A stretch of 64,000 nt of DNA. Source: Kappaphycus alvarezii. Lineage: Eukaryota > Rhodophyta > Florideophyceae > Gigartinales > Solieriaceae. Of the stretch, positions 1 to 64,000 are shown piece after piece (the stretch's first letter is position 1; every line of letters begins with the position of its first letter). Made by a program: the position numbers and the translations under genes. The stretch is from assembly GCA_002205965.3 (NCBI GenBank), contig NADL03000653.1, positions 1 to 64,000 on the forward strand, written 5' to 3'. A model generated the notes under the pieces. The model was not told where the DNA came from. It did no database searches and saw only the letters and a program-made list of their open reading frames with translations.

Positions 1-195
1 AAAACAATACAATAATAACGGAAGCAGCCGGGGAAAAAGGTTTCAAACGGCGTTGGAGAATGCGGCTCGGTGCTCATATTAAAAGCATTCTTCAGGTACA
101 CGGTAGAGAACTTATTCGGACTGTTCTAAATTTATTCATAATTTGTCAAATATCGTAAACTACCGTATCTGCATCCCATTTTTTAGGGGTACTAA

Positions 196-890
196 TGACG
201 GTAAAATCGGCGGAGAGAGATATCCGGCGCTCACTATCTCAGAACGGAGGTGTTAAAAGCGACAAAAGTGCTACATAGTATAGTTCAGGATCAGGAAGTA
301 GTATATATGGATGAGACGCCAAGGGTCTACAATTGTGGTCAGATGGGACAGGCTCTACCATCTACCGTCACTAATAAATAGTAACAAGAACACTTACTGG
401 GTCAGAAGTTGACTGTCAACTTCGTTCCTACCCGAGTACTGCTTTCAAGTTGTCTCCCAACTTGCTTGAACTCTCTAGGAGGAAGCAGTCTACTCAGCTT
501 ATATAGACTTTTCGGATGACCAGAAAGTCTCAAGCAATCATACTATGAACAATAAAATGCATTAAAGGGAGTCGTGTGAACGAGATAGACTATTAGGAGA
601 AATTTCCGCAAGGTAAATATCTGGGTGCCATATCCATGCCCGCCACCCATCTACCAAGGTTGGAAATTGATGCGGCCGTTTTATAGACCTTTTATATTCA
701 CTCTTAGTATATATTAATGACAGTGGGTCTTAAAATAAAACATCAACCCATGAATTTGCCTTATTCATCCAAATTGAAAATATCTCTCAAATTCAGATAC
801 TCTACTGCAAAAATATCTTCTAAATTCCCATGCTGTATCCGAAATTGGTCCTTTTCTGGATTTTTTCTGGTTCAAGTTTAATGCACATCA
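196..890 (-). repeat. Solo type-A LTR of the gypsy family, diverged
   Basis: This stretch aligns end to end with the 719-bp LTRs of gypsy elements 1 and 2. It starts TGACGGTAAAATCGGCGG (intact copies: TGATAGGGGTAAATCG) and ends GCACATCA. It keeps the central AGCTTATATAGAC box and the two AAGTTG/CAACTT inverted repeats, and differs by many substitutions and indels, so it is older than the LTRs of the full-length copies. Read as a transposon it lies on the minus strand (TGATGTGC... to ...ACCGTCA). No gag or pol sequence flanks it, and no polypurine tract precedes its U3 end, so I call it a solo LTR. The flanks (actaa and gatac) do not form an obvious target duplication. Confidence 0.8.
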
Positions 891-1072
891 GATACCAACC
901 TAAAAGGCTGGAAGTAAACAGCGGCCTTCTCATTAACCAGCCTTGCAAGGGAGCTGCTCATTAAACTCCGCGAAGTCTCCCCTTACTGCGATGGGGCGAG
1001 TCGTCAAGTTTTACCTTTTGAGGGATGAGGGTGAAGCTCTGGCAAGCCACAGTGCGAGTTCGATAGGTACTA

Positions 1073-1155
1073 ACCTTTTTGAGTCGATCGTGGTTGTCTG
1101 TAAAACTTTAGGATAGATCGAATATATCTTTCAACAGTAGAAAAACCCTAAACTT
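1073..1155 (-). repeat. Short dispersed fragment, copy 1 of 3
   Basis: The reverse complement here reads ...TTTTTCTACTGTTGAAAGATATATTCGATCTATCC..., which parallels ...GTTTTACTCTTGGAAGATATATCCGGTCTATCC... at about 15.5 kb and ...TTTTTCTCTTGGAAGATATATCCGACCTATCG... at about 40.6 kb. The flanks are unrelated. Function unknown. Confidence 0.5.
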
Positions 1156-1237
1156 CACCCCTTTCCGTAAGGCACGAAATTAACCTTCCCTATTTGCAAA
1201 ATTCAGTAATCTTCTGGTGAGGACGAAGTGGGAGTCC

Positions 1238-1558
1238 TTAGAAGTTCCTTGATATGAGACGGGCGAAGTCTGGCCCCCCGGGCTGAACCCAGATTGAACG
1301 AGCGATTTGCCCGGAAAACCTCATCCTTTGATATCTGTTAGATTTCTTTATGTACAGAGGGAGGTCGAAGCATTCCTCACCGTCCTGTGACGATTCAGGA
1401 TGTTGATCATAGAGGGCATCGGATACTTTTTTGGTTGCGAGTAACACACCTAGTGAACCTAACGGCTGTGCAGGCTTCCCGTATGCTCCTTCTCGGGCGA
1501 GTATCTTTCCACGGCCGAAACCTGCCTGCTTTTGCTCGCGGTCTGTTATTTTTCGCAT
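1238..1558 (-). CDS. Unrecognised 106-residue reading frame
   Basis: This is an uninterrupted minus-strand frame of 106 codons with an ATG. Its composition is ordinary rather than low-complexity (for example LAREGAYGKPAQPLGSLGVL and ARSIWVQPGGPDFARL). I do not recognise a family. Downstream on the same strand, after frame changes, lies a segment reading about KIYSIYPKVLQTTTIDSKR, which resembles translated segments at 15.5 kb and 40.6 kb. The frame may therefore be part of a decayed element. It stops 13 bp from the type-B LTR end and could have been cut by that LTR. It could equally be a chance frame. Confidence 0.25.
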   Translation of the reverse strand: MRKITDREQKQAGFGRGKILAREGAYGKPAQPLGSLGVLLATKKVSDALYDQHPESSQDGEECFDLPLYIKKSNRYQRMRFSGQIARSIWVQPGGPDFARLISRNF

Positions 1559-1571
1559 AGTACGAGAGGTC

Positions 1572-2730
1572 TGATAGGGGTAAATCGTCGGTAGAAGAGA
1601 TACTCAGACCAAATTACCCCAAGAAGGAGGTGTTGCAAGCGACAAACGTGCTACCGTCGTATAGTTGAACGAACAGAAAGGGTTGGTTAAGGACGACAGT
1701 TGAGAGGGCTAAAAGCAAGTATAGAAGGAGCAAGTTCTACCACTGATTCTCTGTGACCAGCATAAGAAAAAATGGTTCTTGGATCTGAAGTTGACTCTCA
1801 ACTTCCAACTACTCGGGACTTGCCTTGAAGTTGTCTGCTTACTTGCTTGACCTGCACAAGAGAACGCTGTTTACTCAGCTTATATAGATTTTTTTGGCTA
1901 ACCCAAAAGTCTCAACCAAACATAATAAGAACCCAAAATGCATCAAATTTAATCTTGTGAACGAGAAAGACTAACAGCAGATACTATTAGGATAAATATC
2001 TAGATTTCTTCCGTAATTTATTAGTCCTCTATATCAGAGCCAAACAATTCCCCCAAAATATCCATTCCACCCAAGCAATCCCCACAAATATCCGCTAACG
2101 GCTTAAATTCTCTATTTCCTCCTGGGAGATATCTATACCACTAAAGTTGCTCCCATCCGGTTCCAGCGTCGGGACCACCTGTTCCATACTTTCCGGCCCC
2201 CTCCCCACCATTCCAGCACTTTCCATGTCTCCCTCCCCTCATCCTCCTCATCCTCCTCTTCATCCTTCTCTTCATCCTTGTCAGAACAGTCAGAGATAAA
2301 GATTACTCCCTCAGTCTCCCCTTCGTTCCCCACACCAGCTCCCCACCTTTGTACACTAGTGGCTCCCACATTTCCACCCAGACCTCCCCTTCATCCTCTT
2401 CTTCTGCCTCCTCTTCCTTCTCTTCCTCTACCTTCTCTTCCTCTACCTCTTCCTCTGTTTCTTCTACCTCCTAGAAGCAGTGCCGGCGGACCCACTCCCG
2501 AACGCGTTCCTGGTCTATTCTCCTGCAGTAATCATCATAATTGGTTGGTCCCTTGGCCATCGGGGCCAGCGCGTTGAGGGAGCGCCAGCCTCGAGATGAC
2601 TTGGCGATGGCTAGGGACGGGCGGAGGTTGGTCATGTTGAGGGTAAAAAAAAGTGAAACGATGGGGTAGTTGATGGCGGGGGGTTTTCCTCAACGACGTC
2701 GATTTCGAACTTTAAATAAGGCAACGTCTT
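1572..2730 (-). repeat. Type-B LTR, 3'-complete but truncated in U3
   Basis: It begins TGATAGGGGTAAATCG at 1572 and follows the LTRs of gypsy element 3 through the shared R-U5 region, including AGCTTATATAGA and the GAAGTTGACTCTCAACTTC hairpin. It then runs through the type-B U3 with its acidic reading frame. The U3 match fades after about 2720, where the U3 TATA-like box (TTTAAATAAG, 2711-2720) is still visible. The expected U3 terminus (TGTTAGGCGCAG on the minus strand) is absent, so the LTR is truncated on the right. I cannot fix that end more precisely by eye. Confidence 0.7.
2021..2635 (-). pseudogene. U3-encoded acidic protein, copy 1 (broken)
   Basis: On the minus strand an ATG at 2635 opens a frame starting MTNLRPSLAIAKSS, similar to the MNNLRPSVPISKN start in element 3's LTRs. 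It is followed by a conserved block, here MAKGPTNYDDYCRRI (element 3: GPTDADDYIRR), and then EWVRRHCF, ending in a TAG at 2473-2471. Beyond that stop, in frame, come long Glu-rich runs. Further on, after a frame change, comes the conserved tail: MESAGMVGRGPESMEQVVP, then ISQEEIE, and finally DILGELFGSDIED with a stop at 2023-2021. A TATA-like TATTTAAA lies about 78 bp upstream of the ATG. Function unknown; the tail resembles an acidic activation domain (inference). Confidence 0.6.
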
Positions 2731-2735
2731 CGAAA

Positions 2736-3171
2736 AGTTCCACGGCCTTGGACGAAATAAAATATGTGAGGCAATGCCGCAGCTTTGAATTTGTATAAAA
2801 TCAGGGCAATAACTAAAATCTGCTTGATAAAATGCCGGAACTGCATTTGGAGGACGAAGCAGATCACGAGTCGAAAGATATCTTTTTCGAAAAAGGAGGG
2901 CCAAATGCTCAAAGACAAAATAGAAGTGGAGTTGCACAGTGAGTTTGGATTCATGGGGAAAATTCGTTTCATGATTTTGTTTGTAAACGAAAATTGATGG
3001 GAAGAGTTTTTTTTGAAAACTCACAGGGAAAGAGAAGACAGAAGTTTGTGGAGAGGACCGCTCTCCTACAGAAAGGACCGTTTTGTAACAACAATATCGT
3101 TTGCAGAAAGGCATTTTCCCTAACGTTTGGAACTGCCCTGCATTCCATAATTCAATCCTTTCCTGCACTTT
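2736..3171 (-). other. Remnant of a non-LTR element reading into gypsy element 1
   Basis: Minus-strand codons immediately next to the left LTR of gypsy element 1 read MQERIELWNAGQFQTLGK. At 27.96 kb the non-LTR element of this window has MRERIELWNAGQFQTLWE. The DNA is similar over about 60 bp (3110-3171). Beyond it the minus-strand frame (to 2632) shows no further match I can support. I infer that gypsy element 1 abuts a remnant of non-LTR family 1. Confidence 0.5.
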
Positions 3172-3890
3172 TGATAGGGGTAAATCGTCGGAGAAGAGAT
3201 ACTTAGAACCAACTACCCCAAGACGGAGGTGTTGCGAGCGACAAAAGTGCTACCGTGGTATAGTTGAACAAATAAAAAGGAGTGTATATGGGAGAGAGTT
3301 GAGAGGGCTACAAGCAAGTATAAAAGGGGCAGGGTCTACCACTGATGCTCTGCGACCAGCTTAGGAAAAAGTTTTCTAGGGTCTGAAGTTGACTCTCAAC
3401 TTCCTACTACTCGGAGCTTGACCTGAAGTTGTCTGCCAACTTGCTTGACCTCTCAAGGAGGAAGCACTTTACTCAGCTTATATAGACCTTTCGGCTAATC
3501 CTAAAGTCTCAATCAAACATACTAAATACCATAAAACGCATTCACGGGAATCGTGTGAACCAGAGAGACCATTAGAAGATATTTCCTCAAGGTAAATATC
3601 TAGGTGCCATACCCATGCCAGCCACCCATCGGCCAGGGGTGGGAATTGATGTGGCCATTATATAGACCTTTCAGAGTCACTCGTAGTATCACCCACAACC
3701 TAGAACTGTACTGACATCCACTATGACAGCGTGTCCTAAAATAAAAAATCAACCGATGAATTTGCCACACTCACCCAAATTAAAAATATCTTGCAAATTC
3801 AAAAACTGTAAAAATATCTTCCCAGTTCCAATACTGTATACAATTATGGTCCTCATCTAAATTTTTTCGTGTGCGAATTTGCGCACATCA
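3172..3890 (-). repeat. 3' LTR of gypsy element 1 (type A)
   Basis: 719 bp, almost identical to the left LTR of element 2. It holds the shared R-U5 (left part on plus) and the type-A U3 (right part), with the AGCTTATATAG box between them. The type-A U3 has no long reading frame. Confidence 0.92.
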
Positions 3891-3904
3891 CGCCCTCCCG
3901 CTCA
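3891..3904 (-). other. Polypurine tract of gypsy element 1
   Basis: On the minus strand TTGAGCGGGAGGGCG directly precedes the 3' LTR start TGATGTGC. A purine-rich run at this exact place is the usual primer for plus-strand DNA synthesis. The same sequence adjoins the 3' LTR of element 2 at 41827. Confidence 0.7.
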
Positions 3905-3965
3905 AGACGAACGTCCCGGCTCGTCACTGCTCTTGTTGTTCTTGTGGGAGTTCTATCCATTCATC

Positions 3966-4289
3966 AGGGAGAGTATAGGGTTCACTATAAGGATATGGTA
4001 GTAGCTCATTTCCAATATGATGAGAGAGTGTGTACCGTGCGATGACCGGCTCATCTCCTTGGTCAAGAGTTTCGTAGATTCGGCGTATGGTTTCATAGTG
4101 TTCTCTAATGAGCTCCTCCCGTTTCACTTCTCCAAACCTTCCAAATGTGAGGTAGTAAACGTAGTATGCAAACTTTTCTGGCAACGGGTCCAGAAACGGG
4201 TATCTGAAGGAGAAAAAAACTCGCAACATAAGGACTGAGTCCTCACGAGTAAGGTGCGCCCCGTGAATGGTCTGGAAGCACATGCAAAT
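3966..4289 (-). other. Accessory domain, second copy (element 1)
   Basis: These codons (residues 479-586 of the 599-residue frame) include ICMCFQTIHG, LRVFFSF, TFGRFGEV and LLPYPYSEPYTLP. They align without gaps to residues 279-386, at a constant offset of 200. My hand count is 36 identities in 108 positions. The domain is rich in aromatic and aliphatic residues and looks globular. I recognise no family; it is not a chromodomain. Confidence 0.8.
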
Positions 4290-4565
4290 ACTAATGGCAA
4301 AAAAGGAAATTACTTCTGCTTCTCGAGGGTCCTCTGTCATTTCGCGAAGCCAACGTCTAATTGGTAGTCGTCCAATAATTAAGGATGCATAGTTTCCCCC
4401 TGGGAGACTAGGCGGTGTTTGAGGCGATCTTCTTGGCGATCTTCCTCGCTGCTCCCGACGCCTTGCCCTCTTCGATGATCCGCCCCGATCACTTGATGGT
4501 CCAGCTCGTATCATCATCACGGCCTCGGGAGGATCCTGGTCTTCGGCTGAGGTTGTATTTCTGAG

Positions 4566-4889
4566 CGGAGCAACGTAAGGTTCCCATAGAGGATATGGGA
4601 CCAGTCGATATTCCATATCAGGGGGCAAGCTGTAACCTCTCAGTCGCACATCTTGGTTGTTCTTGAGAAATACGTAAACTGGACGGATAATGTTCAGATA
4701 TGTTTGCGACAAGTCTCCGATAGCTACCATTCCATACCTCCCTATAGAGTAATGATATATGACTTCCACAAACTCTGGACCTGCTTCCGTGAACCTTCCG
4801 TTTTGGAATGAGAATAGAACTCTGATCAATAGTCGGAAATCTTCTTGAGGTAGCAATGGTCCGTTCAACGTACGAAAACATAGGCATAT
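4566..4889 (-). other. Accessory domain, first copy (element 1)
   Basis: These codons (residues 279-386) include ICLCFRTLNG, IRVLFSF, SIGRYGMV and LVPYPLWEPYVAP. The copy lies just after the integrase C-terminal region and before an Arg/Ser-rich linker. The same pair of domains is present in gypsy elements 2 and 3. Confidence 0.8.
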
Positions 4890-6183
4890 ATTAATGTAGA
4901 AATGGATGATTACGTGGAGTTCGTAGTAGTCACGCGTAATCGAGATGATCCATTCCCAGGCCCTTTTTCCTCCCATAGGAATCATTCTATAGTTAAAGAT
5001 GAGTATGCCTCGTGGTTGCGCATAGTCCTGTGTGAGAAGGAATTCTTCAGGCCTCTGATGGTAAGGGACCAGACGACGTGCATGGATTGCCCTCCTTGAT
5101 CTCTTCCCTGAGCTTGAACAGAGCTTATAATGCGGGTGTCTTTCCTCCGTGACGATGCAAGGGTTCGAGTACTTTGTTTGGAAAGCCGGCCACTTCACAG
5201 CCTGTTGCATTGCTTTTCCGTGTGCTACAAGTACTTTAGAGCCGACTGAGAAAGTTTGGACTGGAGGCTCTTCATCCTTATTTCTTGTCTGTGTTAGCGC
5301 GCGGTGTGATCTCCAGCTTTCGGTGGCCAATAGTTCGACCTCTCTACTCTCTTCATCGATAACATTTGTTTCCATATCTCTCTGTAACATTCTAGGAGCT
5401 CTTCCGTACATTAGCTCAAACGTGACCGTCCACTTCTTCCTCTTCTTCGCCGATAGCCGTATAAACTTTTGGTAAGGCATCTTCCCACTGGATTTCATTC
5501 TCGGACAAGTTTTCGATATTGATCGTTTGATGGTTCCAACCATCCTCTCCGCTTTCCCGTTTGACATAGGAGCATATGCGAGAACTGTCTTTAGCTGAAT
5601 ACCTTTTTCTTCCAAGAAACGAAGCAGTGAAGTTGCAGTAAAACAAAGTGCGTTATCCGAGATGATCCTTTTTGGAAGACCAAACGGTTCAATTATTTCT
5701 TTTTCGATGAATCTCAGGACCACTCAGCATTGGCCTCCTCAACTGCAACTGCTATTGGCCATCCAGTAAGATGTTCCACCCCTATAAGGAGATATTTGTT
5801 TCCGGAAGTGGGTTCCTTGAATGGGCCGGCAAAGTCAATTGAAAAGGTTTCAAAGAGACCGGAAACTGGAAAGCCTAGAGTTGTCTTATACTTTCGTATT
5901 GGCGTGAATTTTTGACAGTTGTCGCAGCTTTTCACGAAGTTATAGACGTCCTTATGGATACTGGGCCACCAGAATCTCTCAGTAACGAATTTCTTGGTTG
6001 TTTCGAGATCCCAATGCCCTAACTCATCATGAAAAGTCCTCAAGATCTTCATTCTTTCTTTCAAAGGGGCCACTAGTCGAGGACCGGCTTTCGTGTGTCG
6101 GAAGAGTTTCCCATTCCATAGTGTAAAAGCCTTTTGATTCCTACGTACCCAATTTCTGTGTTCAATATCAACCTTTCTCATTT

Positions 6184-7716
6184 CTAGTCCATCAGGAATT
6201 TAATTAGTCCGTCAATATTAGCTTCGTACTCGTTATTGTTCGGCACTTGCACCTCGGCAACTCCGACGATGTTCTCGGAAGCTTTTTCATTTGGAATCAG
6301 TGGATCCCTCAAGCGGGATAGGTAGTCGGCAGGCTGATTATTGCGTCCGGGCCTATACACAATTTCAAACCGATATTCTGCGAAAATGTCGAGCCATCGG
6401 GCCAAGCGGTGATGTACATCTTTCTTTTGGAATGCTGTCTTAAGTGCCTGGTGATCAGTTATCAAGACAAATTTCTCGAGTGATAAAAGGTATACGCGAA
6501 ACTTTTTCAGTGCGAAGACAACAGCGAGCGCTTCTTTTTCGCAGACTGAGTATCTCCTTTCCGCATCATTCAGAGTGCGACTTGCGAATTGAACCGGGTG
6601 TAGTCTTCCGTTTTCATCTTTTTGGGACAAAACGGCACCCAAAGACCGTTCTGAGGCATCTGTCTCCACAACAAATGGTCTCTTGAAATCTGGATACATG
6701 AGCACTGGGGGGACACATAGCTTATCTTTAAGCTCTTCAAATGCGGTTTGCATTTCCTTGTTCCATAAAAATTTTCCGTTCTTTGTTGTGCTGGCATGTA
6801 ACGGTGCTGCAGTCTTGGCGAAATCTTTGATAAATCTCCTGTAATATGAGGCCAGTCCTAAGAAGCTTCGAACCTCCGTCTTTGAAGCGGGCCTTGGTGC
6901 CAACTTGATTTTTTTCGTTTTCTCTGGATCCACTTTAATTCCCTCTTGATCGACGATATGACCGAGTAATTGGATAGACGTTTTCGCAAAGAAGCATTTG
7001 CTTAACTTAATTTTCAGGCTGTACGCAGCTATTTTCTCCACCACAGTCTTGACATGCGATATGTGCTGATCCAAGGTTTTTGAGAATATCACTACATCAT
7101 CGATATAAACTCTTGCAAATGGAAGTCCTTTCAAAACCTCGTTCATCATTCTTTGGAATGTAGCTGGGGCATTCATGAGACCAAAAGGCATCACTTCGAA
7201 CCTGAATGTACCGGCTTTGCTGGTAAAAGTTGTTTTTTCCTTGCATTTTTCATCCAATGGAATCTGCCAATAACCAGTGTAAAGATCAATTGAGGTGAAG
7301 TATCTCCCGTCCTTCAAGTCCTCGAGGATTTCCTCCATATTCGGAATCGGAAATCGATCGGGTATCATTCTCTGGTTCAGTTGTCGGTAATCGACGCAAA
7401 AACGCAGCTTTCCATCCTTCTTTGGTGCGACCACAACTGGAAATGACCATGGGGATGAAACTGGCCGAATGATATCATTTTCCAGCATACTTGTAACATT
7501 CTCTGAGATAAATTGGTCATATTTTGGCGGTTGACGTCTAGGCCTGTGGTAAATTGGTTGAGTATCGGTAAGTTCAAATGAGTGAGTGACCGGTACACTT
7601 GCTTGTCTTAAATCTGATACACTCCATGCAATTACTTCGGAAGATGCTAGCATGTCGGATATTTTCAGTGAGGCGGCGGCGGGAAGGTGCTGCACTTTTC
7701 CTTGGATTTCTGCCAT
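6184..7716 (-). CDS. Reverse transcriptase-RNase H, gypsy element 1
   Basis: This open 510-residue frame copies element RNA into DNA and degrades the template. Reverse transcriptase motifs appear in order: SPWSFPVVVAPKKDGKLRFC (about residues 88-107), FTSIDLYTGYWQI with the first catalytic Asp (about 144), MPFGLMNAPATFQ (about 176-188) and YIDD (204-207). RNase H follows, with ETDASERSLGAVLSQ, VCEKEALAV, LITDHQAL and the PADYLSRL end typical of gypsy RNase H. The apparent start is only the first ATG after a frame break. The protein would be cut from a polyprotein that continues upstream into protease (7950-8432) and downstream into integrase. It is about 98-100% similar to the matching part of element 2 by eye. 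Confidence 0.93.
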   Translation of the reverse strand: MAEIQGKVQHLPAAASLKISDMLASSEVIAWSVSDLRQASVPVTHSFELTDTQPIYHRPRRQPPKYDQFISENVTSMLENDIIRPVSSPWSFPVVVAPKKDGKLRFCVDYRQLNQRMIPDRFPIPNMEEILEDLKDGRYFTSIDLYTGYWQIPLDEKCKEKTTFTSKAGTFRFEVMPFGLMNAPATFQRMMNEVLKGLPFARVYIDDVVIFSKTLDQHISHVKTVVEKIAAYSLKIKLSKCFFAKTSIQLLGHIVDQEGIKVDPEKTKKIKLAPRPASKTEVRSFLGLASYYRRFIKDFAKTAAPLHASTTKNGKFLWNKEMQTAFEELKDKLCVPPVLMYPDFKRPFVVETDASERSLGAVLSQKDENGRLHPVQFASRTLNDAERRYSVCEKEALAVVFALKKFRVYLLSLEKFVLITDHQALKTAFQKKDVHHRLARWLDIFAEYRFEIVYRPGRNNQPADYLSRLRDPLIPNEKASENIVGVAEVQVPNNNEYEANIDGLIKFLMD

Positions 7717-7949
7717 TTGGCGCCCTTTTTCTTCTTGATTCTCAACCTCAAATTTTGAAGGACCTTTCCGGCGTGCTCACATCTTCAGATATGGAATCCG
7801 ATATATTCCTGTTTTCCTTGCAATTGTAATCTTCTTTCATGCTCCGAATTCCGTCCTTTGATTCGATATTATCGCAAAAAGAAACACATTCAGGTGTCAC
7901 ACCTACCCTAGAATTCCAGTCTTCATCTGTTTCAAACCCAGAATCATAA

Positions 7950-8919
7950 TCATCCCATGCCATGTTCATTGTCCCCGAGCGTACCCTTTCTCACTTCCGA
8001 AAGTGTTAGTTGGTTCGGAATCTTCGCTGTCATAGCTAGAAGTGAAATCTTCACTGTCGTCTCTCTTAGATCTTCCGGATGTGTGCTTTTGTCGAAATCC
8101 AGGGGCATCTTCACGTTTCTGCCGTCAACATTAACTGAAACGATTTGGTTGCCCAAGTCAATGCAGGTCCCTAGTCTTTCCATGGTAGGACAGCCAATGA
8201 TTGCATCGAAAGGGAGCTCCGGCATGACGAGAAAGTCTACATCAACTTTAGAGTCCCCAAAGAACACGGAAACCTTGTTAACAGTGCCCATGCATTTTGA
8301 GACGGTTCCATCCGCCACAGTTATTCTTCGAGTAGTTGGAATAATTTCAAGACCTAGATCTGTCACCAAAGTTTCTGAAATAAGGTTTGGAACAGCGCCC
8401 GAATCGAAAAGAGCTTGGGTTTGCATTCCCAATACTTTGACTGGTACTAGTTTAAGACGTCTTGGTGCTGTCGAGGCCGATTGAAGAAACAGTTTCTTAC
8501 CCTTAGCGGACTTATTAGACCTGATAATTTTTTGAGTTCTTTTCTCGCATCCTCTGCGTCGCCCCTCAAAAGTTGACCAAACGTTATCCCAGTTGGGGCC
8601 GATGCAAGCTCAGCCACCAAATTGTACTTCTTCACATATTCTAGTACGTCCTTCGGGATACTCTTAAATTTCTTACTCTTTCTCGTTTCTTGGCCGAAGT
8701 GTTTCCCACCCCTGGAACAACTTGATCAAGCCTCTTGGTTCGAGGAGGTACAGGTGCTGGGATATGCTCCAGCATTCCATAATCTAGCCTAGGTTTTTTC
8801 GACAAAACGTTCCCTTCCCCATCCCTTTTTGTCACATTAACTTGACTGATTTCTTCAGCGATGGATACATTACCGGCATCCGCCAACCTTTGATCCTTCC
8901 TGTTTTGTAAGATTTTCAT
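7950..8919 (-). pseudogene. Aspartic protease and gag-pol linker, gypsy element 1 (frameshifted)
   Basis: The minus-strand frame 7950-8432 holds a retroviral-type aspartic protease. The catalytic triad is ALFDSGAVPNLIS near its start, followed by a flap-like stretch and the FDAIIGCP segment that corresponds to the hydrophobic-Gly motif of such enzymes. Upstream, 8447-8635 and 8641-8919 carry the linker (KYNLVAELASAPTGITFGQL, and KRDGEGNVLSKKPRLDYGML) in other frames because of one-base indels. In element 3 the same sequence is continuous from the second zinc knuckle through protease into RT. Gag and pol were therefore probably one frame, with no programmed frameshift needed. Confidence 0.88.
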
Positions 8920-9841
8920 CTCTGGTCCTGACTCACTCCTCGCGTCCGATAAATTTGCCTTCTGTTGTCTTTAGACCAGCAGTTACTTTCATGATGCCCA
9001 TGTCGTCCGCACTTTCCACAACGAGTGTTTCTATGTGGATTATCAGGACACCTATTTGCAAAGTGTCCAGGCTTGTGACAGTAGGAACAGACTTCTGCGG
9101 CCTTGGGGGCCCCAGACTGGTTCTTCTTAATGGTAAGAGTAAGGCTTTCCAACTGCGAGGTTATCATGTCAAGTCGATTATCGAATCGGGTTTCCAACCT
9201 TTCTTCCAAGTTTTTGACATCGCTCCTGACTGATTCCAATGCTGCTGCGCTAGTAGCTGGCCTTTGATAATTCTTTTCAGGATGCACGATCGGCATAGAT
9301 GTACGGGTTTCCCTCGGTATTTCACTTAGTGACTGAAACGTCTCCGAATTTTTGACAAATTCTACTATGGTACCCTTCAGTTCATTAAAAGTGTGAGGGC
9401 CCTTGATGAGAAGGAAATCGGAGAGCCGCTTATCCCCCATCGCCGCCTTACGCAGCATTCCGTACTTGGCTTGGGCGTTGAACCCAGTCTTTTCATAGAG
9501 ATCACACAAGTATACCAATGAGCTTAACAAATCGTCGAAGTTGAGCCGGGCCTCTATGGCGGTACGAATCATCTCATCTGGTTCTACCTGCTTAGCATAT
9601 TCTTTCACAAGCCACTCACATACCTCACCGAAGTTACGCCCATTCCCGTTAAGAGACCACCCGTTGATAAACTTGGCCTTATATTTGTGCTTTGCGTCAC
9701 CATGAAGATAGGCGAAGATACTTTCGGCCTTCTCTTCATCGCTCTTCTCACGCATCACAACGTTGACATATGTATAGAGAAACTCCTCAACGTCTTCATT
9801 CTTGCCCCTGTGAACGTTATACGAGCAGCGTTGAGATCCAT
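8916..9841 (-). pseudogene. Gag, gypsy element 1 (one frameshift near the start)
   Basis: This is the structural protein that packages element RNA. The 280-residue frame has a helical capsid-like region (for example FAYLHGDAKHKYKAKFING and NFDDLLSSLVYLCDLYEKTG), a predicted coiled stretch (LESVRSDVKNLEERLETRF), and two CX2CX4HX4C zinc knuckles at about residues 224-237 (CSYCHKPGHFANRC) and 247-260 (CGKCGRHGHHESNC). In elements 2 and 3 the protein starts further upstream at MDLNAARITFTGGKNED. Here that ATG is at 9841, but a run of C is one base shorter (about 9804-9808) and the frame is lost. The start is 90 bp from the 5' LTR. Confidence 0.9.
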
Positions 9842-9910
9842 GATTACAGAAAAGAAATCCCCTCGAATGGTTCCCTAAGACTGCTCAACTCGAATACCTC
9901 GGGTGCAACC

Positions 9911-9928
9911 CCCTCCACAAGAGTACCA
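9911..9928 (-). other. Candidate primer-binding site, gypsy element 1
   Basis: Two bases after the 5' LTR end the minus strand reads TGGTACTCTTGTGGAGGG. A TGG-starting segment there is where the 3' CCA end of a tRNA normally pairs. The same sequence sits at the matching place in elements 2 and 3. It does not match the common initiator-Met primer site TGGTATCAGAG, and I cannot name the tRNA. Confidence 0.55.
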
Positions 9929-9930
9929 AA

Positions 9931-10649
9931 TGATAGGGGTAAATCGTCGGGAGAAGAGATACTTAGAACCAACTACCCCAAGACGGAGGTGTTGCGAGCG
10001 ACAAAAGTGCTACCGTGGTATAGTTGAACAAATAAAAAGGAGTGTATATGGGAGAGAGTTGAGAGGGCTACAAGCAAGTATAAAAGGGGCAGGGTCTACC
10101 ACTGATGCTCTGCGACCAGCTTAGGAAAAAGTTTTCTAGGGTCTGAAGTTGACTCTCAACTTCCTACTACTCGGAGCTTGACCTGAAGTTGTCTGCCAAC
10201 TTGCTTGACCTGCACTAGAGGAAGCAGTTTACTCGGCTTATATAGACTTTTGGCTATCCTAAAAGTCTTCAAACAAACAGACTAATAACCATAAAATGCA
10301 TTCACGGGAATCGTGTGAACCAGAGAGACCATTAGAAGATATTTCCTCAAGGTAAATATCTAGGTGCATACCCATGCCAGCCACCCATCGGCCAGGGGTG
10401 GGAATTGATGTGGCCATTATATAGACCTTTCAGAGTCACTCGTAGTATCACCCACAACCTAGAACTGTACTGACATCCACTATGACAGCGTGTCCTAAAA
10501 TAAAAAATCAACCGATGAATTTGCCACACTCACCCAAATTAAAAATATCTTGCAAATTCAAAAACTGTAAAAATATCTTCCCAGTTCCAATACTGTATAC
10601 AATTATGGTCCTCATCTAGATTTTTTCGTGTGCGAATTTGTGCACATCA
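9931..10649 (-). repeat. 5' LTR of gypsy element 1 (type A, with a divergent patch)
   Basis: 719 bp. It is nearly identical to the 3' LTR except for a block at about 10210-10300, which includes the TATA region and differs at many positions (TGCACTAGAG for TCTCAAGGAG, GACTTTTGGC for GACCTTTCGGC, and more). Confidence 0.92.
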
Positions 10650-11078
10650 GCCACCACGCGAACGAGAGAACCAACCGGAGGGCATCGTAACTCCTTCGTG
10701 CAGCCTGTTTCTGCATCACTCGCCTTTCTGCGTTACATTCCACAAAGGCTGTATCCTGTCCCAATTTCCGCCTTCTCAAATCCGGTCCATTTCCACCCCC
10801 GCTCAAAGCGATAAGTCTGCCTAGCAGTGCGGTCACTTCATTTCATCGCCTCCAAACTTCCAATTTACCCGTCAGTCACTGTTCGCTATCGTTTATCGCT
10901 ACGTCGCATTTCCTCCCGCTTCTGCTGATTCTCAACGCATTATCTGCGTACCGGGCCATTTTTAAACGAATTTTGACTCAGATTCACCCCTTTACCTTCC
11001 ATTTCCTCCCACACACCGAAACCAACTCTCTTCATCCTTGCCTCTTTTTCACCCACTACCACTCTCAGCTTCCCTGTA
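10650..11078. other. Spacer between gypsy element 1 and the GNAAP-motif gene
   Basis: No supported gene. The right half (about 10840-11075) is pyrimidine-rich on the plus strand, like the leaders of the host-like genes elsewhere in this window, and may be the promoter and leader of the next gene. Confidence 0.35.
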
Positions 11079-12304
11079 ATGGACAAAAACGACTCCTCTT
11101 CCCTTAGAGCCGCTGAGGCCGCCAAATATGTCACTATGTGGAACCGTCGTGAGCACCGCAAAATCGCTGGCAACGCTGCACCGGTTCGACCTAACCTAGA
11201 GAAGTACCTCAAGAAACACCCAGAGTGTCAAGAGTACAAAGGTCAAGACAAAGACCCTAACAGAGCTCCGATTGACCCAGCAACAGAGAGCATGTGCTTC
11301 TCAACGAACATGTTCCTATTTGGCATACACTTGAAAATAGGAAAGTCACCGGCAATGCCGCCCCACTGCGAAAAAACCTGGAAACTTTTCTTCGCAAACA
11401 TCCTCATTGCGAAGTCTATAGCAACCAGGACAAGCTCCCACGTCGAATCATCCAGGCTCCATCTTGGCCTATGGCTGAACCCACTTTCCCGGTCCCTAGC
11501 GTGAACGACCGCGGCGTCGCTCCACCTTCCCGCACAGTACCGTCTACAAATGTCACTGGGACCACGAGTGTTACACCGGATCAAGCCACGGGCCGCCCAT
11601 CTTCGCCTAAGCCCGTTTCGAAACCTCGCTACATTGGGGCCTCCGACGGTATGCCCACTTCAACTCCGATGCAGAATCCATTTTACGAATCCGCCCGCAC
11701 TCGACATGCAGCTCCATTCAACCAACTCTGCGCCCTTGCCAATCCCGTCCACCTCATTCCGCTCAAGTGGATTTCAATCGTCCCCACCGATCCCTACCTC
11801 TCCTCAATCTTCTCCGAGGCCAAGGTCTCCGACCTACCATGACATTGTCTCCTCCTGGTCCAACCACCGGAGTGGACCCGACCTTATCCTCAGCCCAGCG
11901 GTTTCCGGTGTCTCCCAGCAGTTGGACCTTCGCAATGCAGTGCGCTTTTCTCCTCAACCAATTACACAGCGTCCGCCCTGGATGATGCGGATAGCGGTAA
12001 TGGAATCCCTATTCCTGGATCTTTCATGGGCGATCCACCAGATGCCATCATGGGGGCTTCCTTCGGTGCTTCAGTGGGTGGAACTGCAAATATGGATCTC
12101 GCTTACAGCTTAGGAACCACACCGCGATCCATAGACCAAGATCCTGACATAATGCAGTTTTCCCGAGTAACTTCTTTGCCAGTGGGAAAAGCCCCATGCA
12201 GTCAAGCCCGCCTTCAGGAAGCTCGGCTCCGCAAAACCCGTCCACCTCCAGTAACTGATGACTGCCTTCCGAGGTGTGACTGTTCAAAGTTGCTCATGCT
12301 CTGA
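11079..12304 (+). pseudogene. Protein with two W...R.GNAAP...HP motifs and a Ser/Pro-rich tail (frameshifted)
   Basis: The frame from ATG 11079 (MDKNDSSSLRAAEAAKYV) contains WNRREHRKIAGNAAPVRPNL and ends the block with KHPECQEYKGQD. About 190 bp later, in another frame (from 11294), comes [20 protein letters not shown] with [12 protein letters not shown]. This is a tandem pair of a motif of about 40 residues with invariant W, R, K, GNAAP, R, NL, L, KHP, C, Y and QD. The two copies are joined only by a frame change near 11290. The rest, spread over three frames to 12304, is rich in Ser, Pro, Thr and Asn, as in many nuclear regulatory proteins. I do not recognise the family. The frame changes could be decay, sequencing errors or a small intron. 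Confidence 0.5.
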
Positions 12305-12590
12305 TGATCCACTTCTGTCATTCTTGACTTTTATTCACTTCTGCCTGCAATCACTACGCTAATTTTTACCTTACATGACAAGAGCTGTATATAACTGGGA
12401 TGAAGATATTTCAGTACTTCAGCAAAATTTCACACAATGTTGACTGCAAGGGACGATAGGGGTTTCAAAAAGTCTGTTTTGGTCTTAGAAGCTTGGGTAT
12501 TGATGTCAGTTGCTTGGCGTAGAAGATTTCATGACATTTTTGGGGAGTCACTCTCGATATGTTGTTCCCTATATCTAGATCTTTCCTTTT
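12305..12590. other. Spacer, nothing recognised
   Basis: This lies between the converging ends of the GNAAP-motif gene (plus) and the eIF2B-delta-like gene (minus). It is AT-richer than its neighbours. Both genes' 3' ends probably lie here. Confidence 0.4.
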
Positions 12591-13978
12591 TCATGGTCGT
12601 TCGTCAGGCCAGCTTGTACCTTCCTGTGGACTGGCAAGGATGATTCTCAGCTCCCTTCGGTTCGTAACTATTGCCGCAGGCACATCAGTTATGATTACTG
12701 AAGTGCTTCTGTAACCGAGGTTGACCAACAATGAATAAAACTGGAGTGTAGAATCCGTCATCGATGGGTCTTTCATTTTCAAAAGCTACTCGCGAGTGGA
12801 CATCCTAGTTGGGCTTCATTCAAGGTTGTAAGAACAGTCTTGTTCTCCGTCACTTGTCAACGGAATTGATGACCTTGACAGTTTTTGAATCCGCAGTCAC
12901 CAATGCACCCCTTGGGACACGGTCTATCTTTCATACTTGTACACGAAACTTGTGATCCATCGGCAGTCTCAACAAAGCACCCACTTCGACATGTTAGACA
13001 CGCGCCATTTTCCTCAAAAAATCTGGGGCACACGACGGAGACCAGGTCACAGTATCCATCTCGGTAATGATCACCGAAACTTCATGTGTACGAATAACAT
13101 CACATCCAGCACTGACCCAATCCACGATCATGCTCTCCGAAAACTTTACGGCCTGGGTGGTGACAACCACCGGGACTGCCAGCTCCCTGGCAACCTGTAC
13201 TACAACAGCCGAACCCGGGGCGGAAAGAACAGCACCATTCATGGCAACCTCCTCGGCGCCAATAACAACAGCGTCGTATTATCCAACAGTCGATGACAGT
13301 TGGCTAAGACGCCATACTTGATCGGAGCTCCAGTAACAGACGAAAGTCGCTTTGCCATTGCACGCCCCCCAAAATGCGGGCCAGAATCGATGATGGTCAA
13401 CTTCTTACCGGTTGTGTTGACAGCCATAAAGGCAGCTTCTGCAACGGTGGAAGAACCAAAGACTGCAAAGGAAGTCCACGGAAAATCGCGAACAGGTTGA
13501 TCGAAATAGGCGGAGACCTTTGCACGAGCACCGAGGACACGGACGGAGATGAAAGAGTCAAGAGTAAGAGGGCGAGATCGAAGAGGGTGGCATCATCGGT
13601 GCGGAGGGATGAGAGGCGAGTTTGAATGGTGTCAAGCATGGAGCGAAGAAGTGGGGAGGAGGGATGGGGATTGGGTATGGTGACACGAGCTTGGAAATCT
13701 GGAGGCGAGGGGAATCGTACTGGGATTGACGAAGTGCGTTGATCTGACGACGAAGAGAGGATTCGATCGAAAGGGCTAGGGCTGTTGAGGATGTAGGTGG
13801 GTTGGGGGATGGTTGGAGGACCGGAACTGGCATGGTTGGGGTGGTGGTGGGAATCGGTGGGAGGACTGATGAGATTTGAGTGAGGGGATTTGGAACGGGA
13901 GGACGGGTCACGGGATTTGTTTTTGGTGCCCCAGAAAAAGGGAAGGGAAAAGGGAAGGGGAGGCAACACACAACACAA
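12591..13978 (-). pseudogene. eIF2B delta-like translation factor subunit (frameshifted)
   Basis: eIF2B exchanges GDP for GTP on eIF2; the delta subunit is one of its regulatory subunits. On the minus strand 13397-13978 begins with a Ser/Pro-rich N-terminus. A second frame reads SSLRRQINALRQSQYDSPRL. Next come LLRSMLDTIQTRLSSLRTDD and, in another frame, FAVFGSSTVAEAAFMAV. The frame from 13427 reads TTGKKLTIIDSGPHFGGRAM, parallel to the GKKF.V.VVDSRP..EGR motif of the delta family. After a one-base shift near 13280 it continues YDAVVIGAEEVAMNGAVLS and VPVVVTTQAVKFSESM, matching the family's GA...NG.V.S and CCETYKF segments. The C-terminal STLQFYSLLVNLGYRSTSVI lies at about 12700-12760. At least three frame changes. 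Divergent from fabI across about 550 bp. Confidence 0.7.
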
Positions 13979-14528
13979 TAGTAGTCCGTAATGGTGAATG
14001 AAAGGTAGTGATTGACGACTTGCAGTAGATGATTACGTCAGTATTGGTGGAATGCGACAACGACGACGGCGGCGGCGGCAGTGAGGAAAAGGTTGCGATG
14101 AATAGTTGAGTAGAGGTGTGGCTAAACCGTGGAGGGCGGGGCGGTGAGGTAGTGCGGGCTGACCGCCGGTGTGAGGATTTTGTACAGCGCGAATAGGCAC
14201 AGGGATTGAGGGCCGGCACTGCGGTTGTACCCTAAGTTTTTAACAATATTGTACCGCAATATGTCCCCTATTAAGCAGTGCACCAGGTTCGTAAAATTTG
14301 TACAGTCAAGTGGCGCACTGTGCGCCGCGGCAAACAGTTGCCGACCTGTGCTCAACCGCGCGACCACAGACTGCATTGCAGTAAAGGACAGTGCAATACT
14401 GTACTCCATCGACTGAATTATATCCTAAGGAACTGTACGTACAGTATGAAGCAAATGAGACATAAACCATAGGAAGTGTTGTTTGGCGGTTACCTTTCCT
14501 CAACGTTTCACCTGCAATCCAACACCCC
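13979..14528. promoter_or_regulatory. Divergent intergenic region between eIF2B-delta-like gene and fabI
   Basis: About 550 bp lie between the two divergent starts. This probably holds both promoters. Visible items are a (GGC)n-like run (CGACGACGGCGGCGGCGGCA, about 14058-14077) and the palindrome TGTACGTACA about 100 bp upstream of the fabI ATG, with several GTACAG/CTGTAC words around it. No clear TATA box. Confidence 0.35.
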
Positions 14529-15462
14529 ATGTCGATCCCCACTTTTGTCGCCTCCCTCCCCAAAACCTCCGCCCCGCGCGTAGCAAACTCACGATGCACC
14601 ACAATTCTCCCTTCTCTCACCCCGAAACCCCTCCGTTCCATGCTCCTCCAAACCGCTCTCATGACCGCCGCGCCAAGCGCCGTCTCGGCCTCAACGCCTT
14701 CTCTCATCCTTCGCGGAAAGAAAGCACTCGTCGCTGGTATCGCTAATAATCGCTCCATTGCCAGGGGTATCGCTCAACAGCTTCGTGCCGCTGGCGCTGC
14801 AATCGGTGTCACTTATCTACCTATTAACGAACGTGTTGAGGGAAAGGTGAGATCCTTGGCTGATCCCTTGGAGCCGCCTCTGTTTGGACCTCATGATGTT
14901 AGTAAACCGGAACAGCTTTCCACCCTGTGTTCGAAGATTGAACAGTCCTGGGGTGGGGTCGACATTTTCGTCCATTGTCTCGCATTTGCCGGCAGGTTCT
15001 CCGACACCAATAAGAACTGTTTCGATTTAGCACTTGCATCTTCGCGTATTCACTCTTGGAAATGACTGGCAAGCTCCGCCCGTTGTTCAATGAAGGCGCT
15101 TCGGTGATTACTCTCAGTTATATTGGTGCAGAACGTGTTATTCCAAACTACAACATCGTGGGTGTGGCCAAGCCGCCTTGGAGGCCTCTGTGCGTTATCT
15201 TGCAGCGGAGCTTGGTCCGGATGGTGTTCGTGTAATGCCCTGTCGGCAGGCCCTATCCGTACTTTGGCGTCCTCTAACATCGGAGGCATTACAAGCATCG
15301 TCAAGTTTATTGAGGGTGTGGCGCCATTGAGAAGGACCGTCACACAAGTCGAAGTGGGAAATGCCGCTGTATTTTATTGTCGGGCGCTGCGTTGGAAATC
15401 ACAGGGAGGTTCTTTACGTGGATGCGGGTTATCAGATCATGGGCGCCCCTAGGGATATTTAA
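14529..15462 (+). pseudogene. fabI: Plastid-type enoyl-ACP reductase FabI (frameshifted)
   Basis: FabI reduces trans-2-enoyl-ACP with NADH in the last step of each type II fatty-acid elongation cycle, in algae inside the plastid. The first ~60 residues are Ser/Thr/Pro/Ala-rich with no acidic residues, as expected of a transit peptide. They are followed by LRGKKALVAGIANNRSIARG (nucleotide binding) and WGGVDIFVHCLAFAG. After a break near 15000-15060 comes MTGKLRPLFNEGASVITLSY. The active-site segment reads NYNIVGVAK, with Tyr and the Lys six residues on. It is followed by a one-base loss, then ALEASVRYLAAELGPDGVRV, LSAGPIRTLASSNIGG, APLRRTVTQVEVGNAA and a VLYVDAGYQIMGAP end with stop at 15460-15462. 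I count at least five indels. Full length would be about 310 residues, normal for plastid FabI. Confidence 0.88.
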
Positions 15463-15491
15463 AACACCAAGCTGGCTTTCCACCGAGGGGG

Positions 15492-15580
15492 AAACGTTTT
15501 GGTGTTTTACTCTTGGAAGATATATCCGGTCTATCCCATGGTTTTCAAGACAACCGCAATCAACTCAAAAAGGGTATATC
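15492..15580 (+). repeat. Short dispersed fragment, copy 2 of 3
   Basis: The sequence around TTGGAAGATATATCCGGTCT and GGTTTTCAAGACAACCGC matches about 40560-40628 on plus, and the minus strand of 1073-1155. In one frame it reads KIYPVYPMVFKTTAINSKR. It lies between the end of fabI and the copia remnant and may be the left edge of that remnant. Confidence 0.55.
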
Positions 15581-15699
15581 GACACAGTAATAATCATATT
15601 ATTTCAAAAGCATACAATACGGAAGAAATTAAATTTTCCCAGTACCTGTTCAAAAATTCATGTTTCAAAAACTCCTGCCGACTCAAATGTAACATCCAG

Positions 15700-17186
15700 T
15701 CACGTTTTATACAAAATAAAATTTTGGATGATGGAAAGTACTATTGCAAGGCTCGAATTGCTCCGCAGGAAATGAGGAAAAGGAGGAAAATAATTTGAGA
15801 ACTGATTCGGAATCTTGTTCTCCGATGGCAATTAGAATTCTCTTATCAATTGCTACAATTTTGAAATGGAATTTATCAAAGGTTAATGTCAAGTCTGCAT
15901 TTTACAATCTGGATCAGCATTACGACATGATTTTGTGAGACATCCTCGGGAATGCTCGAAAAAATCCTTTTACTGGTTATTGCTGTCTGCTTTATATGGT
16001 TTAATCAACGCGAATGCAAAATGGCAAATACACTTGGATAATATATTCTTTGACATCGGATTGAAATCAGCCGTTTACATACCCCAATTATTTTTCATGA
16101 GTTCCAAAGGATCATTAATTCTGCTTGTGGTTAAATTGGTCGATGATATACTTATTACAGGACCAAGAAAACTAAGAAGCAATTTATCCAAGATCTTGGA
16201 AAAGTATATAAGCTTGGTACAATGGTACATATTTCTGGATCTTTTAATTTCAATGAAATTAAAATTATGCAGTTTGATTACTATAAAATAATGACTTAGC
16301 TGATGAAAAACTAAATGGACCAGAACATCATTTAATATCAAGAAATCGTCTAAAACAACCTGATGAAGAAATGAACTCTTTTGAAAACATCGCCTTTAAT
16401 TCGTTAAATGGTTCAATTGTCTATTTGAGTATGGTTGCATCTTCAGTGTCTGCTTTTGCAGCAAGTTATTTACAACTGGAAAGGTCAAATCCATTGGTTC
16501 GTGATTTATCTATCCAATCTTCTATGCTTCGGAATTTAAAATCTTTTGGTTCTACAAGCACTTATCGGCGCCCGGAATTTCTGGAAATTTCAACTTATCA
16601 GTGGTTGTTTTTTTTTGATAGAGGAAAACCAGCCGGTTCGACAAATGCGCAACTTGGATTATTGATGGATTGCTAATTGGCTTTTTAGTTTTTAATTCAA
16701 TATTTTATACAATTTATTGGTATTCACATCTTTCTCGGCGTCCTGTTAAATCTATTGCATCTGGTGAAATATTAGCTGCTGGTGAAGCTATCGAGGAAGG
16801 AAAAATTATTGCAGCAGGATACAGTACAATTCCCAATATTAATATTTCTATTCATGTTGCCGTTGGTTCAAAAGATCATTCAGCTCTCTATCCGCTTGTA
16901 CCATGCCGAAGACAAATCTATTAGAGCGGATGTTCAATTAATTCGATATAATTTCGAAATGAACAAAATCAAGAAAATGCTATGGATACCAGGTTCAATT
17001 AATCCCTCCGACCAGCTCACAAAAAAGGACAGTACTGTACCTGACATACTCAAGTTCCTCTTATTTGATGGATCTATACCTATGGATATGAGTAATATTT
17101 TATCTCGAGATTATCGCAGTCAACAGGATAAATTTAGTTCAAAATTTCAAAGGGGAGGTGGTGCGAAAATTGACCAAATATTTTAA
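15700..17186 (+). pseudogene. Copia reverse transcriptase-RNase H remnant
   Basis: Pieces appear in successive frames. KYYCKARIAPQEM lies at about 15740-15775. DSESCSPMAIRILLSIATIL then KVNVKSAFYN (the position of the first catalytic Asp, here Asn) lie at about 15800-15910. SALYGLINANAKWQIHLDNI and LVVKLVDDILITG (the YVDD box with Leu-Val at its start) are in the frame 15935-16291. LNGSIVYLSM and NAQLGLLMD follow from 16371. The RNase H end reads SRRPVKSIASGEILAAGEAI (16670-16924), then DVQLIRYNFEMNKIKKMLWI with PGSINPSDQLTK (16782-17186). At least four stops or shifts occur. It is not functional as it stands. Confidence 0.85.
17149..17161 (+). other. Polypurine tract of the AT-rich copia remnant
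   Basis: AAAGGGGAGGTGG directly precedes the LTR start TGCGAAAATTG. Position and composition fit the plus-strand primer of an LTR element. Confidence 0.6.
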
Positions 17187-17606
17187 TCTCTATCCCGGTG
17201 TCTTACAGTGATGCTGAATTCTGGAGCAATATTTTTTATTGAGGCCAACAATTTATATTTATTGAAAATCATCAAGGAATAACTTTAACTATTTTACACT
17301 GGACCTATTTTATGCTGAATTCAGTGTGAAATAACTTTTATGTCCTACAGCTAGGTTGCTCTTATATTATACAGGCTATAAGTATTGCATTTATGCTGCC
17401 AATAAATTATTATCTGGATGAGTTATTACCTGAAAATACTGCAATAATTATTGCTGAGCCTGAATCATGTCTACCAAGATTATTGTACGGCTTACATGAT
17501 TTTTGTAACAAGCCCAACCTGGTGTAGAGTATAAATAGTCCTAGGTTATTAGCAATACTTCTTTATATCCTAGGGCCATCGAAATATTCCCCTCGATCAG
17601 CTATCA
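17162..17606 (+). repeat. Probable 3' LTR of the AT-rich copia remnant
   Basis: About 445 bp from TGCGAAAATT after the purine tract to ...CAGCTATCA. It contains TATAAATAG at 17530-17538, about 70 bp from the 3' boundary, as expected for a short R-U5. No second copy is in the window, so the ends are inferred from TG...CA and the purine tract only. Confidence 0.55.
17530..17538 (+). promoter_or_regulatory. TATA box in the copia 3' LTR
   Basis: TATAAATAG lies inside the inferred LTR, preceded by GTAGAG. It is well placed to be the U3 promoter element. Confidence 0.5.
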
Positions 17607-17714
17607 TGAAATTTGGTTTTCTATTCATTATTCATTCTAAGTCCGACTGTGACATTTATTTATTTATTCAAGTTGGAACTATTTATTTTTTGGCTCTACC
17701 TATCCCAATTATTT

Positions 17715-18679
17715 TGCAGCGACACTGCAGTTATGCGAGAAGTCTTTGCCGTCTTGTGTTCAAGATCTGACGCAGTACGAGGATGTTACAGCCACCTTTA
17801 CCACATGGAGCGCCTCTGGTCGACCCTCAGGACGAATTCCGTTTACCATTTTCTGCTCCTCCAACCCAACATCGCAGAAGAAACTAACAGACGCAATTCA
17901 TATGGCTGCACAGGAGGCCTTACCGCTTGGAACATCCGCACGTGGGACATACTAGCGCGTTCCGCGCTAGCATGTCCCTCCTCGGAGCCAAAGGCTGGGT
18001 CTACTGTGCACCTTGCCCTGGATTGAGGACGCACATCAAGAGCAAAAACTTCCCTGTGTGGTTTCAGTACTTTTGCCAAACCCCTTTATTCGCCCCAGGT
18101 ACCCCTTGCCCCAAAACGGGGTGTCTTGAAATGCTGGATATCTGCGAGGACCACGTGCTACATTATCGCTTTGGCTGCGAGCGGAATACTCGCCAGAACA
18201 ACCAGGTGACTTTACTGGGGAACGATCTTGCAAGAGCCGCCCGACGTCCATTTATTGAACCTCGTTTACACTACCAAAACAGGACGAGGCAGGACATCAG
18301 GGCCATGGGAGCTGTCGGTGGCACGGATTATTTTGAAGTAACCTTCGTCAACCCGCTCGCTCCCACCTACGCAAGAGCCAGGGCTTTCAACCCACTCACA
18401 AGCCTCAACGCAGCCCACGCAGAGAAGCAGCGGAAATACCAAGGGTTCCTTGCTGAGCTGCCTGGGGGAAACAGGCTGGTTCCTGTTCCCATCTCAACGC
18501 TTGTAGGATGGCATTCGGCGGCGTTCTCCGTCGTCAAGGAACTCGCGAGAACTGTTGCCACTCGCGCACTGGAACGAGTTTCAAAGGTTAGAGGCATCCT
18601 TTTACAGAGGCACTCCGCACTGACAGTAACCTCCTTTGCCGCTTGTTTGCTGGCTGACCTCCCTTCCTATTTCTGTTAG
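17715..18679 (+). pseudogene. Non-LTR element family 1, 5'-truncated C-terminal part
   Basis: The first frame (17746-17955) ends FTIFCSSNPTSQKKLTDAIH with AAQEALPLGT. The second (17927-18679, 250 codons) continues FRASMSLLGAKGWVYCAPCP, then a zinc-binding motif (CPKTGCLEMLDICEDHVLHY), then RTRQDI, FEVTFVNPLAP, AEKQRKYQGFL and LVGWHSAAF. That series fits the zinc knuckle plus restriction-like (PD-(D/E)XK) endonuclease end of RT proteins in non-LTR elements of this kind. The larger relative at 27.7-30.5 kb aligns throughout (FRASMGLPGAKE, CPGLRTNID, TFVNPLAP, GGWHPDAY). The RT core is missing, as usual for 5'-truncated insertions. Confidence 0.78.
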
Positions 18680-18697
18680 ATTGGAGTGCCAGCTACA

Positions 18698-20121
18698 GTT
18701 TTCGATGCATTGTACGGTTTCACAATTGTCTCGGCCAATATACGGTATCTACGCTCCGATACAAATTTACTGGGTACCAACCGACATATCTACCACAGTA
18801 GGTTAACCCCCAATTTTCCCTTTTTCGAAACGTCATCTCATCCAAAAGTAGCGGACAGTGCCGCTGTAAAGCCTCCCCAAGACTATACTCTGCACGCAAG
18901 TTTCAATGTTTCCATGGAAAACCCACAGAAGATATAAATATCTGATACGATCTTGTCGTTCGGATTGTGAACGGCCACGATGGCAATTTTGTATGGCCGG
19001 CGCGCAAAAGTTCACTAACTTTGGAGACGCTTATTTAGAGGCATATTTTTGCAACCGTCAAACACAACTTGTTGACCGCCGCACACTGATTTATTCAACA
19101 TGAGTCTACCCTCAATTGTCTCCAACCCAGTCACACGATTCAGTTGCTACTCTCGGAGCAGTGTGGTTCTCACAGTGTAACCATATCGCGGGGAAGACAA
19201 CCTCCTCCAAGTTTTGAAATGGCCCTATCATGGGCAATGTCTGTCTCTCTAGTAGTATCAGTAAAGCGGATGTCAAACCACTGGAGGCCTTCGGTATCGT
19301 GATCTCTGTTCTGCATTTAGCAATATTCGTAATTCAAGATCCACATTTCCTTTTACACATGGAATTGTCTAGAACATCATGGGAAAAGATAATGCGCAGG
19401 TTTTTGCGCAACCATTTGTCCGTCCGTCATCGACATTTGTCCGTCAGTCATCGAAAAAAGTTTCGGAAACTATGATATACCTGTGGTGCACCCAGCAACG
19501 ACACTCACATCGCGGCTGACGTTTTTGCAGGGAAACGTATGCCTGTTACACAGTGGCGTGCAGTTGCGTGATTGGCCTACGAGACTCTGCACAGCGTGCC
19601 GCTAGGATGTTCTTGCCGCTGATTATGAGATTCCGAGGTTTGTTTATCAATGGGCAAAGCGTTTCATCGCCAAGAATAAGTAGCTGTGGTTAACTAGCTA
19701 GGCAGTACAGTTTTTCTCACTTTGTGGAGTGATCATGTTCAGTTTAGGTCTATATTTCTGTAGAGAATACAACTCATTGTGATTTCTTTGCCATCCAGTT
19801 TTCCTCAATAATTTCCATGACCGCACGAGTCCGTTTACGCAACATTCAATCCGTTTACAAATGGTTAAAATATTTATAAATTCAGTCCATTTTCCGCGTG
19901 CATACAAACTGCCCCCTACCGGTTATTTCTGTCCTACTACTGGCGGTGGATTCGTCACTAGTGAATTTGGGAATCGCCCAATATTTTAGTATCTGCAAAT
20001 TATCAAAATAAATAAATATGACAGGGAAACAAAACACAGTGCGCCATGTTTCTCAATGGCGAATACTGTATACTCCGCGAAAAATAATAGGGCCACCTTG
20101 TACGTTTTCATTCATACTTTG
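18698..20121 (+). repeat. Repeat X, copy 1 (1.42 kb, no insertion)
   Basis: From TTTTCGATGCATTGTACGG to CCACCTTGTACGTTTTCATTC this aligns with 34575-35342 plus 39019-39662, where the second copy is split by a copia element. It is well conserved (roughly nine in ten bases by eye). It contains AAGATATAAATATC (about 18928) and, 170 bp on, ATG AGT CTA CCC... coding MSLPSIVSNPVTRFSCYSRS and a stop six codons later. Both features are kept in the other copy. No transposase or RT is visible; the nature of the repeat is unknown. Confidence 0.75.
19141..19465 (+). repeat. Unoccupied 325-bp target segment
   Basis: CAGTTGCTACTCTC...AAAAAAGTTTCG occurs here once, continuous on both sides with repeat X. 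In the other copy of repeat X it occurs twice, at 35018-35342 and 38694-39018, on either side of a truncated copia. Confidence 0.85.
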
Positions 20122-20149
20122 AGAGCGACCGGAATTGATTTCAATGACA

Positions 20150-20275
20150 TGGCCCATTCCAACTTAAACGAACCTTCCTTCACAAGTGCCAAACTCCAAA
20201 CCCTTCCACCGTCACATTCCCTTCAAAAATCCCTGCCCCACCTCCAAATCGAATCGCCACACCCACCATCGTACA
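20150..20275 (+). repeat. Dispersed 120-bp repeat, copy 1
   Basis: CCATTCCAACTTAAACGAAC ... CTTCCTTCACAAGTGCCAA ... GAATCGCCACACCCACC resembles 48898-49017 (CCATTCCAACCTAAGCGAAC ... CTTCCTTCGCAAGTACCAA ... GAGTCGCCACACCCGC). No coding potential is shared. Confidence 0.6.
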
Positions 20276-20639
20276 CATTGTTTACATAAGCAGACTACAA
20301 TCCAAACCCCCTCTACCTTCAAAACTTGTTCAAACCAACACACCCATCTTCAGAAACCACCCCCGCTATAACCCAGCACACAACCCTCCTCGACTGCATG
20401 TTTTTGTGAGCCCGTCTGACAAACCACTTCCAAAAAACATTAAGGGTATCATGCCCTCTCCACGCGTAAAGCCACGCACATAGCTTTACGCTCAGCCTTT
20501 GCATAGTCTTAACTCGATAGTTTCACGACCGATCGATGTTACCGCGACTCTTCTCTGCGACAGTTCCCAGGTCCTAGGGGCGACACCCGGACTTACAAGA
20601 CAAAACATCACAAACACGAACGAAACGGTTTTGCACATC
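20276..20639. other. C/A-rich spacer, nothing recognised
   Basis: About 360 bp of C- and A-rich sequence (about 20276-20400), then mixed sequence. No gene, repeat partner or structure that I can support. Confidence 0.3.
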
Positions 20640-20675
20640 TCTGCACTCTGTCACGGGGTGCGTGAAGTGCGGTAG

Positions 20676-20755
20676 AATGGAATAGAGGCTCAGCATTGGA
20701 ATGCAATGCGTGTCCAAACCGGGGACATTGCAATGCTGAGTCTCGGCTTCCATTC
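20676..20755. repeat. Imperfect foldback (hairpin) of about 80 bp
   Basis: The left arm GAATGGAATAGAGGCTCAGCATTG pairs with the right arm CAATGCTGAGTCTCGGCTTCCATTC. The inner ten bases (CTCAGCATTG / CAATGCTGAG) and outer eight (GAATGGAA / TTCCATTC) are perfect, with a small internal loop and a loop of about 31 bases. The loop itself contains CATTGGAATGCAATG-like words. Confidence 0.7.
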
Positions 20756-20779
20756 CACCGAACTCAATGCACCTCGGGG

Positions 20780-20930
20780 ACAAGCACGATACATGGGCCA
20801 AAACACAGACATCCCCAAAACGGGTGGGATAAAGTGTGGGATGTTTGTGAAGATCATGTGGAAGGTTTCAGGGGCATGGTGGGAGGGGTGCGAGGGTGGT
20901 TGGAGCAGCGATGCAACACGGGGTGGGATG
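20780..20930 (+). pseudogene. Very decayed scrap of non-LTR family 1
   Basis: CCCCAAAACGGGTGGGATAA followed by GTGTGGGATGTTTGTGAAGATCATGT parallels the zinc-motif region at 18.1 kb (CCCCAAAACGGGGTGTCTTG, then GATATCTGCGAGGACCACGT). One frame reads NGWDKVWDVCEDHV against TGCLEMLDICEDHV. Flanking codons are lost. Confidence 0.45.
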
Positions 20931-21500
20931 CGACGTGAAGGGGCACATTCGTTGAAAGAGCACTTGGGTGGGTGCGAGGGATACAGGGAGTTTTGAGGGT
21001 TGTGAAGTGGGTGGAAGATGATTGGAACGCGAAGGGGTGCGGGGTATGATAGGGTGGCTTGATGAGAGCGGGGGGACAAAAAGGAATTCTGAATGGGGCT
21101 CGCGGAATTGATTGGCACGAAAGTGGGTTGAAGGAGCGGAGCAGGTTAGAACGGACTGGGACATGTTACCTGGTCTTAAAGGGGCAGGTTGCGGGGGGTA
21201 CGAATAGGGGCTGAAAATGAGAGTTTGGTGGCGGAAAGGCAGTACAATGGGGCATGGAATGGAGTTCAGTTAGAATAGGTTCATCCGGGGAAGAAAGATT
21301 GAGACATACCGCGTGTCTTCCGGGGCATTGGGCGCCGCGCGACACACACTCACGCATCCTTTCCTCCGATCACCCTGTTGACGAGTCACGGCAGTTTGGG
21401 GAGCGTAGTGGAGGATTCTCGGTGATGGGGGATGGAGTACACGAAGCAACAATTTGATTGTACGTACAGGTACGGAATGATATGGAACATCCACATTGTT
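20931..21500. other. G-rich spacer
   Basis: A G- and GT-rich stretch on plus with no convincing frame. The palindrome TGTACGTACA occurs at about 21460. Nothing else is supported. Confidence 0.3.
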
Positions 21501-22035
21501 TGTTAAAATTCTACCCTTTTCTCGAACGGATACTCACACGCTCCATAGATCGAACAGATGTTTAGACTGCAGCAATGTTGCAAAGACGTATGATGTTCCT
21601 TGTGTCAAAGCGAGCAAAATTTGTTGTCCCGCGGGTGATCTTGCTAGTCTTCTCTCCTGTGCCACGATGGATCATGCTCTTGTTCTCTACGGACATAGGC
21701 CCCTGTCACGCACCTTGCTGTGAAAGGATCGATCCTTTGGCCAATGGAGACAGTTTTTGGTTGCAATGGTCCACACACTACCCGGTAGCACACGTGTTGA
21801 CCTTCTTTGCATTACGTTGATTTGCCTGTTTCCCGTTTCTCATACCCGGGATCAACTACCCAGCTGCTCTCTTCCGCCCGTAAGATCGATTTCACGTATT
21901 GCCTCTCTGCCCTTGCTGCCCTTTTCGTACCTCAAAGCTTTGCTCAGCGCTGCATAAGTGTGCTGACCATGTAGTGGTAAATCAAATACGATGAAACTTC
22001 ATCCCTGACACACAAGCCCCGGGTATAGCCCCCCC
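21501..22035. repeat. Dispersed 0.5-kb repeat, copy 1 (possible solo LTR)
   Basis: This aligns along its length with 25758-26272: both start TGT.A.AAATTCTACCCTTTTC, share GGATCATGCTCTTGTTCTCTAC and GATCGATTTCACGTATTGCC, and end CATCCCTGACA...CCGGGTATAGCCCCC. A TGT...ACA segment (21501-22010) would fit an LTR, read on minus as TGTCAGGGATG. Similarity, however, runs about 25 bp beyond it, and there is no target duplication. It has no conserved reading frame. Confidence 0.65.
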
Positions 22036-23400
22036 AGAATGCAGCCAGGTGCTCAGCGGCCGCAGTTGCACCGTCCACTGCACTAAGTCCCGAAAATTGG
22101 AATGCCAGCGCACACCGAATGCTGATGCATTCAATGTTTCCAGACGTTGTGCAACTCGAAAAAAGTTTTTCTGCGAAAACAGAAGAAAACTCGGAGATTT
22201 CTGGTCTACCGTCGTCGGGCCGTCGATGCGCGACCCAACCGAGCTCACGTTGAGCGCCGACCACACGTTTTGCGCGCGCTGGGTTGGACAGGATGGTGAA
22301 GCGGCCGAGCGCTCAACCAACCAGAATTGAAAGAGACGGCGGCGTCGGCGGTTGCGATGACCGAAGTGGTTGATCGGCTGGGGATCAGTTCAAATTTTTG
22401 TACGTTTCGTTTTTTGTTTCGCGGAAGAGGTCACGGTCCGTGACCCCAAGGAATGCAACGACGCCGGAAAATACACGTTGGTATGGATTTGCATTAGAGG
22501 ACGGGAAAGCATTGAAAAGCGTCAGATTGCCCGAAGCGGTCGATCGGCTGCGGACGGGTTCAATGTTTTGAAATTTCTTTTCGGTTTCGTGAGGAATGCA
22601 GGGTTCTCGTTCTGGGCGGAAGAGGTCACGGTCGTCGTTTCGCCGAAAAATAGATTTTATTGCTGATTGTACAGTACAGTTGAGTGTGGCGCGGTATCGA
22701 AAACGGTGTGGCCAGTATCGATAACGGCAGCATTTCCAGACAAGCAAGCAGGGTAGAGTACAGTACCACAAGTACAATAGGGCACTGGTTTTGGCGAGGT
22801 CTTGGCGCCGCACAGCCATATGTGTAACTAAAGAAATCGATTTGAAATTCAAAAATTTTGATCCCCCTGACATCGACCGGCCGTTCCAGTGGTTGATTTG
22901 TGGACGGTTACAGTCGCTGGAGGGCATTGGACCTGGTCGTTCCAAATGTTTATTGGTGGACAATTCCAGTCGCTGGAGGCCAGTGGAATGCGGTGGACTG
23001 GGCACCAGTGCAACGGCGGTATGTGCGTAGACTGGGTATTAGTGCAGCTGTAGTCGTTGACGGGTGGAAGGCTGCGGATTGTACGCATGCGAAATTGCGC
23101 GTTGTATGAAACTGAGAGGTGGACAAGGATACCAAAATGTCATCGGGGGCCTATGAGTGGTCCAACGTGGCGGTGTCTGCCTCGGATCTCTGTCGGGGCT
23201 ACTGTACGAGATTGGGCGGTTGCGGGATACCACGATGCGAGGGCAACCAGTTGGGCCAACCGGCCACGTCGGCGTATGGCGCATTCAAGTAAAAAAATTG
23301 GAAAAATCAAACCGGACTGAACATTATCGGCTCTTTCCAATAGCTATTAAAAAAAGGAAAACAAGTTGAAAATATATTTATTTTTCACTGTCAAATGTCT
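22036..23400. other. Non-coding region with local direct repeats
   Basis: Two units of about 170 bp are related: 22362-22448 (GAAGTGGTTGATCGGCTG ... CGGAAGAGGTCACGGTC) and 22534-22636 (GAAGCGGTCGATCGGCTG ... CGGAAGAGGTCACGGTC). Another pair is at about 22905-22925 and 22964-22984 (ACAGTCGCTGGAGGGCA / CCAGTCGCTGGAGGCCA). A 206-codon minus frame crosses all this but has no protein-like conservation between the repeat units. CAGTAC/GTACAG words cluster at 22670-22770. No gene is supported. Confidence 0.45.
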
Positions 23401-23964
23401 CAGGACAAACTGCCCCTCCAGGTCTCCAAAATGATACCTTTTGGCCCCAACGTCACGCTCTACCGGTCTATCCGCCGTTCCTCGCGCCTCGTCTACCTCA
23501 CAGCCCGAAAGAGCCCTACCCCGTAACACCATCACAATCGGCCCCTCCGCACCCAACATCAGCCGAACACACGACGCCAACAGCCATCATCCAAACTCTT
23601 TATCAACCCACCCACCCCACTTCTCACCACCCGCCGATCCCCCTCTTCAACCATACACAACCATCAAACCTCAAACCTTCACTCTCACCCTTGTTCACCC
23701 ACAGCCGTTGCCTTTACCTAACCTCCACCCTATCCTTTCACTCAACCTTACCCCTCCTACACCACCTCTCTCTTCTCTCTCTCTCGCTCTCCACTTCCCA
23801 CCCTACCACAACACGAAGGAGAACCTTTCTCTTTCATCCTTCGCACATTGCTCAAAGGTGCATCTTTATCAAATCAAACAACCGTCTTCCTCGGGCGTCC
23901 TATTAACCTCTTTCTCAACCCATTTTCTTACCCTATCTCCGCAGATCTAACATTCACACTAAGA
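23401..23964 (+). other. C-rich leader of the bZIP-like gene
   Basis: A pyrimidine-rich stretch (many CCACC, CTCTCTCT, CCTCAACC words) directly precedes the ATG chosen for the next gene. It is probably promoter and 5' leader. Frames through it are low-complexity and are not taken as protein. Confidence 0.4.
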
Positions 23965-25371
23965 ATGCATCCGACAAAGCGTAAGGTGCAGCCGACCCCG
24001 ACTGCCGATTCTTCGTCGATGCCTACTTTTTCAATCTGCGGTACACCGGCTCCTGCTGACCCTGCGCCGCAGCCGCCTCTGGTAGGTCCGTCTACTGTCA
24101 ACACACCAGCAGGAATCCAGGAAATCCAGCCTGTTTTTCTCCTGCCAACACCGCCTCAGCCTCTGCTGCTTTGCCGCTTCAGCGCAAATCCAAGGATCTT
24201 GAAGTTCCAAGCGCTACAGAATTTGCCGATGAGTTTTGCAATGCGCCGCAGCCGCCTGGTAGGTCCGTCTACTGTCAACACACCAGCAGGAATCCAGGAA
24301 ATCCAGCCTGTTTTTCTCCTGCCAACACCGCCTCAGCCTCTGCTGCTTTGCCGCTTCAGCGCAAATCCAAGGATCTTGAAGTTCCAAGCGCTACAGAATT
24401 TGCCGATGAGTTTTGCAATCCCACGACCTCGTTACGGAGAGTCGCACAACTCGAACTCCGGCAGAAGAAGATTGCATCAAGCTTGCAACTGAAGCAAGAG
24501 AGGAGTACAAGCGCTTTCAAGACGATGAACTGGATGCAAAGTACGGACCACATCTGTTGAGGATCGCGCAGCAGTCATGCTTCCATCGAATGGCTCCGGC
24601 ACTTTGGCCAGAAGCTTAACAAATGACCAGAAACACAAGAGGCGTTTGTTCAACAACAGAAAGTCCAGCCATGCTTCAAAAGTGTACGAAATAGTCTTGC
24701 GTCGAGCCCAACTAACTCGTCTGCGAGACTTACAAAAGCCCAGAGAGGATACTCATCTTCGTGTCCAGGTCGACAGGGCCGAGGCCGAGTTGGCCATGTG
24801 GCGTACTCGCGCAATCGAAAATGAGCACCAGGTTGAGCTCATGCGCCGTGCCGCTGCAGACACAGAGGCTCGTTTGAGACTTGCTCAAACGATCTTTTCA
24901 GGAATGCCGCGAATTGTTGACGACCTTCGCTTCTCTCCTTCATTCGTCAACCCCTCTTCGTTTGCTCAGGTCGACGAGACAGCCTTCCTTGCCAGCCAGG
25001 CACAAGCGTCACAGCACGAAAGCATCTATGGAACGGCTGGCAGCTCATCAGGCGGCAACGAAATGTTGAATTTTTCACCATCGATGCCGCTATCTGAGGT
25101 TGACAATGCAGAGGGAAACAGATTCACGTCCGGACTGACGTGCACTCCAAGTCAAGACACTGAAGATCGGCAGTTGGCGCGAAATGATCCCGGCCGGCTC
25201 ATCGACAGTAATTTGCTTGGGTCCCAGACCAGCAACCTGCTGGGATCACAGTCGAACCTTCTCGGGTCGCAGACCCAAGAACTGCCGTCGTTGAGGACAA
25301 ATCTTGGTGCGGATGACGCGGTGGAGGGCATTTTCAGCACCTCACAGGGCCAGAGCTCGGGACAAAATTAG
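23965..25371 (+). pseudogene. bZIP-like DNA-binding protein (frameshifted, with an internal tandem duplication)
   Basis: Starts MHPTKRKVQPTPTADSSSMP at 23965. The plausible protein frame then reads RKSKDLEVPSATEFADEFCN (twice, from the tandem duplication), TPAEEDCIKLATEAREEYKR and DDELDAKYGPHLLRIAQQS. From about 24600 another frame has a basic region KHKRRLFNNRKSSHASKVYE (Asn and Lys spaced N-x7-K, as in bZIP) and a long charged helical stretch with Leu (about residues 40-100 of the frame opening at 24577). The Ser/Gln-rich tail includes NLLGSQ three times near 25218-25280 and stops at 25371. Leucine spacing is not canonical, so bZIP is likely but not certain. At least three frame changes. 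Confidence 0.55.
24063..24418 (+). repeat. Tandem duplication, 179 + 177 bp
   Basis: Two adjacent, essentially identical units start TGCGCCGCAGCCGCCT at 24063 and 24242 and end GATGAGTTTTGCAA(T). The first has two extra bases (CT before GGTAGG). Without them both units would be 177 bp (59 codons) and read in one frame. Confidence 0.9.
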
Positions 25372-25757
25372 AACGGGAAAGTGTCCTCGATGCGGTGACA
25401 AGGTACCAAAATCACACTAACCCGCCGAAGTATTCTCAAGTGAAAGACCCGCTCGCCATGGATAACAGACCGGATGTGACTGAGCAAGATTGGTTGCTCG
25501 GGTTGTCGTAGAAGCGAAGGAAGGACATCGAACCTCAAGACAATCGGCGTCTCACACGCTTTTTTCTTTTGGAACTTTAAACCGGTTATTTGTGTCCTGT
25601 ACCTTAGCATTCGAATCATCCTTTGTCAACTCCTCTCAACCTTGTAGCAACTGTCTCGGGTTGTACCGATTCCCTGTTTGCGACATTGATTAGCGTAGCG
25701 GCGGAACAGCACTTTGTGTATACCAATTGACTCCATACTGTTCAACCTTGACCAGTT
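25372..25757. other. Spacer after the bZIP-like gene
   Basis: About 390 bp with no supported gene; probably the 3' end of the bZIP-like transcript. The right edge is the second copy of the 0.5-kb repeat. Confidence 0.35.
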
Positions 25758-26272
25758 TGTAGAAATTCTACCCTTTTCTTGAGCGGATACTCACACGCTC
25801 CATAGATTAAATGATTTAGACTGCAGCAATGATGCAAAGACGTATGATGTTCCTTGTGTCCAAGCGAGCAAGATTTGTTGCCCCGCGGTGATCTTGCTAG
25901 TCTTCTCTCCTGTGCACGATGGATCATGCTCTTGTTCTCTACCGACATAGGCCCTGCCACGCTCCTTGCTGCAAAAACATCGATCCTTTGGCCAATGGCG
26001 AAGTTTTTTGTTGCAGTGGTACACACTACCGTAGCACACGTGTTGACCTGCTTTGCATTACGTTGATTTGCCTGTTTCCCGTTTCTTCCGGGATCAACTA
26101 CCCAGCTGCTCTCTTCCGCCTGTAAGATCGATTTCACGTATTGCCTCTCTGCCATTGCTGCCCTTTTCGTACCTCAAAGCTTTGCTCAGCGCTGCATAAG
26201 TGTGCCGACCATGTAGTGGTAAATTAACTACGATAAAAATTCATCCCTGACAGAGCTCCGGGTATAGCCCCC
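25758..26272. repeat. Dispersed 0.5-kb repeat, copy 2
   Basis: Partner of 21501-22035, with several small deletions relative to it (for example GTGCACGATGG for GTGCCACGATGG). It starts TGTAGAAATTCTACCC and ends CCGGGTATAGCCCCC. Confidence 0.65.
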
Positions 26273-26760
26273 TCCCTCTTCCAACGAATGTTGGCAATTT
26301 CAAGATGGTCGAACAAAGGAGGTGGCTCACACATAGGGCCAAAGTCCTGCGGACAATATGCGGGGTTTCAATGTTGCCAAAGTTGTCGACCGGGGCGGGC
26401 GTGGCTTGAATGAGTGGGCCTTGGTTGCGGACTTGAATCGAGTGGGGATGGAGTTTGTTGAAGAGGGTGACTGGAGTTTGTCTTGTTGGTGATGTCACTC
26501 AGGGCCGGCGACGACGGGAACGTGTGGATCGGGGTTTGGGAGTGGGGTTTGATTTGGGGGGTTGGTGCGTGGGGTGAGGGGGGTTGGTGATGGGGTGGGG
26601 TGGAATGTTTTGGAGTTTGTGATGGGGACGGGGCCTGGTTGGGGGATTGTGGGGGGTGTTGAGGGAGCGGTATGGGAGTGGTGGTTGGGTGTGAATAGTG
26701 GTTAGAGGGTGGGAGAGGGTGGAGGGTGAAACGGGGGGCAGATGTCGAGTTTAGGTACTA
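26273..26760. other. Truncated minus-strand frame and G-rich tract
   Basis: A minus-strand ATG at 26498 opens MTSPTRQTPVTLFNKLHPHS and runs to the edge of the 0.5-kb repeat, where it is cut. It could be a gene start interrupted by that repeat, but I find no continuation on the far side. From about 26510 to 26740 the plus strand is a run of G-tracts (GGGG occurs many times), equal to a C-rich leader on minus. Confidence 0.3.
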
Positions 26761-27735
26761 TGGTCGCACCCGCACCCGCACCCTGTGGGCGGTTGTTAAA
26801 GGGTTTGTGTCAGGAATGGGAGATAGAGCGAAGCGGTGAAATGATAACTGGAGAGGTGGCGTGGAGCACCAAAACGACAGTGGTTTATATGCAGATTGGT
26901 CTTGAACGGATCGATTTGAAATGGGGATTTTTTTTTGTAGGATTTTTGTTTTTTTTGGAGGGGTTTTGCGGGAATGGGAGAGGAAATGTGGCAGAAAGGC
27001 ATTGATTGGGGTGGTTTTACGGGAATTGGGTAGTGGGTGGGTCGGTTTTATTGTTGGTTGTTACTTTTTTGATTATTGTTTTTCGAAGGTTGAGATGTGT
27101 TAGGCTTGTAGCGTCTGAAGGGCCTGTGAGGTTTTTCTGAATGCAGTAAACGTGCGGAAGTGGATTTCGTGAAAGAGGGTTGTTGTTTGTTGGTGTTGTA
27201 GAATGGGTAATTCTAGATTTGCAGAAATTTTTTTGCTTACGTGCTCCGACAGACAGTGCTGTACAGTCTAGTACAGTATTACAAATAATTTAAATTCTAC
27301 AACCTCCACCGATCAAGTCTCGTACATGTGTCCGACTATCCAATACTATACATTCCCTCCATCGTCCCCGTTTTTTCAAAGCCGATAGAGTCAATCATTC
27401 CGCAACAACCCACACCCAGCAAGCCCACCATACCCACCATGCCCATATGGCCTCATCACACCCAGCCTCACCGCACCGCACCTCTCAATAGCACCTGCAC
27501 CCAGCATTCCAGACCCTTTGCCTTCCACCTGCACCCAGGACGGCTCCACCGCACGGCAACCCCCTCCACAGCACGCAAGTGAAAAACGCCGCCCCAGTGC
27601 CAGTGCCAGCTTCACCTCCACCCCAGCACTCCGTCCGGCGATGTCCTCAAGCCCCCCTCCCACCGCCAACCTGTACCGCCGACGCAGCCCTCTGAAACCC
27701 CCGCACAGCCCCTGAAACCCCGGAACAAATATTCA
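26761..27735. other. Spacer: G/T-rich then C-rich, nothing recognised
   Basis: CACCCG is repeated three times near 26764. A T- and G-rich part (26900-27240), a CAGTACAG cluster (27250-27285) and a C-rich part (27400-27720) follow. Frames are low-complexity. The C-rich end may be the leader of the non-LTR element that follows. Confidence 0.3.
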
Positions 27736-28222
27736 CGACGAACACGCCAGTCATGGCACGCATTCCCACAAAGTTCCGTGGTTGTCTGGCAGACCTATGT
27801 GACCGCCATGCAGGACGCCGCGCGCGCCTGTCACTGCGGCAGCCTGTCCGCAACTGCCGCCGCCACCAAGCTGTTCTTGTTTGGCCGTCATGTTGACTAA
27901 CATCCCCTATACAGAGCATGGCACTGAAGAACGACGACACCATTCTATCGCTGATACAATGAGAGAACGGATCGAGCTTTGGAACGCAGGGCAGTTTCAG
28001 ACGTTGTGGGAACACCCAGTGAAACCCAACACCCGCGCCACGCACGCTCCATCACCCACTGAGCAGAAAATGCTGAATGAGAGCCGGGCCACCAAGCTGG
28101 CCAAGGAAACGTCATAAAGCAAAGAAACACACGCCTTAAGCTCCCTAGGGTCCTTCCTCCAACGCCTGACGTCGTTCAGGCACTCCTCAACAAACACCCC
28201 CAACAGCCAGAGACCGTCCCCA

Positions 28223-29662
28223 GTGGAACAGAGGGAACATACATCATGTACTTATGCGGCCTCATTTCGGGACATCAGTGAGGAGGAGGTTATTGGAGCC
28301 GTCAGAGGTTTCAAACCGGGATCTTCTGGGGGAGGGTCCGGTCTTAGGCCGAACCATATCGAGGAACTGCTCAGGCCTCCCCTTTCATCGGGCCCGTCAG
28401 GTTTCCTACAAGCTCTCACTCGTGTCGTTAACATTCCGGCCTTCGGACGAGCCCCAGCTGCCCTCTCCCCTTGGATATCTGGTGTGCACCTCACCCCGTT
28501 GGCCAAGAAGGACGGGACTCCCTGAGCCATCGCCGTTCGTGAAACGCTTCGTAGATTGATCGGCAGCTGCTTGATGAAACGAGCTACGAGAAAGCTGCCA
28601 ACCATCTCCAACCGCTGCAACTGGGCATCGCCACAAGGGCCGGCACCAACACCATCGTCGACAGAGTCCGTAGGGTTTTCAAAAAGTTTGGGGCTAGCTC
28701 TGAGTACGCTATAATCACAGTAGACCTCAAAAACTCCTTTAACCTGTGCAGCAGAACCGCTTTTCTGGACGCCGTCAAACGCCTATTCCCCGAATTGCTG
28801 CCAGGGTCTCGTACTGTTATGCAAACGAGCCAGCGTACTTGTGGTCCGGCCCCCATATCATTCGCAGCATGAGAGGAACTCAGCAAGGGGACAACCTCGG
28901 TGGACTTCTATTTGACCTTGTCCTGCACCCCGTCATACTTAAGATCCAGGAGCTACTACGATCGGGTAACCAGGAAGACGACAACTTGGGTAACTTGCTG
29001 CTCCATCTATGGTACCATGATGATGGGTACACCATCGGGCGCCACGACCAAATCGCCCGCGCGGTCGAAATACTCTCATTCATCGACGCCAACAGCAGGG
29101 GACTACACCTAGCCCTGCCCAAATGCAGGGTCTGGTGGCCTACAGCGCGCCGGCGCCCGTTCAATGCTTAAAATCCGAAGGAGCTGAAGCAAGAATATAG
29201 CGGGGATACACGTGTCCTAAACGCCCCCGTCGGTTCCTCGGACTGGACTTACAAATTCTTCACTACTCACGTCAGTCCCCCGAACCGTTCCTCGAAGCCG
29301 TCATAGACATTAACAATACGCAGGTGGCTTTTCAGCTTTTGCGCAATTGCTTCGGGGTATGCAAGATAGGATACCTCCTTCGTGTGGTGCCACCGTCTTG
29401 CACGGCGGAGGTCGCCGCTATATTTGACGCCATGATGGAGCGATGTCTCCGGACATTCGCTGGAGGAGTACTGGACTCGGATATATTCCGAGATCTCCAG
29501 CTACCGGTGAAACCCCTGGACCCTAAGAAACCCACCCTCGGCTTAGGGTTCACATCGGCGAAAAGCAACGCGGGCCGCTTTTCTTGCCTCCAGCGCAGCT
29601 GCCAACAGGCTGGCCTCCGGAATCTTACTGGCACCTATCACGGATCTTACGACGTACAATGA
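28223..29662 (+). pseudogene. Reverse transcriptase of non-LTR family 1 (frameshifted)
   Basis: Frame 28223-28525 has FRDISEEEVIGAVRGFKPGS then GGGSGLRPNHIEELL, the usual start of RT in this class. Frame 28746-29171 has GTQQGDNLGGLLFDLVLHPV (about 28876-28935; normal motif QGDPLGPLLF) and LWYHDDGYTIG (about 29007-29039; the YxDD box). Frame 29324-29662 holds the thumb (FQLLRNCFGVCKIGYLLRVV), and a second frame adds AFLASSAAANRLASGILLAP and ITDLTTYNDDVRAHRI. The essential residues are present, but indels separate them. Confidence 0.85.
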
Positions 29663-29777
29663 TGACGTCCGCGCCCACCGCATATGGTCGATCTCCTGCC
29701 TGCCCTCACGACACCTAACCTTTAGTATATTTTGCTCAAGCAATACCCTCCGCAAAAGACACTAACAGAAGCAGTCC

Positions 29778-30538
29778 ATGCCGCACTACAAGAAGAGATC
29801 CCTCTCGGCGACCAACGAAGGCAAGCTTTCCGGGCTTCCATGGGCCTTCCCGGCGCAAAGGAATAGGTCTATTGTGCTCCGTGCCCCGGCCTCAGGACCA
29901 ATATTGACGCCCGTGATTTTTCAGTGTGGCTCCAGTACTACCTCCAAGTCCCGCTCTTCGCCCCAGACACGCCGTGCCCACGCACAAACTGGCCTGAGGT
30001 CCTCGACTGCCACGGGAATCACCTCATCCACTGCCTGCATGGTTGGCACCGCACCCGACGACTCGACCGTCAAGTCATCCTCCTCCCCCAAGACCTGCAG
30101 AAGGCAGCCCGTCATCCGGACATCGAGCGGCGACAGGGGCTTCACCGCACAAGGCCGGATATCTAGTCAATGGGTAGCAACGAAGGAACGGACTGTTTTG
30201 ACGCCACGTTCGTCAATCCTCTTGCACCCTCCAATAGGAGAGTTCGTACTTTCGACCCACTCACCTCCATCAACGCAGCCATGTCCGCCAAACAAAGAAC
30301 GTATGAACCACTGCTCGCGACGGCTATTAGAGAAAGGCTTGTGCTTATCCCAATATCCAACCTTGGAGGCTGGCACCCAGACGCGTACGCGGTGCTCACC
30401 GATGTCGCGCGGAACGTGGCCGTTTGAGCAATGCAGACCTATGGGATGGTTAGAGCAGTGCTTACCCAAAGGCACGCTGCCGCGGCCGTCATGTCCAACG
30501 CGGCATGCCTGTTCGCTTGCATTGAGCCGGCCCTGTAA
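29778..30538 (+). pseudogene. Zinc motif and restriction-like endonuclease end, non-LTR family 1
   Basis: The segments, in shifting frames, are FSVWLQYYLQVPLFAPDTPC, PRTNWPEVLDCHGNHLIHC (cysteine/histidine pairs), HRTRPDI (the R-x-x-D position of such endonucleases), CFDATFVNPLAP, AAMSAKQRTYEPLL (Lys) and LGGWHPDAYAV. They match the 17.9-18.7 kb copy one for one. One in-frame stop sits after TRPDI and another after ARNVAV. Confidence 0.75.
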
Positions 30539-30632
30539 GGAAGGTCATTTACTGTAGTGTTACTAATCAGCGACGACTTATCCCGCATAACGCATTAGCG
30601 GCGTGGATATAACCGACCACATCTTCCATGCA
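30539..30632. other. Short spacer with the 3' end of the non-LTR element
   Basis: No poly(A) or short tandem tail is visible after the last stop (30536-30538). Confidence 0.3.
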
Positions 30633-31857
30633 TTAAAATAACCCAACAATCCCCCACTTGACATCATATAAATAAATCATGGAATTTGTGCAGCTCACAG
30701 CCAATCTTCGATCCACCGCATGTACGCTTGCAATTTCATAAGCCCAGCTGCATCCACCCTCAATTCCTAGCACTGCCAGCTCCAAGCAACTCCTTTTGTT
30801 CATATTTCGTACATTGCACTCATTCACAGTTCCATCTGCAGCAACACCGGAAAACAATTCTGTCTGTTTCACCCGGGCAAGACTGGACACGCTTTCCCAG
30901 CTATTCGCCAGATTTCCCTCACGCTTCCTCGAAAGCTTTTCATCTAATCCTTTTTGGACGGTATGTGCATTATTGATTGCCAGAGCAGGCTTTTGGAACG
31001 GCTGGGTCCTACTGCCGCCAGGGGTATACACCACCGGCAATCTGAGGTCAAAAAAATGAATGGACCCATCTCTTGATGCAGTCGCCAAAATGAAATCATC
31101 CAAGCAACTCCTTTTTTCATATTTCGTACATCGCACTCATTCACAGTTCCATCTGCAGCAACACCGGAAAACAATTCTGTCTGTTTCACCCGGGCAAGAC
31201 TGGACACGCTTTCCCAGCTATTCGCCAGATTTCCCTCACGCTTCCTCGAAAGCTTTTCATCTAATCCTTTTTGGACGGTATGTGCATTATTGATTGCCAG
31301 AGCAGGCTTTTGGAACGGCTGGGTCTTACTGCCGCCAGGGTATACACCACCGGCAATCTGAGGTCAAAAAAATGAATGGACCCATCTCTTGATGCAGTCG
31401 CCAAAATTAAATCATTTCCCGGTTGAGAGCGAATAGATTTTATGCTTCCCTTCGCGAATTTGACACTTGAGATGGGGTACATAGAGGCGGTATCAAATAT
31501 ACCGACTGTCCCATCACCCGACGCTGTGGCGACCTGAGTATCATTCCTTAGGAAAATTCCACCGAAGATAGCGTTGCTGTGAGCCCAGAACCTTGCAATT
31601 GGGAAGCAGCTAGGAGGTCCTCCATTCATCTGGTCCCGAAGACTGCGTGTTGTATCTAGCACAGTAACCACTCCGTCTTGGTCGGTAGCAAGTAGGGCGT
31701 GACCGGACTTGAGGGAACTGAAAAAAGCTAGAGAGAAAGATTGACAGAAGAAATGGGCGCCCGTAGAGCTTACATTCCTTACGAAGTATTCACCTTTGTA
31801 TGTTGTGCTTAAACCTGCAAGAAGAAAAGAAAGGCTTGGAACTGTATCAGCGGCCAT
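30633..31857 (-). pseudogene. WD40 protein resembling CDT2/DTL (tandem duplication, frameshifted)
   Basis: CDT2/DTL is the substrate receptor of the CUL4-DDB1 ubiquitin ligase during replication. From ATG 31857 the minus strand reads a beta-propeller: HALLATDQDGVVTVLDTT, FWAHSNAIFGGIFL, TQVATASGDGTVGIFD, IKSIRSQPGNDLILATAS and RDGSIHFFDLRLP. The AHSNAIF...TASGDGT...FD...RDGSI.FFDLR series fits CDT2 better than other WD40 families I know, but other WD40 proteins cannot be excluded. A 318-bp segment is then repeated (30781-31098 and 31099-31416). The upstream unit has lost single bases at about 31339 and 31114 and so the frame. The downstream unit continues to VRNMNKRSCLELAVLGIEGG, SVHAVDRRLAVSCTNSMIYL and a stop at 30633. 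Confidence 0.55.
30781..31416 (-). repeat. Tandem duplication, two units of about 318 bp
   Basis: TCCAAGCAACTCC opens both units (30781 and 31099). They are nearly identical, with small differences (TTTTGTTCAT / TTTTTTCAT, CCAGGGGTAT / CCAGGGTAT, CATTGCAC / CATCGCAC). 318 bp is 106 codons. Confidence 0.9.
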
Positions 31858-31974
31858 AGTTTCAGAGGAATGTTTAAAAAGGAATAAAAGTCAGGTGAGC
31901 CAATATGAAATATGTTGCTGATGCGTTAGCTAAGCATCATCCACGTCGGACATGCAAGATACAGACACGGCAAT
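31858..31974 (-). promoter_or_regulatory. Upstream region of the CDT2-like gene
   Basis: Only about 120 bp separate the ATG at 31857 from the non-LTR fragment at 31975, so the gene's original promoter may be cut or displaced. No TATA box seen. Confidence 0.25.
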
Positions 31975-32412
31975 GTGTTCGCGGTGAGGACCACTTGGCT
32001 GGAAGTGATAACTTACATCAATAGAGTTTACATACCCGCTGCATACGGGCTTCACAGTACCAATATCGCCGTTGACGTTACTATTGCCCACCCCTCCGCA
32101 CGCCGCCACATTTCGCCAAGTAAGGTTACCGCAGGCGCTGCCGCAACACTCGCAGAGCGCGAGAAACATCTTCATAACGGCACTTACTGCAACCAAAACG
32201 AAAACGATATCCTCCACTCCCCCGTCGGGATTGATATCTATGGCGCCTTGGGCGACGACGGCAAGGGTTTTTTCCGCCGCCTTGCTTCCTTCGCTGCTTC
32301 CCGTCGCGGTTCCTCCCCTCAACAGGAGCTCCGCGACTTCGTTACCCATTTTGCGTTTAGTCTACAAATAATGGAGGCGCGACAAGATTCTACCCGCCGC
32401 CCGCTTCCGTAG
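31975..32412 (+). pseudogene. Non-LTR family 2, C-terminal fragment A
   Basis: The frame reads AVDVTIAHPSARRHISPSK, AAATLAEREKHLHNGTYC, VGIDIYGALGDDGKGFFRRL and ASFAASRRGSS. This parallels fragment C at 62.2-62.5 kb (LNVTIVSPHSAPYRN, EKKKVLYHS, LAIGIYGQIG, NFMAARRGRH) and fragment B (FNVSVISPHSS, VADVYGCTGPG, HFLPSKRGTS). It is the last part of the restriction-like endonuclease region; zinc motif and RT are missing. A 139-codon minus frame over the same bases is its shadow. Confidence 0.65.
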
Positions 32413-32686
32413 TTGATTTATGAATACCCTCCGCACGCTTCTGTGCAACATTGTACAACCCATAAAGATTTACCACCACCAGGGTTGACCTAGCTCGCGT
32501 TCTTGGGAAGCCTTGAAGAAGCTATGGGGGCGTAGTGAGACCACAGTTGATGAAATGGGGAAGCGGTGTAGCGAAAATCAACGAGAGTACAGTGAATAAT
32601 GGATAAGACTGCAGGGGAGCGAGACTTCTAGGAAGGGAGACTGGGGATTCTGATATTGTAAGTTTAGACAGCGACAGGAGTAGAAA

Positions 32687-32983
32687 ATGAGGAATCAAGA
32701 AGCCGTTGTTGTAGATGTGAATAGCGTCCGAGTTACGAGCTTCAGTTTCTTATATCAGTTGCGACGACAGCGGTATTCGGGAGTTCAATGGTTGGACGAA
32801 ATGACAATAAGCTGCATCGCGCCGGAGGTGGTGGGACGGAAAGAAAAATTCAAAGCTCGTATTTGTAGAAAATTGGAATTGGTTGGGTTTGTTGTTGTTG
32901 CTCCAGTCAGTCAGAATGACGCCTGGGGTGTCCTTTATGTAGAGAAAGATTGTCAAGGGCTGCTAGAGAGTTTCGGTACCTGA
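32687..32983 (+). CDS. Unrecognised 98-residue reading frame
   Basis: ATG 32687, MRNQEAVVVDVNSVRVTSFS, ends LLESFGT. The composition is protein-like, with mixed hydrophobic and charged residues (RKEKFKARICRKLELVGFVV). No family recognised and no homologous copy in the window. It may be chance. Confidence 0.2.
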   Translation: MRNQEAVVVDVNSVRVTSFSFLYQLRRQRYSGVQWLDEMTISCIAPEVVGRKEKFKARICRKLELVGFVVVAPVSQNDAWGVLYVEKDCQGLLESFGT

Positions 32984-33103
32984 AAAGTAGTGAGCGTTCC
33001 GACTGGCTACCATCCTCTTGTCCGGAGGTGCTCTCCACAAAGGTGCTGGTCAATAATAAAATAGCTCCTGACTGGGCTGTATGACTTTGGCTCTTCCTTG
33101 AGC

Positions 33104-33151
33104 TACTGTACGTACGAATAAAAGGCCATCTCTTTCCCTGTACGTACGAAT
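33104..33151 (+). repeat. Two direct copies of TGTACGTACGAATA
   Basis: The 14-mer occurs at about 33104 and 33138, 20 bp apart, each holding the palindrome TGTACGTA(C). Related TGTACGTACA palindromes occur upstream of fabI and at about 21460. Confidence 0.7.
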
Positions 33152-33244
33152 ATTCCAACAGTAGTATTGAAAAAAGCGGTATCTCAGCCTACCTCGGTTC
33201 TATTGTCGCCAGCCTCCCATCTGTCCTTCTTCTATATTCTGCGT

Positions 33245-34300
33245 TCCCCGCCTGTCACCTGATTTCCGCTCCACTCGCTTCTCTTCGTTCTCAGCTGCCC
33301 CATACCAGCCGTTTCGCTTCCAATCCTAGTCAATTGCTTTCGTCAGGCCATCAGGAATCCCCCGTGTTCCCCTCGTGGCTTGCAGCATGCACTGACCAGT
33401 GAGCTCGTGGACTACAGGTATGATCGCTTCACGGCATCCCTCACCCCTATTTCCAAAACGCGTCATGTATCTACCACTGCTTCCTCGTCCTCATTTCCCT
33501 TCTCTACTCTTCCACTCAGCGGTAACGGTGCCCGCGCTGCTCCTGAAGTCTGGGTTACTATGGTCTGTTTACGTCTCGGCGTGCCACTTTTCTCTGGATC
33601 CCGTTCATGCACAATATGTTCCCGTTCAACTGCCATACTAGATGTTCATGGTCATCACGCCATAGTGTGCAGTACTGGCGCCGGTAGCGTTCGCCGCCAC
33701 GACGCACTTCGTGACGAGCTAGCTCGGTCCATCCGCCATACTGCTCTACTCCACGGTGTTTGCGTTTCTCGGGAGCAGCGCTTTCCTGATGCTCCACATT
33801 CTTCTTCTGGCCTCCTTTCGGCCTCCCAACTGACCAGAGAGAGACGACAGGCTCGAATTGACCGCATTTATCCTTCTGCTTCTTCCGCGACCCAGCTCCG
33901 CCTAGATGTGTTTATTAATGACTCCGAGTTCGCCGCCAGCCCGCAGACCTTTAATGTCTCTGTCATCAGTCCGCACTCATCCGGGTTTCGTTCTTGTCCT
34001 CCACATGGCCATATCTCCAAGAAAGAATCAGATAAACGCCCCCATTACCATACTTTATGCGAATACTACGGACTGGACCTTCACCCCATGGTTGCTGATG
34101 TCTATGGATGCACTGGACCCGGGTTTGATCAAGCCGTGCAACAAGTCGCCCACTTTCTCCCCAGCAAGCGTGGTACCTCTGTTGCCGCCGAGAAACATTC
34201 GCTCCTCGTTAGATTCGTATTCCTGATTGTCCAATACGTTGCTGCGTCCGTTAATCGGCGGCGTCTTGATCAGACCACCGAGTTGGCCCCTGCTGTGTAG
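33245..34300 (+). pseudogene. Non-LTR family 2, C-terminal fragment B
   Basis: The clearest frame (33380-34300) has LVDYRYDRFTASLTP, EVWVTMVCLRLGVPLF, then a zinc motif (CTICSRS, then HGHHAIVC), GSVRRHDALRDELA, LRLDVFINDSEFAASPQTFN, VSVISPHSS and GCTGPGFDQAVQQVAHFLPS with KRGTSVAAEKHSLL. The order zinc motif, then a D...VxPH series, matches the restriction-like endonuclease end of family 2 as in fragment C. The upstream 130 bp (33245-33379) look coding but out of frame. No RT core, so 5'-truncated. The frame is nearly intact to its stop at 34298. Confidence 0.72.
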
Positions 34301-34574
34301 TCCCAGACAATGCGCTATATGGCGCTAGCGGTCTCCTGAGTATTGATCATTAAAGGTGATGCTTTCGTATCTCAGAGTGTTTCTAAATGTTTTCATACTG
34401 TCGGAAATATGCATTTTACAATTGCCGGGAAATGTACGAAAATTACATGCTGCCGCTTTTAAGCGGCGATGCAAGACAGAAAATTTTTGCGTAATCCAAA
34501 TATTGAGTTAACGAATATCATCTTCCCCTCTTTCAAGAATATGGCGAAATGGGAAGAGTTTGGGTACTTCAATA
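34301..34574. other. Spacer, nothing recognised
   Basis: AT-rich 270 bp between the family 2 fragment and repeat X copy 2. It could belong to a longer repeat X whose matching left part was lost in copy 1. Confidence 0.3.
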
Positions 34575-35342
34575 TTTTCGATGCGTTGTACGGTTTCGCA
34601 ATTGGCTTGGCCAATATACGGTATCTACGCTCCGGTACAAATTTACTGGGTACCAATCCACATATCTACCACAGTATATTAACCCCCAATTGTCCCCTTT
34701 TTCGAAACGTCATCTCATCCAAAAGTAGCCGACAGTGCCGCTATAAAGCCTCCCCAAAACTATACTCTGCACGCAAGTTTCATTGTTCCCGTGGAAAACC
34801 CACAAAAGATATAAATATCTGATACGACCTTATCGTTCGGATTGTGAACGGCCACGATGGCAATTTTGTATGGCCGGCGCGCAAAAGTTCGCTAACTTTG
34901 GAGACGCTTATTTAGAGGCATATTTTTGCAACCGTCAAACACAACTTGTTGACCGCCGCACACTGATTTATTCAACATGAGTCTACCCTCAATTGTCTCC
35001 AACCCAGTCACACGATTCAGTTGCTACTCTCGGAGCAGTGTGGTTCTCACAGTGTAACCATATCGCGGGGAAGACAACCTCCTCCAAGTTTTGAAATGGC
35101 CCTATCATGGGCAATGTCTGTCTCTCTAGTAGTATCAGTAAAGCGGATGTCAAACCACTGGAGGCCTTCGGTATCGTGATCTCTGCTCTGCATTTAGCAA
35201 TATTCGTTATTCAAGATCCACGTTTCCTTTGTCACATGGAATAGTCTAGAACATCATGGGAAAAGATAATGCGCAGGTTTTTGCGCAACCATTTGTCCGT
35301 CCGTCATCGACATTTGTCCGTCAGTCATCGAAAAAAGTTTCG
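34575..35342 (+). repeat. Repeat X, copy 2, left part
   Basis: From TTTTCGATGCGTTGTACGG on this follows 18698-19465, including AAGATATAAATATC and the MSLPSIVSNPVTRFSCYSRS short frame. It ends at GTTTCG, where copia sequence begins. Confidence 0.8.
35018..35342 (+). repeat. 325-bp flanking duplication, left copy
   Basis: CAGTTGCTAC...AAAAAAGTTTCG. It is nearly identical to 38694-39018 (I see about one difference: AAAGCGGATG / AAAGCAGATG) and more different from the unoccupied copy at 19141-19465 (about seven differences). Confidence 0.9.
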
Positions 35343-35344
35343 CA

Positions 35345-37525
35345 AACCGTGCGGAAGTAGAAGTTTCGGAGAAAGAACCGTCCGAAGAAGGGGACAGTAC
35401 TCCCGAACTTTTGTCGGATGACGAAAGTGAGTGCACCGACACGGAAAGTGAAGGGGAATTTGAATCCCCTGATGAGACCGATCGGGAAGTCGTTCAAGAA
35501 AAACCTGTAATCCCCGTCCAGCAGTCGAGTACAGGACCGTCCGGGGAAAAGGATACGACAAAGACCAATTCGGCAAACGCGTGGCACCTCCGTTTAGGCC
35601 ACGCCCTCACTCTGCCGCAGATCAGGCGGCACATCAGAGACGGAATTCTTCCCGAGTTGGTCCCCACACCGAAAGGCTGTGTGGTATGCACCAAGTCGAA
35701 GTTCCGTAAACGGTATCAAGGAAGTCTGACCAACGCAAGAGCGCTTGGTCATTTACACGCTGACACTAAGGGGAAAATCCGAACGGCGTCTGAGGGAGGA
35801 CATAAGTACTTTGTCACCATCGTGGACGAGTACTCCAGGTACGTCCACACTGTGCCCGTCCGGAAGAAAGGGGAAGCGTCAGATGCCGTGCTCTCGTTCG
35901 TCAAGAAATTCGAGAAGCAATCGGGCACAGTTGTCCGGTCCTTGCACACCGATGGCGGAAAGGAGTTTCAAAGGGCACAGGCCGTTCTTCGGGCGGATGG
36001 GGTTGAAGTCAGTACGACTACAAGCTGTACCCCAGCATCAAATGGGCTGTCCGAACGGTATCATGGAATTGTCATGTCAATGACCCGTGCTGCACTGTTG
36101 CAAGCAAATCTACCGAGCGGGTATTGGCATTATGCCCTCAGGCTTGTGACCGCGTGCAAGAACATGGTTCTGCACTCCAAGACAGGGAAAGTTCCCTTTG
36201 ACTCCGTGTACGGGTATCAGTCAACCGAGCTACAGTACATCAAGCCGTTCGGTTGTCGTATGCTCTATCACCCCGTCGCGGAAAGGCTACCGACCTTCAG
36301 TCAAAGGTTAGAGGAAGGCCTGTGTGTGGGACATGACGGTGGAGGTGTCTACCTCGTGTTGACCGCATCAGGAATTGTCAGGACAAAACATGTCTGTGCG
36401 TATGAGGATGAGTTCCCTGGCTTACAGTTGCTCCGTAGCGGGGAAGTCCAACTGTCGTCTGACGAAGGAGAAGACCACTCTGACTCAGATTATGTCGACA
36501 TCCCGCTGTCCGGATCGGAAACTACAGTAACTGACCCAAGTGGGTCAGGGGGCGATGGTGGCAAAAACGACGGGGACGAAGATTGTTCCTCATCGTCATC
36601 CTCCTCCTCTAGTGAGGGACCTGGCCATCCGATCACGGAAGACATGCTCACCCACATCCCTGATGAGGGAGAAGAGGAACCCGAACCGGAAACAAGAAGT
36701 TCGAATCGTCCCGGTTTGCGTCCTGTCCGATCGGTGAGGTACAGTCATAAGGCCATGCCGAAGTTCGTCTCAACCTCGGACGACCCCAAATTGTCCGAGG
36801 CACTCAAGTCATCCGAGCGGAAGCAGTGGATTGAGGCAATCAACGAGGAGTACAGCACCCTCCGTGATGCCGGGACATGGGACGAGAAGTCCGTCCCCCC
36901 ACCAGGAGTTAAGATTCTTCCGTCCGGAGTCATCCTCAAGTTGAAGAGAGATGAGAAAGGGTATCCGAAACGGTTTAAAGGCCGATTAGTGGCCAGGGGA
37001 AACTTCCAAGATGAGGCAGACTTTCTGGAGTTCGAGCTGTATGCTCCTGTCGCCTGTATCGAGTCCGTTCGGATATTGTTGGCAGTAGCCGGAGCCAAGG
37101 GCTGGAAGACACAACACCTTGATGTTAAGGGGGCGTTCCTGTACGCACCCCTGTCCGAATCGGAAGAAGTCTGGGTCAGGCTTCCCCACATCCCTGGGAC
37201 ATCGTTCAACTCCGTTCGGAAAATTGTCAGACTTCTGAAGTCCCTTTACGGTCTACGCCAAGCTCCTAAGCTGTGGTATAAGACCCTTGCTAAGGTACTA
37301 CACCGACTCGGATTCAGAATGTCAAAGTCTAACGACTGTCTTTTTATTGGCGTTCGAGGTTCCGAAACGGTGTTCTTGTTGGTGTATGTGGACGACATTC
37401 TGATTACCGGGTCGGAAAGTACAGTATCTGATGAGAAGAAGGAGCTGTCGAAGCAATTCGTGACTTCCGAACTCGGAGAGTGTACGCAGTTACTTACAGC
37501 AAGATCATCGAGGCCGCCGGAATGA
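35345..37525 (+). pseudogene. Copia integrase-reverse transcriptase
   Basis: The frame is open from the left flank without a proper start (a TTG is at 35411). An acidic stretch is followed by NAWHLRLGHALTLPQIRRHI (GAG-pre-integrase domain, H...C..C) with CVVCTKSKF. The integrase core has Asp in HADTKGK, Asp in HTDGGKEF and Glu in NGLSERYH. A Ser/Asp/Glu-rich linker follows. Reverse transcriptase shows KRFKGRLVARGNFQDE, LDVKGAFLYAPL (catalytic Asp), LKSLYGLRQAPKLWYKTL and VYVDDILITG (the copia YVDD box). It ends after SELGECTQLL by a shift into the next frame, apparently with about 25 residues lost. About 700 codons remain. Confidence 0.92.
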
Positions 37526-38330
37526 AGGATGCAAATCCATCACCTTCCCCGCTACCGCTATCGCACCCTCTATACGAAGAGAGGAAGATATTGACCGCTA
37601 CGGAGACAAGGGCAATGGAGAACGTACCGTATCGGAGAATCGTAGGTTTGCTACTTTTTCTGGCTACCCGAACCCGACCGGACATTGCTACAGCTGTATC
37701 AATGTTGGGTAAGTTTCAGTCCGCACCGGAAGTCAAGCACTGGAAGATGGCCAAGCATGTAGTCCGCTACCTTATCGGTACGCAGGACATTGGTATCTTT
37801 CTACCGAACGGTGATGGAAGGTCAAGCTGAAGGCTTAGAGTGACGCGGACTGGGCCCGCGATCACTCTCATCGTCGCTCCCGATCTGGTTATTTGTTGAC
37901 CGTCAACGGTGGTCCTGTTGTGTGGAGTTCTAGGTTGCAGTCTGCAACTACACTGTCTACTTCCGAAGCAGAGTTTTACGCCCTCAGCACCTGTGTGCGT
38001 GAAGTAGTCTGGGTCCGGTCGGTTCTTAAGGAAATGAATTGTCCGCAACGGAGAGCTACTGTGCTTTTCCAGGACAACCTGGGTGCTATCCAATGGACGG
38101 AAGATGTACAGGGACTCCGTAAGGTCAAGCACATTGGTATCCGGTATCACTACGTCAAGGATGCTGTATCTCACCGAACGGTTACAGTACACTACACTCC
38201 GTCGACAGAAAACAGAGCAGACATTCTGACCAAGATCATCATTGGAGATGCACTGCTTCAACACCGAGAACGGCTTGGTTGCATATCGGAATCCGCCTTG
38301 CCCGGCCCTCGAGGGGGCGTGTCGGAATGA
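37480..38330 (+). pseudogene. Copia RT end and RNase H (two frames)
   Basis: Frame 37480-37830 reads YSKIIEAAGMKDANPSP, ENVPYRRIVGLLLFLATRTR, PDIATAVSMLGKFQ and VRYLIGTQDIGIF, the connection typical of copia. After a stop the frame 37893-38330 holds RNase H (LTVNGGPVVWSSRLQSATTL, STSEAEFYALSTCVREVVWV, FQDNLGAIQW, KHIGIRYHYV, ENRADILTK). ARDHSHRRS of the RNase H start is read at about 37856. Confidence 0.88.
38311..38319 (+). other. Polypurine tract of the truncated copia
   Basis: GAGGGGGCG abuts the LTR start TGTCGGAATGA. Confidence 0.65.
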
Positions 38331-38695
38331 CTCAGGTCTGAGTCATCCAAAATCTAATTACCGAGAACGGGAAGCCGGAACCTCAATGGTATATGCATAT
38401 GTGCATGTATTCTCTGTTTTATTTCACCGTGTCGGAATTACAATGGGGCAACAAAACACCGGTAAGGGCCAGTCTATTCGTATTTTGTTGTCGTCTCACT
38501 TATCCGAACGGTCTAGTGTCGCTCTCACTGCGTCAGCAGTAATTAATCCGTACGGGTAAGTTAGAATCATTGTAGTGGCTCCCTTAGACTTTTGTTCAAG
38601 TCGTTACCGATCGGTTAGTATTTAGTTTGACTCAGTAGGTCAACTTGTACCCGACTCGGGTACCGAAGCGGTAAATCAATTCATTCTATTCAACA
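38320..38695 (+). repeat. 3' LTR of the truncated copia
   Basis: About 376 bp from TGTCGGAATGA (right after the purine tract) to ...TTCTATTCAACA. The end overlaps the CA of CAGTTGC, the first bases of the right target copy. The 5' partner is missing, so the ends rest on TG...CA and on the junction with repeat X. Confidence 0.65.
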
Positions 38696-39662
38696 GTTGC
38701 TACTCTCGGAGCAGTGTGGTTCTCACAGTGTAACCATATCGCGGGGAAGACAACCTCCTCCAAGTTTTGAAATGGCCCTATCATGGGCAATGTCTGTCTC
38801 TCTAGTAGTATCAGTAAAGCAGATGTCAAACCACTGGAGGCCTTCGGTATCGTGATCTCTGCTCTGCATTTAGCAATATTCGTTATTCAAGATCCACGTT
38901 TCCTTTGTCACATGGAATAGTCTAGAACATCATGGGAAAAGATAATGCGCAGGTTTTTGCGCAACCATTTGTCCGTCCGTCATCGACATTTGTCCGTCAG
39001 TCATCGAAAAAAGTTTCGGAAACTATGATATACCTGTGGTGCACCCAGCAACGACACTCACATCGCGGCTGTTGTTTTTGAATGGAAACGTATGCCTGTT
39101 ACACAGTGGCGTGCAGTTGCGTGATGGGCATACTAGACTCTGCACAGCGTGCCGCTAGAATGTTCTTGCCGCTAATTATGACATTCCGAGGTTTGTTATC
39201 AATTGGCAAAGCGTTTCGTCGCCAAGAATAAGTTGCTGTGGTTAACTAGCTAGGCAGTACAGTTTTTTCTTACTGTGTGGAGTGATCATGTTCAGTATGG
39301 GTCTATATTTCTGTAGAGAATACAACTCATTGTGATTGCTTTGCCATCCAGTTTTCCTCAATAATTGCCATGACCGCACGAGTCCGTTTACGCAACGTTC
39401 AATCCGTTTACCAATGGTTAAAATATTTATAAATTCAGTATATTTCCCGCGTGCATACAAACTGCCCCATACAGGTTATTGTACTACTGGCGGTGGATTC
39501 GTCACTAGTGAATTTTGGAATCGCCCAGTATTACAGTATCTGCAAATTATCAAGAATAAATATGACAAGGAAACAAAACACTGTGCGCCATGTTTCTCAA
39601 TGGCGAATAATGTATGCTCCGCGAAAAAAAATAGGCCACCTTGTACGTTTTCATTCGTACTG
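38694..39662 (+). repeat. 325-bp flanking duplication (right copy) and repeat X copy 2, right part
   Basis: 38694-39018 repeats 35018-35342. The sequence then continues GAAACTATGATATACCTGTG through CCACCTTGTACGTTTTCATTC at 39662 exactly as in the unoccupied copy (19466-20121), with about one difference in ten bases. Confidence 0.85.
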
Positions 39663-41106
39663 CGCTTGACACGCTTATTTACACTGAAAGCGTACATTTG
39701 TGTACTTTGCAGTACCTAGGCCATCGCTACCAACGGCTATATGATGCAACTACTGTAATGCTCTGATATAAGCGCTTGCAGATAATGTGGGAGAAACGTG
39801 GCACTTGCAACCCGTTTAATGAATCTTTACAGGAACACGACGGTACCACAGCGTGTCGCAGGGCGGCCACGGAGTCAAAAGGCCGATTTCCAGGAACCAG
39901 TACAGTATGGTTTTTACTCTACTTTGAAAATTTCACCAAATTTTTACGCCTTTAACCTCGTTAACTGTACTGTACAGTATTATGTATGGGTCTGCCGGTC
40001 CCGGTGCCGAACGAGGTCTGTCAAGAATTGCGGAGTACATCGCTCTACGGAAAGGCAGTAGCCCAGCCTTCGAGCGCGATCGCTTGTTCACGATTATAGG
40101 CTCGCTCATACAATAATTATCTTCTGTCGCTATCAACAGACGGCAACTCAACCGCTCCTGGTTCGGATAGATTTTTCCCCTTTTGAGGGCCGCTAGCCCA
40201 CCCTTTCCTGCCTGGTAAAGTCTTCTTCTTCTTCTACAGTATTTGGTCAGTCTGTGAACTCTCTAGCGTAAATACAAGAATAAAATATCATGTGTTCATG
40301 GCCTTAAGCGACTTGATGAGTTGTGTTGCACGTGGTGCTCAATCTTTATGGTTTGTACAATGTTGCGCAGAAGCGTTCGGAGGGAATTCATAAATTAGTG
40401 TGTTGTGTGGAAACACACAACACTGAGCCACAGCCCCTTTGTTGAGTCAATTGAACCTCTCGATACATAGTTTATTCCAGAGTTTTGACGTACCGTAGCT
40501 ACGAAGTCGTTGCCCACTACTTAATTTCGCTATTAAAACTTTGCCGCCCTTACTCAGGGAAAGGTTTGGGTGTTTTTCTCTTGGAAGATATATCCGACCT
40601 ATCGCATGGTTTTCCAGACGACCGCCCTTATACTGACACCACAAACCCGCCAGCTTATAATATTACCAATGTTTGCCTGTTGAATTCAATCCTTAGAGGA
40701 AAAAACATTTTGGGGCTGTACTGCTTAGATGTAAAGACTTCTGTTTTCACAAAGGAGGCATATTCACGCACCAGAAACGAGCAGAAAGGGGCGCCCTTTC
40801 AATACTGGCGTAAGTCCTGGCTTAGTGTATGCCGTAACCAACGTTGCATTGCACGAAACGGTTCCCGCGGCACATCCGAGCATGATGACAGACCGTTTCC
40901 GTCCAAAGGCATCAAAGGCCCTCACAGTCATTGCGCGCGCCCGGCAACGCCATTCAAACCGTCGAACACGTCAGAATGCTATCCACCGAATGTGTATTTG
41001 CGCCCTGGAACAAATTAAGGCTAGGCATTGGTGAGGGTCAAGTCTTAATACAATTCAAGAACCTTGAGAACTGGTGTCAGTTTAGGAGAAGGCCTTGCAT
41101 GCAAAT
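39663..41106. other. Spacer with a dispersed fragment, no supported gene
   Basis: CTGTACTGTACAG words at 39960-39975. At 40485-41018 there is a 177-codon plus frame of ordinary composition (for example LNSILRGKNILGLYCLDVKT) that I cannot assign. It covers the third dispersed fragment at 40560-40628. The right edge is gypsy element 2. Confidence 0.35.
40560..40628 (+). repeat. Short dispersed fragment, copy 3 of 3
   Basis: TTTTTCTCTTGGAAGATATA TCC and GGTTTTCCAGACGACCGC match 15492-15580. Confidence 0.55.
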
Positions 41107-41826
41107 TGATAGGGGTAAATCGTCGGGAGAAGAGATACTTAGAACCAACTACCCCAAGACGGAGGTGTTGCGAGCGACAAAAGTGCTACCGTGGTATAGT
41201 TGAACAAATAAAAAGGAGTGTATATGGGAGAGAGTTGAGAGGGCTACAAGCAAGTATAAAAGGGGCAGGGTCTACCACTGATGCTCTGCGACCAGCTTAG
41301 GAAAAAGTTTTCTAGGGTCTGAAGTTGACTCTCAACTTCCTACTACTCGGAGCTTGACCTGAAGTTGTCTGCCAACTTGCTTGACCTCTCAAGGAGGAAG
41401 CACTTTACTCAGCTTATATAGACCTTTCGGCTAATCCTAAAGTCTCAATCAAACATACTAAATACCATAAAACGCATTCACGGGAATCGTGTGAACCAGA
41501 GAGACCATTAGAAGATATTTCCTCAAGGTAAATATCTAGGTGCCATACCCATGCCAGCCACCCATCGGCCAGGGGTGGGAATTGATGTGGCCATTATATA
41601 GACCTTTCAGAGTCACTCGTAGTATCACCCACAACCTAGAACTGTACTGACATCCACTATGACAGCGTGTCCTAAAATAAAAAATCAACCGATGAATTTG
41701 CCACACTCACCCAAATTAAAAATATCTTGCAAATTCAAAAACTGTAAAAATATCTTCCCAGTTCCAATACTGTATACAATTATGGTCCTCATCTAAATTT
41801 TTTCGTGTGCGAATTTGCGCACATCA
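41107..41826 (-). repeat. 3' LTR of gypsy element 2 (type A)
   Basis: 720 bp, TGATAGGGGTAAATCG ... GCGCACATCA. It is followed on plus by the complement of the purine tract (CGCCCTCCCGCTC). Confidence 0.93.
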
Positions 41827-41859
41827 CGCCCTCCCGCTCAAGACGAACGTCCCGGCTCG

Positions 41860-42522
41860 TCACTGCTCTTGTTGTTCTTGTGGGAGTTCTATCCATTCAT
41901 CAGGGAGAGTATAGGGTTCACTATAAGGATATGGTAGTAGCTCATTTCCAATATGATGAGAGAGTGTGTACCGTGCGATGACCGGCTCATCTCCTTGGTC
42001 AAGAGTTTCGTAGATTCGGCGTATGGTTTCATAGTGTTCTCTAATGAGCTCCTCCCGTTTCACTTCTCCAAACCTTCCAAATGTGAGGTAGTAAACGTAG
42101 TATGCAAACTTTTCTGGCAACGGGTCCAGAAACGGGTATCTGAAGGAGAAAAAAACTCGCAACATAAGGACTGAGTCCTCACGAGTAAGGTGCGCCCCGT
42201 GAATGGTCTGGAAGCACATGCAAATACTAATGGCAAAAAAGGAAATTACTTCTGCTTCTCGAGGGTCCTCTGTCATTTCGCGAAGCCAACGTCTAATTGG
42301 TAGTCGTCCAATAATTAAGGATGCATAGTTTCCCCCTGGGAGACTAGGCGGTGTTTGAGGCGATCTTCTTGGCGATCTTCCTCGCTGCTCCCGACGCCTT
42401 GCCCTCTTCGATGATCCGCCCCGATCACTTGATGGTCCAGTCGTATCATCATCACGGCCTCGGGAGGATCCTGGTCTTCGGCTGAGGTTGTATTTCTGAG
42501 CGGAGCAACGTAAGGTTCCCAT
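41860..42522 (-). pseudogene. Accessory-region end, gypsy element 2 (second domain copy)
   Basis: This is the last part of the polyprotein, separated from the rest by loss of one C at about 42440 (GTCCAGTCGTATC; element 1 has GTCCAGCTCGTATC). It contains the Arg/Ser-rich linker (SKRARRREQRGRSPRRSP), ICMCFQTIHG, LRVFFSF, TFGRFGEV and LLPYPYSEPYTLP, and ends QEQQEQ. Confidence 0.85.
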
Positions 42523-45185
42523 AGAGGATATGGGACCAGTCGATATTCCATATCAGGGGGCAAGCTGTAACCTCTCAGTCGCACATCTTGGTTGTTCTTG
42601 AGAAATACGTAAACTGGACGGATAATGTTCAGATATGTTTGCGACAAGTCTCCGATAGCTACCATTCCATACCTCCCTATAGAGTAATGATATATGACTT
42701 CCACAAACTCTGGACCTGCTTCCGTGAACCTTCCGTTTTGGAATGAGAATAGAACTCTGATCAATAGTCGGAAATCTTCTTGAGGTAGCAATGGTCCGTT
42801 CAACGTACGAAAACATAGGCATATATTAATGTAGAAATGGATGATTACGTGGAGTTCGTAGTAGTCACGCGTAATCGAGATGATCCATTCCCAGGCCCTT
42901 TTTCCTCCCATAGGAATCATTCTATAGTTAAAGATGAGTATGCCTCGTGGTTGCGCATAGTCCTGTGTGAGAAGGAATTCTTCAGGCCTCTGATGGTAAG
43001 GGACCAGACGACGTGCATGGATTGCCCTCCTTGATCTCTTCCCTGAGCTTGAACAGAGCTTATAATGCGGGTGTCTTTCCTCCGTGACGATGCAAGGGTT
43101 CGAGTACTTTGTTTGGAAAGCCGGCCACTTCACAGCCTGTTGCATTGCTTTTCCGTGTGCTACAAGTACTTTAGAGCCGACTGAGAAAGTTTGGACTGGA
43201 GGCTCTTCATCCTTATTTCTTGTCTGTGTTAGCGCGCGGTGTGATCTCCAGCTTTCGGTGGCCAATAGTTCGACCTCTCTACTCTCTTCATCGATAACAT
43301 TTGTTTCCATATCTCTCTGTAACATTCTAGGAGCTCTTCCGTACATTAGCTCAAACGGTGACCGTCCACTTCTTCCTCTTCTTCGCCGATAGCCGTATAA
43401 CACTTTTGGTAAGGCATCTTCCCACTGGATTTCATTCTCGGACATAGTTTTCGATATTGATCGTTTGATGGTTCCAACCATCCTCTCCGCTTTCCCGTTT
43501 GACATAGGAGCATATGCGAGAACTGTCTTTAGCTGAATACCTTTTTCTTCCAAGAAACGAAGCAGTGAAGTTGCAGTAAAACAAAGTGCGTTATCCGAGA
43601 TGATCCTTTTTGGAAGACCAAACGGTTCAATTATTTCTTTTTCGATGAATCTCAGGACCACTTCAGCATTGGCCTCCTCAACTGCAACTGCTATTGGCCA
43701 TCCAGTAAGATGTTCCACCCCTATAAGGAGATATTTGTTTCCGGAAGAGGTTTCCTTGAATGGGCCGGCAAAGTCAATTGAAAAGGTTTCAAAGAGACCG
43801 GAAACTGGAAAGCCTAGAGTTGTCTTATACTTTCGTATTGGCGTGAATTTTTGACAGTTGTCGCAGCTTTTCACGAAGTTATAGACGTCCTTATGGATAC
43901 TGGGCCACCAGAATCTCTCAGTAACGAATTTCTTGGTTGTTTCGAGATCCCAATGCCCTAACTCATCATGAAAAGTCCTCAAGATCTTCATTCTTTCTTT
44001 CAAAGGGGCCACTAGTCGAGGACCGGCTTTCGTGTGTCGGAAGAGTTTCCCATTCCATAGTGTAAAAGCCTTTTGATTCCTACGTACCCAATTTCTGTGT
44101 TCAATATCAACCTTTCTCATTTCTAGTCCATCCAGGAATTTAATTAGTCCGTCAATATTAGCTTCGTACTCGTTATTGTTCGGCACTTGCACCTCGGCAA
44201 CTCCGACGATGTTCTCGGAAGCTTTTTCATTTGGAATCAGTGGATCCCTCAAGCGGGATAGGTAGTCGGCAGGCTGATTATTGCGTCCGGGCCTATACAC
44301 AATTTCAAACCGATATTCTGCGAAAATGTCGAGCCATCGGGCCAAGCGGTGATGTACATCTTTCTTTTGGAATGCTGTCTTAAGTGCCTGGTGATCAGTT
44401 ATCAAGACAAATTTCTCGAGTGATAAAAGGTATACGCGAAACTTTTTCAGTGCGAAGACAACAGCGAGCGCTTCTTTTTCGCAGACTGAGTATCTCCTTT
44501 CCGCATCATTCAGAGTGCGACTTGCGAATTGAACCGGGTGTAGTCTTCCGTTTTCATCTTTTTGGGACAAAACGGCACCCAAAGACCGTTCTGAGGCATC
44601 TGTCTCCACAACAAATGGTCTCTTGAAATCTGGATACATGAGCACTGGGGGGACACATAGCTTATCTTTAAGCTCTTCAAATGCGGTTTGCATTTCCTTG
44701 TTCCATAAAAATTTTCCGTTCTTTGTTGTGCTGGCATGTAACGGTGCTGCAGTCTTGGCGAAATCTTTGATAAATCTCCTGTAATATGAGGCCAGTCCTA
44801 AGAAGCTTCGAACCTCCGTCTTTGAAGCGGGCCTTGGTGCCAACTTGATTTTTTTCGTTTTCTCTGGATCCACTTTAATTCCCTCTTGATCGACGATATG
44901 ACCGAGTAATTGGATAGACGTTTTCGCAAAGAAGCATTTGCTTAACTTAATTTTCAGGCTGTACGCAGCTATTTTCTCCACCACAGTCTTGACATGCGAT
45001 ATGTGCTGATCCAAGGTTTTTGAGAATATCACTACATCATCGATATAAACTCTTGCAAATGGAAGTCCTTTCAAAACCTCGTTCATCATTCTTTGGAATG
45101 TAGCTGGGGCATTCATGAGACCAAAAGGCATCACTTCGAACCTGAATGTACCGGCTTTGCTGGTAAAAGTTGTTTTTCCTTGCAT
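42315..45185 (-). CDS. RT (3' half)-RNase H-integrase-accessory polyprotein, gypsy element 2
   Basis: 956 open codons. The order is RT (FTSKAGTFRFEVMPFGLMNA, YIDD), RNase H (ETDASERSLGAVLSQ, LITDHQALKTAF, PADYLSRL), integrase zinc domain (FHDELGHWD, CDNC) and integrase core with three acidic residues (SIDFAGPF, SDNALCF, NGKAERM). A basic C-terminus (RRAIHARRLVPYHQ) and the first accessory domain (ICLCFRTLNG ... LVPYPLWEPYVAP) follow. The last residues (after MMIR) are out of frame because of the indel at about 42440. The upstream RT part (45131-45780) is in another frame after a one-base loss in TTTTTTCC near 45178. This long frame shows that integrase and accessory region are translated together. 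Confidence 0.95.
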   Translation of the reverse strand: MQGKTTFTSKAGTFRFEVMPFGLMNAPATFQRMMNEVLKGLPFARVYIDDVVIFSKTLDQHISHVKTVVEKIAAYSLKIKLSKCFFAKTSIQLLGHIVDQEGIKVDPEKTKKIKLAPRPASKTEVRSFLGLASYYRRFIKDFAKTAAPLHASTTKNGKFLWNKEMQTAFEELKDKLCVPPVLMYPDFKRPFVVETDASERSLGAVLSQKDENGRLHPVQFASRTLNDAERRYSVCEKEALAVVFALKKFRVYLLSLEKFVLITDHQALKTAFQKKDVHHRLARWLDIFAEYRFEIVYRPGRNNQPADYLSRLRDPLIPNEKASENIVGVAEVQVPNNNEYEANIDGLIKFLDGLEMRKVDIEHRNWVRRNQKAFTLWNGKLFRHTKAGPRLVAPLKERMKILRTFHDELGHWDLETTKKFVTERFWWPSIHKDVYNFVKSCDNCQKFTPIRKYKTTLGFPVSGLFETFSIDFAGPFKETSSGNKYLLIGVEHLTGWPIAVAVEEANAEVVLRFIEKEIIEPFGLPKRIISDNALCFTATSLLRFLEEKGIQLKTVLAYAPMSNGKAERMVGTIKRSISKTMSENEIQWEDALPKVLYGYRRRRGRSGRSPFELMYGRAPRMLQRDMETNVIDEESREVELLATESWRSHRALTQTRNKDEEPPVQTFSVGSKVLVAHGKAMQQAVKWPAFQTKYSNPCIVTEERHPHYKLCSSSGKRSRRAIHARRLVPYHQRPEEFLLTQDYAQPRGILIFNYRMIPMGGKRAWEWIISITRDYYELHVIIHFYINICLCFRTLNGPLLPQEDFRLLIRVLFSFQNGRFTEAGPEFVEVIYHYSIGRYGMVAIGDLSQTYLNIIRPVYVFLKNNQDVRLRGYSLPPDMEYRLVPYPLWEPYVAPLRNTTSAEDQDPPEAVMMIRLDHQVIGADHRRGQGVGSSEEDRQEDRLKHRLVSQGETMHP
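42501..42824 (-). other. Accessory domain, first copy (element 2)
   Basis: Same residues as in element 1 (ICLCFRTLNG to EPYVAP), in the same frame as integrase. Confidence 0.78.
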
Positions 45186-46651
45186 TTTTCATCCAATGGA
45201 ATCTGCCAATAACCAGTGTAAAGATCAATTGAGGTGAAGTATCTCCCGTCCTTCAAGTCCTCGAGGATTTCCTCCATATTCGGAATCGGAAATCGATCGG
45301 GTATCATTCTCTGGTTCAGTTGTCGGTAATCGACGCAAAAACGCAGCTTTCCATCCTTCTTTGGTGCGACCACAACTGGAAATGACCATGGGGATGAAAC
45401 TGGCCGAATGATATCATTTTCCAGCATACTTGTAACATTCTCTGAGATAAATTGGTCATATTTTGGCGGTTGACGTCTAGGCCTGTGGTAAATTGGTTAG
45501 TATCGGTAAGTTCAAATGAGTGAGTGACCGGTACACTTGCTTGTCTTAAATCGGAAACGCTCCATGCAATTACTTCGGAAGATGTTAACATGTCGGATAT
45601 TATCATTGAGGCGGGGGCTGGAAGGTGCTGTACTTTTTCTTGAATTTCTCCAATTTGGCGCTGGTCCTTTTCTTGATCCTCACCCTCCAAATTTTGAAGG
45701 ACCTCTTCCGGCGTGCTCACATCTTCAGATATGGAATTCGATATATTCTTGTTTTCCGTGCAATTGTAATCTTCTTTCATGCCCGAATTCCGTCCTTTGA
45801 TTCGATATTATCGCAAAAAGAAACACATTCAGGTGTCAAACCTACCCTAGAATTCCATTCTTCATCTGTTTCAAACCCAGAATCATAATCGTCCCATGTC
45901 ATGTTCATTGTCCCCCGAGCGTACCCTTTCTCACTTCCGAAAGTGTTAGTTGGTTCGGAATCTTCGCTGTCATAGCTAGAAGTGAAATCTTCACTGTCCG
46001 TCTCTCTTAGATCTTCCGGATGTGTGCTTTTGTCGAAATCCAGGGGCATCTTCACGTTTCTGCCGTCAACATTAACTGAAACGATTTGGTTGCCCAAGTC
46101 AATGCAGGTCCCTAGTCTTTCCATGGTAGGACAGCCAATGATTGCATCGAAAGGGAGCTCCGGCATGACGAGAAAGTCTACATCAACTTTAGAGTCCCCA
46201 AAGAACACGGAAACCTTGTTAACAGTGCCCATGCATTTTGAGACGGTTCCATCCGCCACAGTTATTCTTCGAGTAGTTGGAATAATTTCGAGACCTAAAT
46301 CTGTCACCAAAGTTTCTGAGATAAGGTTTGGAACAGCGCCCGAATCGAAAAGAGCTTGGGTTTCATTCCCAATACTTTGACTGGTACTAGTTTAAGACGT
46401 CTTGGTGCTGTCGAGGCCGATTGAAGAAACAGTTTCTTACCCTTAGCGGACTTATTAGACCTGATAATTTTTTTGAGTTCTTTTCTCGCATCCTCTGCGT
46501 CGCCCCTCAAAAGTTGACCAAACGTTATCCCAGTTGGGGCCGATGCAAGCTCAGCCACCAAATTGTACTTCTTCACATATTCTAGTACGTCCTTCGGGAT
46601 ACTCTTAAATTTCTTACTCTTTCTCGTCTTCTTGGCCGAAGTGTTTCCCAC
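45131..46651 (-). pseudogene. Protease and RT start, gypsy element 2 (frameshifted)
   Basis: The protease (AVPNLIS region upstream of 46310, then FDAIIGCP), linker (46304-46651: KYNLVAELASAPTGITFGQL) and first RT part (SPWSFPVVVAPKKDGKLRFC) are all present but lie in four frames. The stretch 45480-45780 differs from element 1 at several bases (KVQHLPAPASMIISDMLTSS against KVQHLPAAASLKISDMLASS). It is a small diverged patch in an otherwise near-identical body. Confidence 0.85.
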
Positions 46652-46872
46652 CCTGGAACAACTTGATCAAGCCTCTTGGTTCGAGGAGGTACAGGTGCTG
46701 GGATATGCTCCAGCATTCCATAATCTAGCCTAGGTTTTTTCGACAAAACGTTCCCTTCCCCATCCCTTTTTGTCACATTAACTTGACTGATTTCTTCAGC
46801 GATGGATACATTACCGGCATCCGCCAACCTTTGATCCTTCTGTTTTGTAAGATTTTCATCTCTGGTCCTGAC

Positions 46873-47780
46873 TCACTCCTGCGTCCGATAAATTTGCTCT
46901 TCTGTTGTCTTTAGACCAGCAGTTACTTTCATGATGCCCGTAACGACCGCACTTTCCACAACGAGTGTTTCTATGTGGATTATCAGGACACCTATTTGCA
47001 AAGTGTCCAGGCTTGTGACAGTAGGAACAGACTTCTGCGGCCTTGGGGCCCCAGACTGGTTCTTCTTAATGGTAAGAGTAAGGCTTTCCAACTGCGAGGT
47101 TATCATGTCAAGTCGATTATCGAATCGGGTTTCCAACCTTTCTTCCAAGTTTTTGACATCGCTCCTGACTGATTCCAATGCTGCTGCGCTAGTAGCTGGC
47201 CTTTGATAATTCTTTTCAGGATGTACGATCGCATAGATGTACGGGTTTCCCTCGGTATTTCACTTAGTGACTGAAACGTCTCCGAATTTTTGACAAATTC
47301 TACTATGGTACCCTTCAGTTCATTAAAAGTGTGAGGGCCCTTGATGAGGAGGAAATCGGAGAGCCGCTTATCCCCCATCGCCGCCTTACGCAGCATTCCG
47401 TACTTGGCTTGGGCGTTGAACCCAGCCTTTTCATAGAGATCACACAAGTATACCAATGAGCTTAACAAATCGTCGAAGTTGAGCCGGGCCTCTATGGCGG
47501 TACGAATCATCTCATCTGGTTCTACCTGCTTAGCATATTCTTTCACAAGCCACTCACATACCTCACCGAAGTTACGCCCATTCCCGTTAAGAGACCACCC
47601 GTTGATAAACTTGGCCTTATATTTGTGCTTTGCGTCACCATGAAGATAGGCGAAGATACTTTCGGCCTTCTCTTCATCGCTCTTCTCACGCATCACAACG
47701 TTGACATATGTATAGAGAAACTCCTCAACGTCTTCATTCTTGCCCCCTGTGAACGTTATACGAGCAGCGTTGAGATCCAT
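46873..47780 (-). pseudogene. Gag, gypsy element 2 (frameshift near the middle)
   Basis: Starts MDLNAARITFTGGKNEDVEE at 47780 (90 bp after the LTR), has the capsid-like helices and reads to about 47230, where one base is missing (GATCGCATAG; element 1 GATCGGCATAG). The remainder with the zinc knuckles is in other frames (46873-47178). Function as for element 1. Confidence 0.9.
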
Positions 47781-47849
47781 GATTACAGAAAAGAAATCCC
47801 CTCGAATGGTTCCCTAAGACTGCTCAACTCGAATACCTCGGGTGCAACC

Positions 47850-47867
47850 CCCTCCACAAGAGTACCA
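47850..47867 (-). other. Candidate primer-binding site, gypsy element 2
   Basis: TGGTACTCTTGTGGAGGG two bases after the LTR end, as in element 1. Confidence 0.55.
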
Positions 47868-48083
47868 AATGATAGGGGTAAATCGTCGGGAGAAGAGATA
47901 CTTAGAACCAACTACCCCAAGACGGAGGTGTTGCGAGCGACAAAAGTGCTACCGTGGTATAGTTGAACAAATAAAAAGGAGTGTATATGGGAGAGAGTTG
48001 AGAGGGCTACAAGCAAGTATAAAAGGGGCAGGGTCTACCACTGATGCTCTGCGACCAGCTTAGGAAAAAGTTTTCTAGGGTCT

Positions 48084-48141
48084 GAAGTTGACTCTCAACT
48101 TCCTACTACTCGGAGCTTGACCTGAAGTTGTCTGCCAACTT
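48084..48141 (-). other. Pair of inverted repeats in the shared R-U5 region
   Basis: GAAGTTGA-CTC-TCAACTTC (48084-48102) and AAGTTG-TCTGC-CAACTT (48125-48141) lie close together. Both are kept in every LTR of types A and B in the window, including the diverged solo copies (196-890 and 59483-61054). They are predicted to form hairpins in the element RNA. Confidence 0.75.
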
Positions 48142-48175
48142 GCTTGACCTCTCAAGGAGGAAGCACTTTACTCAG

Positions 48176-48184
48176 CTTATATAG
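48176..48184 (-). promoter_or_regulatory. TATA box of the gypsy LTR (element 2, 5' LTR)
   Basis: CTATATAAG on minus, at the junction of the variable U3 and the conserved R-U5. It is present in every copy of both LTR types. It is the likely promoter of the genomic RNA. Confidence 0.65.
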
Positions 48185-48586
48185 ACCTTTCGGCTAATCC
48201 TAAAGTCTCAATCAAACATACTAAATACCATAAAACGCATTCACGGGAATCGTGTGAACCAGAGAGACCATTAGAAGATATTTCCTCAAGGTAAATATCT
48301 AGGTGCCATACCCATGCCAGCCACCCATCGGCCAGGGGTGGGAATTGATGTGGCCATTATATAGACCTTTCAGAGTCACTCGTAGTATCACCCACAACCT
48401 AGAACTGTACTGACATCCACTATGACAGCGTGTCCTAAAATAAAAAATCAACCGATGAATTTGCCACACTCACCCAAATTAAAAATATCTTGCAAATTCA
48501 AAAACTGTAAAAATATCTTCCCAGTTCCAATACTGTATACAATTATGGTCCTCATCTAAATTTTTCGTGTGCGAATTTGCACATCA

Positions 48587-49301
48587 ACAATATTTAACAT
48601 CCAAACTTTTGACCACTTGAGAAACACCCAGGTATAGGATGTAAAATCGTTGCGCACCTCCGGGATGCTCGAAAGTTCGCGCTGCGGAAAGCCAGCCTCT
48701 GCACTATGAAAGTCGTTGGTTGTCGAAGACATTCTGAGCCAGCTACAACTAGGTGTAAGCATTCCTGGTGCGCCGCGACTTTCTGTTATGATTTCCCTCA
48801 AGACTTTCCAAGTGCCGAAGCCGTCTTCCCCCAACCCGAACTTCTGGTGCGTTCCTGATGACGCATAACGATTGAAGCGGAATTGTTTTCACTGGCAGGG
48901 TCCATTCCAACCTAAGCGAACCTTCCTTCGCAAGTACCAAGTTACCGGACCATTTCACCATCACATTTCTTTGAAAAATCCGTTGCCACGCTTTCAAACT
49001 GAGTCGCCACACCCGCTGTCCGCCGGCTGAATCATAACTTCGCCCCGGGCTCTGATCGCATGTCCCCTCGGCTGCTTCACCCTCTGGCTAACACCAGAGG
49101 TGACGCCAGAGGCAGGGTTTACGGGATCTCTGTGCTCACTTCCGTTATACGGCGACTAGCTAATGGACCTCCCTGACGCCACACAATCCCGCTTATTCTC
49201 CTCTGGACGCATCTCCCGATCCAACCACGTCCAGAAAGATCCAGCCTATCGCAATCGGCGGCGTACGGCGCCTGGTGACGAAAGTTCTCTTGCCCAAGCA
49301 T
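48587..49301. other. Spacer between gypsy elements 2 and 3
   Basis: Holds the second copy of the 120-bp repeat (48898-49017) and a perfect hairpin (CCTCTGG-CTAACA-CCAGAGG, about 49081-49100). A 60-codon minus frame ends at the LTR of element 3. No gene recognised. Confidence 0.4.
48898..49017 (+). repeat. Dispersed 120-bp repeat, copy 2
   Basis: Partner of 20150-20275. Confidence 0.6.
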
Positions 49302-49732
49302 TGTAAATCGTCGGAGAAGAGATACTTAGAACCAACTACCCCAAGACGGAGGTGTTGCGAGCGACAAAAGTGCTACCGTGTATAGTTGAACAAATAAAAA
49401 GCAGTGTATATGGAGAGAGTTGAGAGGGCTACAAGCAAGTATAAAAGGGCAGCGTCTACCACTGATTCTCTGCGACTTGCTTAGGAAAAAGTTTTCTTGG
49501 GTTTGAAGTTGACTCTCAACTTCCTACTACTCGGAGCTTGACCTGAAGTTGTCTGCCAACTTGCTTGACCTCTCCATGAGGAAGCAGTTTACTCAGCTTA
49601 TATAGACTTTTGGCTACCTGTAAAGTCCGAACAAAACTACAGAAGATACCAAGAAATGCATAAAAATACTTTGTGTGGACAATATGCTCTAAGCAAAAGA
49701 TACTTAAGAAACTAACAATTAATTTGGTCCTC

Positions 49733-50367
49733 TTATTTCCCATTCTCTAAATCAGATCCAAACAACTCCTCTAAAATATCCATGCTGTCCAAGCAGTCCC
49801 CACAAATATCTGCGAATGGCTCACAGCTCTCTATTCCCCCTGGGAGATATCTAGATTACTAAATATATCTCCATCCGGTTCCATCGTGGGCACAACTTGA
49901 TCCATACTCTCCATTCCAGGCCCCACCAGTCCAACACTTTCCATTCCCCTTTCCCTCATCCTCCTCCTCTCCTCCTCCTCCTCCTCCTCCTCCTCTCTCC
50001 TCCTCCTCCTCCTCCCCATCTCCTCTTCATCCTCTTCCTCATCCTCTCATCCTCCTCATCCTCCTCATCCTCCTCATCCTCCTCATCTCCTCATCCTTCT
50101 CCCGAGCCTCGTGCACTAGCTCAGGGGCTAACCATTCCTCGAAGGACTCCCCGCTCTCCTCCTCGACCTTCTCAGCCTCTCCCTCACTTACCTCCCTCGC
50201 TCTTCTTCTATGAAGAGGCGGCGAACGAACTCGATGATTTGCTTCTTTGTTTGCCGCCGGATGTAGTCGTCGGCATCGGTTGGCCCGTAGGCGGCGAGAC
50301 GAAGGCCATTGATGGGACGGGAAGGGCGGTTTTTGGAAATGGGGACAGAGGGGCGAAGGTTGTTCAT
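49733..50367 (-). pseudogene. U3-encoded acidic protein, copy 2 (3' LTR of element 3)
   Basis: ATG 50367, MNNLRPSVPISKNRPSRPIN, then GPTDADDYIRRQTKKQIIEF and VRRLFIEEE. A one-base loss at about 50202 shifts the frame before VSEGEAEKVEEESGESFEEW and LAPELVHEAREKDEE. The acidic (GAG/GAT)n tract is shorter than in the other LTR and changes frame again. The tail GMESVGLVGPGMESMDQVVP is followed by ISQGE and a stop, where diverged copies read on through ISQEEIE to DILEELFGSDLE. TATA-like TATTTAAAC lies about 107 bp upstream (50473-50482). Confidence 0.65.
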
Positions 50368-50472
50368 TTTGATAGACGTCGGGGAACGGAGGCAATGTAG
50401 GGTGTTTTGGGTGTTGGGGGGAGAGAGGTGATGAGTAAAATGATCGGGGCATTTGGAACTTAGAATAAAGGG

Positions 50473-50482
50473 GTTTAAATAG
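50473..50482 (-). promoter_or_regulatory. TATA-like box upstream of the U3 reading frame (3' LTR, element 3)
   Basis: CTATTTAAAC on minus, about 107 bp before the ATG. The equivalent box occurs in all four type-B LTR copies. Confidence 0.55.
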
Positions 50483-50822
50483 GCTCCCGGGCAGGTTCTA
50501 TAGATAGGAATAGGTAAAATAAATCTGCAAGGGATTTTGTAGTATTGCATTTGCGCCCTTTTTCTCAAAAAAACGAATTTGGAGGAGGAGGTAAGCAAAA
50601 AGGGAAAAAGAACTTGATTCGGGATCGATTCAGAGGGGTAGATACAGTATAAAAATATCTAGATAAAATGGAAGTAAATTTGGGGAGGACCGCGGTAATG
50701 ATAAGCGAGGTTCAGGGAGGACGAGGAAGGACCGGAACTATAAGCAAATTTGGACAAGGAGAGGTAGTACAGTAAACTATAGGCCTGTAGATGACGGCGA
50801 AAAAAAAAATCTGCGCCTAACA

Positions 50823-50830
50823 CCCCCCGG
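50823..50830 (-). other. Polypurine tract of gypsy element 3
   Basis: CCGGGGGG on minus directly before the type-B LTR start TGTTAGGCGC. It differs from the type-A tract (GAGCGGGAGGGCG), so the exchange of U3 included the tract. Confidence 0.65.
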
Positions 50831-50883
50831 ACTTAGGTCGAACGTCCCGTCTCGTTCTCAATGCTCTTGTTGTTCTGGGAGTT

Positions 50884-53107
50884 CTATCCATTCATCAGGG
50901 AGAGTATAGGGTTCACTATAAGGATATGGTAGTAGCTCATTTCCAATATGATGAGAGAGTGTGTACCGATGACCGGCTCATCTCCTTGGTCAAGAGTTTC
51001 GTAGATTCGGCGTATGGTTTCATAGTGTTCTCTAATGAGCTCCTCCCGTTTCACTTCTCCAAACCTTCCAAATGTGAGGTAATAAACGTAGTATGCAAAC
51101 TTTTCTGGCAACGGGTCCAGAAACGGGTATCTGAAGGAGAAAAAAACTCGCAACATAAGGACTGAGTCCTCACGAGTAAGGTGCGCCCCGTGAATGGTCT
51201 GGAAGCACATGCAAATACTAATGCAAAAAAGGAAATTACTTCTGCTTCTCGGGTCCTCTGTCATTTCGCGAAGCCAACGTCTAATTGGTAGCCGTCCAAT
51301 AATTAAGGATGCATAGTTTCCCCCTGGGAGACTAGGCGGTGTTTGAGGCGATCTTCTTGGCGATCTTCCTCGCTGCTCCCGACGCCTTGCCCTCTTCGAT
51401 GATCCGCCCCGATCACTTGATGGTCCAGCTCGTATCATCATCACGGCCTCGGGAGGATCCTGGTCTTCGGCTGAGGTTGTGTTTCTGAGCGGAGCAACGT
51501 AAGGTTCCCATAGAGGATATGGGACCAGTCGATATTCCATATCAGGGGGCAAGCTGTAACCTCTCAGTCGCACATCTTGGTTGTTCTTAAGAAATACGTA
51601 AACCGGACGGATAATGTTCAGATATGTTTGCGACAAGTCTCCGATAGCTACCATTCCATACCTTCCTATAGAGTAATGATATATGACTTCCACAAACTCT
51701 GGACCTGCTTCCGTGAACCTTCCGTTTTGGAATGAGAATAGAATTCTGATCAATAGTCGGAAATCTTCTTGAGGTAGCAATGGTCCGTTCAACGTACGAA
51801 AACATAGGCATATATTAATGTAGAAATGGACGATTACGTGGAGTTCGTAGTAGTCACGCGTAATCGAGATGATCCATTCCCAGGCCCTTTTTCCTCCCAT
51901 AGGAATCATTCTATAGTTAAAGATGAGTATGCCCCGTGGTTGCGCATAGTCCTGTGTGAGAAGGAATTCTTCAGGCCTCTGATGGTAAGGGACTAGACGA
52001 CGTGCATGGATGGCCCTCCTTGATCTCTTCCCTGAGCTTGAACATAGCTTATAGTGCGGGTGTCTTTCCTCCGTGACGACGCAAGGATTCGAGTACTTTG
52101 TTTGGAAGGCCGGCCACTTCACAGCCTGCTGCATTGCTTTCCATGTACTACAAGTACTTTAGAGCCGACTGGAAAGGTTTGGACTGGAGGCTCTTCATTC
52201 TTATTTCTTGTCTGTGTTAGCGCGCGGTGTGATCTCCAGCCTTCAGTGGCCAGTAGTTCGACTTCTCTACTCTCTTCATCGATAATATTTGTTTCCATGT
52301 CTCTCTGTAACATTCTAGGAGCCCTTCCGTACATTAGCTCGAATGGTGACCGTCCGCTTCTTCCTCTTCTTCGACGATAGCCGTATAACACTTTTGGTAA
52401 GGCATCTTCCCACTGGATTTCATTCTCCGACATAGTTTTCGATATTGCTCGTTTGATGGTTCCAACCATCCTCTCCGCTTTACCGTTTGACATAGGAGCG
52501 TATGCGAGAACTGTCTTCAGCTGAATCCCTTTCTCTTCCAAAAACGAAGCAGTGAAGTTGCAGTAAAACAAAGGGCGTTATCTGAGATGATCCTTTTTGG
52601 AAGACCAAACGGTTCAATTATTTCTTTTTCGATGAATCTCAGGACCACCTCAGCATTGGCCTCCTCAACTGCAACTGCTATTGGCCATCCAGTAAGATGT
52701 TCCACCCCTATAAGGAGGTATTTGTTTCCGGAAGAGGTTTCCTTGAATGGGCCGGCAAAGTCAATTGAGAAGGTTTCAAAGAGAGCGGAAACTGGGAAGC
52801 TTAGGGTTGTCTTATACTTTCGTATCGGAGTGAATTTTTGACAGTTGTCACAGCTTTTCACGAAATTATAGACGTCCTTATGGATACTGGGCCACCAGAA
52901 TCTCTCCGTAATGAATTTTTTGGTTGTTTCGAGATCCCAATGCCCTAACTCATCATGAAAAGTCCTCAAGATCTTGATTCTTTCTTTCAAAGGGGCCACT
53001 AGTCGAGGACCGGCTTTTGTGTGTCGGAAGAGTTTCCCATTCCACAATGTAAAGGCCTTTTGGTTCCTGCGTACCCAATTTCTGTGTTCGAGATCAACCT
53101 TTCTCAT
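50884..53107 (-). pseudogene. Integrase and accessory domains, gypsy element 3 (frameshifted)
   Basis: Three overlapping frames: 52517-53107 (zinc domain FHDELGHWD and CDNC, first Asp FSIDFAGPF, second Asp SDNALCF), 52119-52571 (Glu in NGKAERM, then the region up to the basic C-terminus) and 50884-52134. The last has the basic C-terminus (RRAIHARRLVPYHQ) and both accessory domains (ICLCFRTLNG ... EPYVAP and ICMCFQTIHG ...) in one frame. Near 51250 six bases of the type-A sequence are missing (EDPREAEV becomes EDPRSRSN), and the C-terminal part shifts after DQGDEPVI. Confidence 0.88.
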
Positions 53108-53126
53108 TTCTAGTCCATCAAGGAAT

Positions 53127-54371
53127 TTAATAAGTCCGTGAATATAGCTTCGTACTCGTTATCGATCGGCACTTGAACTTCGGCAACTCCGACGATGTCT
53201 CGGAAGCTTTTTCATTTGGAATCAATGGATCCCTCAAGCGGGATAGGTAATCGGCAGGCTGATTATTGCGTCCGGGCCTATACACAATTTCAAACCGATA
53301 TTCTGCGAAAATGTCGAGCCATCGGGCCAAGCGGTGATGTACATCTTTCTTTTGGAATGCTGTCTTAAGTGCCTGGTGATCAGTTATCAAGACAAATTTC
53401 TCGAGTGATAAAAGGTAAACACGAAACTTTTTCAGTGCGAAGACGACAGCTAGCGCTTCTTTCTCGCAGACTGAGTATCTCTTTTCCGCATCATTCAGAG
53501 TGCGACTTGCGAATTGAACAGGGTGTAGTCTTCCGTTTTCGTCTTTTTGGGACAAAATGGCACCCAAAGACCGTTCTGAGGCATCTGTCTCCACAACGAA
53601 TGGTCTCTTGAAATCTGGTACATGAGCACTGGGGGACACATAGCTTATCTTTAAGCTCCTCAAATGCAGTCTGCATTTCCTTGTTCCAGTAAAATTTTCC
53701 GTTCTTCGTAGTGCTGGCATGTAACGGTGCTGCAGTTTTGGCGAAATCTTTGATAAATCTTCTGTAATATGAGGCCAGTCCTAAGAAGCTTCGAACCTCC
53801 GTCTTTGAAGCGGGCCTGGTGCCAACTTGATTTTTTTCGTTTTCTCTGGATCCACTTTAATTCCCTCTTGATCGACGATATGACCGAGTAATTGGATAGA
53901 CGTTTTCGCAAAGAAGCATTTGCTTAACTTAATTTTCAGGCTGTACGCATCTATTCTCTCCACCACAGTCTTGACATGCGATATGTGCTGATCCAAGGTT
54001 TTTGAGAATATCACTACATCATCGATATAAACTCTTGCAAATGGAAGTCCTTTCAAAACCTCGTTCATCATTCTTTGGAATGTAGCTGGGGCATTCATGA
54101 GACCAAAAGGCATCACTTCGAACCTGAATGTACCGGCTTTGCTGGTAAAAGTTGTTATTTCCTTACATTTTTCATCTAATGGAATCTGCCAATAACCAGT
54201 GTAAAGATCAATTGAGGTGAAGTATCTCCCGTCCTTCAAGTCCTCGAGGATCTCTCCATGTTCGGAATCGGAAATCGATCGGGTATCATTCTCTGGTTCA
54301 GTTGTCGGTAATCGACGCAAAAACGCAGCTTTCCATCCTTCTTTGGTGCGACCACAACTGGAAATGACCAT
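53127..54371 (-). pseudogene. RT 3' half and RNase H, gypsy element 3 (frameshifted)
   Basis: Frames 53781-54371 (SIDLYTGYWQIPLDEKC, MPFGLMNAPATFQ, YIDD) and 53127-53720 (ETDASERSLGAILSQ, LITDHQALKTAF, PADYLSRL). They are joined by one-base losses at about 53816 and 53620. Confidence 0.9.
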
Positions 54372-55948
54372 GGGGATGAAACTGGCCGAATAATATCATT
54401 TTCCAGCATACTTGTAACATTCTCTGAGATAAATTGGTCATATTTTGGCGGTTGACGTCTAGGCCTGTGGTAAATTGGTTGAGTATCGGTAAGTTCAAAT
54501 GAGTGAGTGACCGGTACACTTGCTTGTCTTAAATCTGATACACTCCATGCAATTACTTCGGAAGATGCTAACATGTCGGATATTTTCAGTGAGGCGGCGG
54601 CGGGAAGGTGCTGCACTTTTCCTTGGATTTCTGCCATTTGGCGCCCTTTTTCTTCTTGATTCTCAACCTCAATATTTTGAAGGACCTTTTCCGGCGTGCT
54701 CACATCTTCAGATATGGAATCCGATATATTCCTGTTTTCCTTGCAATTGTAATCTTCTTTCATGCTCCGAATTCCGTCCTTTGATTCGATATTATCGCAA
54801 AAAGAAACACATTCAGGTGTCACACCTACCCTAGAATTCCAGTCTTCATCTGTTTCAAACCCAGAATCATAATCATCCCATGCCATGTTCAGTATCCCCC
54901 GAGCGTACCCTTCTCCACTTCCGAAAGTGTTAGTTGGTTCGAAATCTTCGCTGTCATAGCTAGAAGTGAAATCTTCACTGTCCGTTTCTTTCAAATCTAC
55001 CGGATGTGTGCTTTTGTCGAAATCCAGGGGCATCTTCACGGTTCTGCCGTCAACATTAACTGAAACGATTTGGTTGCCCAAGTCAATGCAGGTCCCTAGT
55101 CTTTCCATGGTAGGGCAGCCAATGATTGCATCGAAAGGGAGATCAGGCATGACAAGAAAGTCTAAATCAACTTTAGAGTCCCCAAAGAACACGGAAACCT
55201 TGTCAACAGTGCCCATGCATTTTGATACGGTTCCATCCGCCACAGTTATTCTTCGAGTAGTTGGAATAATTTCAAGACCTAGATCTGTCACCAAAGTTTC
55301 TGAAATAAGGTTTGGAACAGCGCCCGAATCGAAAAGAGCTTGGGTTTGCATTCCCAATACTTTGACTGGTACTAGTTTAAGACGTCTTGGTGCTGTCGAG
55401 GCCGATTGAAGAAACAGTTTCTTACCCTTAGCGGACTTATTAGACCTGATAATTTTTTTGAGTTCTTTCCTCGCGTCCTCTGCGTCGCCCCTCAAAAGTT
55501 GACCAAACGTTATCCCAGTTGGGGCTGATGCAAGCTCAGCCACCAAATTGTACTTCTTCACATATTCTAGTACGTCCTTTGGGATATTCTTAAATTTCTT
55601 ACTCTTTTTCGTCTTCTTGGCCGGAGTGACTCCAACTCCTGGAACAACTTGATCAGACCTCTTGGTTCGAGGAGGTACAGGTGCTGGGATATGTTCCAGC
55701 ATTCCATAATCTAGCCTAGGTTTCTTCGATAAAATGTTCCCTTCCCCATCCCTTTTTGTCACATTGACTTGACTGATTTCTTCAGCGATGGATACGTTAC
55801 CGGCATCCGTCAACTTGTGATCCTTTCTGTTTTGTAAGATTTTCATCTCTGGTCCTGACTCGCTCCTTGCGTCCGATAAATTTGCTTTTCTGTTGTCTTT
55901 AGACCAGCAGTTACTTTCATGATGCCCATATCGCCGCACTTTCCACAA
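54236..55948 (-). CDS. Zinc knuckle-protease-RT start, gypsy element 3
   Basis: 570 open codons in one frame: second zinc knuckle end (RYGHHESNCWSKDN), linker (TKRDGEGNILSKKPRLDYGM, YNLVAELASAPTGITFGQL), protease (ALFDSGAVPNLIS, FDAIIGCP), spacer (SWVEE-type acidic stretch, DYDSGFETDEDWNSRV), and RT start (SPWSFPVVVAPKKDGKLRFC). It shows that gag end, protease and RT share one frame, which the other copies have lost by indels. Confidence 0.92.
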   Translation of the reverse strand: MWKVRRYGHHESNCWSKDNRKANLSDARSESGPEMKILQNRKDHKLTDAGNVSIAEEISQVNVTKRDGEGNILSKKPRLDYGMLEHIPAPVPPRTKRSDQVVPGVGVTPAKKTKKSKKFKNIPKDVLEYVKKYNLVAELASAPTGITFGQLLRGDAEDARKELKKIIRSNKSAKGKKLFLQSASTAPRRLKLVPVKVLGMQTQALFDSGAVPNLISETLVTDLGLEIIPTTRRITVADGTVSKCMGTVDKVSVFFGDSKVDLDFLVMPDLPFDAIIGCPTMERLGTCIDLGNQIVSVNVDGRTVKMPLDFDKSTHPVDLKETDSEDFTSSYDSEDFEPTNTFGSGEGYARGILNMAWDDYDSGFETDEDWNSRVGVTPECVSFCDNIESKDGIRSMKEDYNCKENRNISDSISEDVSTPEKVLQNIEVENQEEKGRQMAEIQGKVQHLPAAASLKISDMLASSEVIAWSVSDLRQASVPVTHSFELTDTQPIYHRPRRQPPKYDQFISENVTSMLENDIIRPVSSPWSFPVVVAPKKDGKLRFCVDYRQLNQRMIPDRFPIPNMERSSRT

Positions 55949-56768
55949 CGAGTGTTTCTATGTGGATTATCAGGACACCTATTTGCAAAGTGTCCAGGCT
56001 TGTGACAGTAGGAACAGACTTCTGCGGCCTTGGGGCCCCAGACTGGTTCTTCTTAATGGTAAGAGTAAGGCTTTCCAACTGCGAGGTTATCATGTCAAGT
56101 CGATTATCGAATCGGGTTTCCAACCTTTCTTCCAAGTTTTTGACATCGCTCCTGACTGATTCCAATGCTGCTGCGCTAGTCGCTGGCCTTTGATAATTCT
56201 TTTCAGGATGTACGATAGACACCGATGTGCGGGTTTCCCTCGGTACCTCACTCAGTGACTGAAACGTCTCCGAATTTTTGACAAATTCTACTATGGTACC
56301 CTTCAGTTCATTAAAAGTGTGAGGGCCCTTGATGAGGAGGAAATCGGAGAGCCGCTTATCCCCCATCGCCGCCTTACGCAGCATTCCGTACTTGGCTTGG
56401 GCGTTGAACCCAGCCTTTTCATAGAGATCACACAAGTATACCAATGAGCTTAACAAATCGTCGAAGTTGAGCCGGGCCTCTATGGCGGTACGAATCATCT
56501 CATCTGGTTCTACCTCCTTAGCATATTCTTTCACAAGCCACTCACATACCTCACCGAAGTTACGCCCATTCCCGTTAAGAGACCACCCGTTGATAAACTT
56601 GGCCTTATATTTGTGCTTTGCGTCACCATGAAGATAGGCGAAGATACTTTCGGCCTTCTCTTCATCGCTCTTCTCACGCATCACAACGTTGACATATGTA
56701 TAGAGAAACTCCTCAACGTCTTCATTCTTGCCCCCTGTGAACGTTATACGAGCAGCGTTGAGATCCAT
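55917..56768 (-). pseudogene. Gag, gypsy element 3 (frameshift at the zinc knuckles)
   Basis: MDLNAARITFTGGKNEDVEE start at 56768, the longest intact gag of the three (about 250 residues before the break). One base is missing near 56030 (CTTGGGGCC for CTTGGGGGCC in element 1), which shifts both knuckles out of frame. Another lies near 55930. Confidence 0.9.
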
Positions 56769-56835
56769 GATTACAGAAAAGAAATCCCTCGAATGGTTCC
56801 CTAAGACTGCTCAACTCGAATACCTCGGGTGCAAC

Positions 56836-56853
56836 CCCTCCACAAGAGTACCA
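56836..56853 (-). other. Candidate primer-binding site, gypsy element 3
   Basis: TGGTACTCTTGTGGAGGG, as in elements 1 and 2. Confidence 0.55.
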
Positions 56854-57296
56854 AATGATAGGGGTAAATCGTCGGGAGAAGAGATACTTAGAACCAACTA
56901 CCCCAAGACGGAGGTGTTGCGAGCGACAAAAGTGCTACCGTGGTATAGTTGAACAAATAAAAAGCAGTGTATATGGGAGAGAGTTGAGAGGGCTACAAGC
57001 AAGTATAAAAGGGGCAGCGTCTACCACTGATCTCTGCGACTTGCTTAGGAAAAAGTTTTCTTGGGTTTGAAGTTGACTCTCAACTTCCTACTACTCGGAG
57101 CTTGACCTGAAGTTGTCTGCCAACTTGCTTGACCTCTCCATGAGGAAGCAGTTTACTCAGCTTATATAGACTTTTGGCTACCTGTAAAGTCCGAACAAAA
57201 CTACAGAAGATACCAAGAAATGCATAAAAATACTTTGTGTGGACAATATGCTCTAAGCAAAAGATACTTAAGAAACTAACAATTAATTTGGTCCTC

Positions 57297-57394
57297 TTAT
57301 TTCCCATTCTCTAAATCAGATCCAAACAACTCCTCTAAAATATCCATGCTGTCCAAGCAGTCCCCACAAATATCTGCGAATGGCTCACAGCTCT
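57297..57394 (-). other. Stranded tail of the U3 reading frame
   Basis: Read in the shifted frame this gives FADICGDCLDSMDILEELFG then SDLENGK and a stop at 57297-57299. It matches the in-frame tails of copies 1 (GDCLGGMDILGELFGSDIED) and 4 (GGCLGSTDILEELFGSDLED), so it was coding until recently. Confidence 0.7.
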
Positions 57395-57952
57395 CTATTC
57401 CCCCTGGGAGATATCTAGATTACTAAATATATCTCCATCCGGTTCCATCGTGGGCACAACTTGATCCATACTCTCCATTCCAGGCCCCACCAGTCCAACA
57501 CTTTCCATTCCCCCTGTTCCCTCATCCTCCTCCTCCTCCTCCTCCTCCTCCTCCTCCTCCTCCTCCTCCTCCTCCCCATACTCCCTCCTCCTCCTCCCAT
57601 ACTCCTCTTCATCCTCTTCCTCATCCTCCTCATCCTCCTCATCCTCCTCATCCTCCTCATCCTCCTCATCCTCCTCATCCTTCTCCCGAGCCTCGTGCAC
57701 TAGCTCAGGGGCTAACCATTCCTCGAAGGACTCCCCGCTCTCCTCCTCGACCTTCTCAGCCTCTCCCTCACTTACCTCCCTCGCTTCTTCTTCTATGAAG
57801 AGGCGGCGAACGAACTCGATGATTTGCTTCTTTGTTTGCCGCCGGATGTAGTCGTCGGCATCGGTTGGCCCGTAGGCGGCGAGACGAAGGCCATTGATGG
57901 GACGGGAAGGGCGGTTTTTGGAAATGGGGACAGAGGGGCGAAGGTTGTTCAT
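57395..57952 (-). CDS. U3-encoded acidic protein, copy 3 (5' LTR of element 3), most intact
   Basis: ATG 57952 is chosen because it is the one conserved in the other copies. 185 codons: MNNLRPSVPISKNRPSRPIN, GPTDADDYIRRQTKKQIIEF, VRRLFIEEEAREVSEGEAEK, ESFEEWLAPELVHEAREKDE, then very long Asp/Glu runs (GAG/GAT repeats), then GGMESVGLVGPGMESMDQVV, EPDGDIFSNLDISQGE and a stop. In diverged copies the frame continues to DILEELFGSDLE; here the bases are still present (57297-57394) but one A has been lost in CAGGGGGAATAG. The protein has a basic N-terminus, a helix-like stretch, an acidic middle and a hydrophobic-acidic tail. I know no homologue. It lies upstream of the genomic-RNA TATA box, so it would be read from its own promoter or from the 3' end of full-length RNA. 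Confidence 0.7.
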   Translation of the reverse strand: MNNLRPSVPISKNRPSRPINGLRLAAYGPTDADDYIRRQTKKQIIEFVRRLFIEEEAREVSEGEAEKVEEESGESFEEWLAPELVHEAREKDEEDEEDEEDEEDEEDEEDEEEDEEEYGRRRREYGEEEEEEEEEEEEEEEEDEGTGGMESVGLVGPGMESMDQVVPTMEPDGDIFSNLDISQGE

Positions 57953-58059
57953 TTTGATAGACGTCTGGGAACGGGAGGCAATGTAGGGTGTTTTGGGTGT
58001 GTGGGGGAGAGAGGTGATGAGTAAAATGATCGGGGGCATTTGGAACTTAGAATAAAGGG

Positions 58060-58069
58060 GTTTAAATAG
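58060..58069 (-). promoter_or_regulatory. TATA-like box upstream of the U3 reading frame (5' LTR, element 3)
   Basis: CCTATTTAAA on minus, about 110 bp before the ATG at 57952. Confidence 0.55.
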
Positions 58070-58410
58070 GCTCCCGGGCAGGTTCTATAGATTAGGAATA
58101 GGTAAAATAAATCTGCAAGGGATTTTGTAGTATTGCATTTGCGCCCTTTTTCTCAAAAAAACGAATTTGGAGGAGGAGGTAAGCAAAAAGGGAAAAAGAA
58201 CTTGATTCGGGATCGAATCAGAGGGGTGATACAGTATAAAAATATCTAGATAAAATGGAAGTAAATTTGGGGAGGACCGCGGTAATAATAAGCGAGGTTC
58301 AGGGAGGACGAGGAAGGACCGGAACTATAAGCAAATTTGGACAAGGAGAGGTAGTACAGTAAACTATAGGCCTGTAGATGACGGCGACAAAAAAAAATCT
58401 GCGCCTAACA

Positions 58411-59340
58411 CGGGTCATATATTTATACGAGGTTCGCGTGGTCCGTGTAGATCGAGATGATTCTGCCCGTTTTAAGGAAGTCCAACCTGCACACCGCTTC
58501 AACAATGGCGAAACCTTACTTTTCCGGGACGCCCCATCTTTCCACTGATCCTATGAACGGGTCTGACAGGAAAAAAATAGGCTCGTGCACTTGGTATTCG
58601 ATTGGCCTGCCAGCGTCTGTGTTCGTAGACTGAGTTATTATCGCAGCCTAGTGTGAGTCTGAAGCGTCTGTAAAGAGATACGTTCTGAGTCCTTCCTTCG
58701 GGAGTGACAATTTTGTGACAGCCGGTAGTTGAGCGATTTGTTTCTGGAAGGAGTCTGTTTGCCTGTTCCACCATATCTCGCTGATTCTAGTCTTCTCAAC
58801 TGCCTTCTTCGTTCGATTTCAGTACTTTTTTACGCGGATTCCAATAGCTTATGGAGTCCTTGGGCTGTTCTCACGAAATTTTGGGATGGAGGTTCTCGTC
58901 CAATTCGCGGCGGACACTAGCTACTGCAGTTCGCTGCCCAGCTCGAGTTTTCGCATAGTTAGCAGCGTTTCTAGGTTGCGGGGATCTGACCAGATTCCAT
59001 CTCTTGATATCACACGGCCACAGAATTTTACCTCCTTGCAGAAGAAACAGGACTTTGCGGGGTTAACTTTGAAACCCACGTCTCTGCATACGACGAAAAA
59101 AGCCTTAACATACTTCAGTAGCTTTTATTCTGTGTCTGTGTACATCAGAAAGTCGTACAGCCATTGAATCATACGCTTCGCCTTTCCAGTGAAGTGTTTG
59201 CTGGTCGCAGACTGGTAATGGTTCTCGGATTCCATTCTTCCCCGTAGCGTCCTTATTGGCGGGTAAATTACATCTGGAGTCCGTATTGCCATGATTTATT
59301 TTGGTAGGTATGGTCCAAAGGCACCTGCCAGAACCTGTGG
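58411..59340 (-). pseudogene. Remnant of a different gypsy lineage (RT end to RNase H)
   Basis: Minus-strand frames give, in order: LYDFLMYTDTE (RT, the xDDF/xMYTDTE region), KLLKYVKAFFVVCRDVGFKV, NPAKSCFFCKEVKFCGRVIS, RDGIWSDPRNLETLLTMRKL, ANWTRTSIPKF, then RTYLFTDASDSH and IITQSTNTD (RNase H), EPIFFLSDPFIGSVERWGVP, EK, FAIVEAVCRLDFLK and ISIYTDHANLV, ending IYDP at the LTR of element 3. This is gypsy-type RT and RNase H (KCxF...CGR.IS.DG; TDASD; TDH.NL), of the lineage I associate with oomycete- and alga-type elements rather than that of elements 1-3. Several stops. No matching remainder appears left of element 3. Confidence 0.65.
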
Positions 59341-59482
59341 GCAAAGTTTATGTTTTCGGAACAATAGCTCTCGCTACAGTCTTGAAGCAGATATTCGAGA
59401 TTTGGCATTAATTACTGAAGTCAAGCGTCCTGGCGTTCGTTCCTAGAAGGTTAAAGGTGAATCTCATCTCTTATGTGCCAGG
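59341..59482. other. Short spacer
   Basis: Nothing recognised between the gypsy remnant and the solo LTR. Confidence 0.3.
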
Positions 59483-59922
59483 TGATAGGGGTAAATCGTC
59501 GGGAGAGGAACTACTCAGAACCAAATACCCCTGGAGTGAGATTTTGCAAGCGACTAAAGAGCTACCGTGGTATAGTTGAGCGATCAAAAAGGTTCTTTTG
59601 AGGACGACAGTTCAGAGGGCTAAAAGCAAGCATAGAAGTGGACGGTTCTGCCACTATTTTGTGTGGCCAGCGTAAGAACGAAGGTTCTTCGGTCTGAAGT
59701 TGACTCTCAACTTCCTACTACTCGGGACTTGGCTTGAACTTGTCTGTCAACTTGCTTGACCTCTCCAAGAGGAAGCAGTTTAGTCAGCTTATATAGGCTT
59801 ATGGCTACTTCTAAAGTCCGAACAATAATACAAAAGATACCAGTAAATGCACAAAAATACTTTGTGTGGATGATATACTCTGAACAAATATACTTAAGAA
59901 ACGAACAATCGATATGGTCCTC

Positions 59923-60451
59923 CTATTTCCCATCCTCTAGATCAGACCCAAACAACTCCTCCAAAATATCCGTGCTACCCAAGCAGCCCCCCAAAAAAAT
60001 CCGCGAGTGTCTCATTATCTCTATTTCCTCTTGAGAGATATCTAAACCACTAAAGATGCCCCCATCCGGTTCCGGCGTCGGGACCACTTGTTCTATATTG
60101 TCCAGCACCCGCCCCACAATTCCGACACTTTCCATGCCTCCCTCCCCCTCATCCTCCTCGTCCTCCTCTTCAGCCTCCTCTTCAGCCTCATTCTCGTACA
60201 CCAATTCCGGGGCTGCCCACTCCTCAAAAGTCTCCCCAGCTCCCTTCTCGACTTCCCTCTCCTGACCCTCACCGACATTATCCGCCTCATTCTAGATGAG
60301 CAAGCGACGAACGAACTAGATCACCTTCTTCTTTTTTTTCGTCGTATATGCTCATCGGTATCAGTAGGGCCGAAAGGGAGTAGGAGAATGGCGTTTAAGG
60401 GACGAGGGTTGCTATTTTAGGAAATGACTTTGGAGGGCATAGTTTGTCCAT
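59923..60451 (-). pseudogene. U3-encoded acidic protein, copy 4 (solo LTR)
   Basis: ATG 60451 (MDKLCPPKSFPKI). After a stop the block FGPTDTDEHIRRKKKKVI, then FVRRLLI, corresponds to GPTDADDYIRRQTKKQII / FVRRLFI. From 60204 an open 93-codon frame carries YENEAEEEAEEEDEEDEGEG, GMESVGIVGRVLDNIEQVVP, EPDGGIFSGLDISQEEIEIM, then GSTDILEELFGSDLEDGK and the stop at 59923. This is the best-preserved tail and shows that the frame originally ran on past ISQEE. TATA-like CTATTTAAT is at 60558-60566, about 110 bp upstream of the ATG. Confidence 0.65.
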
Positions 60452-60557
60452 TTTGGTGGCTCTAAGGAGTTTCAGGCTATTGAGGGTGCTTTGAATGGAT
60501 AGAGGGGAGGATGGCGAGAAGAATGACTGGGGAGGTTTGAAACTTGGAATAAAGGGG

Positions 60558-60566
60558 ATTAAATAG
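60558..60566 (-). promoter_or_regulatory. TATA-like box upstream of the U3 reading frame (solo LTR)
   Basis: CTATTTAAT on minus, at the same distance from the ATG as in element 3. Confidence 0.5.
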
Positions 60567-61054
60567 GCACCCGAGGGCGCATTCTATAGATTTGGAATAG
60601 GTAAAATAAATCTACAGGGTAATTTGTAGTACTGCGTTTGCGCCCCTTTCCTCAAAAAAATGAATTTGGAGAAGGATTTTAGCGAAAAGGGAAAAAACCT
60701 TGATTCGGGATCGATTTAGAGGGGTAGATACAGTAAAAAAATATCGAGATAAAATGGAAGTGAATTTGGAGAGTACCACGGTAATGATAAGCAAGGGTCA
60801 GGAAGGAGAGATACTCTCCCGAGAAGGTGCTTAGAGTGAGAAACGGCGAGAAAGGACCAGAAGTACAAGCAATTTTGAACAGAGGTAGGTATTAAAGGGA
60901 GGAAAATTGGTTTGGTTTGCTGCGAGTAATGGAAAGGTTGGGAGTCCTCTGTATTTTTAATCAAACCATTGGCACTAGCATAGGTACTAAAGTAAATAAA
61001 AGTCGGTAGATAACGACAGCAGAAAGATCCGTTCCGATTCGGGCGCGCCTAATA

Positions 61055-61599
61055 CCAAGGTTTGGAACAGCTAATGCTGGGCTTGCCCGTCGCGCGTTAG
61101 ATTTCTTGCACAGAGCGCCGATTCCTTCGAATTTCTGTACAGTGTGTCAGACGAATACCCTTAGATTTGGCGAATAACGGCGCTGGGCGCATCGAAAGGG
61201 TTTCGTGTTCGGCTTCAGCTTCTCAGAAGAGGGCCGTACCATTGCGGAATGTTCTCGACTGAGCTTAATTCTGAAACAGTAGCGGTGCTTTTCAGACAAC
61301 GACCGTAACTTTCGAGCTCCACTCCTGCTATTGCGTTCCTTGTAGAATTCTGGACGGCTTTAGTCACAGCTTTGCTGATATGCTGTTCTGAGTCGACTTC
61401 GAATTCGGCTTGAAGGCATTCTGGTGGCTCCACCCGGTCTTCATCAGCACCTTGTTAACTCAAGCCTCTGAAGGATTTCGAGGAGGTGCGGGCAATTTTT
61501 GCTATCAACTCCTTTTCTAACATACCTTCGATCTCAGGTCCTACCTTTTGAGGTGCCTGTACAGATAAACCTCGTTAATCGACTGCTAACTACTCCGTA
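61055..61599. other. Spacer, nothing recognised
   Basis: A 72-codon minus frame (61215-61433) has no family resemblance. The right end may already belong to the non-LTR element. Confidence 0.3.
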
Positions 61600-62735
61600 T
61601 GCTCGGATAGCAGGTCTCCTCGCTCTCGCTTACGACAATTTCCCCTGAGACCTGGACTTACCCTTGGAACTCCAATTAGAGGAGCTGCTTGAGGCCATCC
61701 CCCGATTGGACACAACGACCTCTCGCTCCTTACAACGCGCTATTACTGAGCATCTGCACCAATCACACCTGGAGAAGTTGCGCCATTAGTTCCCCGAACA
61801 CCACTAAAACCATCACTGTCGCGCCTTCTCTCGGTGCAGTCCTCCGCCGCCTCAGCCCCTTACTCCACTATGCCCTCCCATCCAATGGCCTTTATACCCT
61901 AGGAGAGATCTGGCGTACGATGGTCCTTTCACTCCTCGGAGCTCCGGTCTTCCCCGGCTCGGATCCCTGCCCCACATGCCTCTCCAGCCACTCCGACGTT
62001 CTGCCTATCCTTAACGAGCTCGGACATCACGCGGCTATATGCAACAGTGGTATCGGGGCGGTAAGCCGGCACGACCGCCTGCCCGACCTTTTATACCACG
62101 AAATCTCGCACCCTTCCATTTCCATTTCCGTCAGACGGGAGCATGTCCTCGCAACCGATCTGCTCAAGAGCGCCAATGAGTGGCGAGCTCTCGACTTAGT
62201 CATTGACGATTCCCTGTTCGCCCCATCTCCCATGGCCTTGAATGTCACCATTGTAAGCCCCCACTCTGCCCCATACCGCAACTTAGCTGACAATGGTGCG
62301 TCTACTCTTGACCTTACCGAGAAGAAGAAAGTTCTTGCCGAGAAGAAGAAAGTTCTATACCATTCTGCGGTTTTCGACCAAGAAGGCTTAGAACTCATTC
62401 CCCTCGCTATTGGCATCTATGGACAGATTGGAAAATGTGACCTCAAGGATCTCCAAGACATTAGCAACTTTATGGCTGCGAGGCGTGGGAGACACTGTCA
62501 TTCTGAGTTTCATTCCCTACGTACACGTGTATCATCGCTTGTCCTCCAGGACACGGCTGTTATGACGAATCTTTGCAAAATACGTATCACTAGCGACAGC
62601 TCTGAGCAATACTGCCTACGGATGGGCCAGATAGTCTCTGTCCCCACTTCACAACTTTATATTAAAAGGTCACCCTTCCTCCCAATTCTCCAGTTACTAA
62701 TGCATTTTTTTGAGTGGGAATTAATCTACATGTAA
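61600..62735 (+). pseudogene. Non-LTR family 2, C-terminal fragment C (longest)
   Basis: An out-of-frame left part has LQRAITEHLHQSHLEKLRH. The open frame from 61689 then gives LGAVLRRLSPLLHYALPSNG, LGEIWRTMVLSLLGAPVFPG, a zinc motif (CPTCLSSH, ELGHHAAIC), AVSRHDRLPDLLYHEIS, WRALDLVIDDSLFAPSPMAL, NVTIVSPHSAPYRN, KKKVLYHSAVFDQ, LAIGIYGQIG and NFMAARRGRHCHSEFHSL. It matches fragments A and B. The LD.VIDD and VTIVSPH stretches fit the restriction-like endonuclease. A 24-bp direct repeat (GAGAAGAAGAAAGTTCT, twice near 62320-62357) adds VLAEKKK. No RT core. Confidence 0.72.
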
Positions 62736-64000
62736 TACGATAGAGCTACAGCACTGGCTACAAAATTGGGGTCTTCTAGATTCTTGGCTGATTTAGTAAC
62801 ACTCCATAGATCCTTTGCCCCAACTTCTTGAAACCCACTGCAATTGTCTCTACTGCACCTTTAGCAGCGCCCTGTCGGCTTCACTCTCTGTTTCAGTTCA
62901 ACACCTACTGTGAGGGAGACTCAATTATACTGCAGATCACCAAACCGCACTTCTGTTCAATGCTGTCCCATCTATGATACTGGCAGCTGCAAAAATACAA
63001 CTATATACAGAGTTATAAGTAGTCACTGCTTAGTTTTGCACTGACTTTGCCCAGATTGTGGCGAGGGACTCTACGCAAAAATATCGGCAGGAAAGAAGCT
63101 ACGGGATGATGAAGATACTGTTCGCGATCCTATTTGTTGCTACCACAAATATACCTCCCTACATTCGGTGTATCAATAGCTTCTCGAATTCCCACGTGAA
63201 GTTTATCTACAAGAAAGACTTCTTCGCGAGGTCATTTTCCCATACCTCCAACGAATTTGAATTTCAAACTCACGCTTCATGCGACGATTTTATATGCTTC
63301 GGTTCGTTATTACTAGCATCGAAATTTGAGGCCCATGGGTTGGGGTCAGATTTTCTTTAGTCAAACTGTACCTGTTTTCAGTTGTGAAATGACTATCAGA
63401 CCATCGCCTGAAAGGTTCTTTGGCTTATAACAAAGGGATCTTAGGAAAAATAGATGGTGGAGGCTGTCGTTCAGGCAATTATTGTTGCAGGAATATGCAC
63501 TGTACTATGAGAAGAAGTCAGGGTTATTTTTCATTACCTTCCTCTACAGTATTGCGCATCACTCTGTAATTTCTTGGCTGCGGATCTGTTTACCCAAACG
63601 TCCCTATATCAGAGTTGTTTAAAAATTACGCAGAGGAAGGCAAGAAAGAAGTGGATTGGCATCATTTGAACATCCTGAAGGATCCCGCAAGGCATTTCGC
63701 GGAAGCAGAAGCCGCTTGGTCGGACCTTCCGCGAAAGCTTACGCCGCCTGGATAATCTTTTCTTCGTTTGCGGACTGGTTTACTTTGTAAGACAGGCAAG
63801 GGAAGTTTGAGCGAGGGAGACCAAGGGACGTGGGAGAAAGACAGAGAAAAGAGTGATGAAATCAGAGCAAGATTGAGTGACCGAGAGCAAGCGTTGCGAG
63901 GAGAGAAAGTGGTGAGGTGCTTTACTCAGACAGAAGATATAGGGAGATTGGGGCTTTTATGGACCCGCGAAGAGTCTACTGGTGCTTCTGGTTGATCGAA
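62736..64000. other. Unassigned end of the window
   Basis: 1.26 kb with two short plus frames (63058-63360, starting GTG and then MMKILFAILFVATTN; and 63768-63995, charged). Neither resembles a known family or has a copy elsewhere in the window. I see no repeat partner or RNA gene. Confidence 0.3.

Follow-up and report, generated by a model that had tools for sequence, protein, structure and literature searches.

The U3 region of one type of long terminal repeat (LTR) of a Ty3/gypsy retrotransposon family in Kappaphycus alvarezii almost certainly contains a protein-coding gene, either at present or at least during the period when the family spread. A preliminary description of the window, by which is meant the whole stretch of 64,000 nucleotides analysed here (contig NADL03000653.1, positions 1 to 64,000), had proposed such a gene in U3, and this proposal is strongly supported, with dN/dS between subfamilies clearly below 1. 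The gene is read in the sense direction of the element, lies inside the LTR rather than in the internal region and has evolved under purifying selection while the family spread. The genome assembly searched consists of 336,021,096 bases in 884 contigs. The features of the window that are necessary for the argument are as follows.

49303 to 58410, minus strand: E3, Ty3/gypsy element with type-B (gene-bearing) LTRs, with an LTR pair, the family domains PR, RT, RNase H and IN, and LTR ends that match other copies
3172 to 10652, minus strand: E1, element with type-A LTRs without the frame (comparison)
41106 to 48589, minus strand: E2, element with type-A LTRs without the frame (comparison)
56856 to 58410, minus strand: c3, 5' LTR of E3, type B, TG...CA
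49303 to 50822, minus strand: c2, 3' LTR of E3, with a related frame at 49733-50367 that contains several frame breaks
1572 to 2718, minus strand: c1, older type-B LTR, upstream limit approximate; its frame runs from the ATG at 2635 to 2021 and contains stops; TATTTAA at 2712-2718
59483 to 61056, minus strand: c4, older type-B LTR that lacks an internal region; its frame runs from the ATG at 60451 to 59923 and contains stops and breaks; TATTTAA at 60559-60565
57395 to 57952, minus strand: U3 frame of c3, 185 codons and stop, with the N block (57785-57952), an acidic run and the C1 block (57404-57511)
57520 to 57686, minus strand: 3-bp repeat array encoding the Glu/Asp run of c3
57297 to 57395, minus strand: conserved tail block of c3, DICGDCLDSMDILEELFGSDLENGK, in another frame than the body; joined to the body in some other genomic copies
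58062 to 58068, minus strand: TATTTAA box of c3, putative promoter of the U3 gene
57162 to 57168, minus strand: TATATAA box, probable promoter of the genomic RNA, common to the type-B copies of the window and type A; R would lie downstream

The window contains three Ty3/gypsy elements (E1, E2 and E3), and the sense strand of all three is the minus strand of the window. Pfam detects an aspartyl protease at 54236-55957 and RT, RNase H and integrase in the gypsy order at 42315-45188, while the gag frame has no Pfam match. The LTRs end in TG...CA, a G-rich tract precedes the 3' LTRs and a constant stretch follows the 5' LTR. Five-bp target duplications flank the type-B elements on other contigs in all three element pairs that are readable on both sides, and a target duplication was not found for two copies with foreign sequence on both sides (L026 and L077). 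At 49290-49303 the 3' LTR of E3 breaks off before its last bases and gives way to other sequence, so that the target duplication is unreadable there. The pol frame continues past integrase into a long C-terminal extension (3924-5723, 41860-43500 and 50884-52158, minus strand), which seemingly consists of two copies of one module (ICLCFRTLNGP.../ICMCFQTIHGA...); its parts at 41860-42552 and 50884-52158 have no Pfam match. A search of viral_contigs with a stretch of RT gave five pattern matches, none of which was confirmed. The window also contains a Copia-like element (35270-38342; RVT_2 and integrase core by Pfam), a 300-bp repeat at 19141, 35018 and 38694 (98%) that may belong to the LTRs of the Copia-like element, a WD40-like gene fragment with an internal duplication (30633-31890, minus strand), and two long plus-strand frames (33263-34300 and 61680-62735) that look related (HHAIVCSTGAG/HHAAICNSGIG; NVSVISPHS/NVTIVSPHS), the former without a Pfam match.

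The two LTR types differ in length, type A (E1 and E2) being approximately 720 bp and type B (E3) approximately 1.5 kb long. The length of c3 is 1555 bp, and that of type-B LTRs elsewhere is 1484-1532 bp (20 copies measured). The internal regions are 98.9% identical between E1 and E2 and 96.3-96.7% identical between types A and B. The stretch of approximately 325 bp that begins just upstream of the TATATAA box and reaches the end of U5 is 94.3-96.3% identical between types A and B; for most of the other U3 sequence, blastn finds no match between the two types. The U3 of type A contains no frame of this kind. Its similarity to c1 stops 18 bp short of the c1 frame, on the downstream side, and the best-scored 40 of 1310 type-A candidates are all 100% identical over 381 bp, so that type A looks like the youngest LTR type. 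Because type A lacks the frame and looks youngest, the gene is not needed in cis; type A either borrows the protein in trans or does without it. Unrelated U3 regions on nearly identical internal regions amount to an exchange of U3, and such mosaic LTRs may have arisen when A and B genomes packaged together were reverse transcribed. The synonymous divergence between E1 and E3 is 0.166 at 5714-6199, as compared with 0.040-0.077 in the other gag-pol frames, and this excess suggests mosaic ancestry. An older relative of the type-A LTR, approximately 79-82% identical in pieces, is located at 244-867.

In the sense direction, c3 starts at 58410 and is followed by the TATTTAA box (58068-58062), the ATG (57952), the stop ending at 57395, the tail block (to 57297), the TATATAA box (57168-57162) and the LTR end (56856). 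The preliminary description placed related frames in the U3 of four LTR copies, and they are located where it placed them. It assigned them to the minus strand of U3, which is correct for the window, but this strand is the sense strand of the element. The four copies do not represent independent evidence, because c2 and c3 form the LTR pair of a single element. The shared protein plan it described is visible in c1, c3 and c4, which have in common ATG, GPT..D, RR, VRR, the acidic run, ES.G.VG, QVVPT.EPDG, DISQ and DIL.ELFGSD, but no copy in the window is continuous from the ATG through the tail. The frame of c1 meets a stop after the N block, that of c2 has several breaks and that of c4 has both stops and breaks, so that one continuous frame per copy cannot be maintained. 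Likewise, c3 is open for 185 codons (57952 to 57395), and its tail, DILEELFGSDLE, is in another frame. The N block of c3 (56 codons) is basic with a pI of 10.1, and the body of the protein is acidic, with a net charge of about -54. The longest ATG frame of the c3 LTR, which includes an upstream ATG, encodes 214 amino acids, a length that none of 1000 dinucleotide shuffles reaches (maximum 170). This test is weak because the 3-bp repeat lies inside the frame, and the codon tests, which leave the repeat out, provide the stronger evidence.

For the codon tests in the window, c1, c3 and c4 were compared pairwise over three non-repeat blocks (124 codons), with Fisher's test for significance. The dN/dS values are 0.25 for c1-c3 (p 1.2e-8) and 0.24 for c3-c4 (p 4.5e-9). 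The value for c1-c4 is 0.51 (p 0.0045) and is weaker, C1 plus tail alone giving p 0.28. In the same pairs the two other sense frames give 0.71-1.83, and as a yardstick the dN/dS values of E1-E3 are 0.26 for gag and 0.17 for all gag-pol frames. The differences at codon positions 1, 2 and 3 of the three blocks are 36/31/57 for c1-c3, 31/21/51 for c3-c4 and 41/30/49 for c1-c4, the last of which is not significant. The preliminary description located a third-position bias in the tail. The bias exists in the three blocks together, but not in the tail of c3-c4 alone (7/7/6).

The analysis was extended to the genome with the frames of c3, c1 and c4 as queries, and 40 of 2684, 3566 and 3384 first-look candidates, respectively, were scored. 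The aligned sample consists of 93 copies (40 of the 40 scored c1-like, 32 of 40 c3-like and 21 of 40 c4-like). Across these 93 copies, the net divergence between groups at positions 1, 2 and 3 is 0.241/0.205/0.382 for c1-c3, 0.154/0.097/0.320 for c3-c4 and 0.190/0.153/0.253 for c1-c4. The leader 5' of the ATG, cut into mock codons, exhibits no position-3 excess. Among all six reading frames, pN/pS is lowest (0.31-0.52) and stops are fewest in the sense frame. The antisense frame that shares its wobble position has a pN/pS of 0.47-0.67, but contains 2.4-3.1 stops per copy on average, and the other four frames have a pN/pS of 0.98-1.57. A dN/dS near 1 across many copies had been named beforehand as the outcome that would speak against the gene, and the gene survives this test. 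Within groups, variants found in a single copy are evenly distributed over the codon positions (86/88/83 for c1-like and 87/84/87 for c4-like copies), whereas variants found in at least three copies are biased towards third positions (46/37/74, p 8e-4, and 14/10/32, p 6e-4, respectively). The young c3-like group has too few variants for this comparison (4/2/10 single and 0/0/2 in at least three copies). Even private variants together with third-position-biased shared variants indicate selection in the propagating lineage and neutral decay of copies once inserted. This result fits a protein that was selected while the element multiplied and whose insertions then decayed neutrally.

Intact copies exist in the genome. 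In the unselected sample, the frame is open from the ATG to the tail anchor (the 19th of 32 tail codons) in 2 of 40 c1-like, 2 of 32 c3-like and none of 21 c4-like copies. When shifts between blocks are ignored, the three blocks are stop-free in 1 of 40, 32 of 32 and 13 of 21 copies, respectively. When the N block is searched at the protein level, the best 150 of 5582 candidates match at 96-100% identity and all 150 are stop-free in this block; 23 of these best-scored 150 matches have open frames of at least 240 amino acids. Ten copies were chosen for their long frames and are therefore a biased set. Eight of them read from the ATG through the tail end (179-228 amino acids); of the other two, one ends inside the tail and the other short of it. 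Two of the eight intact ones agree in length and in their last 75 residues. The two LTRs of E3 are 97.7% identical, with 5 mismatches and 25 gap openings, which may reflect run-length noise of the assembly or slippage. Given this mixture of few mismatches and many gaps, some of the breaks in the frames of young copies are perhaps assembly noise, and caution is needed when frame breaks are interpreted in young repeats of this genome.

A TATTTAA box precedes the ATG in the window copies, as the preliminary description had noted, but its distance of 78-110 bp requires revision: the box starts 83 bp before the ATG in c1 and 114-116 bp before it in c2-c4. An exact TATTTAA is present within 220 bp 5' of the ATG in 26 of 40 c1-like, 31 of 32 c3-like and 16 of 21 c4-like copies, mostly at 78-86 bp in c1-like copies and at 109-118 bp in c3- and c4-like copies. 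Inside the c1-like group the box is kept no better than other words. The leaders of c1 and c3 differ at 50 of 95 aligned sites, and the presence of the box in all three groups despite this strong divergence is the argument for TATTTAA as a putative promoter of the gene. The downstream TATATAA box is probably the promoter of the genomic RNA.

The protein has no detectable relatives. Against approximately 5.8 billion proteins, no match was obtained with the whole frame at E 0.001 (8000 candidates scored), with the N block at E 0.001 (8 candidates) or with the C block at E 0.1 (2 candidates), in a search that needs shared 5-residue words, so that distant relatives may escape it. No PDB sequence matches the N block, and Pfam searches with the N blocks of c1 and c3 and with the C part of c4 are likewise negative. 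Two Pfam hits of the whole c3 frame were rejected. The hit to Na_trans_assoc (E 2.5e-5, 25.1 bits, cut-off 35.6) is attributed to composition, since the match covers the acidic part and the N block has none; the weak hit to Cwf_Cwc_15 (E 0.0048) is also taken as composition. The AlphaFold2 model has a pLDDT of 51 and no usable fold, with one likely long helix predicted at residues 32-59.

We propose, with moderate confidence, that the U3 protein is a trans-acting nuclear accessory regulator of its element. In this reading, the type-B LTR carries an extra sense gene in U3, flanked by two TATA-like boxes. A short mRNA would be transcribed from the upstream box and would encode a protein of approximately 180-230 residues, with a basic start containing the likely helix, a long Glu/Asp run and a conserved acidic-hydrophobic tail, while the downstream box would drive the genomic RNA. 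The short mRNA would end at the poly(A) site of the same LTR, so that the gene could be expressed from a 3' LTR alone, or even from a solo LTR. By analogy with the accessory regulators of complex retroviruses, the protein would most likely act in the nucleus, in trans, on LTR transcription or silencing. The feature that speaks for a regulator is the composition, namely the basic N block, the acidic body and the strongly negative net charge. The proposal in its fullest form is a self-contained regulator gene that lies wholly in the LTR, is present twice per element, can be expressed from a solo LTR, exerts control in trans that includes a dependent younger lineage without the frame, and is independent of sag of mouse mammary tumour virus (MMTV). 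This combination is rather unlikely to hold in every part.

The same evidence of selection would equally be expected from a real U3 gene with another job, such as export of the genomic RNA, binding of chromatin or histones that steers integration, particle assembly or an action on the host. Nothing in the sequence singles out transcription, and long acidic runs occur also in histone-binding proteins. A precedent is CERV, an extra protein of a gypsy-class element, which is described as required for genomic RNA export (PMC10309623). On the other side, no domain or homologue points to any such job, and another function is considered a serious but less probable explanation.

A formerly useful gene that is being shed, selected in the past, dropped by the youngest lineage and surviving as decaying relics with no present role, is improbable. 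The uniformity of the frame-less type-A U3, the end of its similarity to c1 shortly beyond the c1 frame and the near identity of the A and B internal regions agree with such a loss. However, the sampled c3-like copies and the best N-block matches are stop-free throughout the blocks compared, intact young copies exist, and type A could still use the protein in trans. The frame is very unlikely to be anything other than a gene, although LTRs are ordinarily non-coding according to PMC4667437, the repeat alone yields long frames and one antisense frame also has a low pN/pS: a chance frame or repeat artefact is ruled out by the codon-position signal in non-repeat blocks, cis-regulatory DNA or RNA structure is countered by the position-3 excess in the frame and not in the leader together with the six-frame pN/pS, which rules out cis-regulatory DNA alone, and an antisense gene is ruled out by its stops.

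The U3 gene can be compared with several known systems. Foamy virus Tas, HIV Nef and HTLV HBZ are regulatory or accessory genes that either overlap U3 or are served by a promoter of their own; these genes only overlap the LTR or are antisense, and the general protein searches gave no similarity to them. The nearest parallel is sag of MMTV and related betaretroviruses. According to PMC4667437, sag lies mostly within U3 and is served by several promoters, one of them in the U3 of the 3' LTR, and most genomic relatives of sag sit in solo LTRs (490 of 527 contigs). The likeness to sag by position drawn in the preliminary description is apt: here too a sense gene lies within U3, and it is under purifying selection. 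Unlike sag, the present gene resides in an element that is Ty3/gypsy by its domains and encodes a different, mostly acidic protein without relatives found; membership of the sag family is rejected, no homologous superantigen being found in the protein collection or Pfam. The additional ORFs of plant LTR retrotransposons (Grande gene23, RIRE2 and Retand) are described as part of the internal region, where most are situated between pol and the 3' LTR, these three in antisense, and the product of gene23 as nuclear, from a gene with its own promoter (PMC7264820; PMC11963269). Like them, the present gene is an extra frame kept in many family copies and has no known relatives. Unlike them, it is sense and lies inside the LTR, outside the internal region that characterises additional ORFs, and is thus present in two copies per element. 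It therefore resembles sag in position and gene23 in the lack of relatives, and is classed with neither. CERV of Cer1 (Caenorhabditis elegans) is likewise an extra protein without known relatives that serves its element, but its gene is described as internal and expressed from a spliced mRNA (PMC10309623). Varied third ORFs are also reported for elements of bdelloid rotifers (PMC5408684).

In the literature searched, no case of a coding LTR was recognised among retrotransposons, the coding case described being MMTV-like sag. LTRs are usually treated as non-coding control regions. The contrast between type-A and type-B LTRs on nearly identical internal regions makes the role of the gene directly testable. 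A selected gene in a Ty3/gypsy LTR means that a solo LTR, normally annotated as an inert repeat, can be a gene, and that proteins are hidden by repeat masking where LTRs bear genes.
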